DNA of 64,000 nucleotides from the NCBI GenBank assembly GCA_021234155.1, contig JAJEKV010000057.1, positions 3,069,821 through 3,133,820 of the forward strand. The letters are read 5' to 3'. Positions 1-64,000 of the stretch are shown in pieces. Under the pieces are notes generated by a model. That model was given only the letters and a program-made list of their open reading frames with translations, searched no databases and had not been told where the DNA came from. The stretch comes from Isoetes taiwanensis. Its lineage: Eukaryota; Streptophyta; Lycopodiopsida; Isoetales; Isoetaceae. A program made the translations under genes and the position numbers. The first letter of the stretch is position 1. Each line of letters opens with the position of its first letter.

Positions 1-289
1 CCGGCTCTCATACAAATACTCACGAGGGAGATATGATATTGCACTGCTCCGAAGTCACCCTAAAGGATCGAGAGTCCAACGATTTTGTCAAATTAGCGCA
101 AGTGATCGTTGTTAGTCATGAGGACCGTAACCTCTCTATTCAAAGCCGCTAAGCGCCTTTTAGTGTCCTCTAATTCAGTGACCATCTTCTCATACCCATC
201 GGCCGCGGTCTTTTAAGCGAATATTCTCTTGAGGGAGGGTTAGGTTCGACTTCTCTCATTCTCCGGTTGGGCCCGAATATCTACAAGGT

Positions 290-1012
290 CATTCACGGCT
301 CGGCCCATGACTACCCTGCCACCTCAAAAGTTGGAGAGCGTCGGAAACAAGGTATGTAATGGTGACGGGCTCACCATGTGCCCCCCCTCTCGCTATCTTC
401 CGATAACTTGACCCTCTTGGTGCTGCCACTACCGCTTCCTTGCCTCCATTTTCTACTCCCATAATTTTCACGGGCACTCCTTCACAAGCTCGTAGTATAC
501 TTCTTTATCGCGAAACTCTTCTTGAACTCTCCATTGTGGGGTAAATGTCCCTTCACTTGGACATGGCGCTCGACTGCTTTTGCTCGAACCAGAGCAATCC
601 TGCACTCGTGAGCCTTATACTTACCCCTCCTACTAGGCCACTCTCTTTCAAACTCATTCTTGTCCAAATTTGCCATTATGTCTTCGTAATCTGCTCCATG
701 TGGACAATGGCCTGACCCTGACTCGCTGGCTACATTATGCACCTCTGTGATGGTGCAATCCTCCCTCTTCGAAACTTCGTCCATCGCACGCAGCCTTCTT
801 AACTCGGCCGTGCGAAACTCATTCGCTCTTGCATATGCCGCTGCTCTCTCCATCTGCCGAGCAGCTGACATTTCAAGCTCATTCTCCATGTCTTGCAAGA
901 AAGGAGAGGGAGTCCTCAAATTCGTGGGTACCGAAAAATTATGCTGATCCTGCTGCTGCTCCGACGTACCCACATTCTGTGGATGAGATTCTTCGTCTCC
1001 TTCACGAAACAT
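290..1012 (-). pseudogene. Unrecognised minus-strand coding remnant
   Basis: A 176-codon ATG-started frame runs from 1012 down to 482. After a frame change near 480 it continues in codon-like sequence to about 290. The first part is hydrophilic and Gln/Glu-rich, with a stretch rich in Ala, Arg and Glu (around residues 45-75) that could form a coiled coil or long helix. I recognise no domain or motif. The frame switch and further stops below 290 suggest decay, or a sequence error. The setting is repeat-rich, so a mobile-element accessory protein is possible; that is inference only. Confidence 0.35.
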
Positions 1013-1955
1013 AATTATAGTGCTAACTTGGATAGATGCGTTGATTGACTTGTGACGGTGTGCTTTGACTTCTTGTCTTTATAATTTTCGTTAGCTGCAA
1101 CATATACGCAAAAATAGGGACTAAGCTATTATACACACAAACAATAATTTCTCAAATAGCATCAAACGCTCGTTTAATCAATTTATTTGGAATATTATAT
1201 AGTACAAGAATGTTTGAATGTGAAATTATGCTCGTGTGTGAATACTCGACAGAATATGCACGCTAAGCGTGACTAGGACCAGCTTGGTCTACTGCGTCGT
1301 CGCCACCCTGGCCAAGTTGAAGAATCTAATCTGATTCCAACTGTGGCCTCGTGCACGGCATTGGAGAGCAATGAAAACTGCTCCGCATAGTGTCAAGTAG
1401 CTGGGCCATATTAAATATTCGTGTTTTGTCTCTCATTGGCGACTCAACGCAATGTTTCAAGTAGTCGCACATTCTTCGATGCTTGCCTTGCTGCTCCAAG
1501 CTTAGGAGTGCTTACTAGCAAAATCAGCCAAGTAGTAGACAATGTAGGCTGCCCCGTGCAAATCAAAGTCAATCCTTGCAGGCACTGTCTTCGAGCCACT
1601 ACCAAAAAAATCATCGTGCATATATGGATGTCCGCCCTTTCCATCTCAATTCTTTTCTTACCCTCGCCATCCAAACCCTTGTAATGCCATCGTTTTACCT
1701 CCACCGTCTCCGCCCGATCAACCTAGATTCACCCCAATCACAAATGCCAATGTATACGGCTGAGGATCAAGACATCCCTTCTCCTTTCCATAATCAAAAT
1801 GGAGCAATATATTGCGGATGCAAGTCCATATGCAAATATCTTTCTTGATGGAGTTTTAAGTAGCCTTTTGCAAAATGACATTGCCAAGTCCCCAACCCTA
1901 GAGGCAACAAATAATTCTTTCTTTTTGCGCCCTCAAGCAACCTCAAGTCCGTCTC

Positions 1956-2934
1956 TCAACTCGGGGACACTCCTAACTTCTTGAATGCAAGCTCTGCAAA
2001 AGCATTGCTTCCATGACTTGTAAAGAAGGTTGCCAACGAACCTCCATTCCAAAAAGGAAAAATTAACCCTTGTCTTTCTAGGCCGGTTGTGCTACCAATG
2101 CACCGTATTATACACCCGTGCCTAACTTGCATTCCAGACTCTCTCATGTTCTTCAACATAGCTTGCACTAACTTATTGGGATCTATACTTGGGTGAAAAT
2201 TATCATGTTGGAGTTTTACACAATAAGGTTCATCCTTAATAAAACTAGACCCTAAAATATTGCACTTATACACGGCGCCATATGAACCAGAACCAATTCG
2301 TTGTCTGTTTATTATCTGTGATGAATCTACTTTGGCAAACCAAGTTGTCTTGGCATCTGCTCTTCTACGAGCTTCCCACTCCCTATCTGTCTCACCAGGA
2401 CGTTTGGCTTTTATGGTTTGCGCCAACACTTTCTTAACAAGATGAGGGGGTTGATGGGCTTCTTTCTTTAATTTTCTGTTGGTCCACGCCACATTCCATG
2501 TGCTGGCTTTTTCTTTTAGCTCTACCCTCAAGCGAGGACTACTCAAATTTGAAACTTCTGTGATCATATTCCCGGTAGTGCGGCTAATATTACCCACTAT
2601 CCATGTATACCTCTCTTGCTCACACTTTTCGGGCTCTAGATCCATCATTCGAAGTTTAAAAGCCCTCTCGGCATCTTTTACCAAGTCTGCATGGTAGTCT
2701 AGCCATCCTTCCTCACTGTTGGTAATCAATTCCAAATCCTGAGCTGAAGCATTGCACAGCCGTACACAACCAGTTCATAAATTCTGGTCTCAAAGTAGAC
2801 CATGCTTGTTGTGGTCTACTTCTTTTTCTACGCGGCAATGGTGCAGAAGATGACTCAGGTTGCAACTCTGTAGCCTCTGTTTGGGACGCCAATGCCTCTA
2901 CTGGTTGCGACTCTATTTGAGACGTTAATGCCAC
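1956..2934 (-). pseudogene. Truncated protein kinase-like gene (N-lobe only)
   Basis: Two overlapping minus-strand frames (2934-2713 and 2735-1956) join through a frameshift near 2740. The first holds a Ser/Gln-rich stretch and a basic PRRKRSRPQ patch, a possible nuclear signal. The second has a charged helical segment, then a clear kinase N-lobe: glycine-rich loop IGSGSYGAVYKC, the likely ATP-binding lysine in CVKLQ, and a hinge-like FPFWNGGSLATFF. The frame stops soon after the hinge, so the HRD catalytic loop, DFG motif and whole C-lobe are missing in frame; weak coding-like sequence continues down to about 1440. The family assignment (eukaryotic Ser/Thr kinase fold) is sound, but the substrate is unknown. 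As it stands it cannot be an active kinase. Confidence 0.6.
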
Positions 2935-2939
2935 ATTTG

Positions 2940-4060
2940 ATTGGGGGTTAACTTATGCTCTCTTTTCTGAAGTCATACTGCTTGTCTTAAGGGATTATCT
3001 AGCTAGCTAGCAAAATGCGACTCCACGATAATGCGCAAATGACAACATCAACACCTACAAGTCAAGCAAAGATAAAACTTTCAATTTAGTGCTTAACACA
3101 TGACGGTAATCAATTTCTTTAACCAGATGAAAACGCTAATTTTAAGCTACTACACTAAGACACTAACATTTTATCATATTACTGGTAAATTTTAACTGGT
3201 TCATAAGTATGTATGTGCAAGGCCAAGGATGGGATAACACACTTGAAAGGACCAAAACACGATTTATGATCTATAGCCCAGCTACTGCCAAAATGCGAGG
3301 CTAGCAAGTTTAAAATGCATTGCACTTATCCCACCCAAGTCACGCTTTTTCAAAAGACAAGACCAATCGAATGCCTACTAAAACAAACGCCAGTTCCTCT
3401 ATTAGTGTCGGACTTTCACCAACAACACTATCATCAGGAACTAGGGAATGTATTAGTAAAACATTCATAACCCTCAATAAGAATACAACACACACCTTTC
3501 AACACCACGTGACCAAGGCCAACAGCCAGGCGAGGGTTATACTTCTTAAAAAAGGGTGACCCTAGTTGCCTCAAACTTCAGCATCACCACCCACCCTCGG
3601 CATGGCGCAAATAAATGCGGCAATACTAGGCAAGGGGCATGCCTCCGTCGTTGGCAATACGAAACCCTAAGGCCACTAAATCTAATTGGTACTAAGGTTG
3701 TCCTTTCAAAGGGAAGGCAACAAAATTTAATATATTTTTGTTTCTTTTTTATTTTTGTCTTGAATTATTATTTTTCTTAAATTATTATTTTTTTTTTCTT
3801 TTTCTAAAATAGGCCAAGCTCAGCCCACAGAACAAGGCACTCACCATCGTTACGCCCCTTACACAGGGGCAACAAAGCAGTGAGGGCCTAAATCAAGGGA
3901 GCCTTGCCTAGCCTAAACTATAAAAAAAACAACAAAAATGTCTAAAAACTAAGGAAAACAAAAAAAAAAAGGTTTTGGGAGGCAAGTTGGAAGGTTTGGC
4001 CTTGAGAAGAATACCCTTCTTTCTTGGTATAAAAAACTGAATCCCCAGCAAAATATATAA
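2940..4060. other. Gene-free AT-rich stretch with T-rich tract
   Basis: I see no supportable gene. A T/A low-complexity tract lies at about 3720-3800 and an A-rich stretch at about 3918-3970. The short frames here lack codon-like structure. Confidence 0.5.
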
Positions 4061-4065
4061 AAAAA

Positions 4066-4335
4066 TTTCGTGTACGCGAAAACATCATGAAAGCGTACGC
4101 GAAAACTTTTTCGCGTACGCGAAACCTGATAAACAGCGTACGCGAACACCGCGCCCGCTTTCAGACGTCTGTGAAATAAACCGGATAGCGTCGTGAAAAA
4201 TTTTTCGCGTCGCGGCTTTCACGGCTTTCGCGTCAGCGAATGTCGAACCTGTCCTTTCGGCCGCTATTACGTATATTTCGCGTGCGAAAATATTTTCGCG
4301 TCTGCGGCTTTCCGCGGGTTTCGCGCGTCGCGAAG
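4066..4335. repeat. Cluster of CpG-rich palindromes (TTCGCGTACGCGAA type)
   Basis: Within about 270 bp of otherwise AT-rich DNA there are around nine copies or half-copies of a palindrome based on TTTCGCGTACGCGAAA: near 4067, 4092, 4110, 4136, 4204, 4228, 4277, 4294 and 4320. The best copy (4110-4124) reads TTCGCGTACGCGAAA. Later copies lose the TA centre and read TTCGCG(T/C)GCGAA. The half-site TTTCGCG resembles the E2F consensus, which is established knowledge. No gene starts close by. It is followed by A/T-rich DNA with several TACGTA motifs (about 4375-4440). Confidence 0.75.
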
Positions 4336-4439
4336 ATTTTTTTCCGTAGGCAAGGTTTTTATACGTTAAATACGTATTTTATTAAAAAATACGTATTTTT
4401 TTAACTTTATACGTCAGGAATTTTAATTTTATACGTATA

Positions 4440-5182
4440 GAACCTATCTCTGCACGCCATGGTGTCTAATCAACAACAACATACTAATGTTATGCAATAG
4501 TGACTACATTGTTATCCAAACATAGCATCTCTAGATATATCATCTAATAGGAACGCATAGAAAGTCCATAATATTTTCCTAAAGGCGATGCCACATGAGT
4601 ACAATGTTCCTACAGTCATTCCCCATAAGCAACACAACTTGGTTAGATAACTTATCCAATAAATCCATAAATTTTAACTATGTTAATTTCCAATTTTTTG
4701 GAAATACCCTTAGCTTATGTAATATTCTTATCAGCCCTTTGGGCTCCATGTCGTGATCATGCCCAGAAGCCCCCATAAGATTACTAGACCTTCGATCGGG
4801 TTTCTCCTTTTGTGATTTCCCTCTTTTTCTTGATCGAGCTTTGGGCGCTGGCCTGTGGATGCAAGCCCCACTTGGATCTAGCCTTCTTATTCTCAGTGGA
4901 CAAGAGTATAGATTTCACTGATCTAAGAGCATTCATCCGACAAGGAAATTCTTCAAGAACCTGTAGTAAAACATGCAACATCCTTTCTAACATCACAACA
5001 TTCATCTCCAACTTTGTTCCTATACAAGGCCTCTACACTAGCACATATAAAATACATGTTCTTGGGCCTCACCAACACTTACCGTTTGTCGTTTCACGCC
5101 ATTAGAATCTGGCACTTGTCTTCAAATTTTGCAACTCTAGGCTCTATATGTTGTTAAATGTCCTCTCGTCATGAATTTTGTT
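4440..5182. other. No gene seen
   Basis: AT-rich DNA with short frames only. Nothing is supportable as a gene or RNA. Confidence 0.4.
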
Positions 5183-6750
5183 GATTTTATCAATATGGTC
5201 TTGCACTATCAAAATTTTCTAACATTGAGAAGCATCAATTCCAATGCACTAGATCATGACTTCATGAAATATCCCGCGAGCTCCATTTTTGGCAATTTTT
5301 TATCATTCTCGTATGACGTTATAGTGTTTACAACATCACAACCTCACTTCACATCCCCAATGATGTGATTAATCTCTTATGGCCTATGACTCAGCTCTAA
5401 TAAGCTCAACGATTTTTTGTCAACTAGGCTGCACTCACCGTCCAACTTAAGTACACAATCTATGACACATCTAAGTTAGGTAGTACCTTAACTCCAGTCG
5501 ACTGCCCTATATATCTACCAAAATTGTCATTCGAACCGTAAATGGTTCTTCGCGTCCTTAGAGACAATTCACATGTAACCATCGCAGGAGAGGGGCCATG
5601 CTTTACCCTGTACAATTTTTTGATGGCTGGTGTTGCTCTCATCGCCAAGTCTGTTTCTTCCAGCCATGGTCACTTCATCTTCTCACAACACTTCCGATAA
5701 CAATTAGTAGCTTCTTACAATGCTTTTGAATGCCACTTTTCTGATGCAATCCTTGGAACAAGAGATCTAACATTTCATTGCAGATTATCAACCAAATATA
5801 CAACAGTCGGCCTTCAACCATTTTTTAAGCATTCTCTCAGAGAGCATGTCTTGCAAACATAGCAGTATTGTGGAGACTATGGTTTTGGCACTACCATTCC
5901 TATCGCAAAGGATACAATTGCCTAAACGCTACATCCGCTTCCACCTCCGAAGGAGAAGACTGTCACCAGATTACAAGAATTCAGCCCCACTTCAGTGAAA
6001 AGGTCTCAATACACTACAAAAATTAAGCTTTCCTAGGTAGGACATCTTTTGTCCCAGTTTTGTCGAATATTTTTTGAAAAACGCTTATGGTTTGACCCCA
6101 AAAGAGATACTTCTTTAAACACTTAAATTTTAGAAATTAGCTCCAAAAAATAGTTCTATCAATATGTTATTTTATGGCACTCTCATTGCTTACACATCTT
6201 TAGACAAACCTATACATTTGGGCTGACGTAGTCCTTCATTGTGTCCAGGATGAGCTTTTGAAAGACATAAGCTATCCATTGCTCTGAGAGGACATTCGAA
6301 GGAAATCTTAAGCTATCCATGGTAAGGAAATGTTAAATTTGATACCGGGACAAGTTATACCAATCTTCACTGCTCCCATTACATATGGTAATGATGGAAT
6401 TTTAATGTCCATTGGAAGCCTTAGCTTATGGAACACATTACAACACGCCCATATGAGTCCTGCTCCTACCACTATACATAGCTAAGTGGGTCCTTCCACC
6501 ACCAACTTTACAACAATACACGACCACTTTCAAAACAAGCCATTGAACCCATGATCTTGGGTATGGCCATTTAAGGTTTTACCCCGGAGCAAAATGCTTT
6601 CAATACCACATCTCCAACTGCTTCTATAGCAAGCTCAAATAAAAAAAAATGAGACAACATTCATCGTCGTTCACAATATAGAATAGGAACATGATCAAGT
6701 GATCAACATACCAAAAGGGCACCAGAAGGAAATAACTTCAAAGACCCTCC
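5183..6750. repeat. 1.6-kb direct repeat, copy A
   Basis: This block is repeated almost in full at 6797-8411 (offset about 1614 bp). Both copies share, for example, the CAATATGGTCTTGCACTATC start and the GATCAAGTGATCAACA end. Copy A lacks about 65 bp that copy B has near 7230-7300, and has about 25 bp (near 6420) that copy B lacks. A short minus-strand frame (5648-5460) has a counterpart in copy B, so the unit may derive from a decayed gene. I recognise no domain. Confidence 0.85.
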
Positions 6751-6796
6751 CGTTAACGCACGTGGTTTTGATAGGTTCTACAAGATGACACCCTCT

Positions 6797-8411
6797 TGAT
6801 TTTGTCAATATGGTCTTGCACTATCAAAATTTTCTAACATTGAGAAGCATCAATTCCAATGCACTAGATCATGACTTCATGAAGTATCCTGTGAGCTCCA
6901 GTTTGGCAATTTTTATCATTCCCGTATGACCTTTACAGTGTTTACAACGTCACAAACCCACTTCACGTCCCCAATGATGTGATTAATCTCTTATGGCCTC
7001 TAACTAAGCTCTAATAAATTCAACGATTTTTTATCAACTAAGCTGCACTCACCGTCCAACTTAAATACACAACCTATGACACATCTAAGTTAGGTAGTAC
7101 CTTAACTCCAGTCGATTGCCCTATATATCTACCAAAATCATCCTTAGAACCGTAAATGGTTCTTCGTGTCCTTAGAGACGGTTCACATGCAACCATCGCA
7201 GGAGAGAGGCCATGCTTTACCCTGTACAAATTTTTGATTTGGGCGAGTCTTTTTACATGAGTGCGATGGTTGAGATGGTGCATGTGAATCTAAACTTAAG
7301 CCTTCTTGCTCTCCATCGCCAAGTCTGTTTCTTCCCAACGTGGTCACTTCATCTTCTCACAACACTACCTATAACAATTAGTAGCTTCCTACAATGCTTT
7401 TGAATGCCACTTTTCTGATGCAATCCATGGAACAAGATATCTAACATTTCATTGCAGATTGTCAACCAAATATACAACAGTCGGCCTTCAACCATTTTTA
7501 AGGTTTCTCTCAGAGAGCATGTCTTGCAATCCATAACAGTATTGTGGAGACTATGGTTTTGGCACTACCATTCCTATCACAAAGGATACAATTGCCTAAA
7601 CACTACATCCGCTTCCACCTTCGAAGGAGAAGATTGTCACTAGATTACAAGGATTCAGTCCCACTTCAGTGAAAAGGCCTCAGTACACTATAAAAATTAA
7701 GCTTTCCTAGGTAGGACATCTTTTGTCCCAGTTTTGTCAAATATTTTTGGAAAAAGCTTATGGTTTGACCCCAAAAGAAATACTTCTTTAAACACTTAAA
7801 TTTTAGAAATTAGCTCCAAAAACTAGTTCTATCAATATGTTATTTTATGGCACTCTCATTGCTTGCACATTTATAGACAAACCTATACATTTGGGCTGAC
7901 GTAGTCCTTCATTGTGTCCAGGATGAGCTTTTGAAAGACATATAAGCTATCCATGGCTCTGAGAGGACATTCTAAGAAAATCTTAAGCTATCCATGGTAA
8001 GGAAATGTTAAATTTGATACCGAGACAAATTATACCAATCTTCAGAGCTCCCATTACATATGATGATGATGGAATTTTAATGTCCACTGGAACAACACGC
8101 CCAGATGAGTCCTGCTCCTACCACTATACATAGCTAAGTGGGTCCTTCCGCCACCAACTTTACAACAATACACGACCACTTTCAAAACAAGGCATTGAAC
8201 CCATGACCTTGGGTATGGCCGTTTAAGGTCTTATCTCAGAGCAAAATGCTTTCAATACCACATCTCCAACTGCTTCTATAGCAAGCTCAAATAAAAAAAA
8301 AACGAGACAACATATGGTGGTCAGTGTCGTTCACAATATATATAGAAGATAAGAACATGATCAAGTGATCAACACATCAAAAGGGCACCGGAAGGAAGTT
8401 ACTTCAAAAAC
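6797..8411. repeat. 1.6-kb direct repeat, copy B
   Basis: Tandem partner of the block at 5183-6750, diverged by scattered substitutions and several indels. The minus-strand frame at 7283-7074 corresponds to the frame at 5648-5460 in copy A; both contain the short run LYRVKHG and end in VLPNLDVS. Neither looks like an intact gene. Confidence 0.85.
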
Positions 8412-10150
8412 CACCAGTGCTAAGCAATAACAAGGACCATTAATTCCTCCTACCCCACTTGTTCAGATACCTGTTGATACCTTAGGACCTCATGTAGCAG
8501 ACAAACATTCACGTAATTCAACTATTGAAATTGTTGTATCTTTTGGATTCAGCAGTACTCACGCAGCAAGATATAAGGAAACACAAAAGATTTCTAAACG
8601 GATCACTATATAGAATAAAATAGAATAGAGCAAGCAAACAAACAAACGAGAAGATACGAACGCATCATTCTAAAATAATTATATATGCTAAGATAAGATA
8701 AGATAAGAAAGAAAATGAATGTGGAAGCACATGAAAATGGGATCTAAAGAAAAGAGATGATTTTACACTATGTTCTTAGCCAAACAATGTTGGAAGTTTG
8801 TATGGAAAGACGACGTCTCCATAAGGCAATTCTTTGGACGATACAATATATACTACTAATAAAAAAGCCATACATGTCAGGAACATCGGACAGGACATTC
8901 ATGTACTAAATGATAATAATGGACACAATTTAGTTACAAGGGCATAAATGCACATAATTCGGCTATCTATAAGGGTATGAATGCGCACCCCTTTACAACC
9001 AAATTCTAAGACCTAGTGAGGATATGAATGATGGCCACTTATTTGATGGTCAGAAGGGTTCTTAAAAATATGAAGCGGATTCCCCTGCTTTCAAAAAATT
9101 ACTCCAACAAATCAAGAGCAAAACTAAAACCCCTGCAGGCTCTCAAGGAATTACTCCAAATCGAGAGCAAAACTAAAGCACTGTAGAAAACAGTACTCCT
9201 ACAGGACAAAGGAGAAGGGGGTTTGTCTGTCTCAAATCTTCCAAATGTAGCAGAAATATAAAGTTTTCTGCATTTTACTGCGAATCCACAAAAGCTGCAG
9301 CAGACCTCTGAGCAATGCCCTCTCTCTTTCGAATCAGAATAAGCATCCTTGCTTCGCCATTACTGCCCCAAGCTTTGACATGTGTATTATATTTCTTTTA
9401 GCTCTGGACACAGCTTCTAAATCCCATTTTTTAGTAGCAGATCTTCTTCTCTATTGACAATGCCAGATTTGTGTCTACGAATCAACCCAACAGAGGAAAG
9501 CTATGTTGCGCTCTATTTGTGCTAGTACACAGGCTCTGGCACCCCTGCAAGGCCCTTCTGTTTTGTCCAATCACTGTTCTCGAGGATAAATTCTTCTTTA
9601 GAATACTCTCTGCTTTGGCGCCATTGTCTATCATGTGACGGGAGGGAAGAACTAAGCTAGATGTCAATCTTTCTCTGTTACCTTTGATCCCATCCCTGTA
9701 GAACGTACTGTAAACACAACATAGTGCAGAGAGCTTCTGCACAAGCACATTATCCTCCTACTATGCTGGTTAAGTAGCACCGCCCACATCCCCTTTCTAT
9801 CTCCATTCATTCGCTTTTTCTCGTCGGGAATAAAGCTCTGCGCTTCAGTTTTGAACATTACGGTATGAATAAGGGGGCGTTACATTTTTTTCTGCTTCCA
9901 GATCATTGCTGTGTATGGCCATGGTAAAATCTGCAGAGCCTCAAAGTTTGTTGGTTGTCTATAAAATACACGTACTTTAATGTTAGTGCGCTGCAAAGCG
10001 CAGTTCGAGCTTTTGCAGGGCTAGGTGAAATGGGCTCGCCATTCTAAGATTAAACTGCTAGAAGAAGGAATGATGCAAGGAATATAAGTTCTTCGTAGCT
10101 CAAGAATACCTTTGGTTATATTTATTTTGGGTTCAGAAAGCTGAAGCCCA
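8412..10150. other. Upstream intergenic region
   Basis: No coding gene is supportable. There is a short (AAGAT)n run at about 8689-8712. The last part probably holds the promoter and 5' UTR of the receptor-kinase gene; a TATA-like tatatttatt lies near 10117. Confidence 0.4.
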
Positions 10151-10266
10151 CTAAGCTCTTTCTCCAAATGGGGCCAGGAAGACCACAACAGTGATTTGAG
10201 GGCAAAACGCCTCGTAGAAACGTTGTCTTATGCTTCACATTCCATTCGAAAAGCACGTGGAACAGA

Positions 10267-10398
10267 GTAAGCTCTATATCAACTGCATTTTTGTTTGTCC
10301 TTTGTGCTGAGAACTATTTTATAGATTTGTATTCTTGCTTCTGTTAATGCTCTGTATCTAGAATACTCTCAGTTCGCTGAATGTGACTCTGCTTACAG
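10267..10398 (+). other. Probable 5' UTR intron of the GHR1-like gene
   Basis: A good donor (aga|GTAAGC at 10267) and acceptor (cttACAG at 10398) bracket a T-rich 132-bp segment just ahead of the coding start. Splicing here is inferred from consensus only. Confidence 0.45.
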
Positions 10399-10432
10399 GT
10401 GAAGAATGGTCTTCCATTGAGGAGCTATATTT

Positions 10433-13400
10433 ATGAAAGGCATGGCAATGGCTATGCTAATATGTTGCAAGGGAGGAGTAAAAATGTACATATGCCTCTT
10501 TTATCACATTGTTTGCCTGCTATTTCTAACCCGCTTTGCAACTGTCATGTCGGATTCATCAAAAGATGTAGTTGCACTTCTCAACTTCAAGAAAGGAATA
10601 GAAAAGGACCCATTAGGATCAGTTGAAGATACATGGAGCCAAGGCAATGTGGATTCTCATGGCTGCCCTTCTGGATGGCATGGTGTGACATGTTTGAATG
10701 GTGTTGTTACAGGCATCTCATTACAAGGGCTTGGTTTATCAGGACTAATCAAGACAGGGACATTAGGCAGTTTAACAGGCCTCACTGCCCTCCTCCTTTC
10801 TGATAACTTCTTCACTGGCCCATTGCCGGATGATTTGGGTAAACTTACCTCTTTGCAACAGCTTGACCTTTCAAAAAATCTTCTGAATGGACCCATTCCA
10901 GTATCACTTGGCCAGCTTCAAGACCTCAGGAATCTTTCTCTTGCACACAATAGCCTCACTGGTTCCATTCCAGACATCTTTAAGAACTTAAAATCCTTAG
11001 AGGAAGTTGATCTTCATATGAATATCCTTTCAGGAAGCATTCCTACAAGTCTTGTCCTGTTGCAAAAGATAGTTGTTCTTGACATTTCTTTAAACAGCAT
11101 AAATGGCTCCATTCCTGATACCTTAGACGCGCTTCAAAACCTGCAAGTGTTAGATTTCCACCAGAATAAACTATCAGGTCCGATTGGAGCAGGATGGATG
11201 TCCCTTAAGAGCATTCAGAAGGTAGACTTCAGCAGTAATCAGCTGTCAGGTCTACTTCCATGGTTGCAAACTGGCCCCATGCTTCTGCCACCGGACCTTA
11301 TATACGTAAATTTGAGTGGAAATCAGTTATCTGGTCAGTTGGCTCCAGAAAGTGCTGAGAGTCTCTTTGCAAATAAACTGCAGATACTGGACCTCAGCAG
11401 CAATCAGTTATCAGGAGATCTTCCATCGTTTGAGTTTGTATTTTCTTTAAAAACACTAAAGCTCAATGACAATCTCTTCTCTGGGATTGTTCCACCTGCA
11501 CTTCTTTCCACACAAGCAACTGTTCTGGAAACCCTTGATCTTAGCAGTAACCGACTTTCAGGTTTGCTTTTCTGGCCAATTTACGTTTACTTGTACAGGT
11601 CTCTGTTGTATTTTGTTTTCTTCATGGGGAAAAGTGTAGTAGTGAGATTTATTTGCAGAATTTAAGAGGATGAGTTGGATAGGATGTTTTGCTACACTTA
11701 GATTATAAGTCAAGTCTTGTTTTGTTAACATGTTTTGTTAAGTCTTGATACATGACTTGATAGATACATATACATATTACATGTATCAACGTGGAATAGA
11801 CATTGTAAGTATTTGTTAGATTAGAAGCATAATTGATGGATTCAATCTCGTATGCAACAGGTCGTATAGGCTTAATATCTGCTGCAAGGCTCGACAACTT
11901 GAACCTTTCATCAAACATGCTATCAGGCGGGTTGCCCGCTCGACTGGGAGGCTGTGCAACTGTGGACCTAAGCAACAACCTGTTCTCAGGGGATCTATCT
12001 GCCCTAAAAAACTGGGGCAACACAATTGAGACTGTTGATCTTAGCAATAATTCACTCAGTGGAATCTTGCCCAATGATACAGCACAGCTACTTCGCCTAA
12101 TTTCCTTAAATATTTCACGTAATAGCTTATCAGGTTTAATTCCCCCTTTGTTTGGGTCATTTCGGAAGCTTGCAGCCATAGATCTGAGCTATAATCAGCT
12201 CAGTGGGGAAATACCTTCCACGTTTTTCTATTCAGCTTCTCTCTCATATCTCTCACTTTCAAACAACCAGCTCTTAGGAGCAATACCTATTCAGGGCCTG
12301 AGTTCTGCTTCTAGTAAGGGTCCTCTGATAAACAGCTCACTACTGGAAGGTCCTTCTTCTTTTGCCCCTTTACGATCTCTAGATCTTTCTTCAAATCAAC
12401 TAAATTCTTCTATTCCACCTGAAATTGGATCACTTTCCTCATTGGAGATGATCAAGCTGAACCAAAACAATTTTACTGGGCAAATACCATCTCAGATTTC
12501 CCAGTTGGACTATTTGCAGGAACTTGATCTTTCAAATAATTGTCTTGAGGGAGCTATTCCATCTGATTTACCAGCAGGCTTACAAAAGCTGAACCTTTCA
12601 AATAATCAGCTATCTGGGAATATTCCTGTAGAGTTAGAGCACAGATTTCCTCCTTCAGCATTCTTTCCTGGAAACGAACAACTACGCTCAACAGACCTTC
12701 CTGGTTGGAACCCTTCCCCAAATGGAAAAAGACCAGAGAGTATCTTGGTAAAACATGAGAAAGCAACTTCACCTGCATTTAAGGCTAGCATCATTGGTGG
12801 TTGTATTGGAGGAATCATCATTCTAGTCACTGCAGGTTTTTTTATATATCATAGGAGAAGGCTATCCAAGTCTCGTAGTAGTGCGTCAACTTCTGTATTT
12901 CGCGTAGTGGAGAAAGGATATGAGCATCACCATGGCAAAGCTGTAAGTCCTCAAAAGTTTGAAACTGGTTATCACGCTGACACAGAGTCTGGTTCTGCCC
13001 TTCCTATGGGCCTTCCTCAGAAGCACACCTATTCTCCCAACGACTCCCAAAAGCATGTTATCAGGAACAATTATGAGCTCAAGTCTGAGCCTGCAGCATC
13101 TAAGAAGGGGATTATGAACATGAATCTATCACCCACAAGTAGATACAGGAGCTTTCAGGCAACTGCGCAAGAATTACTCTCAGTAGAATGCCCTGCTGTT
13201 CTAAAGGCAAAGTCACCAGATAAATTAGCAGGCGACCTTTTCCTTATTGATAATGCTGTCATCTTTACAGCAGAAGAATTGTCAAGGGCTCCAGCTGAGG
13301 TTCTTGGAAGAAGCAGCCATGGAACTTCTTATAAAGCAACATTAGATAGTGGACACGAGCTGACTGTAAAATGGCTTAAAGAAGGACTTGCAAAGAGCAA

Positions 13401-14695
13401 AAAGGAATTCACTACTGAAGCTAAGAAGTTTGGTGTCATTAGACATCCCAACATTATTCCACTAAGAGGCTACTATTGGGGGCCAAGGGAGCACGAGAAG
13501 CTTATCTTGACTGACTACATAACCTTTGGTAGTTTGGCGGGTCACCTTTCTGGTAACTTCTCCTATTTCTTTATTTCTCATTTGCTTCTGTTTTTTTTCC
13601 AGCCAATGCAGATCATATGTAATAGGTGTATTGAATTCATGAACACATTGTATTCCATTGGATATGCTTTTGTAGCCATACAATGGTTGCTATGGGCATC
13701 TCTTTATGAAGACCATAACCCGTTAGGTGCGAACTTCATTAACGCCATCTCAGGACAGAAGAAGCCTTGTCCAGGATGTTATGCCCATTCACAAGATGGA
13801 CTTAATCCAGACTGTCAATCACATTTCAAACCATGAAATCTTTTTTTCCAGGGGATTCCTAGATATAAAGTTTCAGTGTTTGTCCTTCCAAAAGAATCCA
13901 TAGAATAACAACTAAAGACTGAATTAGCTTTAAGTATGAACCTTACACCAGATTGCAGGGAGAGTCTTATCCCAATTCCTGCATGGACTCACAAAATGCC
14001 AATAAAGTCATTTTCATTTAAAGCTATTTATTTGTCCACATTGATGCATGCAAAAATGTTGTGGTAGACTGTTTTAATAATCTCTTTTCAAAACTATGCA
14101 GAGAAATCAGGACGAAAGCGTGCCGCATTATCTTGGCCACAAAGATTGCATATCGCTGTCGGCGTTGCCCGGGGTTTAATGTATCTACATAATGAACATC
14201 GATTATGTCATGGTAATTTGAAAGCTACAAATGTCCTCCTGGATGGAACCGAGTTGAATGCACGCCTTACAGATTACAGCCTACATAGGTTGATGACTGC
14301 AGCAGGCACTGCTAATCAGATTCTCAATGCTGGAGCTCTTGGCTATCAAGCTCCTGAACTTGCAAATGTTAAAAAACCAAAGCCAACTTTGAAAGCTGAT
14401 GTCTATGCGTTTGGTGTCATTCTGTTGGAGCTAGTGACAGGAAGAAATGCCGGTCGACATTATTTCTACAAGTGCTGAAGTGCTTGATTTGCCAGATTGG
14501 GTGAGATCTCTGAACAATGATGGCCGAGGGCATGAATGCTTTGATCGAACATTAATTGGAACAGAAGGTGAACAGCCAATTCCAAAGGGAATGGATCTGG
14601 TTTTAACCATAGCATTAAGATGCATTTTACCAGTTGTTTCAAGACCAACTATCAACATTGTGTATGAAGAGCTTGTAACAATCAAAGCTACTTAG
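10433..14695 (+). CDS. GHR1-like: GHR1-like leucine-rich-repeat receptor pseudokinase (3 coding exons, one apparent frameshift)
   Basis: Exons are 10433-11561, 11861-13552 and 14102-14695; the GT/AG junctions keep phase. The likely start is the ATG at 10484 (residue 18 of the longest frame), which opens a signal-peptide-like hydrophobic run. Order: LRR N-cap (LLNFKKGI, then paired cysteines in CPSGWHGVTC), about 20 LRRs, one membrane span (12781-12852), a basic/Ser-rich linker, and a kinase-like domain from about 13300. The ELSRAPAEVLGRSSHGTSYK entry and RGYYWGP motif match the Arabidopsis GHR1/At5g10020 group, in which GHR1 acts at the guard-cell plasma membrane in H2O2/ABA signalling. The VAIK-type lysine is kept (TVKWLK), but HRD is HGN and DFG is DYS, so catalysis is unlikely, as in GHR1. 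One extra base near 14455 puts the last ~80 codons out of frame; the downstream frame matches the family to its normal end, so it is either a sequence error or a recent lesion. Length (~1120-1137 aa) is close to GHR1 (~1050). Confidence 0.88.
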
Positions 14696-14882
14696 ATCAG
14701 GTGCATCAGACGCCTCCAATCACTATTTTCAATGTCCTTGTTGAAGAAATTTGAATGCCTGGGATTGTGAGTTTTAAAGCCCTCTGATTTTGATTCATGG
14801 GAGAGGGATGTGTGTCGAGAAGGTTTTATATGAAATCCATTTTGGCTTGATCTTCGTACGGATTTTAGTGTTGCAACCATAC

Positions 14883-14888
14883 AATAAA
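14883..14888 (+). terminator. Candidate poly(A) signal of the GHR1-like gene
   Basis: An AATAAA hexamer lies about 190 nt after the stop codon. Plant poly(A) signals are loose, so this is only a position-based guess. Confidence 0.3.
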
Positions 14889-15378
14889 CAAAGAAAAAGA
14901 GGCACCCTTACAGTTCCCATTCCCATCATTTTGTCGTGACGTTCATACAAGTTACAAAATGACGAAAATAACATTACCACCATGTCGTACAGAACACAGA
15001 AGGCTATATTATATATGTTAATAAATACATGCTGCAATAAATACATGTAACGGTGGCATCATTTAGCAATGCGGCCAACAAAAGACATAATAAATACATG
15101 TGAATGTTGGCATCATTGGCAATGCGCCTAACATCATTAGCATACCTCGAAGGAATGAGAAGCTCCTGTAGAGCTTGGCAATGTGCTCTAATATGATCTG
15201 GAAGAATGGTTCTTTTTTCTTCTACCATTTTTTAGGTCTTTCCTCATGCAGAGGATGACACTCCTTTTTTAGTCATGCAGAAGAGCACAGCCGGAAATGT
15301 AGGAAAAAATGTAGCCGTTCACCAGAATAACTTATTAGTTTCAATTTTTTCTAAAATTATGTAAGAAATAATATGATA

Positions 15379-15407
15379 CTAGAAACGTGTGCCCGACGAT
15401 GCCGGGC
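15379..15407 (-). mobile_element. Helitron-like 3' terminus
   Basis: Read on the minus strand this is a GC hairpin (GCCCG / CGGGC arms, 15407-15391), eight bases, then CTAG followed by T. That is the usual 3' end of a Helitron: a hairpin shortly before CTRR, inserted next to a T. The element would extend to higher coordinates and cover the spliced gene remnant at 15680-16560. A near-identical CTAGAAACGTGTGCCCG end occurs at 57052, which supports a repeat family. I could not place the 5' TC end. Confidence 0.55.
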
Positions 15408-15490
15408 ATTAGTCGTGGACATGTGAAGGCATTTATGTGCATTAGTCGTGGTGGACATGTGAAGGCATTTATGTGTGTTAGTCGTGGTTG
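15404..15490. repeat. Short tandem repeat next to the Helitron-like end
   Basis: Two and a half copies of a unit of about 35-38 bp (TTAGTCGTGG..GACATGTGAAGGCATTTATGTG) stand directly inside the hairpin terminus. Confidence 0.7.
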
Positions 15491-15679
15491 TGTCATGAAT
15501 ATGTGCAATGCATTCAAGGCAATATATGCTTAGATGCAATAGGCACATATAGATAGTGAACAAACTTTACCTTTAAAGTCACATAATATGAAGTTCAAAC
15601 AAAATGTTAAACAAATATACTGGGTCTACATGCAAATACAAAATATTTTTGGTGTAAATAGAGGTTATGTCTGTCAATC

Positions 15680-16560
15680 TCAATGGATCCACATCATGAA
15701 GAACCTGTCCCAAAGAACTCTAGGAATGTCAGTCGGCTCGATGTAAAGCTCAGTTGCGAAGCTGATAGGTATAGAAGCTCCTCCCGTCGTGCCTATAGTG
15801 GCGAACATGAATGTGTAAACATGCTCTGATATCATGTCCCACACGCCCGACTCAGGTCTACCAACAACAATGTTATACTTTGTTAAAAACTCAGGAAGCT
15901 CATAATCACCAACTGCGTCATGTGGGATCGATGCTCAAGCCTTGAACCGTCTCCCATCACAAACACGAATGTGTTTGATGCCTCCTGACCTGAAGCAAGT
16001 TTCCTTGCATGTATACTTGGAGAGAAACTTTTTTGCCTCCAACACAGCAACACACCAGCGGATGTTATCAACTAACGCATAACTCCCTATAGTAATAAGA
16101 TATCATTTCAGAAAAAGATAGGAGAAATGAATTGATAAACTCATGAATTGAGATGATAAAATAACCTATTGAGAAGCATGTAAGCAATTGTTGTTAACAA
16201 ATCTTACACTCACCATCCCTACGATGTACGTGAACTATTGCCCTTGGCTTAGGATTTCCAAGTTCCCGAGGTACAAAGAGTGTGTAGGGCTTCATGATCT
16301 ATCACCCTTGGCCTAGGATTTCCAACTTTCCGAGGTACAAAGCATATGTCTTCATGATCTGCACACATTCAAAAGGTCAATAAATGCCAAAGAAACATAA
16401 AAACCCTTGAAAAAAACACATGCCATGTACTATATTGACGTCGGAACATTAGTCGCAGACATGACACTTACCTCCATCACAAAGCATCTGCGTAAACCAC
16501 GTTCTTTGTGAACCTTGAAATTGTATTGGCGCCTTCTTGAGGCATGGACAATGGGTCTTT
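15680..16560 (-). pseudogene. Spliced remnant of an unrecognised gene inside the Helitron-like element
   Basis: On the minus strand, exon-like segments lie at about 16560-16470 (donor GGAG|GTAAGT), about 16290-16214 (donor GATG|GTGAGT) and 16086-15680 (acceptor CTATAG). The last two join in phase and read RRDG|SYALVDN. The last exon encodes about 135 residues, with one internal TGA near 15935, and ends at 15680 after FMMWIH. It includes VDNIRWCVAVLEAKKFLSKY, then HDAVGDYELPEFLTKYNIVV further on. The middle exon is duplicated with changes at about 16308-16360. I do not recognise the family. The position just upstream of a Helitron 3' end suggests captured host exons. Confidence 0.45.
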
Positions 16561-16735
16561 AATATCTACAATAACAGGGGGTTATTTTTAGATTTTTATA
16601 TGCTTTTTCACATGGTTTTTCTATGATTTCGTTGTTGTATTCGTTGAGGTGTACTAAATAGTATTTCTAGAGTGCATCCTTTATGGGCCATTGATATTCG
16701 TTGGTTGGAACAATCCGAGGGTTGTTGTCTTTCTC

Positions 16736-16850
16736 TGCATGTGTTTGTGCATGAACACTGCGCATGTGTATGCATGTGCATGCGTACTGTGCATGTGCAA
16801 GTGCAAGTGCATGTGCATGTGTGCATGTGCATGTGCATGTGTACTTGCCA
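16736..16850. repeat. (TGCATG)n simple repeat
   Basis: Alternating GCATGT / GCATGC units over roughly 110 bp. Long frames across it on both strands are products of the repeat and not genes. Confidence 0.85.
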
Positions 16851-16999
16851 TCTTGGATTCTTATTGCCGGAGTGGGTTTTTGCTACCACGAGGTGGATTT
16901 TTCGCTCACACTTACAAAGGTATTTGTTTTTTAATGTTTCTTTAGTTAGCGTAATGGTTTTTTTTACAAGGTATTGGTTTCCTGGTTCTACAATGTAAT

Positions 17000-19900
17000 G
17001 CTACAAAACCCGCCTTTGTTTCCTTCCCTTTATCTGCTCTAAGATTTGCTGCAGATTCAAAAAGAGTTTAGAGTTTAGGCCCTTTGTTTGCTTCCAACTC
17101 TTGGATATTCCTGACCTGCCGGATTGTTCATAGCAGCCAGCTTTTAGCTTCAATCAACAAATGGATTCTTGTGCACACAACAGGCGGATTATTCCACGCC
17201 CTTTTTTGAGTCATGCAGATCAGTCAAACAGTGGCCACAAGAATGCATTTATATTGTAAGTTTGGAACTTTAGTCAAACCAGAAGGTGAATCATGCATGA
17301 TCTTTAAGCTAGAGATGGAGCATCCAAAATCATATGGATTGATAAATAATAGTTTCATTGTGTTGAAGTAACAACACGTGGAACGCTAACAGAGCAAGCT
17401 TGCTTCAAAACCTCTACCCTTGATCTCGCTTCACCGATCGTTACAGGAAACCTACTCCACATCACCAAACTGGTTGATTCTCTTCACCTATTAAACTAAA
17501 GCCAGGCAACCCATGAGAAAGTGTCACTGGTTCTTTATGAACCTCATCAATTGTTACTGCAGAGTAACGTTGATGTTCATGTAATGGTTTGTGAATAAAA
17601 TATTATTGTAGAGCATATATCAATGTCAAAAGCTTTTATTTGATTCAATTTTATTTCGCCACATGACATTCCTCCGATACCTGAAATCAACACGATGTTG
17701 ATTCAAACATTGTTACTGTAACAGAGAACCCTATAAATGAAGATCAAGTTCAATTAGTCCCGCCACCATCACGCAACCACCACCTGCACATGGCGAAGAC
17801 CCTATTGATGTGTTGTCATTATGGTTGGTTGGATACGTCAACTTTCTTCATCCATCTCTACACCATCCCCAAGGCCCCGAAGGGACCAAAAAATTTGTTA
17901 GTTAACATGAACCATACATCCAACACTTTAAATTAAATTCCCCCTAAAACCCCCTTTGGTTTTGGTGCATATTCACACGGGGGGTGACTCCGGGCAACGA
18001 GGGCTGTTGGATAGGCATATTCATGACTTATTCTTTGATTTGGACCGTAGATAGCAATCCTCGTTTGTGGGGTAATCTCGTACAAGTTTTTTTATACTCT
18101 TAATGATAGTTGCGAAATACTATAAGGTTTGAGGCAATGTACTCAATTGTGTTGATTTCATGCATGTATTATACTGTTTTAGGGGGTATAAAAGGGGCTC
18201 TCGGAATAGTAACCCAAATTCCTTGATGATTTTGCACCCTTGAGAATATAATTGTCCATGCGTAAAGACGGGCTTTGGAAGATATATCCCCACCTTATGC
18301 ATTGTCTGGTCCGGTGACTTATTTATCGTCATGGCAAAGGCCGGCCGCAAAGGGAATTGCACCCTTTCAAACTGAAATGGCAAACCTGAATTGATAGGCA
18401 TAATTGAAATGCGTAATAGGAGCACAACCAATGTGGATTCTAGTTACTATCTCTGCCTCAATGACACGTCTTTCTAGCTTTCGTATAATCAATCACAAGG
18501 CCCCCAAAAATGAACTTGCACTATAACAACCCACAATGTCAACAAAAACCATGTGTCCTTCATGGTTTTGCAAAACCATTGGTAGTCCATATCATAATTT
18601 TTGTACTAATTCTAAATTGTACAGGAGTTTCTAAAGGTCATCATTAGTTTATAAGATGGGTTTTAAGCGTACATTGATTCTGCAAAATCATTGCTACTTC
18701 ATATCATGTTTAATTACACGAATTCTACATCGTACAATGGTTTTTCGAAGTCTTCTTAATTAAAATGGGAAATCGTTGATATTTGTGCCTAGAACGTTGC
18801 TGTGCAAATGCATGCGGCATTTCCTTCGCTCTTGCGGCTTCTCTTTGGGACGCAAGTTGTCGGCATTCAATGCCAACTTGAACCCTCGATGCGTTTCCTT
18901 CCTTGGTTAACGATCTGTTTCAAATTTTTGCACGCGATACTGCAAGTGCTATATTCATGGAAGAGCTACTAGGCGAGCTCTTTTTTTGCCTCTATTTCTT
19001 CCGATTGCCTCTTTCAATCAAGTTTTGATGCCGCTAGAGTCCCTTCTTCTAGATCATTTTTCTCATGATTCAAAAGGTTGATGCATTTATTTATTGATTT
19101 AGGGGTTGATGAGATGTGCAACCCAACATGGAGCTCGAGCCCCAGCAAGTTGAGGAACTTACAAGCATGATGTCACAATGCAATGCAAGCTGATAGGGCA
19201 GGTGGGTTCCTGGCAAGCTGTGTGGATGGAATGGAAACAGAGGTGGATGTGGATCATGGGGATTCAATGCAGAGTTTTCTCTTAATGATGGCGCCAAAGA
19301 ATTTACAATCTGGCTTGCCATAATTTTCCTTCATGATGATGTGATGATGATGGGTCCTGATATTGCAGAGTTTATGCCAGATTGTGCCCCTTCTATAATT
19401 TTATCTTTATCTTTGCAGACAATATCATTGCTTTTGATGTCAGTGATGGGGAAGGAAGAGTTGGATCTGGCAGACAAAGGGTCCCTGGTAAACCAAGGCC
19501 TATGATCCGAAAGAAAGGGATTCATCTTCCCTCTCAACTCTACGTAGGCCTTAATATTTTGCTTATAAAGCTTTAGTTATGCATAGCTCTTTGGACTGAA
19601 TTACGCAAGATGATAGATGTTTGCACCTCTTATGAATGTCATGCCATACACTGAAATGCCGTAGAGGTAAGTCTCAGGCAAATGAAAAATTCAGCAAAAC
19701 TTTCAGCTTTTCATGTCTCTTGATGTTTTAGGTTAAATCATAGCCACCTGTTTCTGGCTATGGAGGATCCAGATCAGAGGCATCTTGGATCTTGATTTGC
19801 AGAGTAACAATAATAGTGAGAGGAGAAGAATACTATGTGGATGAAGTTTCAAACTTTAGCAGACGGTGACTATTTACAATCATCGCGTCATTACTCTTCT

Positions 19901-21300
19901 ATTTTGTTATTCATTTATGCTGTAATTTAGGTATTTAGTAGACGTCTGACTAGATCTAATTTGTTTCAGGCTTTTAGAGTTTGTAACATCAAGTTCTCAT
20001 AAAGGAACACCAGCATCATACATCTCATCTCAGAGATATGCAACCATATCAATTTGTTTGCTCCTATGCCGTATCCTATATGTCTTATTTCCCTTGGCAT
20101 TTGCAGAAAGCGGCATGTTTATGAGTAGGATGCTTTGTATAAAACTCCATGTTTTGTGTTTTAGATATGTAAAATCACCTCCAAGGGTTGTAGGTTTTTT
20201 GGCATTCTGCATGCAGAAGAATCTTATGGATTTTCCAAGGTGTTTGCATATTGGTCTATTTGCATGTTTCAGAAGGTGCATCCATGTCTGGCACAAAAGT
20301 TCTATATGCTTCTTCCAGGTTAGATTTTATATTACTTATATTACTGGACTATCATCATTGTGTATCAGCTTCTGTGGTCAAGTAAAGAATGTGGCAAATG
20401 CTGGATTCACGTTTAAGAAAGGATATGAAGAATTGCTTTGGGTGCCATTATAGGATCCTACTACATTTCCTCATGCATGCTTTAGAGTTCGATATGATCT
20501 TTCTTTTTGTTGCAACCTCAATAGCAAGTAAGGTATTGTAACTGGAAGGATGGTTTGGCCACTATCAAGTTTGGGACCTCATGTCCCATTCAATAAATTA
20601 CTTTTACGACGACTTTAGAATAAGGAGACAAGTTCTGCAGAAGAATGATATTTTGAAGCTCAAGTCCACTCCTATGGTAATTTGGCATGATAGCATGCAG
20701 TAAGAAACCTTTGCCTCAGATTATACGTTTTTTCAATCTTCATTTAACGATAAGTTGAGCTATTATCCTCTCTGATGCTGACTGCTATAAGAGCTACTTA
20801 TAGTATTTTCCTTCTCATGGATTGCACATCAAGGAATTGAGCACTTTATACCTTATCTCTAACCATACCTTATCTCTAACCCATACCTTAATACCTCATT
20901 TTTTTTGCTAAACCATTGGAGTTGTTAAATACGAATAAACACATAAAAATACATGCAAACACGAGCATCTGAATGGCCCAGAGCTTCAATTTGAAAAGCT
21001 CCGGTCAACCAACAATGATCCGGAGGTAGAATGAACAACGGAATGCGCTGCACACAAATTCAGAACAAAATCCGAAAATAAGAAACTGCAGCAGACTAGT
21101 CTACATATAGCGCAAATCCAGTTATAGCTTCCTGCCTCCGCCATACCTGGCCGTTGCCGTGCTTAATCCTTTTGCTTCCAGCTCACACTTTTCTTCCTTA
21201 CCGATTTGGATCCGGCTTAAATATCTAGCTGCTTCTTTTTTCTGTTCTATATAAGAAGTTTTAGGAATAATCTCTTCTGATAAGCAAAGCCATAGCTATA
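17000..21300. other. No secure gene; possible isolated exon-like segments
   Basis: AT-rich DNA. Two stretches look slightly codon-like: 19418-19545 on the plus strand (reads IIAFDVSDGEGRVG and RPMIRKKGIHLPSQLY, preceded by an acceptor-like TTTGCAG) and 20375-20453 (ends GYEELLWVPL and a stop). Neither connects to a gene I can support. A tRNA-like B-box segment sits just beyond, at 21311-21390. Confidence 0.3.
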
Positions 21301-21499
21301 CAAAAGATTTACTGGCCGGGGAATCGAACCCCGGTAATACCAACCATTTACATATAGGAACCATACCAACGACCGAATCTCCCCATGGCACAGCCATCAC
21401 AGCCCTGACCTGCTCTTCAAAAAAAAACCCTGTTCCATTCCGTTCTGCAACAAAATCAGCTTCGCTACAAATAGAAGCCCATGTGCCACTGAACTCTCT

Positions 21500-22801
21500 C
21501 TTATGTGCGAGCTCTTACACAGGCAGGTTTCCGGCCCAGCCACTCCACCATTGATCATATCTTCACTCTGCGCACAATTCACTGGCATGCGAGTTAACTT
21601 GGCCAAAACTAGGGTGCTGCTAGTTGCATCATCCCGTCAGCCAAGGCTTCCCTTATTCACTTACCAGGGACAAGAGGTAGAGGTGGCTCCGACCTACAAG
21701 TACTTGGGGATCGAGTTCTCAACTACCACCCATTGGGATGCTGCCATCAGGTTGCGGGTCACGGCGGGTTGAAAAGCACTATATGCCATGCAGAACAACA
21801 GCCACAAGGCAGAGTTGTATGCTGGGGCCACCAGTTACACTTGTTTCGGGCCTTGGTCGAGCCGGTCCTTTTGTATGGGGCAGAAGTGCAGGGTCCGGTG
21901 ATATCCCTCAACACCTGGAATGACCTGGAGCAGGTCCATACCAGATCCTACTCCAGGAGACAGGCTTTCTACCCCTTCAGCAGGCTGCATTGGAATGCCA
22001 TATCGTTTACTTCCAAAAGATGGTCGCTATGGCTGATACACGCTTGCCCCACCTTGCTTTGGCTAGGTGATGGGTTCCCAATGCCTGAAATCCTGCTAGA
22101 AAGACACGCAAGCTCAGTGGTTCTCCCACGGCCGGGTGTGCGGTAAAACAGATACGCCCGTGTCGACAAAGAAAGATTGCGAGGCACTTAAACCGTACCT
22201 AGATGCTACTTTCCTTCGCAAGCTCGGGATGCGAGGCTCGACGATGTTAAGTCGGCACACTATCGCCACAAGTCAATCCTAGGCTCACAAGAGGCCCACA
22301 CCAAAGATTTGTACACCCAAATTGCCCATGAAGAAGCGACTTATAGCTTCCATTCGCCGCGGGTGCACATCGCCCGCATTGAAACGGGCGTTGGGCTCCG
22401 GGAACCATGAGAACAAAGGCTTTGCCAGTGTTGCCACCAGGGCGCGATTGAGGATGAATGTCATACCCTCCAGATCTGCCCAGCGTTTGCCCATATCCGA
22501 GAGCGATATGTTCGATTACTAGTGCCTGGCCAGCCGTTGCATCAGTTATTGACTACAACATCAGTGGGATTGTTGGGGTCATACCTCCAGGAGGTTATAG
22601 ATGCACGGACTCGTTTGTGTCCTACGGGACGGTATTGAACTGCCCTATGCAATTGTACAGTGTGCCAGCATGCTTATTACTGCTAAGGTTTTTCCCTCGA
22701 AAACCCTTCGGGGCGGGGGTTTTTTAATCCTGTCAGTAATACGCTTGCTGCTCTCTTTTTTGTTTGGGTCCCATAGGCCAATTGGTCTCCGTGGACGCTA
22801 A
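21500..22801 (+). mobile_element. LINE 3'-end fragment, copy A
   Basis: The 3' part of a LINE ORF2: reverse-transcriptase thumb-type sequence (GMRVNLAKTRVLLV, YKYLGIEFS, then the LVEPVLLYGAE block), followed by the C-terminal Cys/His region. The frame is broken by stops and indels. The RT palm with the catalytic YADD is absent, so this is a 5'-truncated dead copy. It is the cleanest of three tandem copies and ends in a TTCTATTTTATTC-like tail. Confidence 0.75.
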
Positions 22802-22975
22802 AAATCTATTCTATTTTATTCTAAAAATAAACGTCTGAAACTGCAACAAACCCCAAAAAATAATAAAAAACCCCCTCAACCTTTAAGAGACAGATCAAAA
22901 GATCTTTTGTGGAGCTTATGGAGTAAATTCAACGAGCATGCTATTGTTCTTTGTAAGTTACAGCCTTTACTATTA

Positions 22976-24145
22976 CAAGGCTTCCCACATTCACTTAACA
23001 GGGGCAGGAGGTAGAGGTGGCTCCGACCTACAAGTACTTGGGGATTGAGTTCTCAACTACCACTCATTGGGATGTAGCTATCAGGTTGCCGGTCACGGCG
23101 GGTTGGAAAGCATTGTATGCCATGCAGAACAATAGCCACAAAGCAGAGTTGTATGCCTGGGGCCACCAGTCACATTTGTTTCGGGCCTTGGTTGAGCCGG
23201 TCCTTTTATATGGGGCAGAAGTGTGGGGTCCCGTGATATCCCTCAACACCTGGAATGACCTCGAGCAGGTGCAGAAGGCCTTCTTGGCACGGGCCCACTC
23301 CAGGAGACAGGCTTTCTACCCCTTCAACGGGCTGCATTGGAACGCCATGTCGTTTACTTCCAAAAGGTGGTCGCTATGGCTGATACACGCTTGCCCCACC
23401 TTGCTTTGGCCACGGCGATGGGTCCCCAATGCCCTGAAATCCTGCTTTGGAAAGACAAGCAAGCTCGGTGGTTCTCACTGTGTGCAGGGCAACCGGATAC
23501 GCCCGTCGGGACAAAGAAAGATTGCGAGGCACTTAAACTGTACCTAGATGCTACTTTCCTTCCGCAAGCTCGGGGATGCGAGAGGCTCGGCGCATGTTAA
23601 GGCACACTATCGCCACAAGTCAATCCTAGGCTCACAAGAGGCCCACACCGATACTTGTACACCCAAATGCCCATGAAGAAGCGCGGACTTATAGCTTCCA
23701 TTCGCATGGTGCACATCGCCTCCGCATTGAAACGAGGCGTTGGGCTCCGGAACCCACGAGAACAAAGGCTTTGCCGATGTTGCCACCGGTAGCGATTGAG
23801 GATGAATGTCATACCCTCGGATCGCCCGGCGTTTGCCCATATCCGAGGCGATATGTTCGATTACTAGTGCACGGCCAGCCGTTGCATCGGTTATTGACTA
23901 CAACATCGATTAGGATTGTTGGGGGTCATACCTCCGAGAGGTTATAGATGCACCGGACTCGTTTGTGTCCTACACGGGCCGGTATTGAACCGCCCTATGC
24001 AATTGTGCGGTGTGCGGCATGCTTATTACTTGCTAAGGTTTTCCCTCGAAAACCCTTCGGGCGGGGGTTTTAATCACATCGATAATCGCTTGCTTGCTCT
24101 CTTTTTGTTTGGGTCCCATAGGCCAATTGGTCTCCGTGGACGCTA
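22976..24145 (+). mobile_element. LINE 3'-end fragment, copy B
   Basis: Same region as copy A, starting inside the YKYLGIEFS block. The first half (23017-23440) has a good frame, including LVEPVLLYGAEVWGPVISL. The second half (about 23560-24080) differs from copy A mainly where copy A has CAG or CTG. A 180-bp spacer (22800-22980) recurs at 24145-24330, so copies B and C form a tandem duplication with a period near 1344 bp. Confidence 0.75.
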
Positions 24146-24318
24146 AAAATCTATTCTATTTTATTCTAAAAATAAACGTCAGAAACTGCAACAAACCCCA
24201 AAAAATAATAAAAAACCCCCTCAACCTTTAAGAGACAGATCAAAAGATCTTTTGTGGAGCTTATGGAGTAAATTCAACGAGCATGCTATTGTTCTTTGTA
24301 AGTTCCGGCCTTTACTAT

Positions 24319-25523
24319 TACAAGGCTTCCCACATTCACTTAACAGGGGCAGGAGGTAGAGGTGGCTCCGACCTACAAGTACTTGGGGATTGAGTTCTCA
24401 ACTACCACTCATTGGGATGTAGCTATCAGGTTTGGGGTCACGGCGGGTTGGAAAGCATTGTATGCCATGCGGGAACAAACAGCCACAAAGCGAGTTGTAT
24501 GCACAGGGCCACCAAATCACATTTGTTTCGGCCTTGGTTGAGCGGGTCCTTTTATATGGGGCGGTGTGGGGTCCCGTGATATCCCTCAACACACGAATGA
24601 CCTCGAAGTCGCGGGTTCTTAGCCACGGGCCACGGGGTGAAGGCCTTCTTGGCACGGGCCCACTCCAGGAGACAGGCTTTCTACCCCTTCAACGGGCTGC
24701 ATTGGAACGCCATGTCGCTTACTTCCAAAAAGGTGGTCGCTATGGCTGATACACGCTTGCCCCACCTTGCTTTGGCCCGCGGCGATGGGTCCCAACGCTG
24801 AAATCTGCTGGAAAGACAAGTAAGCTCGGTGGTTCTCACGGGGGGTGTGCAGTAAACAGATACGTCCGTGTCGGGGACAAAGAAAGATTGCGAGGCACTT
24901 AAACCGTACCTAGATGCTACTTTCCTTCGCAAGCTCGGGATGCGCAGGCTCGGCGCGATGTTAAGCCGGCACACTATCGCCAGACAAGTCAATCCTAGGC
25001 TCACAAGAGGCCCACACGATGCTTGTACACCCGGTTTGCCCATGAAGAAGCCGCAGACTTATAGCTTCCATTCGCGCGGGTGCACATCGCCCTCCGCATT
25101 GAAACAGGCGTTGGGCTCGGAACCACGAGAACAAAGGCTTTGCCGATGTTGCCACCGGTAGCGATTGAGGATGAATGTCATAACCTCCAGATCTGCCCAG
25201 CGTTTGCCCATATCCGAGAGCGATATGTTCGATTACTAGTGCCTGGCCAGCCGTTGCATCAGTTATTGACTACAACATCAGTGGGATTGTTGGGGTCATA
25301 CCTCCAGGAGGTTATAGATGCACGGACTCGTTTGTGTCCTACGGGATGGTATTGAACTGCCCTATGCAATTGTACAGTGTGCCAGCATGCTTATTACTGC
25401 TAAGGTTTTTCCCTCGAAAACCCTTCGGGGCGGGGGTTTTTTAATCCTGTCAGTAATACGCTTGCTGCTCTCTTTTTGTTTGGGTTCCATAGGCCAATTG
25501 GTCTCCGTGGATGCTAAAAAACC
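24319..25523 (+). mobile_element. LINE 3'-end fragment, copy C
   Basis: Third tandem copy. Its first part is heavily disrupted in the same CAG/CTG-linked manner as copy B. From about 25080 it becomes clean and reads the LINE C-terminal zinc-knuckle-like segment (EDECHNLQICPAFAHIRERY). It ends at a (TTCTA)n tail at about 25524-25548, typical of LINE 3' ends. Confidence 0.75.
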
Positions 25524-25559
25524 TATTCTATTCTATTCTATTCTATTTGAGATGGGCTA

Positions 25560-28250
25560 CAAGCTAATCATTGGCAATGTTGCTATCTTTTGCTAAATGC
25601 TTATGGGATTTAAAACTTTTGCATTCTCTACTTAGTAGAATTTTTATATGTGCATCTCCTTCACAAGTGATTTCTTTATTTTGTGCAGTCTTCTATTCGA
25701 AGCTTTTACACGTGATAATTTCATGATAATTGTCGGGCAGAGCAACTAATTTTATAGTGGAGAAGCAACTAATATGATGTCTTAAGTGGACAAGAACAAA
25801 CAATAACCAACTTAAACTCGAAAATGCGAGTTCTAAAAGTTTTTCTCATTATGACGAGTTTAATGTAACACTTGGGTTTTTTCCTTAGATTGTCATCTTC
25901 GTTGTAGCAATTTATATTAATGCTACACCATGTTGGGCCATCATACATGCATCTTAACATAAGAATATTTATGTGGTGTACATCAATTTTTGAGAGCTTC
26001 TAAGAAAAGGACCATTTTGTAATCTTCTGGATGGATTTGATTAAACCTTTTCCCTCTCTCTATGACATGATTTGGGCTTGCGTGTTTTTGGTTCATCATA
26101 GAAAGCAATAGTGCTTAGAGTTTAGAGTTATGAATTTAATTCTCGGATTCATTTTAAAATACTTTGCAGATTCATGGCATTAGTAACAGTTAACAACACA
26201 AACACCCTATACGCCATGAGAGAAATGCCAGCATTTAGCATGCAATAATGGTACGTAATATAACTCTTAGTGTGTATTATTAATGGATTCCTTTGGCATA
26301 AGTAAGACAAATGTGAGGTACGGACATACAAATGCATCGGATGTAGGTATGGTTGTTGCGAAGGCTTGAATCTAGGTCACAGCTGTTGCTTGAGCACTAT
26401 TTGTCAATGAGGTATCCTTTTCTAGATGCGTCTTTTTATGAATTGCTTTTAAATTCAAAGAATCAAATCATAAATATTAAGCACAAGTTTTTTGTTCTTG
26501 CACTATTTCAGGGCTTCTTAAGAATAGAAGAAGCTTTTTAATGTTTGAAGTTTTTAAATGACATTAAAAAGAAGTCCATATTCAAGTCATGTTTTTGCTT
26601 AATTTATAGTTGCCGCGTTTGTGATGGACCAAATGTACGGAGGTGATATCACAAATGGACAATGTCAATTCCATCTATGTCATGTGCAAAGATGTAGTAT
26701 GTCTAAAATGTCCAACATCCACCATGTATTACTGGATTTTAAAGATGCAATAATTTATCTTTGTATTTAGCAACCCAATATTACATGCAACCATTTTGTT
26801 GCTTTGAGGCATCTTAAAACAAATGTAAGAATTAAGTATGTTTGTAAAGACTTATGGGGAATATACACACGGTTGTAAGTTTCTTAATTACTAACGATAT
26901 TTATTTTATGAATATTTTGTTCTCTTTGAGCATGATTTTGAGTCATGAATTGGTCCCAAAGAAAGCACATCCAGAGGTAACTTCTCAAGGAATTATACAG
27001 CCAAAAGAGCAATGCATTGCCTTCAACCCCTTGACTCAATGTTTAGAAAGATTATTTCATATGTTCACTCTTGACAAATGGACTTATCTAGATGACCCAA
27101 ATGTGTATGGGTGTAGCATTGTTTTGCTATATAATTATGTGGAACTAATGATGGTTTGCCATCATTTGTCTTAATGAATAATTTACAGTAGATTTCTTTT
27201 TGTGTTTATTACCCCCCTAGAACAGATTTCACTAACATCATGTCAACTCTCGCACACATCAATATTTTGCTCAATGGTTACGCATAGGGCACGTTCTACT
27301 ATCACTTTGGGTTTGCAAACACCCATTACCAATTAAGATTAGGTACTATGAAGCCACACACACAAGCACATCTTCCATAAAGCTCTAAACTATCACAAGC
27401 ACCAAGCAATACTCTAAACTTTACGCATTTCCATTATATCTACCCATGCTATTCCACATATACATTCCATTATTCCTAGGAATTCCATGTGCTCAAGGAT
27501 AATGCCTAAACACTAAACCATCACACTTGGTATTTCATTACATGTACTTACACAATTACATCTACAAATTTTATTCCACCTAAAAATTCCATTACATCTA
27601 CTGATCCATATGTCTAAGACTAATGACCAGCATCGCTGGGCACACATTTCTAGTCATTATTAGTTTAGAAGATGCGTTTTAAACATATCTTGATTTTGCA
27701 AAACCATTGCTAATTCATATCATATTTAATTATATGCATTCTAGAATTTTCAATGGTTTCTCTAAATTATCATTAATTTATGGGATGCTTTATACTTATA
27801 TCTTTTCAATATTACAATTTTGGATGCTTTCACATGCTTAGTTCAAAAAACATGTTGAATTTCACAAAGATGCTATGATTTTTTGATGTGATTAATCATT
27901 GTCCTTGAAGATGCAAAGCTTCTAAAGTGCTCCGCCGCTCATGCGCCACCTCGAAATTTTGCCGGCAGGAACCTCTCCGGCCGAAAAATGATCTAATACA
28001 TAAGTTGAAGCGTATCTTTAGCTTATGTGGGCCTTTGCCATAAAACTACTCGATTAAAGCTCCTACATTATCATTTTATGAGTTAACCCTTTAATAATCG
28101 CATGGGGTTTGCCAAAAGAATTTAAAGGGCACGATAAACTAATTTACTGATAATCAGATTTAACATTGGGCCACATTTTAATTGATGAATATGGTTCTAG
28201 AAAAAGATCAAAAATAGGTTAGGGTTAGGGTTTCTTTGGAAAGAGGTTAT
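25560..28250. other. No gene seen
   Basis: Very AT-rich DNA with scattered short frames. A short telomere-like TTAGGGTTAGGG motif is at about 28218. No coding or RNA gene is supportable. Confidence 0.45.
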
Positions 28251-28258
28251 AGAGTTTT

Positions 28259-28841
28259 TCATTCTCTTTGGCGCATCTCCATGATCGGATTGCCAAGGTA
28301 AGATGGTGAGATCACTGGTGAGACCGTTAAGAAGTTTATACACTGACAGAGCGATTGACTACCCAATGCGTTCATGGCACACATGTTGATTGCCAGTTTG
28401 TATTCTCTGACATTATCCCAGATATATGAACGCTTTAGAAATGCCTCTATAATTTGCGCATGCGAAGCTTTAGGAACCACAGGTAGTACTTGTCGAAAAT
28501 CCCCTCCAAATAGCATTGGAATCCCGCCAAACGGGGTCTGCTCATTGCCCGTCACATCTCTTAGTATCCTATCTACTGCCTCAAATATCCATTTGTGCAT
28601 CATTGGCGCCTCATCCCATACAATCAACCGACATGCTCGAATGAGTCTTGCCAATTCTGACTGCCTTGGAATGTTGCAGGTAGACAATTCATGTGCCCCT
28701 ATGGGTGTCTTGAAACGTGAATGAGTCATTCGACCACCTTGCAATAACACTGATACAATGCCAGAAGGTGCAACTGCTAGAGCAATCCAACCCCTTGCAC
28801 GTACATATCCTAGAAGAGTATTATATACAAGTACAAGAAAT
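28259..28841 (-). pseudogene. PIF1-like helicase fragment (Helitron-type)
   Basis: The minus strand encodes about 190 residues of a PIF1-family DNA helicase. It starts near VYNTLLGYVRARGWIALAVA, and has GGRMTHSRFKTPIG, a Walker B-like LIVWDEAPM and motif III GGDFRQVLPVV. The Walker A loop upstream and the C-terminal helicase half are missing. PIF1-like helicase is part of the Helitron Rep-Hel protein and is also a host gene; a lone fragment beside a captured receptor fragment favours a Helitron origin. Confidence 0.75.
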
Positions 28842-28929
28842 CATAACCCAAATCTGGTTGCAACTTAGCCGGTTTTTTCGCTCAAAAGGATTGGGCAAGG
28901 AGAGATCAGATGAAAAACTCTGCCAAACG

Positions 28930-29559
28930 AAAAGTTCTGCCAAATTCTTTAACCTTGCAGGCAACTCCTTACCGTCAGGATTATCAAGATGTAAATCAGT
29001 TGTGTTCCTTGATTTAAACTCTAATCAGCTTCGTGGAAGCTTATTACCAAAGATTCCAGTTCCATGCATGGTTGTATTTAACATTAGTAGAAACAGATTG
29101 TCAGGAAGGGTACCAACAGAGATGCATTCCTCCTGTGGCAGATCTTGGGTCTTCTCTTCTAATCCCTTTGAAGGAGAGCAAATAAGTCCTATTATTTGTC
29201 CAGAAGCATATATAAGTAGTGCTCAACCTCCATATATGAAGTTTTATTGTGGCAGTTGGCGCAGCAAATCATGCGTTGATGGCTGGGCACCACAAGGAGT
29301 GCTTGTGGTTCGAGACTTTAGTGACAATCACTTTTTGGGGCAGTTACCTGGACCACTAATTAGTACTACTCTACTAGATGAGAAACCCTCCTAGTTGTTA
29401 TCCTTCACAAATAATAACTTTACTGGCAGTATGAGATCAGATCTTTTCAGCCAAAGAAAAAGAAGTGCATTGATAAATGACGAAGATGAACTAGGGGCTT
29501 CTTGTTCCTTTTATGCAACAGGATCGTTGAGTGATAAGCTTAGAGTTATTCCCTTTTAA
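28930..29559 (+). pseudogene. RPK2-like LRR receptor fragment
   Basis: A plus-strand frame carries LRR sequence: FNLAGNSLPSGLSRCKSVVF, NQLRGSLLPKIPVPCMVVFN, then NRLSGRVP and a non-LRR island with DFSDNHFLGQLPGP. The order and the VPCMVVFN-type motif match the island region of RPK2/TOAD2 receptor kinases. A stop at 29392 interrupts it, and the same frame then reads TNNNFTGSM to 29559. Signal peptide, most LRRs, membrane span and kinase are absent. It lies head-to-head with the PIF1 fragment, about 90 bp apart, as expected from fragment capture. Confidence 0.7.
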
Positions 29560-29935
29560 AAAACACCATGCTTATGAAATTGACGTTTTTTGAAAAAATT
29601 TGTGAATTGCAAGAGGTTCGATTTGTTTTTTCCTGCATTTTGGGCCGTCATTGGGTGACAACTTTGTTTTTGTATATAAAACAAAAAACCTAAAATTGCA
29701 AAATATGGACATGAATATAAAATAACTGAAAGCAAGATATCAAAAACACCAAAATATGGAAGAAAGAATAATATTAATTTTTTTAAAATATTTAAGCACA
29801 TCAATTTTGGAAGTATTTTGTAGTGAATAATAATTAATTTAGCATAGAAAAAGTCAAAGGTCCAAATCATAATCCTCATCATTTTTCTTGCTTGTCTCAG
29901 CATCGTCTTTCTCTATCATCTGCTCCTTTAGTGGT

Positions 29936-30295
29936 TGTTAACCACCTAGTGGTTAACATTGTGCATGCACATGTTAGGTGCATGCACATGTTAGGTGTCA
30001 GTGGTGGCAGACTGACACTTGGCATGATTAGGTTAACATAAGTGTAGGGATTAGATTTACATAGATGTACGGCTCAGATTTGTGGTCTACACTATATTAG
30101 ACCGGAGCCTCTTCAGATGTACTCAGGTTTGATCTCATATTTGGAGAGCCTCATTTGGCCACGTTCCCTTCATTCTTTGTACATATTTGTTTGTCTTGTT
30201 CTTGTTTTGTGATCATGAGCATGGCAGCTTTGTGGCATCCGGCGATCATGGAATTTCTTCTTTGCGAGGTGCATGCCAAGAACTCACCACTAACA
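29936..30295. repeat. Left LTR of the small LTR element
   Basis: Starts with an inverted repeat GTTAACCAC..GTGGTTAAC, then a tandem 17-bp duplication (TGCATGCACATGTTAGG twice). Its partner is 32405-32749. Confidence 0.82.
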
Positions 30296-31756
30296 CCGGG
30301 CGCCCGTTATCGCGGGTTAAAACTCGTGATCACTTCTTACGCCTTTTTGTTTTTGCCGTTGTCTTTGCTGCTCTTATCCTAATCAGTTCTTGAATACTTC
30401 TTGTACACTACTCTCAACCCTTCAATCCCTTTATTTGGCCCAACCAGTTGTTGAAATGGTTCGGCTGGAGGCCCCTTTGTCAATCAATTCCTTAGCACTT
30501 AGTTTGGTTATGGAAATCGTTTTCAAAAACTCTGTTTTTCATGCTGCAGCAAGCACAGTTTTATAGCAGGGGATTTCTGGAGTGGTGACAGCACTCCTCT
30601 CTGCAAGATCTTCAGAAAAATCAACGGTTTGATCCTCTTTTATCTTCTCTCTGCTGAAAATTTGTCAAAATATCATGATCCTTTTCCCTATCCTCTGTTT
30701 TTCTCACAGTTTTCTCAGAAATCGTGCTGTTGCACACCAAAAATATTGTCTATAATTTCTTCTTCAGTTTATTTATAGAGGGCCAGCACTTTGGCTAGCC
30801 CTCCCTTATGATTCACAATCAGACAGATTTCTCAAGGGCGAGTTCCTTGCTTCTTCATGTCGTTCATCTGCCCTGTATATTCAACAAAGCAAGCATCAAA
30901 GCTTTTTTTTTCAAATCGTATGCAGCACGTATTATTCAACACATATCAGTACCTGCATCACAGTTCTATCAGTTTCTTTTGTGTACAAAGCTTTCATTCA
31001 AGCATCTCAGGCTCTCAAAGGATTCTAATCTTCAACACTCTGGCATCTGGACACAGCAATCACGTCTTTCTTATTGAGTTTTTAAGAGGGCCAGCATCCC
31101 TGCTAGCCCCCATCCATCTGTTTAACGCCTATACCAGCTGCAGAAGCACTCTTCAATCCAACACAAATCGTATTTGAAAGCACTCGGATTTTCCAGTCTT
31201 TCTGGTCTTCATACTCTGCAAACAAGTACGTTAGCATATCAAACTTCCAGTCAGGCTTGGAGCCTCATCAGCATCAACATATTTTCAGAAGCAATTTTAC
31301 CTCAGTTTGGTGCACGAAAAGTAGGAGCCACCACTTTGTGGGCACCGATTTTTGATCTACCAACTTTCTAAACCTGTTGCAGTGATTTTGGCCACCATTT
31401 CAGCAAGCTTCAAGCACTTGCATTCAATCTTCAGAGCAAATCCGGCGTCCTCTCCAGCACAATCAGGCATAAAATAGCATCATTGTTCCAATTCCGGCAG
31501 GGCCTTGCCTCCATTCAGCGATTTCACAATCCTACTATATCAGGGCCTTTCCTTCTATTTTCGAACTTCCTATCCGAAGACATCCGGAAATCTTGGCCGC
31601 CATACCTCGGTTGTAGAACATCCGGCCGCCCTTGCAACTATTTTTCTCCATCTGCTTCACGCTAGGGTTGCAGCTTACACTCACGCTAGGGTTTTTTTAC
31701 CCAACGGCTCAGATCTGGCCGCCCCTAATTTTATGGTTCAGATGCAGTTTTCATAT

Positions 31757-32050
31757 TAGGTCACGCCACACTTCACGGTCCACGCCACGCCAAGCCACGC
31801 CCACGCTCATGTTCCCACGCCCATGCTCACGCTCACGTGTTGACCCACGCTCAAACTTTGACCCACACTCAAACTTTATTGCTTGTACCCACAACTCACG
31901 GGGTCACGCTCATGGGCCCCACGCCCATGCTCCAGCCACGCTTCAGCCACGCTTTTTATGCTCCCACGCTCACACTTTGCTTGCTTATGGCCACGCTTTT
32001 TGCTCAACATCCACGCTCTGCACAAATATTGTGACGCATAGCCACGCTCT
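31757..32050. repeat. CACGC-rich low-complexity tract
   Basis: About 25 copies of CACGC, CCACGCT or CACGCTCA in 290 bp, inside the small LTR element. The long frame across it is a low-complexity artefact rich in His, Thr and Pro. Confidence 0.7.
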
Positions 32051-32404
32051 CCTATGGTCGATCACGGGGGATGCTGGTGCTTACGTTTTGAAGGCTCCCT
32101 ATAATCATTGTTTTTAAGCTTTTTTCGTGAACTTTTGGGCAATATTTGTTCCAATGGACTTACCCATAATATAAGGGGATGATCCTTATGTTTTTGGCCC
32201 AAGTTCCTATGATCCATGTTCTCCATCGACATTCATTCGGATCTTATTCGTCATCGACGCATTCATGAAGATATTTTTCGGCGACACAACCCAACCATTA
32301 CCATTATTTTTACCCCTCATTTTTGGCACCATGTTGCAATTGTCGGACTTGTCTTATAAAAGTCTGTACATGTTTTCGTGCTAAAAACTTTTAGGGGGAG
32401 GCAG

Positions 32405-32749
32405 TGTTAACCACCTAGTGGTTAACATTGTGCATGCACATGTTAGGTGCATGCACATGTTAGGTGTCAGTGGTGGCAGACTGACACTTGGCATGATTAG
32501 GTTAACATAAGTGTAGGGATTAGATTTAGTTAGATGTACGGCTCAGATTTGCGGTCTACACTAGCCTCTTCAGATGTACTCAGGTTTGATCTCATATTTG
32601 GAGAGCCTCATTTGGCCACGTTCCCTTCATTCTTTGTACATATTTGTTTGTCTTGTTCTTGTTTTGTGATCATGAGCATGGCAGCTTTGTGGCATCCGGC
32701 AGTCATGGACTGCTACTGCAGGGTGCATGCCAAGAACTCACCACTAACA
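32405..32749. repeat. Right LTR of the small LTR element
   Basis: Partner of 29936-30295; preceded by a polypurine tract. Confidence 0.82.
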
Positions 32750-34194
32750 ATGGTGATTTACCACGATTTGCTTCTTCCTTGTCCTCTGGAATAGTAGCTA
32801 GAGCTACTTCTTTCAGCTATACAAAAGCGGCCTCATCGCCTAAAGAGCTTGTAAAAGGAGGCTGTATCTCCAAAGATGTCATCTTAGCATAATCAGATGA
32901 AGATTTGGCCCCTAACTCTTGATTCTCGTTTGGCAGAGTAGGTAAGGCAGCCAATCTCATCTTCACAAAGTTCACAGCCTCCTTGTCAATGTTCACGGCT
33001 ACACAGTTGCAGCCCTTCTTAAGTGCACAAGCAATGGTACCAGAGCCAGAAAAAGCATCAAGCACCCAATCTCCTGGACGTGAGAACATGTCAAGAAGAT
33101 GGTTGCTGAGCTTTTGTGTTTCTGATAGTGATTTACTATCCTGCCTTGTGCACTTGGGTCCTGCAGTTTCTGCAACACCGCCGAAAACTCTAAGACATTT
33201 GAAAAATTCTGGCAGGCTGCAGTGTTGAAGTGCTCCATGGTCCTCTTTCCGTCAAAACTCCAGTAAGCAACATGGAGATACTCCATCATGTGGAGCAACT
33301 TGGGTCCTCCACCATGGTAGTTGATGTTAGTTTTGTACCTATAAAAATATTAGAAGTGCAGTTAGCAACAAAAACAAAATAAGGAAACAATTTGAAAACT
33401 AGGACTAAAGAAGTCCTATTCTGGAATAAGAAATGTAAACAAAGAGGTCAACACAAAACCGGACCAAACACAGACTACAAAGATAAATTAAAGTAAATAA
33501 CAAATGTATCTTGAAATAAGACTTACCAAACCAAGTTTTCATATCCTGCCTGAACAGGGGATCCGAAGTGGTTTTTACACGTGGATTCGAACGAGACGCC
33601 AGTGTGTGATTTGCATGCCGTCGAAAAAAGCATTGAACTCTGAAAATTTAAAGGGTTGGTCATCGTAGCGGCTATCTTTTAGCTTAAAGTCGTAAGGTAG
33701 GTCTGCTATGACCAGCATGAAGTCCTGCGGCTTTACCGTCCCGACCAGTTTCGTGCAATCGCCATGTATGATCGAAAACATGTTGTTTTGATCAAACATG
33801 CAAAATCTCTCATAGTCAGACGGTCTTGTATCGACGTTCCTCCTTTTTGCTAATGTCCTCTTTCCCGTGTAGTTATACCCAAATGCATGAAGCCCTCTGG
33901 AAGATCTTTATTTTTCTTCTTGCTCTGTAAGAAGAAGAAATACTGCAACTGTTAACACAATGTAGATAAAGAGAAAGGATTACAAGCAAACTTACCCAAC
34001 CCTCAAAATTTGGAGCGTATTGTACAATGCGCTAGTCAAACATGCCAACGGGGTTAAGCTCCTTGTATCTGTTCCAGGTTTCCACGTTCAACTGCTCCAT
34101 CAAACATGTTTCACATGTTATGACGTTTTTTTGGCTGAAAGAAATCAAGAAAACACTGTATTAGGAAATAAGAGAACAATTTGTGGCTAAAATT

Positions 34195-34460
34195 GTATTC
34201 TGGAATACACACTTGCTTTCCTAGTAAAGCAAGTTGTATTCTGGAATACACACTAGCTTTTCAGAGAAAGTAAGAGTGTATTCTGGAACATACATTTGCT
34301 GTTTCAAGAAGACGTATGTGTATTAAAGAAAACAGTTTCGTTTTAACGTGTGAGTGGGAGTGTATTCTGGAATATTAATTTGAAATAGTAGTTAAGCAAT
34401 GTGTATTCCAGAATACACATCTGTATCGTCGAGCAGACGAAACTGTATTTTAGAATACAC
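34195..34460. repeat. Six palindromes of GTGTATTCTGGAATACAC type
   Basis: Copies at 34195-34210, 34235-34252, 34276-34293, 34360-34377, 34401-34418 and 34444-34460. Most keep TGTATTC..GAATACA arms around a variable centre. They lie in intron-like DNA of the methyltransferase pseudogene. A partial copy lies near 33415. Confidence 0.8.
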
Positions 34461-35250
34461 AGCTGTTTTTAAGAAACAAGAATTGTTTAGTCATTTGTGT
34501 TGAAGGAAAACTTACTTGTGCACTTCCTTGGACATTTCTTCAAGAGTAAACTCCTTGTCGACAACCTTCTGGAGCAGCCATTCTAACAAATCTGTGTCCG
34601 CAAAGCCCTGCATTTCCCTCTAGACAGTTATTGTCATTTTTTTTTCGGCACATCGGAGCTTTTCTTCTTGGCTGACTCTTTGCTTTTGCTCTTCAACTCC
34701 CCGCGCTCGAACATGGTAAATATTTCGTTCTGCGGTTCCCATATCCGCACACGTAAACCGTGGGTTAGCTTTGTGGATTCTTAAACACAAAACTCGATAA
34801 AGCTAAACAAGAAAACTTTAGCACAAATTCTTAATCCATAATACATATCATGCCTACCTTGCCGTCTCTGACAGCTAACTGATACCAGTTGTCGTGGCTA
34901 ATGAGTGACTGCTTTTGTTAGCTTCGTCATATTTTAGGCAGCATTCAATGGCGCACGCCTCCGTAAGCTCTAAAGAGTTTGCTGGATTCTTTAGGTCCTC
35001 ACCATACTTTTCTTTGAAGATCACATAGCATAAACATGATCTTTCGACGAAGCTCATCTTTAATTTGTACTCATTGTCAGCATTGTGTGCGTTGGCAATG
35101 ATTTTGTCTTCTTTGTCGGTAAGACCCCAGTAAACAGCACAGAGGACGGAAAGGTACCTCAGGTTCTTTTTTTCTTTATAAAGCTGCCTTCTTGCCTTGA
35201 AGTTGTGGTTACTTCCCAAGACATAAGGGTACACGCACGTAACTGGGGGG

Positions 35251-35255
35251 CATTT
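35251..35255. repeat. Left target site duplication CATTT
   Basis: CATTT directly before the left LTR; the same five bases follow the right LTR at 62149-62153. Confidence 0.9.
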
Positions 35256-36901
35256 TGTGACGTTCCAGGGGAATATACGCCATAGATACATATATTTCTG
35301 GACCCGTCACTATACAAGTTTACACTTGTAGCCTTGTATACCTTAGAAGTGGCAAGGGGCACATATCTAAGTTAATTGTTTAACTTAGATAACCTTAGGA
35401 TAAGGCCCATTTCCACATGGCCTTATCCTATTGGGCAACCGCCACACAACCCCATCCTAGTGGTGCCACGTGGCATCCCATGTGGACCCTATCTTATATT
35501 AGTACTAACCCTAACCCTAGACCTCTTTTCCTGACTCTAGCACCTGAACACTCCTCTACGCACTCGAAACCCCGTTTCGAGCATCGTTCGTCGTAGCATA
35601 GCCTGGTGCAGCAGCCCCCGAAGTGTGCGCATGATTGTAGAGGGAGCACGACCTCGACCACATCAAGGAGCAATGGAGACACCAGGAATGGGAGGAAGCG
35701 CTTCTGGGGCAGGTAGGTGGAGTAGAGTTCATAGTGGTTCATCTGGAAGTTAGTACTCCAGATGGGTCTGTGTGTTGTATCTAGAGTAGAGCCATCCTAG
35801 AACCTTTGTTGAACATCTTGAACCCTAATCAAGGAACCCTAACTGTAAGTTAGATATGTATAATTAGGTTAAGATGTTCTTACTATGATTATCATGACTT
35901 GATGTTATGTGATGTTGGGTGATCATGTTTGGTCCTCTTGTATTGGGAAGGGGGGTAGAGACCTAGCAGCCATTATGTAGTATGCTCCTAGTCTAGATCC
36001 CTTAGTTCCTATTAGTTGTGGCCTGTGCATAGGAACCCACCAGGCTATGGAGGCTATGATGTGACTCAGCACTACATAACGGGGCTAGCGGCAATGCGGA
36101 GGGAGGATCCCTGCCGAGTGGGGGCTTCGGGGGATCCCATAGTGGGCTAGACTTATGGTCGGTCACTTCGTGTGGGCCGAGCATGGGTCTGACACCTCCT
36201 GGGGCAATGATGCCGCCCTGCCTCTCAAGAGTTGCAAGTGTCAGCTTGGCTCTTGTTTTGGGGGGTCCAGTCGGGTATGAATCGTGTGTCGCCACGATTC
36301 TCTAGTCGCCCGAGGAGCCTCTAGACCCCGGGAAGGGGAGATGCAACCCTTCCTTCCTCGACGGACCAGGGAGATGCAACCTGGAGTAGTCCCGATGGGT
36401 GATGCCATGGGATTACGTATCCGGAAGGCTAGAGTCATGCCAGAGCTTGGTTGAGCCCATCTGCAAAGTATGCACAGGAGGGGCGGATGGAGTGGTCAAC
36501 CCTAGCCATTGTCTTATGCCAGCCCCGCCATTGTCATGATTCGGTCTTCTCTATCTTGAGGCCTATCCAGTCAGTCGACTTCCATATGAGTCAGAGCCAC
36601 GGTAGGAGCTCTCATGCTTTGTGGCATATGAGTATGTTCTTTGCAGCTATGGATATGTGGATGAGCTACCCTTCGAGGTAGTATGTTGTATTGTCATTGC
36701 TAGTTCTGACGATGTTTGTGCTTTCGCTGTGATAGGAGCCCATAGGGGAAGGGCACGCAAGACACCTTCGTGTTCCCTTCCCGCACTATGATCATCTTAG
36801 AGTGCAGGATAGACAAAGGGCCCGTGCGGTTGAAGGACCAGATGGGGGATTTCCTGCCGGGTATACGGCCGGGCGCCGTATATTTAGCAGGGAGCGTCAC
36901 A
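35256..36901 (+). repeat. Left LTR (1646 bp)
   Basis: Pairs with 60560-62148. It holds a TATA-like ATCTTATATTAG at about 35491 followed by CTAACCCTAACCCTAG (35505-35520), a telo-box-like motif found in some plant promoters. Compared with the right LTR it has extra segments of about 17 bp (near 35435) and about 40 bp (near 36495). Short frames inside it are not genes. Confidence 0.92.
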
Positions 36902-36902
36902 A

Positions 36903-36914
36903 TGGTATCAGAGC
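36903..36914 (+). other. Primer binding site, initiator tRNA-Met type
   Basis: TGGTATCAGAGC lies one base after the left LTR. This 12-mer is complementary to the 3' end of plant initiator tRNA-Met and is the usual PBS of plant LTR retroelements. Confidence 0.93.
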
Positions 36915-37358
36915 GATGTTCTTGGTTGACCAAGAACTAGCACTAACCATATCCTTGAAAGTAGTCTAACAGGCCTGATAGGGTGTGAAATGAAAAATTT
37001 CCACCATGGAACCTCGAAAATAGGGGGAATTTTTTTTTTCCCTAGGTAGTGGGTCCGAAAATAGGTTAAGTGTTAGACGAAGAAAAGAACGAGTCAAATT
37101 CACCTTCTAGTAAATTTGAAGTGAAAATTATGCATCTGCATCAAATTTCACCTAAAATAGGTCGAAGAATCATGCCAATCCGAGACCTGAGTGAAAAATG
37201 GTGCAAATTCATAATTAACACCCCAAACTATTAGGAAATTTTGAAAATTTAAAGTATAATACGAAATTAAAAATACACACTAATAATTAAACATATATTA
37301 ATAATTAAGTTATATTGGAGTAATTAATAAGGGGGGCTAATAAATAGGCCTATTAATG

Positions 37359-37455
37359 GTAAGAGAATATTCCCTAGAGCACCTCCTTTTAAATATCTTT
37401 GCCACCTCATTCCCCCCCCCCAACCTTTTTCCTCCACCTTATCTCTCTTGCTCAG
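37359..37455 (+). other. Probable leader intron ahead of the H3-like ORF
   Basis: The upstream in-frame ATG at 37356 is immediately followed by a strong donor, ATG|GTAAGAG. A pyrimidine-rich run and acceptor CTCTCTTGCTCAG end at 37455, giving a 97-bp intron. If it is used, the 44-residue upstream extension is removed and translation of the H3-like protein starts at the ATG at 37488. Inferred from consensus only. Confidence 0.45.
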
Positions 37456-37487
37456 CCTTACGTCATCCATTTCCTAGACCGTTAAAT

Positions 37488-38609
37488 ATGGCACGCACCA
37501 AGCAGACAGCAAGGAAGTTTGGTGAGAGACCCACACCCCCGATAGCGGCAGCAGCAGCAGCAGGACGCCACGGTAAGCAGATTCCGTCACACCTTCGGCC
37601 ACGGCAGGAGGACGAGGCGCCGTCGTCGTCAGACGACACCTTTCACCCTTCGGAGGAGGGCAGTCCTAGCAGTAGCAGTAGCTCTTCGTCGGCCCAGTCC
37701 CAGCAGACCGGCCAGACAGTTCATGTGGGTGACCTCTCCGGCCGAGAGGAAGAGCAGGACGACGATCAAGAGCAGCAGCACCAGACCCAGGCTCAGGAGC
37801 CAGGCTCCTCTCCACTGAAGAAGAAGGGCAAGAACAAGGTCGCAGAGTGGGCAGAGGAAACGACAACAAGGAAGAGGAAGGAGAGGGAGCAGAGGGAGAA
37901 GGAGCGGCGGACAAAGAGGAGAAATGACAGGCCTCGCGGGACCGTCGTAATTGAAGAATCTCCCCCGCACGAGGTGGAAGGAAGAGGCGAAGAGGAGGAG
38001 GAAGTCCAGGAGGAGGGAGACGAAGTCATTGGGGAATCCTCAGACCCCAACGCACGCCCACCCTACCCGAAGTGGCCCAAGCCACCGAAGGTAGTAAAGA
38101 AGCAGAAGGTGGGTGAGCGGCCATTCGCGCTCCGCGAGGAGCGCCAATTCAAACGCCGCATAAGGGCATACCAAGAGTACCTCCGTCGCTGGACGAGGTA
38201 CAATGACTGGTATTGCAAGCAGAACGTGGAGCGCTACGTCAAAGGCGGCCGGCCGAAGAAGAACCAGCCGAAGCCGCCACCTCCACGTCCGGAGAAGCCG
38301 AAGAAGGTCCACCATGGGCCTAACTCTCGGCACGCCCACGTCTTTCGGGAGATTAGGCACTTTCAACAGTGTACTAATCTCCTGATTAGGAAGGCGCCGT
38401 TTGAGCGCCTGATGCGGGAGGTGATGCAAGAATTCGTGACTGATTACAGGGTAACTTCCTTAACCACACGAGTCTTGCAAGTAGCTGCCGAAGCAGAGCT
38501 GACGCAGCTTTTCGAAGAAGGCAATCTATGTGCCATCCACGCCAAAAGGGTAACTGTCATGCCCAAAGATATCCATTTGGCGCGGAGAATTCGCAAGGAG
38601 TACCCTTGA
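37488..38609 (+). CDS. Retrotransposon-encoded histone H3-like protein with long internal linker
   Basis: An uninterrupted 373-codon ORF; a longer in-frame start exists at 37356, but ATG 37488 has good context and gives an exact H3 N terminus. Residues 1-10 are [10 protein letters not shown], so R2, K4, R8 and K9 positions are kept; S10 is not. Residues about 11-280 are a low-complexity linker: Ser runs, acidic Glu/Asp blocks, Lys/Arg clusters that could be nuclear signals ([19 protein letters not shown]) and Pro-Lys-rich stretches. Residues about 282-373 are an H3 histone fold: [20 protein letters not shown], then loop 1 of canonical length, and [16 protein letters not shown] near the end. 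H3 C110, H113, T118, K122 and D123 equivalents are present, which are the H3-H3 and dyad contacts. K56 is Gln and K79 is Val. Loop 1 lacks the CENH3 insertion, so it derives from a canonical H3 type. GC content is higher than its surroundings. Function is unknown. Confidence 0.9.
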
Positions 38610-38817
38610 GGCTCCTAATTTTGTAATTATATTTTTAATGTAACTTTAACTGTTTTCTGTAAAAATACAGTCCCCTTGTCCTTGTAAAATTAATGACAAT
38701 TCGGTATGAAAATATAGTTAGATAAGTTAGATTGTACTAAAATTTTTTGTATTGATCTTGTAATAGTCTAGCTACCATAACCCTAGTCAACCAAATCACT
38801 TTTTTTGATCAAAATTG

Positions 38818-39087
38818 GCGAAACCGGAAGGGTCCGCACCAAAACCACTTCCGACCGCTTCGGAACGTGATTTCGCGCGAACCCTTTCGATTTGGCCTTC
38901 TGGATGTCAATTTTTCTCAGGAAAGTTGCAAGCTAGACTAGAGTTGATCAATTGGTCATGTTAGGATCTTCTAAACCTCAAAAATTTGTCAAAATAGCTC
39001 CAAAATTGCGAAACCGGAAGGGTCCGCGCCAAAACCACTTCCGACCGCTTCGGAACGCGATTTCGCGCGAACCCTTCCGATTTGGCC
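38818..39087. repeat. Duplicated 80-bp hairpin unit between the H3-like gene and the next ORF
   Basis: 80-bp units at 38818-38897 and 39008-39087 differ at about three positions. Each has outer arms CGGAAGGGT / ACCCTTCCG (one mismatch in unit 1) and an inner hairpin TTCCGA-CCGCT-TCGGAA, and is rich in TTCGCGCGAA-like CpG sequence. They could act as an RNA structure (packaging, translation, 3' processing) or as a protein-binding site; which one is not known. Confidence 0.8.
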
Positions 39088-39260
39088 CTTTTTGGCCTAA
39101 TTTGACCAAATTTGACTCAACAACCTGCGATGTAGTGTTTCTTGCTTTGCTTTGCTTAGATTTGCACTTCATGGTAGCTCATTTGGACACCCATAGCCCT
39201 CGAACAAAAGTTTTTCCTACCAAGAACCCCTGTGCACGGAACCCAAGGCAGACCTTAGCC

Positions 39261-39267
39261 TATAAAA
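39261..39267 (+). promoter_or_regulatory. Internal TATA box
   Basis: CCTATAAAAGGGAG is a textbook TATA box. The first ATG downstream (39379, 118 nt away) opens the next ORF. A start near 39290 would make a separate mRNA independent of the LTR promoter. Inferred. Confidence 0.5.
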
Positions 39268-39378
39268 GGGAGCTCCATTTGTCATCTTCCCTTCACCAGA
39301 ACTGCTCTTAGCATCCTAGGCGATTTTCCAGTTTCCTATTGATCTTTGCAAGCCATTTTCTACATCCATCCCTGCTTG

Positions 39379-40893
39379 ATGGCGCCCTCTAACTTCGTCA
39401 GATGGTACGATGCTGCCAATCATATCCGTGAATTTCTTGCTGAACAAGCCTTCCATGTCTTTGACCACCTCTTTGACCTCCATGCAACACTCAGTAGAAC
39501 TCCCTATTACACTGATATCATGTGCCAATATGACCAGCAGGTCCTACCCTGGGAAGTTAGCTTGCTGCCTAGGGGAGGGAAATGGGTATCCCTAGACTCG
39601 CTCCAAACCTTAGGAGGAGGATCCAAAAGCAAGCTGTGGGATAGGACTAGACCCATGCCTGACTACATGACCTGCAAGCATAATAGGCATAGATACCTCT
39701 CAGCCCCTGCAGCCCTAGCTTTGTTCATGCAGTATAAGTCAGTCAACAAGGCAGGAGAGCCCTCAATTCAACCTTTAGATTTAGTATCTCTCGACACTCG
39801 AAGGGAGCAGATCAACATCCACGAGATCCAGTCTTCAGAGTACGAGTACTATGGCCCCACCTCGGGAACACCGACACTGCAGATTGAGCAAGACTACGAG
39901 CAGCAAGGGGAGGAGAACCCAGATTAGAAGAGGAGAGAGGCAAGAAGGATGGAGAGGTGAATAGCTAGGCAAGAAGGCACATTAAGGCGAGATTTTGAAC
40001 CGCCAATCGGCATCACGGCCCTGTCACCAATAATCATCGACGGCGAGGAGTACATCTTGGCCAACGACATCCTCAACCTTCTCTATTGCCAAGAAGAAGG
40101 CCTCAGGATTGATGAGCTCTTAGGCTTAATTGCAAAAGAGCAGGGCAGCGACTTCATCGACTACTCCTACCAGGAAATTCCAAGGGAGCTAGCGGAGTGA
40201 CACTCCTACGCCGGGGAGCCAATGTCGGATATAGAGGCCTATCAGCAGATAAGGGAGATCTATCGGCATCAGGAACCCATCATTCCCGAGGAGGAGTTCC
40301 AGCAGATACAAAGCAGATTGTACAAGCCAGGAAGAGGTCCAAGCTCTAGCCGACCAGTCCGTTCCAGGAGTTCGCGTGAGGCACACGCCAACATCAACTT
40401 GGAGAACGCAACCACAATGTGGAGGGACCATGAAGACCTCCTAGCTCTAGAAACCTATGGGGAAGCAGCTGGTAGAAAAGGCACAGGTTCCAACATCACA
40501 GGGAAGGGCAAGGCGCTTCGATACTATCTTCCAGACCTTAGTCAAGGGCAGATGATAGTATTTCACAAGGAGTTTAGCCCAAGAGGAGAAGAGTCTGTCG
40601 CGCTCCTCGTAGCCCTCTCTGGCTTTGGGCAGCACGCCAAACTAAACTACAGATTGGATCATGTTATCCTCTTCAAGAGATCCGTAGTTCTTCATTGTCT
40701 CGACTTTGCCAGAGGACACCTCAGGGATGCAACGTTGTCAGTAGTGGCGGTGACGGCACCCGAACTCCCAGCGCCTCAGATGGCCAGAGCACTTGAAGGG
40801 GGATCGGCCGGAAAGATCTTGCAGAACGTCGGCAAAGGCCTACGACTCAAGAACGTCAAGGACTTCTTCAAGTCCATGAGGGGGCATCGATGA
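39379..40893 (+). pseudogene. Unknown second retroelement ORF (505 codons, three stops)
   Basis: One frame runs from ATG 39379 to 40893, broken only by in-frame stops at 39925, 39958 and 40198, so the ancestral product was about 500 aa. The N-terminal part has FVRWYDAANHIREFLAEQAF; the middle is acidic; the C-terminal 130 residues look folded (KGKALRYYLPDLSQGQMIVF, then VILFKRSVVLHCLDFARGHL) and end in a basic amphipathic tail. No zinc knuckle, protease, RT or membrane span is visible, and I recognise no family. It could be an extra structural or accessory protein of this element lineage. A decoupled host gene is less likely because it lies between the PBS and gag and has its own TATA box. 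Confidence 0.6.
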
Positions 40894-41215
40894 TGGAAAA
40901 TTTGCTTTGTTGTCATTTAAATTGTATTCAATATTTCCCTTCAAATATTATCATGTAACTCATGAGATGTATTTCTAAATATTAATGACTTATTATGTTC
41001 TTGACTTATAAGTGGAATTTGCACATGATTTCTTTTGTACCTAACAATAATTCAATTGTAAATAGGTATGATTGATGTGTAACCTAAATAACAAGCATTG
41101 ACGATCAATCCTTGCAGCCAGGAACACCGGCTCAGGTTCCCAAGGCTAGGGCCGACATCACCAATGGGTACCTAGAAACTTATTTGGACGTGAACAAGAG
41201 GACAACAATGAGGAA
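40894..41215. other. Spacer before gag
   Basis: AT-rich spacer that could end the preceding transcript. It finishes with an acceptor-like CAATCCTTGCAG at about 41119, so gag might be expressed from a spliced mRNA. Inferred. Confidence 0.3.
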
Positions 41216-42618
41216 ATGACGGTGGAATCAATCAACGCAAGGCTCACCCAGATGATGAACCAAATGCACCAACTGATTCACTGGGCCACCCCATTGATGA
41301 ATGCCCAAGAATATGCACCTGCACCACCACCTCCTCCACCACTACCTCAGCAAGGCATTGAGGAAGGTCCACAACCAGAAGGGCAAGACAACCAGGGAAA
41401 TGTCAGAGACAGGAAGAGAAAAAGGAGAACCCGAAGGACCCCAACACCATCCAGCTCCAGTGCATCAGACACTTCTGACAGCCAGGACAGTTCTAGCTCA
41501 GACAGCGAGTCCGTTAGATCACAGGTAAGGGCCAGGGCAAAGAAGACAGATGACTATCAGAAGAAAGTGGACATCGCTATGAGCAATGTATGGAAGACTA
41601 GGAAGTTGGGATAGTTCTCAGGGAAAGACAGGTCAGGTATGGAGGCAGAAGCTTGGCTTGACGAGATGGAAGAGTTTGGAAATTCTTATGGCATGAAGGA
41701 CAAATATATAGGGAAAGTTGCTACAGCCAACTTAATAGGAGCAGCTAGAATTTGGTGGAAAGGGTACGCGAAGTCCAATAAGCTGAAAAGGAACAGTTGC
41801 AGATTCAAGACCTTCAGCAAGGCTTTTCGCAAACATTATGTGCCAAGATCACATACTAGCAGGCAGATCCAACAATTCTACAGATTGAACCAGGGTACCT
41901 TGTCAGTAGCAAAGTACACAGAGGAATTCATGCGGCTCAGGCTCCATGTTCCCGGAGTTTCTGAAAGGCAAGTGGTTGAAACCTACATTGAGGGATTGAA
42001 CAGCAACATCAAAAGGCTAGTTCGAGCAATCAACCCAAAGTCAGTGGCAGAAGCCGAGGATAAAGCCATAAGCTTGGAAGAAGCTCCAGCAACTCCAGGT
42101 GAGAAACAGTCGGCCTTCAAGGGTAAATCAACAGGGCAATATCAAGGGCAGTGCCAGAGTAAGCAGTCAGCACCTACGCCATCAGGAGGCCAGCAGCAAG
42201 GAAAAGTTCAGGGTAAGGCCTTTGGGGACTGTAAGCCGCAGAATGCATCAGGGGGCAGTGCGCTAAAGCGTCTTTTAGACAGTCTGCCGAAAGAGAAGAG
42301 ACAGGAGTGTATCGAGAAGAAGCTATGTTTTAGGTGCTTCCAGCCAGGGCACCGAACACATGATTGTCCATTTGTCATGCAGGCAGCTTTGGCAGAGCTT
42401 GGGGATTGGGATTCACCAACAGAGGCAGACGAAGATGACAACCAGCAGGACGGCCAAGACTTCATAGAGGGTGAGTGCCACATATGTGCAAACATTGAGT
42501 CAGGTGATATTGAAAATCAGTCCACAGTCATTGCGGCTGAGGGAATCATAGATAGCAGTCCATATCTAGTGTTGATAGATACAGGTAGCTCTCACAATTG
42601 CCCTAATGAAGAATAAAG
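41216..42618 (+). pseudogene. gag: gag (capsid-nucleocapsid) and start of protease, broken
   Basis: Frame 41216-42618 carries a Pro-rich then Arg/Ser-rich N terminus, a stop (TAG 41612) in the KLG-FSGK junction, then a typical Ty3 retrotransposon gag core: EAWLDEMEEF, WWKGYAKSN, the FRKHYVPRS and LNQGTLSVAKYTEEFMRL blocks. A CCHC zinc knuckle (CFRCFQPGHRTHDC) is at 42326-42367. The protease active site LIDTGSS is at about 42577, after which a frameshift near 42598 ends the frame. gag packages the genomic RNA; this copy cannot give a full product without readthrough or repair. Confidence 0.88.
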
Positions 42619-44410
42619 TCTTGAAGTCTAAGCCAAGGCCAGTTAGCATGGCAAACAGTGCCATTCGGCACACTAAGGGGAGGAGGATCACATTCGACAT
42701 AGACCTTACTGGAAGTAAGTAGCCGATGGGGGCAGAGGTCATGGATATTGGAAGGTATGACCTTATAGTAGGAATGGAGTTCCTAAAGCCAGCGAAAGCC
42801 ATGATCGACTGCGACCATAATGAGATCTCCATGACAGCACCGGACGGCACCAAATTCATAGTGAAAGGTAAGAAGGTAGCTTCTCCCATGCAGTGTATTT
42901 ATTTGAAGCAGCTAAGGAAAAGTATAGAAAGAAATAAGGTGGATTATATCCTGAGGTTAGAAGCAATTGAACCAGCTAAAGAGAAGGGAAGTGACCAAAG
43001 TGGGAATCAGTTGCCCAAGCCAGTAGCAAGGCTCATTAGAGAGTTCAAGGATGTATTCCCAGATGAAATCCGGCAGCTACCACCTTATAGGGGTGTGGAG
43101 TGTGAGATCACACTAGCTCCAGATGCTAAGCCTACCAGCAAGGCACCTTACACCCCGGAGTTGATTGAACTCAAGAAGCAGCTGCAGGAATTGCTTGATC
43201 TTGGATTTATTAGGGCAAGTGTGTCTCCTTTTGGAACGCCCATACTCTTCATGAAGAAGAAGGACGTGAGTTTAAGAATGTGCATAGACTATCGCCAGCT
43301 CAACAAGCAGACGATAAAGAATAAGTATGCTTTGCCAAGGTAGATGATTTGATGGACCAGCTCCAAGGAGCAAAAGTATTCTCTAAGATTGACTTAAGGT
43401 CAGGCTACCATCAAATAAGGATAAAGGAAGAAGATATCCATAAGACCGTCTTCAGAACGCGGTACGGGCACTTTGAGTTTACGGTAATGCCCTTTGGCTT
43501 ATCGAATGCCCCGGCAACTTTCATGCGTCTCATGAACGACATCTTCAGGGAGTTCTTAGATGAGTTTGTTATTGTCTTCTTCGACGACATTCTAATCTAC
43601 AGCAAGTCCATTGAAGATCATTGTCAGCATTTGAGAAGAGTGTTGGAAAAGTTGAGATGGCATCGGTTGTATGGGAAGCTCTCCAAATGCCACTTTGCTA
43701 CCGAAAGAGTGGAGTACTTGGGCCATGTGATATCAGCAGGGATCTCCACCGACCCCGCAAAGATTGAAGCAGTAGTTGATTGGCCAGCTCCAAAGAATGT
43801 GGCGGAAGTGAGAAGCTTTCTAGGTCTGGCAGGATATTATAGGAAGTTCGTGAAGGACTTCGCTAAGTGGGCGTCCCCTTTGACGGACCTCACTAAGAGT
43901 GTTAAGGTGAAAGATTGGAGAACACATTGGCTAGAATATGTCCAAGCTTCATTTGAAAAGCTTAAGGAAGCCTTAACAACAGCACCAGTGCTAGTCCTGC
44001 CGGATCCAAATAAAGACAAGATAGTAGCAACAGATGCAAGTAAGATAGCAACAGGTGGAGTCCTTATGCAAGAAGGAAGAGTAGTAGCCTATGATTCGAA
44101 GAAGTTGAACGACACCGAGCAGCGTTATCCAACCCATGATCAGGAACTTCTAGCTATTGTGAGAGCTCTTCATATTTGGAGGCATTATTTGCTTGGAAGG
44201 AAATTTCAGTTAGATACTGATCACCAGAGCCTCCAATACATCTTTACCCAACCACTCCTCAATCTAAGGCAAAGGAGGTGGATGGAATTCCCTGAAGAGT
44301 ATGATTTCGAGATTGCTTATAAGCCGGGTAAGTTGAATGTGGTTGCTGATGCTCTCTCTAGAAGACCCCTTGAGACGAGAACACATTGTAATGCTATATC
44401 AACTCTTTAG
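42599..44410 (+). pseudogene. pol: pol: protease end, reverse transcriptase and RNase H, broken
   Basis: The protease continues in a second frame to a TAG at 42720. From 42726 RT reads on ([18 protein letters not shown], then [14 protein letters not shown]) to a one-base deletion near 43341, then frame 43349-44410. The RT core has [23 protein letters not shown] and the catalytic FFDDIL (FDD at 43580-43588). RNase H follows: [27 protein letters not shown] and the ADALSRRP end. Motif order and wording are Ty3/Gypsy type. It copies the element RNA into DNA, but this copy has two frameshifts and a stop. Confidence 0.9.
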
Positions 44411-45022
44411 AGTGCAAGAAAATTGAGGAGACATTACCATCTGATGGTGATTTCAAGGAGATATAAGCACGAATTCATTAATTAGAGAAATTTGGAATTC
44501 TCGTTTAGCATGAAATAGGTTAGCGGGTTGCCATATAGTGCAAAAACTACTACCAATTGAGTAAAAGTTGGCGTTTTTTTGCACAAATTCTGCAAATGCT
44601 TCAGTCTTATTCGGAAATATAGTTTTTACTGCTAATGCAAAGGTTCACCGCGAGTATAACGTAGTAGGAGGGAGTGTGAAAACTTCTGCGAAGAAGCGAA
44701 CGCCATGTTTTTCACTGAAAGGAGACGAAAGAATGTGCCTTTTATTAAAACCATATGAGAGCATTGTGTTAAAAGAAGGTACCGAGGAGTTACCACAATC
44801 ACACAAAATTCAGTATTTAAAGCCATGTAATTGCTACAGAGGATCGCGGTCGCGATTATTTTTAGCATTTAACATATGGTAAAAGATATGGGTAAAGACA
44901 AAACCAAAGTTTTCGAAACAAAAGTTTTCATTGAAGGAAGTAATATACAACATAATTACTGATTGAAGGAGATAATTATTCTGATTGTGTTTCAGATACT
45001 TGATCGTGGTATCACACCCATT

Positions 45023-48000
45023 TCATTGGCCATCACGATGGACATGCTCTCTACCCAATTCCATAGCTTGTGTTGTGTCCATCTCCTCGAATAACTGTGA
45101 CCTCACGGAATCAACACCCATGGCGTTTATGATCTTGGCTACCGCAGATGTGAATCGGGGCTCCCATTCTTCATCGTCTCCTTTGACCGCCTCCCGCCTA
45201 TAAGTTCGTTTTTGGTAGCTCCTTGCAGTAGCATTCTGAGGTGGATGATAGAGCTTCTGCTTCTTGCTGTGTACCTGATGCTCCTGTGACCCAAGAACCT
45301 CATCTTGGTCAATGACCATGTGCTGTTGGTCTGCTTCCATGTGCTTTGGGTCTGTTTCCATGTGTTCTATGCAATGTATTCAAACTTATGTTCGCCTGTC
45401 AAGAAAGGCATGTACCCATCAAGCTTCTCATTAAGTGCATGCAATTTTTGGAAAGTGGGCTCCAGGGCTTCTATACCTTTTTCCGTCTCTTCAAGCAAGC
45501 GCTTTGTTTCTTGCATTCTCTTCTTCATTAGGACTTAGCATCGAGGTTTTTCCAAAATGGAACCCAACTTTGATAGATCTGTGTTTTGGGTGATACCGAT
45601 GTCGGGTTGAGCTGGATCGGGGTCAACATTCTCTCGCTTTTCGCTCGTCCTCAAACCCATCTAAGCACTTGGATTGGCCATCTTATCAAAGCGTTTCAAA
45701 GAACGCCCTCGAAACGCGACACACTTTACCCGAACTTTGAAAGCCACGCTCTTTTTGCCTTGCATAAGAGCAACACGGAAGTCGCCCCCAAAAAAAAGAA
45801 ATCCGAACACAACCATCGGTTGGCACCCCACCGCTCAAAGAATATGGTAGGCATAGGAGGTTTTCAGCGGCATTTCAATACAAGATCTCCTTCCATTGCC
45901 GCCCATTTGAATCTTGGTTTTGCACGTAAAGAGTCGATATTTCTTTTTATCTTCTCGTCGGCATCCTCATTACCTGCTAGCGGCATTGGAGGCAATGGTG
46001 TTGACTTAGGAGCCTTGCCGCAGGGATATAGGTGAAGCTCCAACTCACGGTTTGCACAGTGCTACCTAACATCATCACCCCTGTTAATGCACATATGACT
46101 AATAAAGTAATCGATGTTCTTTCACCCTTCTTTTGCTCTCCCATCCCATTTCTTCATAGGAACCTAAAGATAGGTAGCCACCGCCTGAATTTGCTTCCTC
46201 GAAACAAGCAATTGGGCAAATTCACCGAGCGCATGATAATGACCAAGTGATAAACTTTGGCATCCGGCCATGGTAGCTATCCTTGTAAATAGATCTGTGT
46301 ATTTCTTTGCAATCCCATACCTTGTTTATCCCTCGGATGTCAATAAATATCGATTAATCGCATTCTCCGACACTTGGGAGGAAGTAGGGATGCCATCCTT
46401 TGTCACTTTGCTATGACAATATTTTTCTTTTCCTTTCTTTTTCTAGCCTCTTCCGCTTTAGAATATTCCCGATTGGCTCCAAAAGGCTACGGGTGTAGGT
46501 TACCTAGTGTATGATCCTTGTTATAGTTAGCCTTCACGCACTGTATTTTCGATTCCGATATATCCAAATTCTCTGCTCGATTGAAATCAGGAAAAGCCCA
46601 AGCAATTCCTCCCGACTATCGAAATCCTTTTGCAAAGAATTTGAGGCATAAGACAAAATTTCAACCTCATAAAAGTGAGGGTTCTGATGTCAATTGCCCG
46701 TTATGCGCAATCAAATCTCCGCTATAACCTTTGCACCTTTAAATAGGTCTTGCCTTCTATAATCTCATCGAAAAACCGTGACAACTCGCATTCGACATAC
46801 CTCGTAGTAACCGGAGCCAGTGTCTTGTTAAAGAAGTCTTTGGATGGCTTGTCCGGAAACTCACCATGATCGCCACCGAAGTTACGACTCACCCACGCAC
46901 TCCAACTTCCATTAACTTCTTGAAAACCTTCTCATCCATAAAAATGAATTGCTTTTCATCCTTAAGCTCCCGTGACTTTCAAGGTGGTCGTTGCAATTTC
47001 ATGGAAATCCTGCGGAAGCAATTTCAAGGTCATCAAGATCGCGACATGAACTTGGCGAAGTAGAAAACAAATAAATACCTTCCAAGCTGAAGTTTTAGCT
47101 GTCCCTATAGGTCCTTGTGGAGGGCAACCATAAGCCTTGTGCTGATGACGAAGTTGTTGCAGTTTTTCAATCAGTGGCTCTCACAGACACGGTGTTTGCA
47201 ATTACCGTTGCATTGAATACTCAACTCTATATATTCCTTATGCATAATATGTTCAAAGACCCCTCGATCTTCTTCTAGCATATACTTTGGCAAATTCTCG
47301 TTCTTTGCTTTCGAACTTCACCGACGATCGAACAAAGGAGTTGTGCAAAGCACAAATACTGTGGTTGCCGAAAATAATATAAAATTTCTTGCCCTTCAAA
47401 TCTTCCGATTGCTCCATGTCACCCTCCTCCTCGAAAGATAGACAACCCGTCGTCAAATCTACATAACGAGTGTCCAAAAGATAAAGAATTAGTTACCTGG
47501 TAATAGGGTCAAACGGAACGACGTCAGCAGGGGTGAGGACCTCTGTCGGGTATGTCTTGAAGCTTTTAACCAGAGTTTGAACATGGTCATTTGACCGCAT
47601 TCTGTGTGTCAAGTTTGCTGGTGCAGGTTCACAATCAAAAATAGAAATCTTTGTAAACCAATTAACCCCTAAGGGGTAGAACCTTTGAACTGCTCAAGCT
47701 TCGAGTGGTTTGCTCTCGCCATCTTGCGTTCCTCTTCGGATTGAACTTCAACTCGACCGAATGGCAAAATTGGGGCCATGTCAATGCTAGTTTAGAGGAG
47801 GCATTCAGAATCGAGGGGGTTTGAGAACCTATTTGGGCTCATGGCTATCCTCACGAGGTGTCAGATTCTTAAGGCTAATTTTGAAAGGAGGGAATTTTTT
47901 TGGAATAAATCCACCAGATGTATTGCTATCTGGGGCCTTCATAGCAATAGGAAGAGTAGGGTTAACAATACCGGAGGGGTTTATCGTGGATTGTGGTTCT

Positions 48001-48447
48001 TGAGCAATTTCTTTTGGTGCTGAGGTCTCTCCCAAAGTAGCAATAGGCTTCACACTCTTTTTCTTGGCCACGGCTCTTAGCCAATTGGTGTCCATCACGG
48101 AGGGCATCTTCTCGTCCCGAACCGCTTTCAAGGCACAAATGGAGGCTTCTTTGTCCAGAGACAAACCATTTCTGCATGTCGAGAACCCGAGCAATATGTC
48201 TCTGTTTCCCTTTATACCTGACAAAGAGAGAGATTCATAGGATGGCAACAACCAGCCATACCCCTTAGCTGACGTCGGGACGTTTTTCCCTGTGGCTGGC
48301 TTGTTCATTTTGGGCTGTCATCAAAGACGGGTCATAATTGCGCCATTTCAAAATGTACTCCGTGAACCGCAATGCTTGTGGGTCCTCAATGCCGCATATG
48401 ATGGCATCTTGCACATTGTTCTTCGTGCCTTCCCACATTGCCACCAC
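45023..48447 (-). pseudogene. Minus-strand partner gene remnant of the nested transposon
   Basis: Reading down from 48447, protein-like segments appear in changing frames: ALRFTEYILKWRNYDPSLM, GYGWLLPSYESLSLSGIKGN, then LKGKKFYIIFGNHSICALHN (near 47390), FPDKPSKDFFNKTLAPVTTR (near 46850), ENTVREG-like sequence, PRFKWAAMEGDLVLKC (near 45900), and a charged 112-codon C-terminal frame at 45361-45023. The FYIIFGNHSICAL segment recalls the ParB-like xGxHR/NHS motif, which is a weak suggestion only. Frame changes are many, from decay or base-calling error. It points away from the transposase at 50.5-53.5 kb, as in a two-gene transposon. Function unknown. Confidence 0.45.
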
Positions 48448-48799
48448 TATGCCAACTTGTTCAACGCCCTCGCCTTTTTTCCAAATCAGCGGAAACAGTA
48501 ATGTGTCCTTTTGCGATCACCCTTAATGTGCGAGATAGCCCGGGTAATCTCGATACACCATTTCCTTTCATTGGAAGGGGTTATAATCTGGACCGCTCGA
48601 CATCCGGTCCTCTAAGAGAGCAAGTCAAAACAAAAGCTCAGAGAGTGCCCGGTAGGTCGTGCATAATGTGGTGCAATAAAGAGGTTTAAACCATCAGAGA
48701 AACGCGACCGCGATCCCCGCCAAGCGCCTAAAATAGAACTTCACACAACATGGCCACGCGACTTTGTGTAGCACTTAAGCACGGCAAGAAAACATCGCT

Positions 48800-49115
48800 G
48801 TCGCGAAACTAATGACCTACTACACTAGTAATCTTGATGAACATCGCAATAAAGAAAATCTATGCTCAGCCAGCACCACGGTACCAAGCGATCTTGATGA
48901 ACAGCTACACTTATGAAGACCGCTATCCGAAATTATAAAACCAATCAAAGCAAGACCGCGTCACATCTTGATGAGCAACTACACTTATGAAGAACGCTAT
49001 CTAGAAATTATAAAACCTATCAAGCAAGACCGCGACCGCGATCTTGCCGAAAGCATCTATACTTATGAAAACAATAGAAGTTCTAGTAGGCAAGATCGCG
49101 GGCCGCGATCTTTGG
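48800..49115. repeat. Degenerate tandem repeat with GATCGCGGTCGCGATC-type palindromes
   Basis: Three to four units of about 80-90 bp contain ATCTTGATGA(A/G)CA.CTACACTTATGAA and GCAAGACCGCG. Nearby CG palindromes occur at 48703-48715, 49029-49043 and 49094-49110, and the same motif recurs at 44842-44856, 50182-50196 and 50456-50467 inside the nested transposon. Spacers are similar to each other and not unique, so this is not a CRISPR array. Confidence 0.65.
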
Positions 49116-50489
49116 CCGAGCTGAAATGTTAGAAAATACCTTCTCGACGAGAGTCCTTAGGTGCCATGGGATCGCTACCGGGTTCAAGATCTGAAATATG
49201 GGTTTTTTTGGAGTGGGTCTGGGGCTTCGAGGGTCGGGCGCTGGCTGAATGAAAATCGTGGAGTAGAAATTAGTTTTTGAATGTTTTGAGTTTCAATTTA
49301 TAGAACGCGTCAGCGAAATTAAATGCCCGCCCTCATGATGGCGCGAAAAAAACGCGTGCCACCATAATGGCGCCGTCGCCGCGATAATAATTACCGGCGG
49401 CGCGTTTTTATTCCCCCGACATTAATGCCGGGTCGTGCGAATATACCCGTCCTCCGAAAGGCCAAGAACCCGTCACGAAAGGTCTTTATCCACTTAGACG
49501 TCCCGTTCAATTTCGGTCATAATTTCGGACGACACTTTATCCACCATAAATGCCTCCAAAATATCCGGTTTTACGGACGGACAAATAACGCAAAATTTGA
49601 ATTCGAGAACAAACCAATTCAAGAAAGGGGAAAAGCCAATTCAAATTTCATTGTTTTGCAAGATCTTCGAGGCGCTGAGCGCCTAAAAGCCGGGCCAAGT
49701 TTGGGCAAGGATTTGTCGCAGAATTCGCATCCATTGAAGGCGCCGACGATGGCGCTGATAATCCGCTTGCAATCCGCCACTACACACTCTAATTCTGCAA
49801 TCGTGATCAATTCAGGTTTCTCCCGAGGTAAAAGGCCTATTCTCGATGCATATCCCTCACTCAAGTGAATCAGACGATCGGCAATGCAATCAATTTCAAT
49901 TATAACTGCAACCTCCGAAGTCTCCGTGACTAACATTCACTATGTATTGCATGGATTGATAAGATACCTCGATACTTTGTTGCAACTATGTAAAAATAGA
50001 TGTTCTAAGCAAAACTGCACTCGGTGTGTTTATTATACAATGTAAACGTGTTTCAAGTATATACTTTCTTTCTATGTGGATGAAACTAAACACCGCTTTT
50101 ATGACACTAAACACCGTATTACGTGAGGTAGGAGTAATGCCTTATTCTGTAAGTCAATCGTTTAACTTTGGTGCTCCACGAGATCGCGGTCGCGATACCT
50201 TCAACCATCTACACTTGCTATTGACCAAAGAACTCCCGGATATCGATAACTTAGAGTTGAACCCACTAGCTAGCCTCGAAATTTGATTTGCACGAAGTTC
50301 TTATTGAAACAAAATAGTGTGAATGCTTGCAACTAGCGCCGACCGTTCTTACCCATGCTCGATAAGATCGCGCATGGCGAATGTCGTGACCATTTCTTAT
50401 TTTTCAGTTCATATTTTTGTAGTGGTTTATGATCACGCGTTTTTACGCTCACTAGGATCGCGGCCGCTCTATTCACGACCTCTTGTTTG

Positions 50490-53400
50490 GAGGATGGCTG
50501 ATGTAATTCCGCTGTATCTGCTGGGGAAAAAGGTGGCAGAAGGAAGAGTCCACAATTTCGAGCGCCATCACAATTCGACTGTCCCGGAGGGTATGGTTGT
50601 CGTTTCAATTGTGAATGTTCTGGATGGACATTACGCTACCAATTCCTAATTGGAAATAGAAAAAAAAAAAATGGGTGAAGCCGTAGGGACTTTTGTGTTG
50701 TGGTACAAGAAGGACATTGTTGCTCCACTAGATAGACATGAGGAAGCTTGCACCCCACCGTGTCGATAAAAGGATAGACCGGGGTGATGAGGGAATGAGG
50801 GGTTAGCCACTAATGAGACGAATCATGTGCAAGGGCTTTCTAGAGATGAGTTAGTTGAGAAGGCGTGCACACTCATGCATGAATGCTGCTACATGGCTTA
50901 TGCCTATGGTGTTATCATTTTTGCCGATCCAAACCATGTCAGTGGTCGGACGAAGTTAGGGGGAAGGCTCGATAGCTCGCTACTATCATGAACATTTTTC
51001 CAATGCCCGAAAAGATCTCTATCGCCGCCAGCCGGGCACGTAAATGCCCCAACCGCATGACCTTGTGAGATGGCCCATAGCCCTCGTGCTCGTTGATAAC
51101 ATTCCGTTTCTACTCTTGTGGTTGCGGTGAAGGAGAAGGATGTGGAGAATGAACCTTACTCCATTAGACCCGAATTGGCATCACCAAAAAAGAGACCTTA
51201 CAAAGATGGTCAATTGGAGACCCGAACACGCCCAAAGACAGACTAAATGTGAAAGAAAAACTAGTGCCGAGGCTATTCTAGACTTCAGGTCATCAACGTC
51301 TTTGCATGAAACGATGTTTGTGCAAATTTTACATCCCGTGAGATAGCTTGCATGAGAACCTTTTATTGAACATGAAGTCCCTGAGCGCACAACTTTTGCA
51401 TATAACATGCTAGATCTTTGCTCTGAAAATGGTGTAGTCCGCAAACCGATGTTGAATAACAAACGGTGTGCGTGAAAGCATGGCATAAAGCCTATGGCAT
51501 TCCCATTTCCACTTTTACAAGTGGAAGAAGCTCTTCAATGACGGCCACGTAATTGCCGAGCACGCGGAAATACTTGGGTCTAAGAAGCCAAGGTCTCATA
51601 CTTTGGCCGGCAATGTCGCATATCCATGTTCATAGATGAAAACGCAGAGACGATGCCACACCGCTCAAAATTACGAAAGGGAGGGTAATGATAAAATGTT
51701 AAGAGGCTACCTTCGGTCTTGACTAAGAAGGATATACACCAAGAAGTAGATATTTCCGCTACTGAGATGACAGTGCAAGCATATTTCTCCTTCGTCATTT
51801 CGCCCGCTTGGAAAGAGAATCATTCGTGAGGTAGCAATAGCTAAGAGGATAGCATTTTCCAAGTGTAACACCCGTATTGTCATAAAGGAAAAGCTTGCTA
51901 AGACCAGAGATCCAAATGAAAGAAGGGTACTTGCAATAGAGAGAAAAATCACATATGACGCCCAGATTTCATGCGGAGCCTTTTTATCGGTCCCGGAGAG
52001 CTTTGTCGATAGATCTCCCGAGCACGCTTTAACCATTATACATGATAAGATGGATCAGAATAAGACCATGGTCCCTCGCCTAGAGAAGCTAGCAAAGTCT
52101 GTATGGAGGGGTGAACGACTGAAGGTCAGTGTTACAGGTGCTCTCATGCACGGCCATGGTATAGGTGCCTTGGGCCACTTCTCACTGGACCTCTGGCCTG
52201 ATGATTCTAATTTTCATGTGGGATCCTTGAATCATACCTTGAAGACACTGGAGAATAAATCTGAGGATAATTGGGGCCATTTGAGAGATACTGATCGTCC
52301 CGAAAAGCAAAAAAAGTGCAGCAATTTTAAACACAGATAACCTTAGGACAAAAATGATGAATGGCAGTAGAAATGATTTTATGCCTCCTATCAAAGGCCC
52401 CATGGTAGCAAACAAGTTGCCTAGGAGGCTTTACTTGCAGCTAGATAATTGCTCAGTCGAGAATAAGAATAGATATCTTTTCTCTTACTTGTCATACTTG
52501 GTTTGGTTAGGTGTATTTGATCAAGTGCAACTGATTCATGATGGTTGGACACACCCACGATGACATAGATGCCCTATTTGGAAACTACTCTACTCTAATG
52601 AGAAGATCAGATGCATTGACTATTCCGGAGCTTATGCAACTCTTCAGGCAGTGTAGTTCAAAGGCTCCTTCACCTTACCTTGTGACAGAGGTTCCTGATT
52701 GGAAGGAATTCGTGAAAGGATTTATCCCTGATAAGAAGGACCGTTTATGTGGTCACTTGGAACCTCTACTCTTCAAGTTTTGCATGAAGGATGGATGGCC
52801 ACTAATGTTCTACAAGATGAGGCCAGGGCATAGGGAGTGGCTCCCTGAAAAGGGAATCAGAATGTGGAAGGAGGATGCCCAAGGTTTACCTATGATTCCG
52901 AGAGGGTCACCTAAGGTCCTGCAGCCATATGGGAGCTTGAAAGATATAGGTGCATTAAGAGCTTCTATTGCCAAGTACATGATGCACTGGGCAGCTATTT
53001 CTAGAGCTGGCGATAAGTCATGGTCCAACACATATATGAATGAAGTTATTGACTACTGGTCCACCTTGTGCTGCGAAAGTGCTTGGTGACGCAGCCCCAG
53101 AGCTGTCATTCAGATTTCGGCCCAAAGACTGTGCAAAGTGCATTGGAAGAACCCGAAAGAGTGTTTGTGGATGAGCACATTGAAGCATCTCATTACGTAG
53201 GGCCTTTCTGGGTAGACCCAAGAACCCATTGAAATATTCGACCCCTACCAAGATGTCAAGAAGGGAATGCTCTTGCTAATCGGACCACATGATAACCGCC
53301 CGACATGGATGGCTTTTTGCCCGAACAGACCCAAAGAGAGGACCCTAATCTCCCACATTATGAAGAGGTGTTTGTCTCTTGGTTTGAACCTCATTGCGAA

Positions 53401-53555
53401 AGGGAACCTCATATGCAATGCAAAGATAGGGATTGTTGGAGCAAGAATTGGAGACCCAATCCTAATGACCCGCCACGCTACCAACCTTTGAAAACAATAG
53501 ACTATGGTTGGGCCAGAGAGACCAGGCCATTGTCGCTGGTGATCCCCAAGTGTTA
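50490..53555 (+). pseudogene. DUF7869-like transposase remnant
   Basis: The best part is 52430-53089: LYLQLDNCSVENKNRYLFSY, then, after a short indel near 52535, MMVGHTHDDIDALFG. DNC..ENKN and VGHTHDDID are signature motifs of the DUF7869 family, an RNase H-like domain found in many repeated eukaryotic genes and thought to be transposase-related. Upstream pieces (50490-50646, 51120-51560, 52050-52338) look like the N-terminal part, including VKAWHKAYGIPISTF. Downstream, 53305-53555 reads VSWFEPHCEREPHMQCKDRD and is Cys/His-rich. At least three frame changes mark it as dead. Confidence 0.7.
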
Positions 53556-53749
53556 GGTGTTCTCGGGCTTGCAAGAATTAGTGGCTAAAGAAGCTAAGGA
53601 CGATGATGAGAACTCTTGAGGTATGCAATGCTCTTTTACATAATTACTATATCATTCATAACATGAAAGTTACAATAGACTAGTTATTATTTGTTACGCT
53701 CTGCGTTTTCCATCTCAACACAAGAGCTCTTACACTATACAATGCTAAA

Positions 53750-54790
53750 CAGGTGATTCATTCACCTTCAGGATCTGTAGTAGTGATCCCTGATATCTCA
53801 TAGCTCATTCGCCAGAAGCCAAATCGATGGATCATTACACGAATTGACGCAGGGCAACGAATCTCAGCCCAAAGCTTTTCTTCGCAGGTAGGGATCAAGA
53901 AGAAGATGCCCTGCCTAGGCAACCAACAAGATCGAGAGGGCTCATTGAGCACTTGATCGCCTCGATGTGGTGAATTGATGAAGGCAAATAATCCATGTGA
54001 GAGGAATGAACTTTAGCCCCGGGTGAGAAGCTTTTATAGTGAGGTAGAATTATTGAGGTGAATTATTGGGGTAGACTTCTACCCATTATTGCTCGTGTAT
54101 AAGACCGTTGTATAAATACAAGTATAATACATCTTTTTCGTATGGATATATGTATGCGTACTAATATGCATGTTTCAAAACATGTTTGCTTGACGAATTT
54201 AGCTATGATTGAATTCAATGACAACTTTGCGTAATAAGTGGAGGTGGGATAGCACATCGTTACAATATACTCGCTAAGGTAATTGATATTACATCCTTAA
54301 TCGTAATGCTATTACATCCTTACTTAGTTATTAGGTACCCATGTCATTATTACATTATTAGCAGTGTGCATTCACTTTCGCCATCAACATCAAAGCTCGC
54401 GGATGCCATTCAGCCATAGATCTCCGATCGTGAAGCCAAGAAATATGGACTTTAACGCGAGTGAGCTTCCTCGCAAGCACTAGCAGGTCCATCAGCTTTA
54501 GATAAGAGCCATGGATCAAGCTTAACGCTATTTCTAGCACATTCGCCTGCATCGTTGTAGCTCAAGTAACACTTGAAAGAGCGGATGTGCTCGACAAGGC
54601 ATCGAGGAAGCCATGGAAGATGAATGGCCTCTACCCCCTCGTGAAGCCGTTTTTATAGTGAAGTAAAATTATTGAAGTGAATTATTGGCGTACGATGTAG
54701 GGCCATTATTGAGCTTATACGAGTGTCATGTACACGTACAAGTATAACACAAAATTTGTATGTATATGTGTATGTTAATTACCTCATGTT
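53750..54790 (-). repeat. Diverged ~610-bp tandem duplication with a conserved TATA box
   Basis: Block 53755-54170 and block 54358-54780 align over their right parts (for example TTTTATAGTGA(G/A)GTA(G/A)AATTATTGA at 54032 and 54651). On the minus strand each has TATAAAA at the same place (54038-54032 and 54657-54651), about 40-100 nt upstream of short frames such as the 64-codon ATG frame 54552-54358. The promoter-like part is better conserved than the coding-like part. No family recognised. Confidence 0.5.
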
Positions 54791-54840
54791 TGTTGGGGTC
54801 GAGTACTAGGTGAAAGTGTTCGTGCTTGAGCAAATAAGGT

Positions 54841-56345
54841 GTGCTCAAAATTCTCAAAATTGCGTTATTTTATCCAATTAATGAAATCATGCTTATATGG
54901 GAAAGCCTCTCTAAGGAGGCTAGAACAAATAAAGAACGGGAAGCCTTCAAGCATTATAGGAAGGAAGGCAACTTGTTGTACCACAAGCATAAGTTGTGTG
55001 TGCCCGGATCATCAGGTATAAGGAAGTTAATTCTTCACGACACACACAATAGCCCAATAGCAGGGCACGCGGGGTTTATGAAGACCTACTTCAAGATTCG
55101 AAGTAGTTATTTCTGGCCGGGAATGAAGAAGCAGATAGCCAGATATATTCGGGAGTGTCAGTTGTGCCAGCAGACCAAGGCAGAGCAGCTTCGAATTCCG
55201 GGAGCCTTGGAACCTTTAGCAGTGCCGAATGCGAAATGGGAAGTGGTAAGCATGGATTTTATCGCAGGACTTCCTAGAACTCTTCGAGGCAAGGATGCAT
55301 TAATGGTTGTCGTAGACAAATTATCTAAGATGGTACATTTTGTGCCTTGCAAGACTACGGACATAGCATTAGATACTGCCAAGCTATTTGTAAAGGAGAT
55401 TTTTAGAGTCCATGGCATGCCTCAGGAGATAATTTCGGACAGAGATTCCAAGTTCATGAGTGCTTTTTGGCAGGACCTCTTTAGCACCATCTAGACGAAG
55501 CTCTCCATGAGCACGGCTTATCATCCGCAGACGGATGGCCAGACGGAGCGCACGAATCGAATCATTGAAGATATGCTTAGAAGTAATGTGTGGAATAAGC
55601 AATCCAAGTGGGATGAGTACATCCACTTGGTAGAATTCGCCTACAACAGTGCCAAGTAGGAATCATCCCAGATGTCTCCCTTCATGGTAAACTACGTTTA
55701 CCAGTGCCTAACCCCGGATACTTGGCACAATCCTGTGTCAAAGGTTGAAGTATCCCAGCAGATGCTAGGAGATATGCAGCAGCTGGTGGAAGAAGTAAGG
55801 GGGTACTTATTAGCAGCAAGAAGTCGGCAGAAGAGTGTAGCCGACAGGCACAGGACCGTAAGGGAGTTCAAGGTAGGAGACAGCGTGTGGTTGAAGATCA
55901 AGGTGAAGCAAGCTAAGCTTCGGATTGGGAATTATAAGAAGCTTGCCCCTAGGTGGGCCAGTCCATTCAAGATCTTGGAGAAGATGGGCTCGCAGGCCTA
56001 CAAGTTGGATCTCCCGGCGCACCTTAAGGTCCACAAAGTCTTCCATGTAAGTTTATTGAAAAGGCACAATCCTAACCCTGATGAGGTCTTGGATATACTC
56101 CAACTTTGTTGGAAATGACAGAAGAGCAAGTTGAAATTGTGCCTGAGTTACTTCTTGATAAGTCATTCAAGAAGACTAGGAGGTCTCAGTTCCTCCAGTA
56201 TTTGGTCAAGTGGAAACACTTGCCCGTGGAAGACGCGACATGGGTATTGAAGCAGGATTTGGAGAAGCAATACCCAGAGGTTATGAAGGAGTTTGATGGG
56301 CGAGTCGTGTCCGACTTGGTCGACCCCGACTTGCCAGGAGGTTAG
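54841..56345 (+). pseudogene. pol: pol: integrase with C-terminal chromodomain, broken
   Basis: Zinc-binding HHCC domain (HDTHNSPIAGH, then CQLCQ), DDE core (MDFIAGLPRT; SDRDSKF; DGQTERTNRIIED), GPY/F-like region (PRWASPFKILEKMGSQAYKL) and KVHKVFHVSLLKRH. Stops at 55492 and 55657 and a frameshift near 56100 break it. The last frame (56106-56345) is a chromodomain: FLQYLVKWKHLPVEDATW. The WKHLP position lacks one aromatic cage residue, as in the variant chromodomains of many plant chromoviruses. Integrase inserts the cDNA, and the chromodomain can bind marked histone H3 tails in the family. Confidence 0.9.
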
Positions 56346-56389
56346 CTTAAGATGTTTCTTAGTTAGCCTTTAGCTCTGGCAGATGTATT

Positions 56390-56790
56390 CTAGCTAGTGG
56401 AATACATATGCCGGGCGATGATGAGATAAGCCTTTAAGACATTCTCTAGGCCGACATGCACCAAGAGGTGCGCATGACCAATAGGGTCATGCAAGAGAGG
56501 AAGTGAGGCACGGTGTGCGATGATGGGACATCGGTCAGATGCTCTCTATGCCATGATGCGGGGCTCGCACACCTGGCCATAGGGGGGTCATGGTGAAGGT
56601 CAAAGTGATCATGCGCGATGATGGGATCGTGAGACGTTCCCTAGCTTAAAACCCTTGGGGCATGATGCACTAGGGGTACTCGGCACCGAATAACCGAGTA
56701 CAAGGTAGCACTTGATCATGGACGATGATGGGATCATCTTAAATGGTCCTTAAGCTCAAATCCGAAAGGGCCATGATCGAGTGCAAGGTA
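56390..56790. repeat. Four ~100-bp quasi-tandem repeats after the integrase
   Basis: Units marked by GCGATGATG(A/G)GA near 56415, 56517, 56615 and 56720 (spacing 98-105 bp), each with a second mark GGC(C)ATGATGC or similar about 50 bp later. Confidence 0.7.
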
Positions 56791-57051
56791 ATTGTAAGGG
56801 GGGTGGTCCCCTAAAACCACAAATTTATTAAATAAACTAACGTAATGTGCTACTTGTGCAGGCAAGTGAGTAGCGAGCATCGAGGAGAGGCGCATTACGA
56901 GAAGATGGGGGACCATGATTTAGATTAAATTATGAACCCTAATAACTCTTATAGTAATGTTTTGAATTATTATAAGGAGTAACCTTGTAAAGGCTATATA
57001 ATTTTGTATACATACAAATATAGCCTAAAACTTTTGGCAATTAACTCTTAA

Positions 57052-57075
57052 CTAGAAACGTGTGCCCGGCGTAGT
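57052..57075 (-). mobile_element. Second Helitron-like 3' terminus
   Basis: CTAGAAACGTGTGCCCGGCG matches the terminus at 15379 (CTAG plus 12-base spacer and GC arm), although the hairpin is less complete. It lies in the retroelement's 3' region, suggesting a further nested insertion whose other end I cannot place. Confidence 0.4.
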
Positions 57076-57079
57076 GGAC

Positions 57080-60000
57080 GTGTGGAACGAATAGATATAA
57101 TGGAATTCATATATGAAAGTTCCTAGTTTTATCCATACTTGAAGAAATTGTACTTGATAAATATAAAACTTGGCTACTCAATTGTCTTCTTCTGTGAAGC
57201 TATAGATTAATTTGTTGCATATTCATGCCATCCATGTTTTGTCCATTCCCATTATAAACACATTTGTATCTATGAATTTTGCATAGAACATATAGGGTCC
57301 AATTTTAATAACAAAATATAAGCAAAAGAAATATATGTGATGTGATGACATGGTTCATATGTATTATTGCATGCCCCATTCATGAGCTGCATATTACACC
57401 TCCCACTTTTTTAGCATTTATAGAAACATAAATCTACAAACCCTAAATCCTAAAAGCATAAACCTGTGAAGCCTAAATCCAAAAGCTAAAGCTGGGAGTA
57501 GTAGTTGTGATTGATTGGTGATCATAAAGCCCTAAACCCTAAAACCCTAACCTAAATCAAAATATATTAATTGTCCAGCAAAGGTTCATCGTCAATGTTG
57601 GGCCTTAGTAGCTATATGCATAGTCCATGTTCACATCCTCAAAACGTTTTTGTGCATAGTAGATGCATCATTGAGAGAAAATAAGCAGAAATTAGATGTA
57701 GACTTTCATGCAAACTATTTCTAAAGTTTTTTGCATTGATGTGGATGAGAATTTTAAACAGCCTGTGACAAATGGTGATGTTTGCGGGAGTTGATGTTCT
57801 CCAACAATGTTTCTTTTTGTGGTCAAATCCTTCTTAAGCATTTGACCAAGATTTATACACTCAAAATCATCATTCATATGAAAATGTGAAATGCTTCATT
57901 AAACGTGACAAATGTTGATGTCTATGAAAGTCGATGTTCTCCATTAATGTTTCTTTTTGTGGTCAAATCCCTGAAGAAAAGGAAGCGGTTTGTACATAAT
58001 ATTTCATGAAACATTTTGAACCTGCTTGGCACCTTGCAATAATCACAACCATGTCAAATGCCAGATAATGCCCAAAGTCTACTTACACACAATATATTAC
58101 TAACTTGTGTTTAAGTATGAGTACCTCGTTACGTAAACCCTCTTCTTAAACACTGCCTAGTCCAGGAAAAAAAATTGCATGCGCACGCGTTTTTCTACAC
58201 ATGCATACTGGTAAAAGAAGTTGCAGGTTCTACCTCAAATGCATACTTCATATCATGAATTTCCAACGAATGCCCCATCCATCTGCAACATTGTCATGGA
58301 CATGAAAAGCCCACAAAAGCAAAACAAATTAGATAGAAGTAGAAGTATTCCAATGCCAAATTAGATCATTTGCCTCAGTGAAAAAGTGGCATTCAAACAA
58401 ATCAAATAGAAGTAGGAAAGTATTCCAGTACCGAATTAGATCATTTGCCTCAGTGAAAAAGTGGCATTCAAACTGTAATTTATATAATTTGTAGAAGCCA
58501 TAACAGTATCTAAAACACTACTGTCACCATAAAAATGGAAAATAAAAGTACTTCCTTGTTTCGGTTTTAGTATTTTCTGCCTGAAAAGCAGAATATAGTA
58601 CTTTTTAGAACATAGTACTTTTTGGATCTCATTCTGCAAAATCCTGTTCTTGTAGAACCTCCAACAGTAACATGTGCCCCAATTATCATATTTGTCCATT
58701 CTCTGCGGTGCTATAGAGAGTCATAGAGCTATAGCTATTACCTATAGAGAGTCGTAGAGCTATAGCTATTAACTGAGCTCTAAGATCTTCATCCAAAGGC
58801 CATTAAGTATTGTTACAAAATAGAGAAAATAGGAAACGAAAAATGGATCACCTTATGTAGCTAAATTCTTAAATGGTTCTCAATGTCAAATCAAACCACC
58901 ATGATCATAATAATTTACAACACAAATTGCAAGTCACAATAAATGAGGAAAACATGGGATGTTATTGCATAATGCTGGTAAGACACGCTATAATGAATTT
59001 CATATACACTAAATCATTTTTGAGTAGAAAGAGAGCTGGGATTTTTACCTCTAAGCTTGGTGAGACGTGTGAATTTGCATAGATCTGACCAATTTCAATG
59101 GCGAGATCTTCAACAGCTGTGACAGTGTTTCAGACCAGGGTTTATGCACAGGACAAAAGCTACCAGTTGATATGCTATTTTGCTAGCCAAAGGATTAATT
59201 TTAATAACGCCATGAACATATGTAGCAAATCTTTGCCCAAAAGCTGCCACCTTCAAAGAAAAACCTCATGTAAGAGCCATCATAATACACATTTATGAAT
59301 AAGCATAAAATCTACATAGAAAGAAGTACAAACCATCAGCTTGAAATTAGCTTCACTTAAAGCTATCAAGAAGCATCAAAATATGAATTGACTCCAAAAC
59401 CCTGAATCTAAGAAAGATTGTTGTTGTCGCTATCCAAATGCAGATGTGCAATACTGATTATTGTCCAAGCAAGATGCTTGCAAGCAAGAAAACATGAATC
59501 TGCTATGACTTGCAAAAATTCCAAAAATGAGCAAAGCAACTTTGAAGAGATTGCATATAAAATATATTTGCCAGACGAAGTTGCTGGAGCTGTTGCACGA
59601 CTAACCTGCTTCCAGCATTTTTTTGAGCGGAGGAAGAAAATATGGAAGGAAGCCGAAGTTTAAGCGTTTACTATGAAGGAACACGTTTAAGCAGAAGAAG
59701 AAAATATGAAAGGAAGCCGAAGAAAATATGAAGGCACACATTTACTTAAAGAAACAACCAGGTTCTGCAAGATTGAAAGAGACCCTTACCGGCTGCAAAT
59801 CCATTGGCCTTGCCAAAATCCGAACTCTGCCGTCCTCTGCTTGCCGACCTTTGCTTGCACCTATGCTTGCCGTTGCCAAGAAAATGTAACCAAGAAAACC
59901 TTGCTTGCTTGCTCTGGAACCCTAAATAAATCTGGCATTGGTGCGGCTGCAGGTCCTATCAGCATGGCGAGCACATCTGTCGTTTCTAAGAGGAATAAAA

Positions 60001-60540
60001 ACGGATAGAAGCTGAAAGCTTTTGATGCCGTCTTTGATGCTGCTCCTGTTTGCAGTGGAAGACCAATGATCCCAAGTTGTTAATGAACGATTCCTGCACG
60101 TTAGGTTCAAATCCAGCAAACAAAGAAAATAAAGAAGAGGAGAAAAGGCTCACCCTATATGAAATGCAAGATCAGGCCCATCTTAAGAAATTGTGGATAA
60201 AGATGGAGTAATTCTGAGGCGCCCAAGTCCTGAAGCGTCAAAACGTAGAGTAGATAAAGAGAAAATCTCGAACTTAAATTTCTTCTAGGCCTACGCGAAT
60301 ATAGAGAGGAAAGAAATCGCCGGTCAGATTCAAAATTCGCATAGGCGTCCCGCAAGCAGCAGAGGGAACACCGCATGCGGCGTTACATGCGGCGTTCCGG
60401 GCACGAAAACCAAAGCCCTCTCTTTTTAAAAAAGAAGATAGGAATTTGATCGTTTGAAATTAAATTAAAATTGTATGCTTATGTTGTTTTTGCAGGGATA
60501 GGGTAGGTTCGCCACCTTAGCGCAATGCTGAGGACAGCAA
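57080..60540. other. Long 3' untranslated region of the retroelement, with small repeats
   Basis: No gene is supportable. Direct repeats of about 75 bp stand at 57755-57830 and 57900-57970, and of about 73 bp at 58326-58398 and 58400-58470. A 31-bp tandem repeat is at 58711-58770. Telomere-like CCCTAAACCCTAAAACCCTAA is at about 57532. Confidence 0.5.
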
Positions 60541-60546
60541 TGTCCT

Positions 60547-60559
60547 AAGGGGGGGAGAA
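60547..60559 (+). other. Polypurine tract
   Basis: AAGGGGGGGAGAA directly before the right LTR; it primes plus-strand DNA synthesis in LTR retroelements. Confidence 0.92.
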
Positions 60560-62148
60560 TGTGACGTTCCAGGGGAATATACGCCATAGATACGTATATT
60601 CCTGGACCCGTCACTATACAAGTCTACACTTGTAGCCTTGTATACCTTAGAAGTGGCAAAGGGCACATATCTAAGTTAATTGTTTAACTTAGATAACCTT
60701 AGGATAAGGCCCATTTCCACATGGCCTTATCCTATTGGGCATCCTAGTGGTGCCACATGGCATACCATGTGAACCCTATCTTATATTAGCACTAACCCTA
60801 ACCCTAGACCTCTTTTCCTGACTCTAGCACCTGAACACTTCTCTACGCACTCGAAACCCCGTTTCAAGCATCGTTCGTCGTAGCATAGACTGGTGCAGCA
60901 GCCCCCGAAGTGTGCGCATGATTGTAGAGGGAGCACAACCTCGACCACATCAAGGAGCAATGGAGACACCATGAATGGGAGGAAGCGCTTCTGGAGTAGG
61001 TAGGTGGAGTAGAGTTCATAGTGGTTCATCTGGAAGTTAGTACTCCAGATGGGTCTGTGTGTTGTATCTAGAGTAGAGCCATCCTAGAACCTTTGTTGAA
61101 CATCTTGAACCCTAATCAAGGAACCCTAACTGTAAGTTAGATATGTATGATTATGTTAAGATGTTCTTACTATGATTATCATGACTTGATGTTATGTGAT
61201 GTTGGGTGATCATGTTTGCTCCTCTTGTATTGGGAAGGGGGGTAGAGACCTAGCAGCCATTATGTAGTATGCTCCTAATCTAGATCCCTTAGTTCCTATT
61301 AGTTGCAGCCTGTGCATAGGAACCCACCGGGCTATGGAGGCTATATGATGTGACTCAGCACTACATAACGGGGCTAGAGGCAATGCGGACGGAGGATCCC
61401 TGCCGAGTGGGGGCTTCGGGGGATCCCATAGTGGGCTAGACTTATGGTCGGTCACTTCGTGTGGGCCGAGCATGGGTCCGACACCTCCTGGGGCAATGGT
61501 GTCACCCTGCCTCTCAAGAGTTGCAAGTGTCAGCTTGGCTCTTGTTTTGGGGGGTCCAGTCGGGTATGAATCGTGTGTCACCACGATCCTCTAGTCACCC
61601 GAGGAGCCTCTAGATCCCGGGAAGGGGAGATGCAACCCTTCCTGCCTTGATGGACCAGGGAGATGCAACCTGGAGTAGTCCAGATGGGTGATGCCATGGG
61701 ATTACGTATCCGGAAGGCTAGAGTCATGCTAGAGCCTGGTGGAACCCATCTGCAAAGTATGCACAGGAGGGGCGGATAGACGCCATTGTCATGGCTCTAC
61801 CTTGAGGCCTATCCAGTCAGTCGACTTCCATATGAGTCAGAGCCACGGGTAGGAGCTCTCATGTTTTGTGGCATATGAGTATGTTCTTTGCAGCTATGGA
61901 TATGTGGATGAGCTACCCTTCGAGGTAGTATGTTGTATTGTTATTGCTAGTTCTGACGATGTTTGTGCTTCCGCTGTGATAGGAGCCCATAGGGGAAGGG
62001 CATGCAAGACACCTTCGTGTCCCCTTCCCGCACTACGATCATCTCAGAGTGCGGGATAGACGGAGGGCCCGTGCGGTTGAAGGACCGGATGGGGGATTTC
62101 CTGCCCGGTATACGGCCGGGCGCCATATATTTAGCAGGGAGCGTCACA
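60560..62148 (+). repeat. Right LTR (1589 bp)
   Basis: Partner of 35256-36901, ends GCGTCACA, followed by the CATTT target duplication at 62149-62153. Differences from the left LTR are mostly transitions plus a few deletions. Confidence 0.92.
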
Positions 62149-62153
62149 CATTT

Positions 62154-64000
62154 TTAATGTCGGTGACACTGGGTGCTGATGGGGTGCTTTACTTTTTAGT
62201 ATGTGCATTTTCGTCCTGCAAGAACATGCCCATGACGGGTTCTTTTAAGCGCGTGTTAAGTTCGAAAGGCTCTAGAAATGGAAGTTTGTTTAGCCATATC
62301 ATCAATCCGGCTAGGGAGTGATGATCTCCCGCTTTCTAGTAGCATGGAGGTGCTGGAATTCAATTTTCAAAAAAGAGGAATGCAATTCTTGTTTTTATGG
62401 CAGGTTCTTGAGTATCAATTTCTGTTATGCCCCAAAATTCTTTGGGCTTCAATGGATCTCGTTGCAACATATGCAGCTGAATTTGAAGCGAGATTTGAAG
62501 GTACAAATCCAGAGAAGATAGCTGCTGCTTTTGGATACAATTTGCAATCTTATATACCAAGCATTGACGTATACCATAAACCAGTTATAGAATAAGTCTG
62601 ACATAAATATCCCTATAGAAAAATGATATACGATAAGATCAATAGAAAACCAAAGATAGGTAAACCTTATGAGCCCAAGGAAAAGCCTCCCCTGGTTGAT
62701 GAATGATCGGGCTAAATGAAGGGTGTCTGAGAAGAGGACGGCCGCTAGCACCCATGACGTCGAGAACGACCTCCGAGAACTCCCCTAGTTGGTGCAGCCG
62801 GAGCGTCTCCCCGTTAGGGGGGATGTGCACCGCATCGTGCTGGCCCTATAGAGCGACATGCATGTTCTATAACCGGGGAACGAGAGTTAGGACGATAAGG
62901 ACTAGCTAGTGCGGGCTATGGCGGCTTGCTCCGGCGATAGATGGCGATTGAACAGGCTGGAGTTGAGGAGGCGAAGTCCTGAGAAGATCTTTGAAGCTAC
63001 GACTCTTCTCCGGCGCTCCCTTTTCTTGTTATTGTCCCTTTCTTTCCAAGTAGGAAGCCTAATTCCAGAAGTCATCGAATCCCCTTCTCCACAAACACAA
63101 AATCTAATTAATTTTTCCATGTTTTGCTTCAAAAATCCACCTCTTAAGGTTCAGATCCGTTCAACAGAGACAATGCACCATTTTTGGAGCAGAAAACTGG
63201 AACCCACGTCCAATAACAACTATAGGGGATTAAACATGCTTTTGATGACTTGGGCGATGAATGGTTAAGAAGGTTGAAACATCCACGAGATAGGGACTCG
63301 TGGATCATGGGCAAAAGGTATAGAAACACGCGAATTTGCAGCATAAAACAGTGGCAGAAGAAATAGGGTAGGAAGAAAGAAGAAGACGAGGTGGGTTGTT
63401 GTCAAGGAATGGATTGACGCCAAAAATGAGACGGAAAAAAGGTTAATTAGGGCAATCCCTTGCATTCAGCAAACTCCTCGGTCCTCTTCTACCCTCTTCT
63501 TCCCTCCAAATCACCTCTGCCCTCTTCTTCCCACCAAATTACCTCTGCCCAAATCAATCCATGGTCCTCTTCTGCACTATTTTCACCTTTTTTGCACTAT
63601 ATTCATCTCTTCTCAGCACAAATACGGTAACAAATCTATTTCTGTTGAATCTGGAGAAGAAATGGGGTTTCTATTCCATTTTTTGGCATGTTGTTTGTTC
63701 TTGCTTTCAAATGGGCATGTTTCTTGTTTCTTGTTCTTGCTTTGAAGCAGCCCATGGCATTGCCGAAATGAAGTAGCCTAGCTTGTTTTTTTGCACCCTT
63801 GGTTTAATTAATTTCCTTCAAGTAACATAGGCTTCGCTTAAACCATCCTCAACCATTTTTTATGGAATCGGGCATAAACTTCAGCTGGGATTGAAAAGCA
63901 AGGAGCAAAATTTTAAGAGCAATAAGATAGATCATATAAAGTCATAGTGTGACCTACGTGTCAGGTAGTGCATACATGATCGGACAGACTTGGTGATTTG
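62154..64000. other. Right flank, no secure gene
   Basis: This should be the original neighbour of 35250 before insertion, so it could hold the 5' part of the methyltransferase gene on the minus strand. I found no exon that convinces me. The GC-rich patch 62720-63010 has frames on both strands but no recognisable motif. Confidence 0.35.

Follow-up and report, generated by a model that had tools for sequence, protein, structure and literature searches.

Can a histone gene be a working part of an LTR retrotransposon, and if so, what would the element do with it? The question arises from 64,000 nucleotides of Isoetes taiwanensis DNA (the window), where an intact open reading frame (ORF) of 373 codons plus stop ends in a histone H3 fold (37488-38609, plus strand). 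The original prediction had placed this ORF between the primer binding site (PBS) and gag, in the orientation of gag-pol and inside LTRs with matching target duplications. Both points were confirmed: the ORF lies on the gag-pol strand at that place, and paired LTRs with CATTT on both sides enclose it.

The H3-like ORF and the element around it

The Pfam family Histone (PF00125) matched residues 257-369 of the ORF product (E=7.5e-30), and a sequence search of the PDB placed H3 chains on top (E ~4e-29; best 60 of 182 distinct sequences at E<=1). The core fold is nearer to H3 than to H4, H2A or H2B and can be paired without gaps with residues 46-135 of host H3. The canonical N-terminal tail is represented by its first 10 residues only; about 250 unrelated residues, forming a long, serine-rich linker with charged runs, precede the fold. 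CENH3 is distinguished by a longer loop 1 and a CENH3-type C-terminus. An origin from CENH3 was rejected, as the protein shows no loop-1 insertion relative to host H3 and its C-terminus is canonical (MPKDI or MPKDL kept). Linker residues 186-284 had no match in the protein database at E<=10 (18 candidates). With the full-length query 2866 proteins reached E<=0.001 among 5170 candidates; the best 120 were listed, so that a lone divergent relative could hide below the rows of ordinary H3. Four of the matches were inspected and consisted of repeated ordinary H3 copies or fragments. Two AlphaFold2 models were of low confidence (pLDDT 47 and 56) and were set aside from interpretation.

We infer the start at 37488 because the tail encoded there is H3-like. 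The reading frame is also open 5′ of this position, with an in-frame ATG at 37356. Seven other ATGs in the interval between LTR and ORF speak against simple scanning to the H3-like ORF.

The host element is a Ty3/Gypsy chromovirus (Table 1). Its LTRs have the termini TGTGAC...GTCACA, a 5-bp target duplication (CATTT) flanks it, and the PBS TGGTATCAGAGC is one that we take to be of the tRNA-Met type. The domain order is gag, protease, reverse transcriptase (RT), RNase H and, last, integrase, on the same strand as the H3-like ORF. The element is about 27 kb long, of which 10.4 kb is nested DNA. Stops, frame changes and the nested insertion disrupt gag-pol of the window copy; the downstream part of another copy (L077) runs from gag to the start of integrase. 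The second accessory ORF (ORF2, about 500 aa) had no Pfam match above the cut-off and no match in the protein database at E<=1 (7995 scored). Rfam gave 0 matches at the gathering score within the window. The two LTRs differ by a K2P distance of 0.036 (1586 aligned sites, 63 gapped columns). By our own estimate a copy of this divergence could well stay open by chance, and the intactness of the single window ORF was dismissed as proof of selection.

Table 1. Positions of the element's parts and of other features in the window
Feature	Position	Strand	Remark
Plant LRR receptor-like kinase gene	10433..13836		probably with introns
Tandem units, ~1.34 kb each	21642..25540		77-90% alike
PIF1-like helicase ORF	28259..28750	-	E=1.2e-44; perhaps a Helitron remnant
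5′ LTR, TG...CA	35256..36901	+	target duplication CATTT just before (35251-35255)
PBS TGGTATCAGAGC	36903..36914	+	one base past the 5′ LTR
H3-like gene, type A	37488..38609	+	H3 tail (10 residues), linker of ~250 residues, fold at residues about 284-373
ORF2, second pre-gag accessory ORF	39379..40893	+	three in-frame stops here; distant relative in type-B element
gag, into protease DTGS motif	41216..42616	+	Retrotrans_gag E=9.1e-18; one stop; start read from sequence
Protease remainder, reverse transcriptase, RNase H	42579..44410	+	frame changes and a stop
Nested insertion in pol, ~10.4 kb	44465..54894		missing from the L077 copy
DUF7869 ORF in the nested insertion	52538..53089		
Integrase: H2C2 zinc finger, core, SH3-like end	54895..56118	+	two internal stops
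Chromodomain at integrase C-terminus	56085..56345	+	PF00385 Chromo E=3.4e-12, window copy only
Interval between pol and 3′ LTR, ~4.2 kb	56346..60546		may be another insertion
Polypurine tract	60547..60559	+	read from sequence
3′ LTR	60560..62148	+	followed by target duplication CATTT (62149-62153)

Copies and relatives across the genome

The genome (1,658,258,908 bases in 1110 contigs) was searched with the window protein, which defines type A. At least 111 matching rows were obtained from the best 110 of 21,349 candidates, one copy being split into two pieces. By hand count, 65 of the 111 listed rows were free of stops. Identities ranged from 69 to 91%, except for the window itself (100%) and one piece (56%). 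For 26 of 30 examined copies, the window included, an LTR end and a PBS were present upstream on the same strand when one and two substitutions, respectively, were allowed, and the distance from PBS to start was about 580 bp in most of them. Neither was found within the searched flank of L010, L013, L020 and L024.

The RT of the window, used as a second query, gave at least 115 rows (best 115 of 35,847 candidates). H3 and RT were paired when H3 lay 3-12 kb upstream of RT. Such a listed type-A H3 on the same strand was found for 26 of the 115 listed RTs, again counting the window, with the RT 4.6-11.7 kb downstream; 19 of these 26 pairs were spaced at 5.75-5.95 kb, and the median was 5.86 kb. 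In two more pairs within 12 kb the RT was situated upstream instead. The remaining RT rows had no H3 nearby among the matches listed, an absence that says little. The H3-like ORF is thus a family trait of these elements. It had been considered beforehand that the ORF might be missing from other copies or be a one-off insertion; what we found is its recurrence at the same place and on the same strand, and this common position rules out that host sequence inserted next to, or within, a single element.

A genome search with canonical H3 returned at least 150 rows (best 150 of 9041 candidates). Fifteen of them (L031-L045), at 97-99% identity to a Closterium H3, were taken as host genes, and below these came a plateau of H3-like folds with 71-87% identity, many of which sit in long open frames. 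Six loci (L071-L076), chosen by long frames or high identity, were taken with their flanks. Five of them (L071, L073-L076) form type B, with proteins of 409-418 residues that start with MANTK or MAITK and consist of some 310-320 N-terminal residues, different from those of type A, and an H3 fold about 80% identical to host H3. At least 100 rows were found with type B as query (best 100 of 11,493 candidates), 65 of them stop-free by hand count. The sixth locus, L072, represents a third kind, type C. Over residues 36-134 its fold shares 87% identity with canonical H3, and gag matches occur on both sides, downstream on the same strand and upstream on the opposite one.

In type A the order is LTR, PBS, the ORF for the H3-fold protein with its long N-terminal extension, ORF2 and gag. 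The H3-fold ORF likewise follows an LTR end and PBS in type B and in one type-C copy: a PBS match was present upstream in five of the six loci (L074 being without), and a further ORF came after H3. Pieces of type-A ORF2 (L078) matched type-B ORF2 (L075) at 22% (E=4e-10) and 30% identity (E=3e-7), these E-values being those of single-sequence comparisons. In the fetched sequences of L071 and L073-L076 there was no match to gag or RT of the window, and four ORFs of type-B loci were without a Pfam match. A small ORF of about 165 aa, EETLWEYEERITDM..., without a Pfam match, follows ORF2 in type-B loci (L073, 5143-5637; L075, 460-957, minus strand).

Genome-wide, the pattern of LTR end plus PBS occurred at 1866 junctions (958 + 908), and the reversed control at 0. 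From the list, which follows contig order, we took the top 20 sites, hence a non-random sample, with about 2.4 kb downstream of each (the PBS of L055 was cut off). An H3 fold was detected at eight (L051, L054 weakly, L057, L062, L066, L067, L068 and L070). Several of these were decayed, and two (L057 and L062) belong to type B as judged from their matches. At L056 and L061 a relative of the N-terminal part of type B was present but no H3 fold was detected, possibly due to loss or to a form without the fusion. Gag followed within 2.4 kb at L052 and L060, and eight of the 20 junctions gave no match in 2.4 kb to any query used. Because only eight of 20 sampled junctions show the fold, the junction is spread more widely than the histone gene, and not every relative carries it.

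Selection on the protein and descent of the fold

Selection was measured on the best 30 of 110 type-A copies, with stops masked and undefined or saturated pairs dropped. In the fold, median dN/dS (NG86) was 0.040 over 393 of 435 pairs; the linker gave 0.173 over 435 pairs and the first 12 residues 0.103 over 324. The dS values near 1 are close to saturation and the pairs are non-independent, and the conclusion of constraint does not depend on the exact value. The comparison of dN/dS across copies that the original prediction had called for gave strong constraint also under a codon model, with omega at 0.085 for the fold, 0.175 for the linker and about 0.15 overall. Among the 22 copies that retain an exactly matching PBS at its site, the mean difference at codon positions 1, 2 and 3 was 0.119, 0.098 and 0.355. 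For the type-B fold, dN was 0.000-0.029 against a dS of 0.12-0.71 (10 pairs, 5 copies). The H3-like protein is under strong purifying selection. This shows that the protein matters; it says nothing about where it acts.

In the 740 bp 3′ of the stop the median difference was 0.317, compared with 0.411 at fourfold sites. The leader from the PBS to the H3 start (36903-37487), compared among 22 type-A copies, was rejected as a neutral yardstick: it is oddly conserved, with a median difference (p) of only 0.099, and 3′ flank and fourfold sites are closer together. Its conservation reflects either strong constraint or homogenisation by recombination.

The H3 piece could be a functionless passenger, captured from the host and hitch-hiking, or a set of separate host insertions beside elements. 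Stops in 46 of 111 listed type-A rows and 35 of 100 listed type-B rows (hand count) fit such a view, as do the 12 of 20 sampled junctions without an H3 fold in 2.4 kb. But constraint at the protein level persists at high synonymous divergence, and position and strand are common to the copies. Purifying selection contradicts a passenger pseudogene, and we regard this explanation as barely credible.

The fold tree comprised 42 rows and is unrooted in effect, with bootstrap values that had not settled. Type A formed one clade (100/100), all element folds fell on one side of the branch from host and Closterium H3 (95/90), and type C adjoined host H3 (84/35). Types B and C as one clade were not rejected (p-AU 0.70). 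The tree is compatible with one acquisition of H3 by the element lineage; there may also have been more than one capture, because the tree is in effect unrooted, its bootstrap is unsettled and type C stands beside host H3. That the lineage captured an H3 gene, as originally proposed, is supported by its same place in other copies and by purifying selection.

Possible function and comparison with known systems

For a closer view of the fold, the majority letter of 30 type-A copies was compared with host H3 at residue sets that we take to represent the H3-H3 four-helix bundle, the ASF1 face, the DNA contacts and the H4-pairing core. Over 86 residues the type-A fold is about 66% identical to host H3. 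All eight bundle residues and all six ASF1-face residues are kept, as are 10 of 13 DNA contacts (changed are L65A, F84V and Q85T) and 11 of 17 residues of the H4-pairing core. K79 is replaced by V and K56 by Q. Residues 87-90 read SAVL in 11, TAVL in three and HAVL in one of 15 host copies, LTTR in the type-A copies having them and FAIL in the extracted type-B folds; residues 87 and 90 are essential in plant H3.3 according to passages of PMC3342937. The three changed DNA contacts, the six core changes and the loss of the tail past residue 10 may weaken nucleosome formation by type A.

Because the tetramer interface and the ASF1 face are kept whereas the patch for deposition selectivity is not, we favour the reading that the element carries an H3 variant which would pair with host H4 and act on element cDNA or chromatin, and we hold it to be somewhat more probable than its opposite. 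The H3-like protein (H3L) would be translated from element RNA and pair with host H4. ASF1, the general chaperone for which H3L retains the contact face, would handle it, and it would be carried into the nucleus. There, H3L-H4 tetrasomes or variant nucleosomes would form on element cDNA, on element chromatin or on that of the element's target. The altered 87-90 patch would shift the deposition pathway that handles H3L, and the bulky N-terminal extension would mark H3L particles off from host nucleosomes. The element would probably gain by having its cDNA protected or delivered, or by chromatin resistant to silencing. A more specific version, in which a long-lived LTR lineage maintains a dedicated H3 variant that forms element-specific nucleosome-like particles with host H4 on cDNA or integrated copies via a re-specified chaperone route, is plausible to us but falls a little short of an even chance. 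If it were true, the element would bring part of its own epigenetic state rather than borrow it from the host, and H3L would be, to our knowledge, the first retroelement-encoded histone.

Some giant viruses have histones that compact their DNA. By analogy, H3L could be a nucleocapsid-like structural protein that compacts the reverse transcript in Gag particles, outside host chromatin. It is encoded by the 5′-most large ORF, the usual place of gag, and its linker is rich in charged runs. The kept ASF1 face and H3-H3 interface, however, suit chaperone handling and tetramer assembly more than charge neutralisation, and no source of H4 in the particle is known. We consider such a packaging role unlikely.

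The ARTKQTARK start suggests another role, that of a silencing decoy or tail mimic which would be methylated or read like H3K4/K9 and titrate silencing enzymes or readers, or dock the element's own chromodomain. The first 10 tail residues are exact in 19 of 30 type-A copies, the first 12 residues give a median dN/dS of 0.10 over 324 pairs, and the element does have a chromodomain. We count on the same side that S is never the residue next to K9 in the 26 copies aligned at this position; 21 have F, three A and two Y. On the other hand, the five type-B proteins, with their MANTK or MAITK start, are without the K4/K9 tail, and what all three types share is the fold of H3, not its tail. Moreover, of the three cage aromatics (Y24, W45 and Y48) the chromodomain has the W only, as read by eye from an alignment with CHD1. 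It thus lacks the full set of three aromatics by which passages of PMC3350952 define group I, the methyl-lysine readers, and resembles group II, for which the same passages give the interacting factor as not found. Because one of three cage aromatics is present, direct reading of methylated H3 by the element chromodomain is not supported. The incomplete cage, together with type B lacking the tail, lowered our estimate for a chromodomain reading the element's own H3 tail, and we judge the decoy role as a whole distinctly improbable.

H3L might also act on host chromatin at large: built into nucleosomes of the host, it would serve as a poison or boundary variant, and silencing would relax genome-wide. 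The kept H3-H3 residues, most of the listed DNA-contact residues and the many copies would agree with this, but a broadly toxic histone would presumably be costly to a host with so many copies, and we give such interference a very low probability. The preferred reading remains an H3 variant acting with host H4 on the element's own cDNA or chromatin. Few host proteins are as conserved as histones, and it is through marks on histones that LTR elements are silenced. An H3 of the element's own, kept over long divergence, is a natural test of direct chromatin control by mobile elements; it tests which H3 faces suffice for function and what rewriting the deposition patch at 87-90 allows. The Gypsy expansion in Isoetes, described in passages of PMC10541799, may be connected with it as well.

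In the titles, abstracts and passages of the open-licence full-text literature, we found no LTR retrotransposon with a histone gene. The word histone is missing from the giant-transposon review (PMC6431247) and from the main texts of the genome papers on I. taiwanensis (PMC8566536) and I. sinensis. The giant Gypsy elements of Phalaenopsis with AlkB/2-ODD (PMC9289625) are likewise large plant Gypsy elements, of 25 kb, that gained an extra ORF, but according to passages of that paper this ORF is an RNA demethylase, not a histone. The same paper screened 121 angiosperm genomes; its section 12, in which extra domains are described, names no histone, and the word lycophyte is missing from its text.

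Chromoviruses of non-seed plants (Tcn1-like, Galahad, SM-Diluvium and others in Selaginella) share with the Isoetes element the TG..CA LTRs, 5-bp duplication, tRNA-Met-type PBS, the order protease, RT, RNase H and integrase, and a chromodomain, as described in passages of PMC3350952 and PMC2864245, the former also giving the tRNA-Met PBS of the Selaginella elements. The Isoetes element differs by its two extra pre-gag ORFs, the first H3-like; these passages describe no such ORF.

The nearest precedent is the hAT element of Pyrenophora tritici-repentis with H3L (PMC3538342), also a mobile element with an H3-like gene in many copies. In passages of that paper it is a cut-and-paste DNA transposon of a fungus, with near-identical copies (10 long and 16 short in the reference), whereas the Isoetes element is an LTR element of a plant with diverged lineages, long N-terminal extensions and measured purifying selection. 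An identity of the Pyrenophora hAT type was rejected for the Isoetes element: a search of the 64-kb window for inverted repeats at least 100 nt long found none, and direct LTRs and a Ty3 gag-pol are present instead. Compared with the canonical H3 of its host, the element H3 has in common the complete fold, the H3-H3 interface and the ASF1 face, but most of the tail is replaced by some 250-320 unrelated residues and the 87-90 patch is changed.
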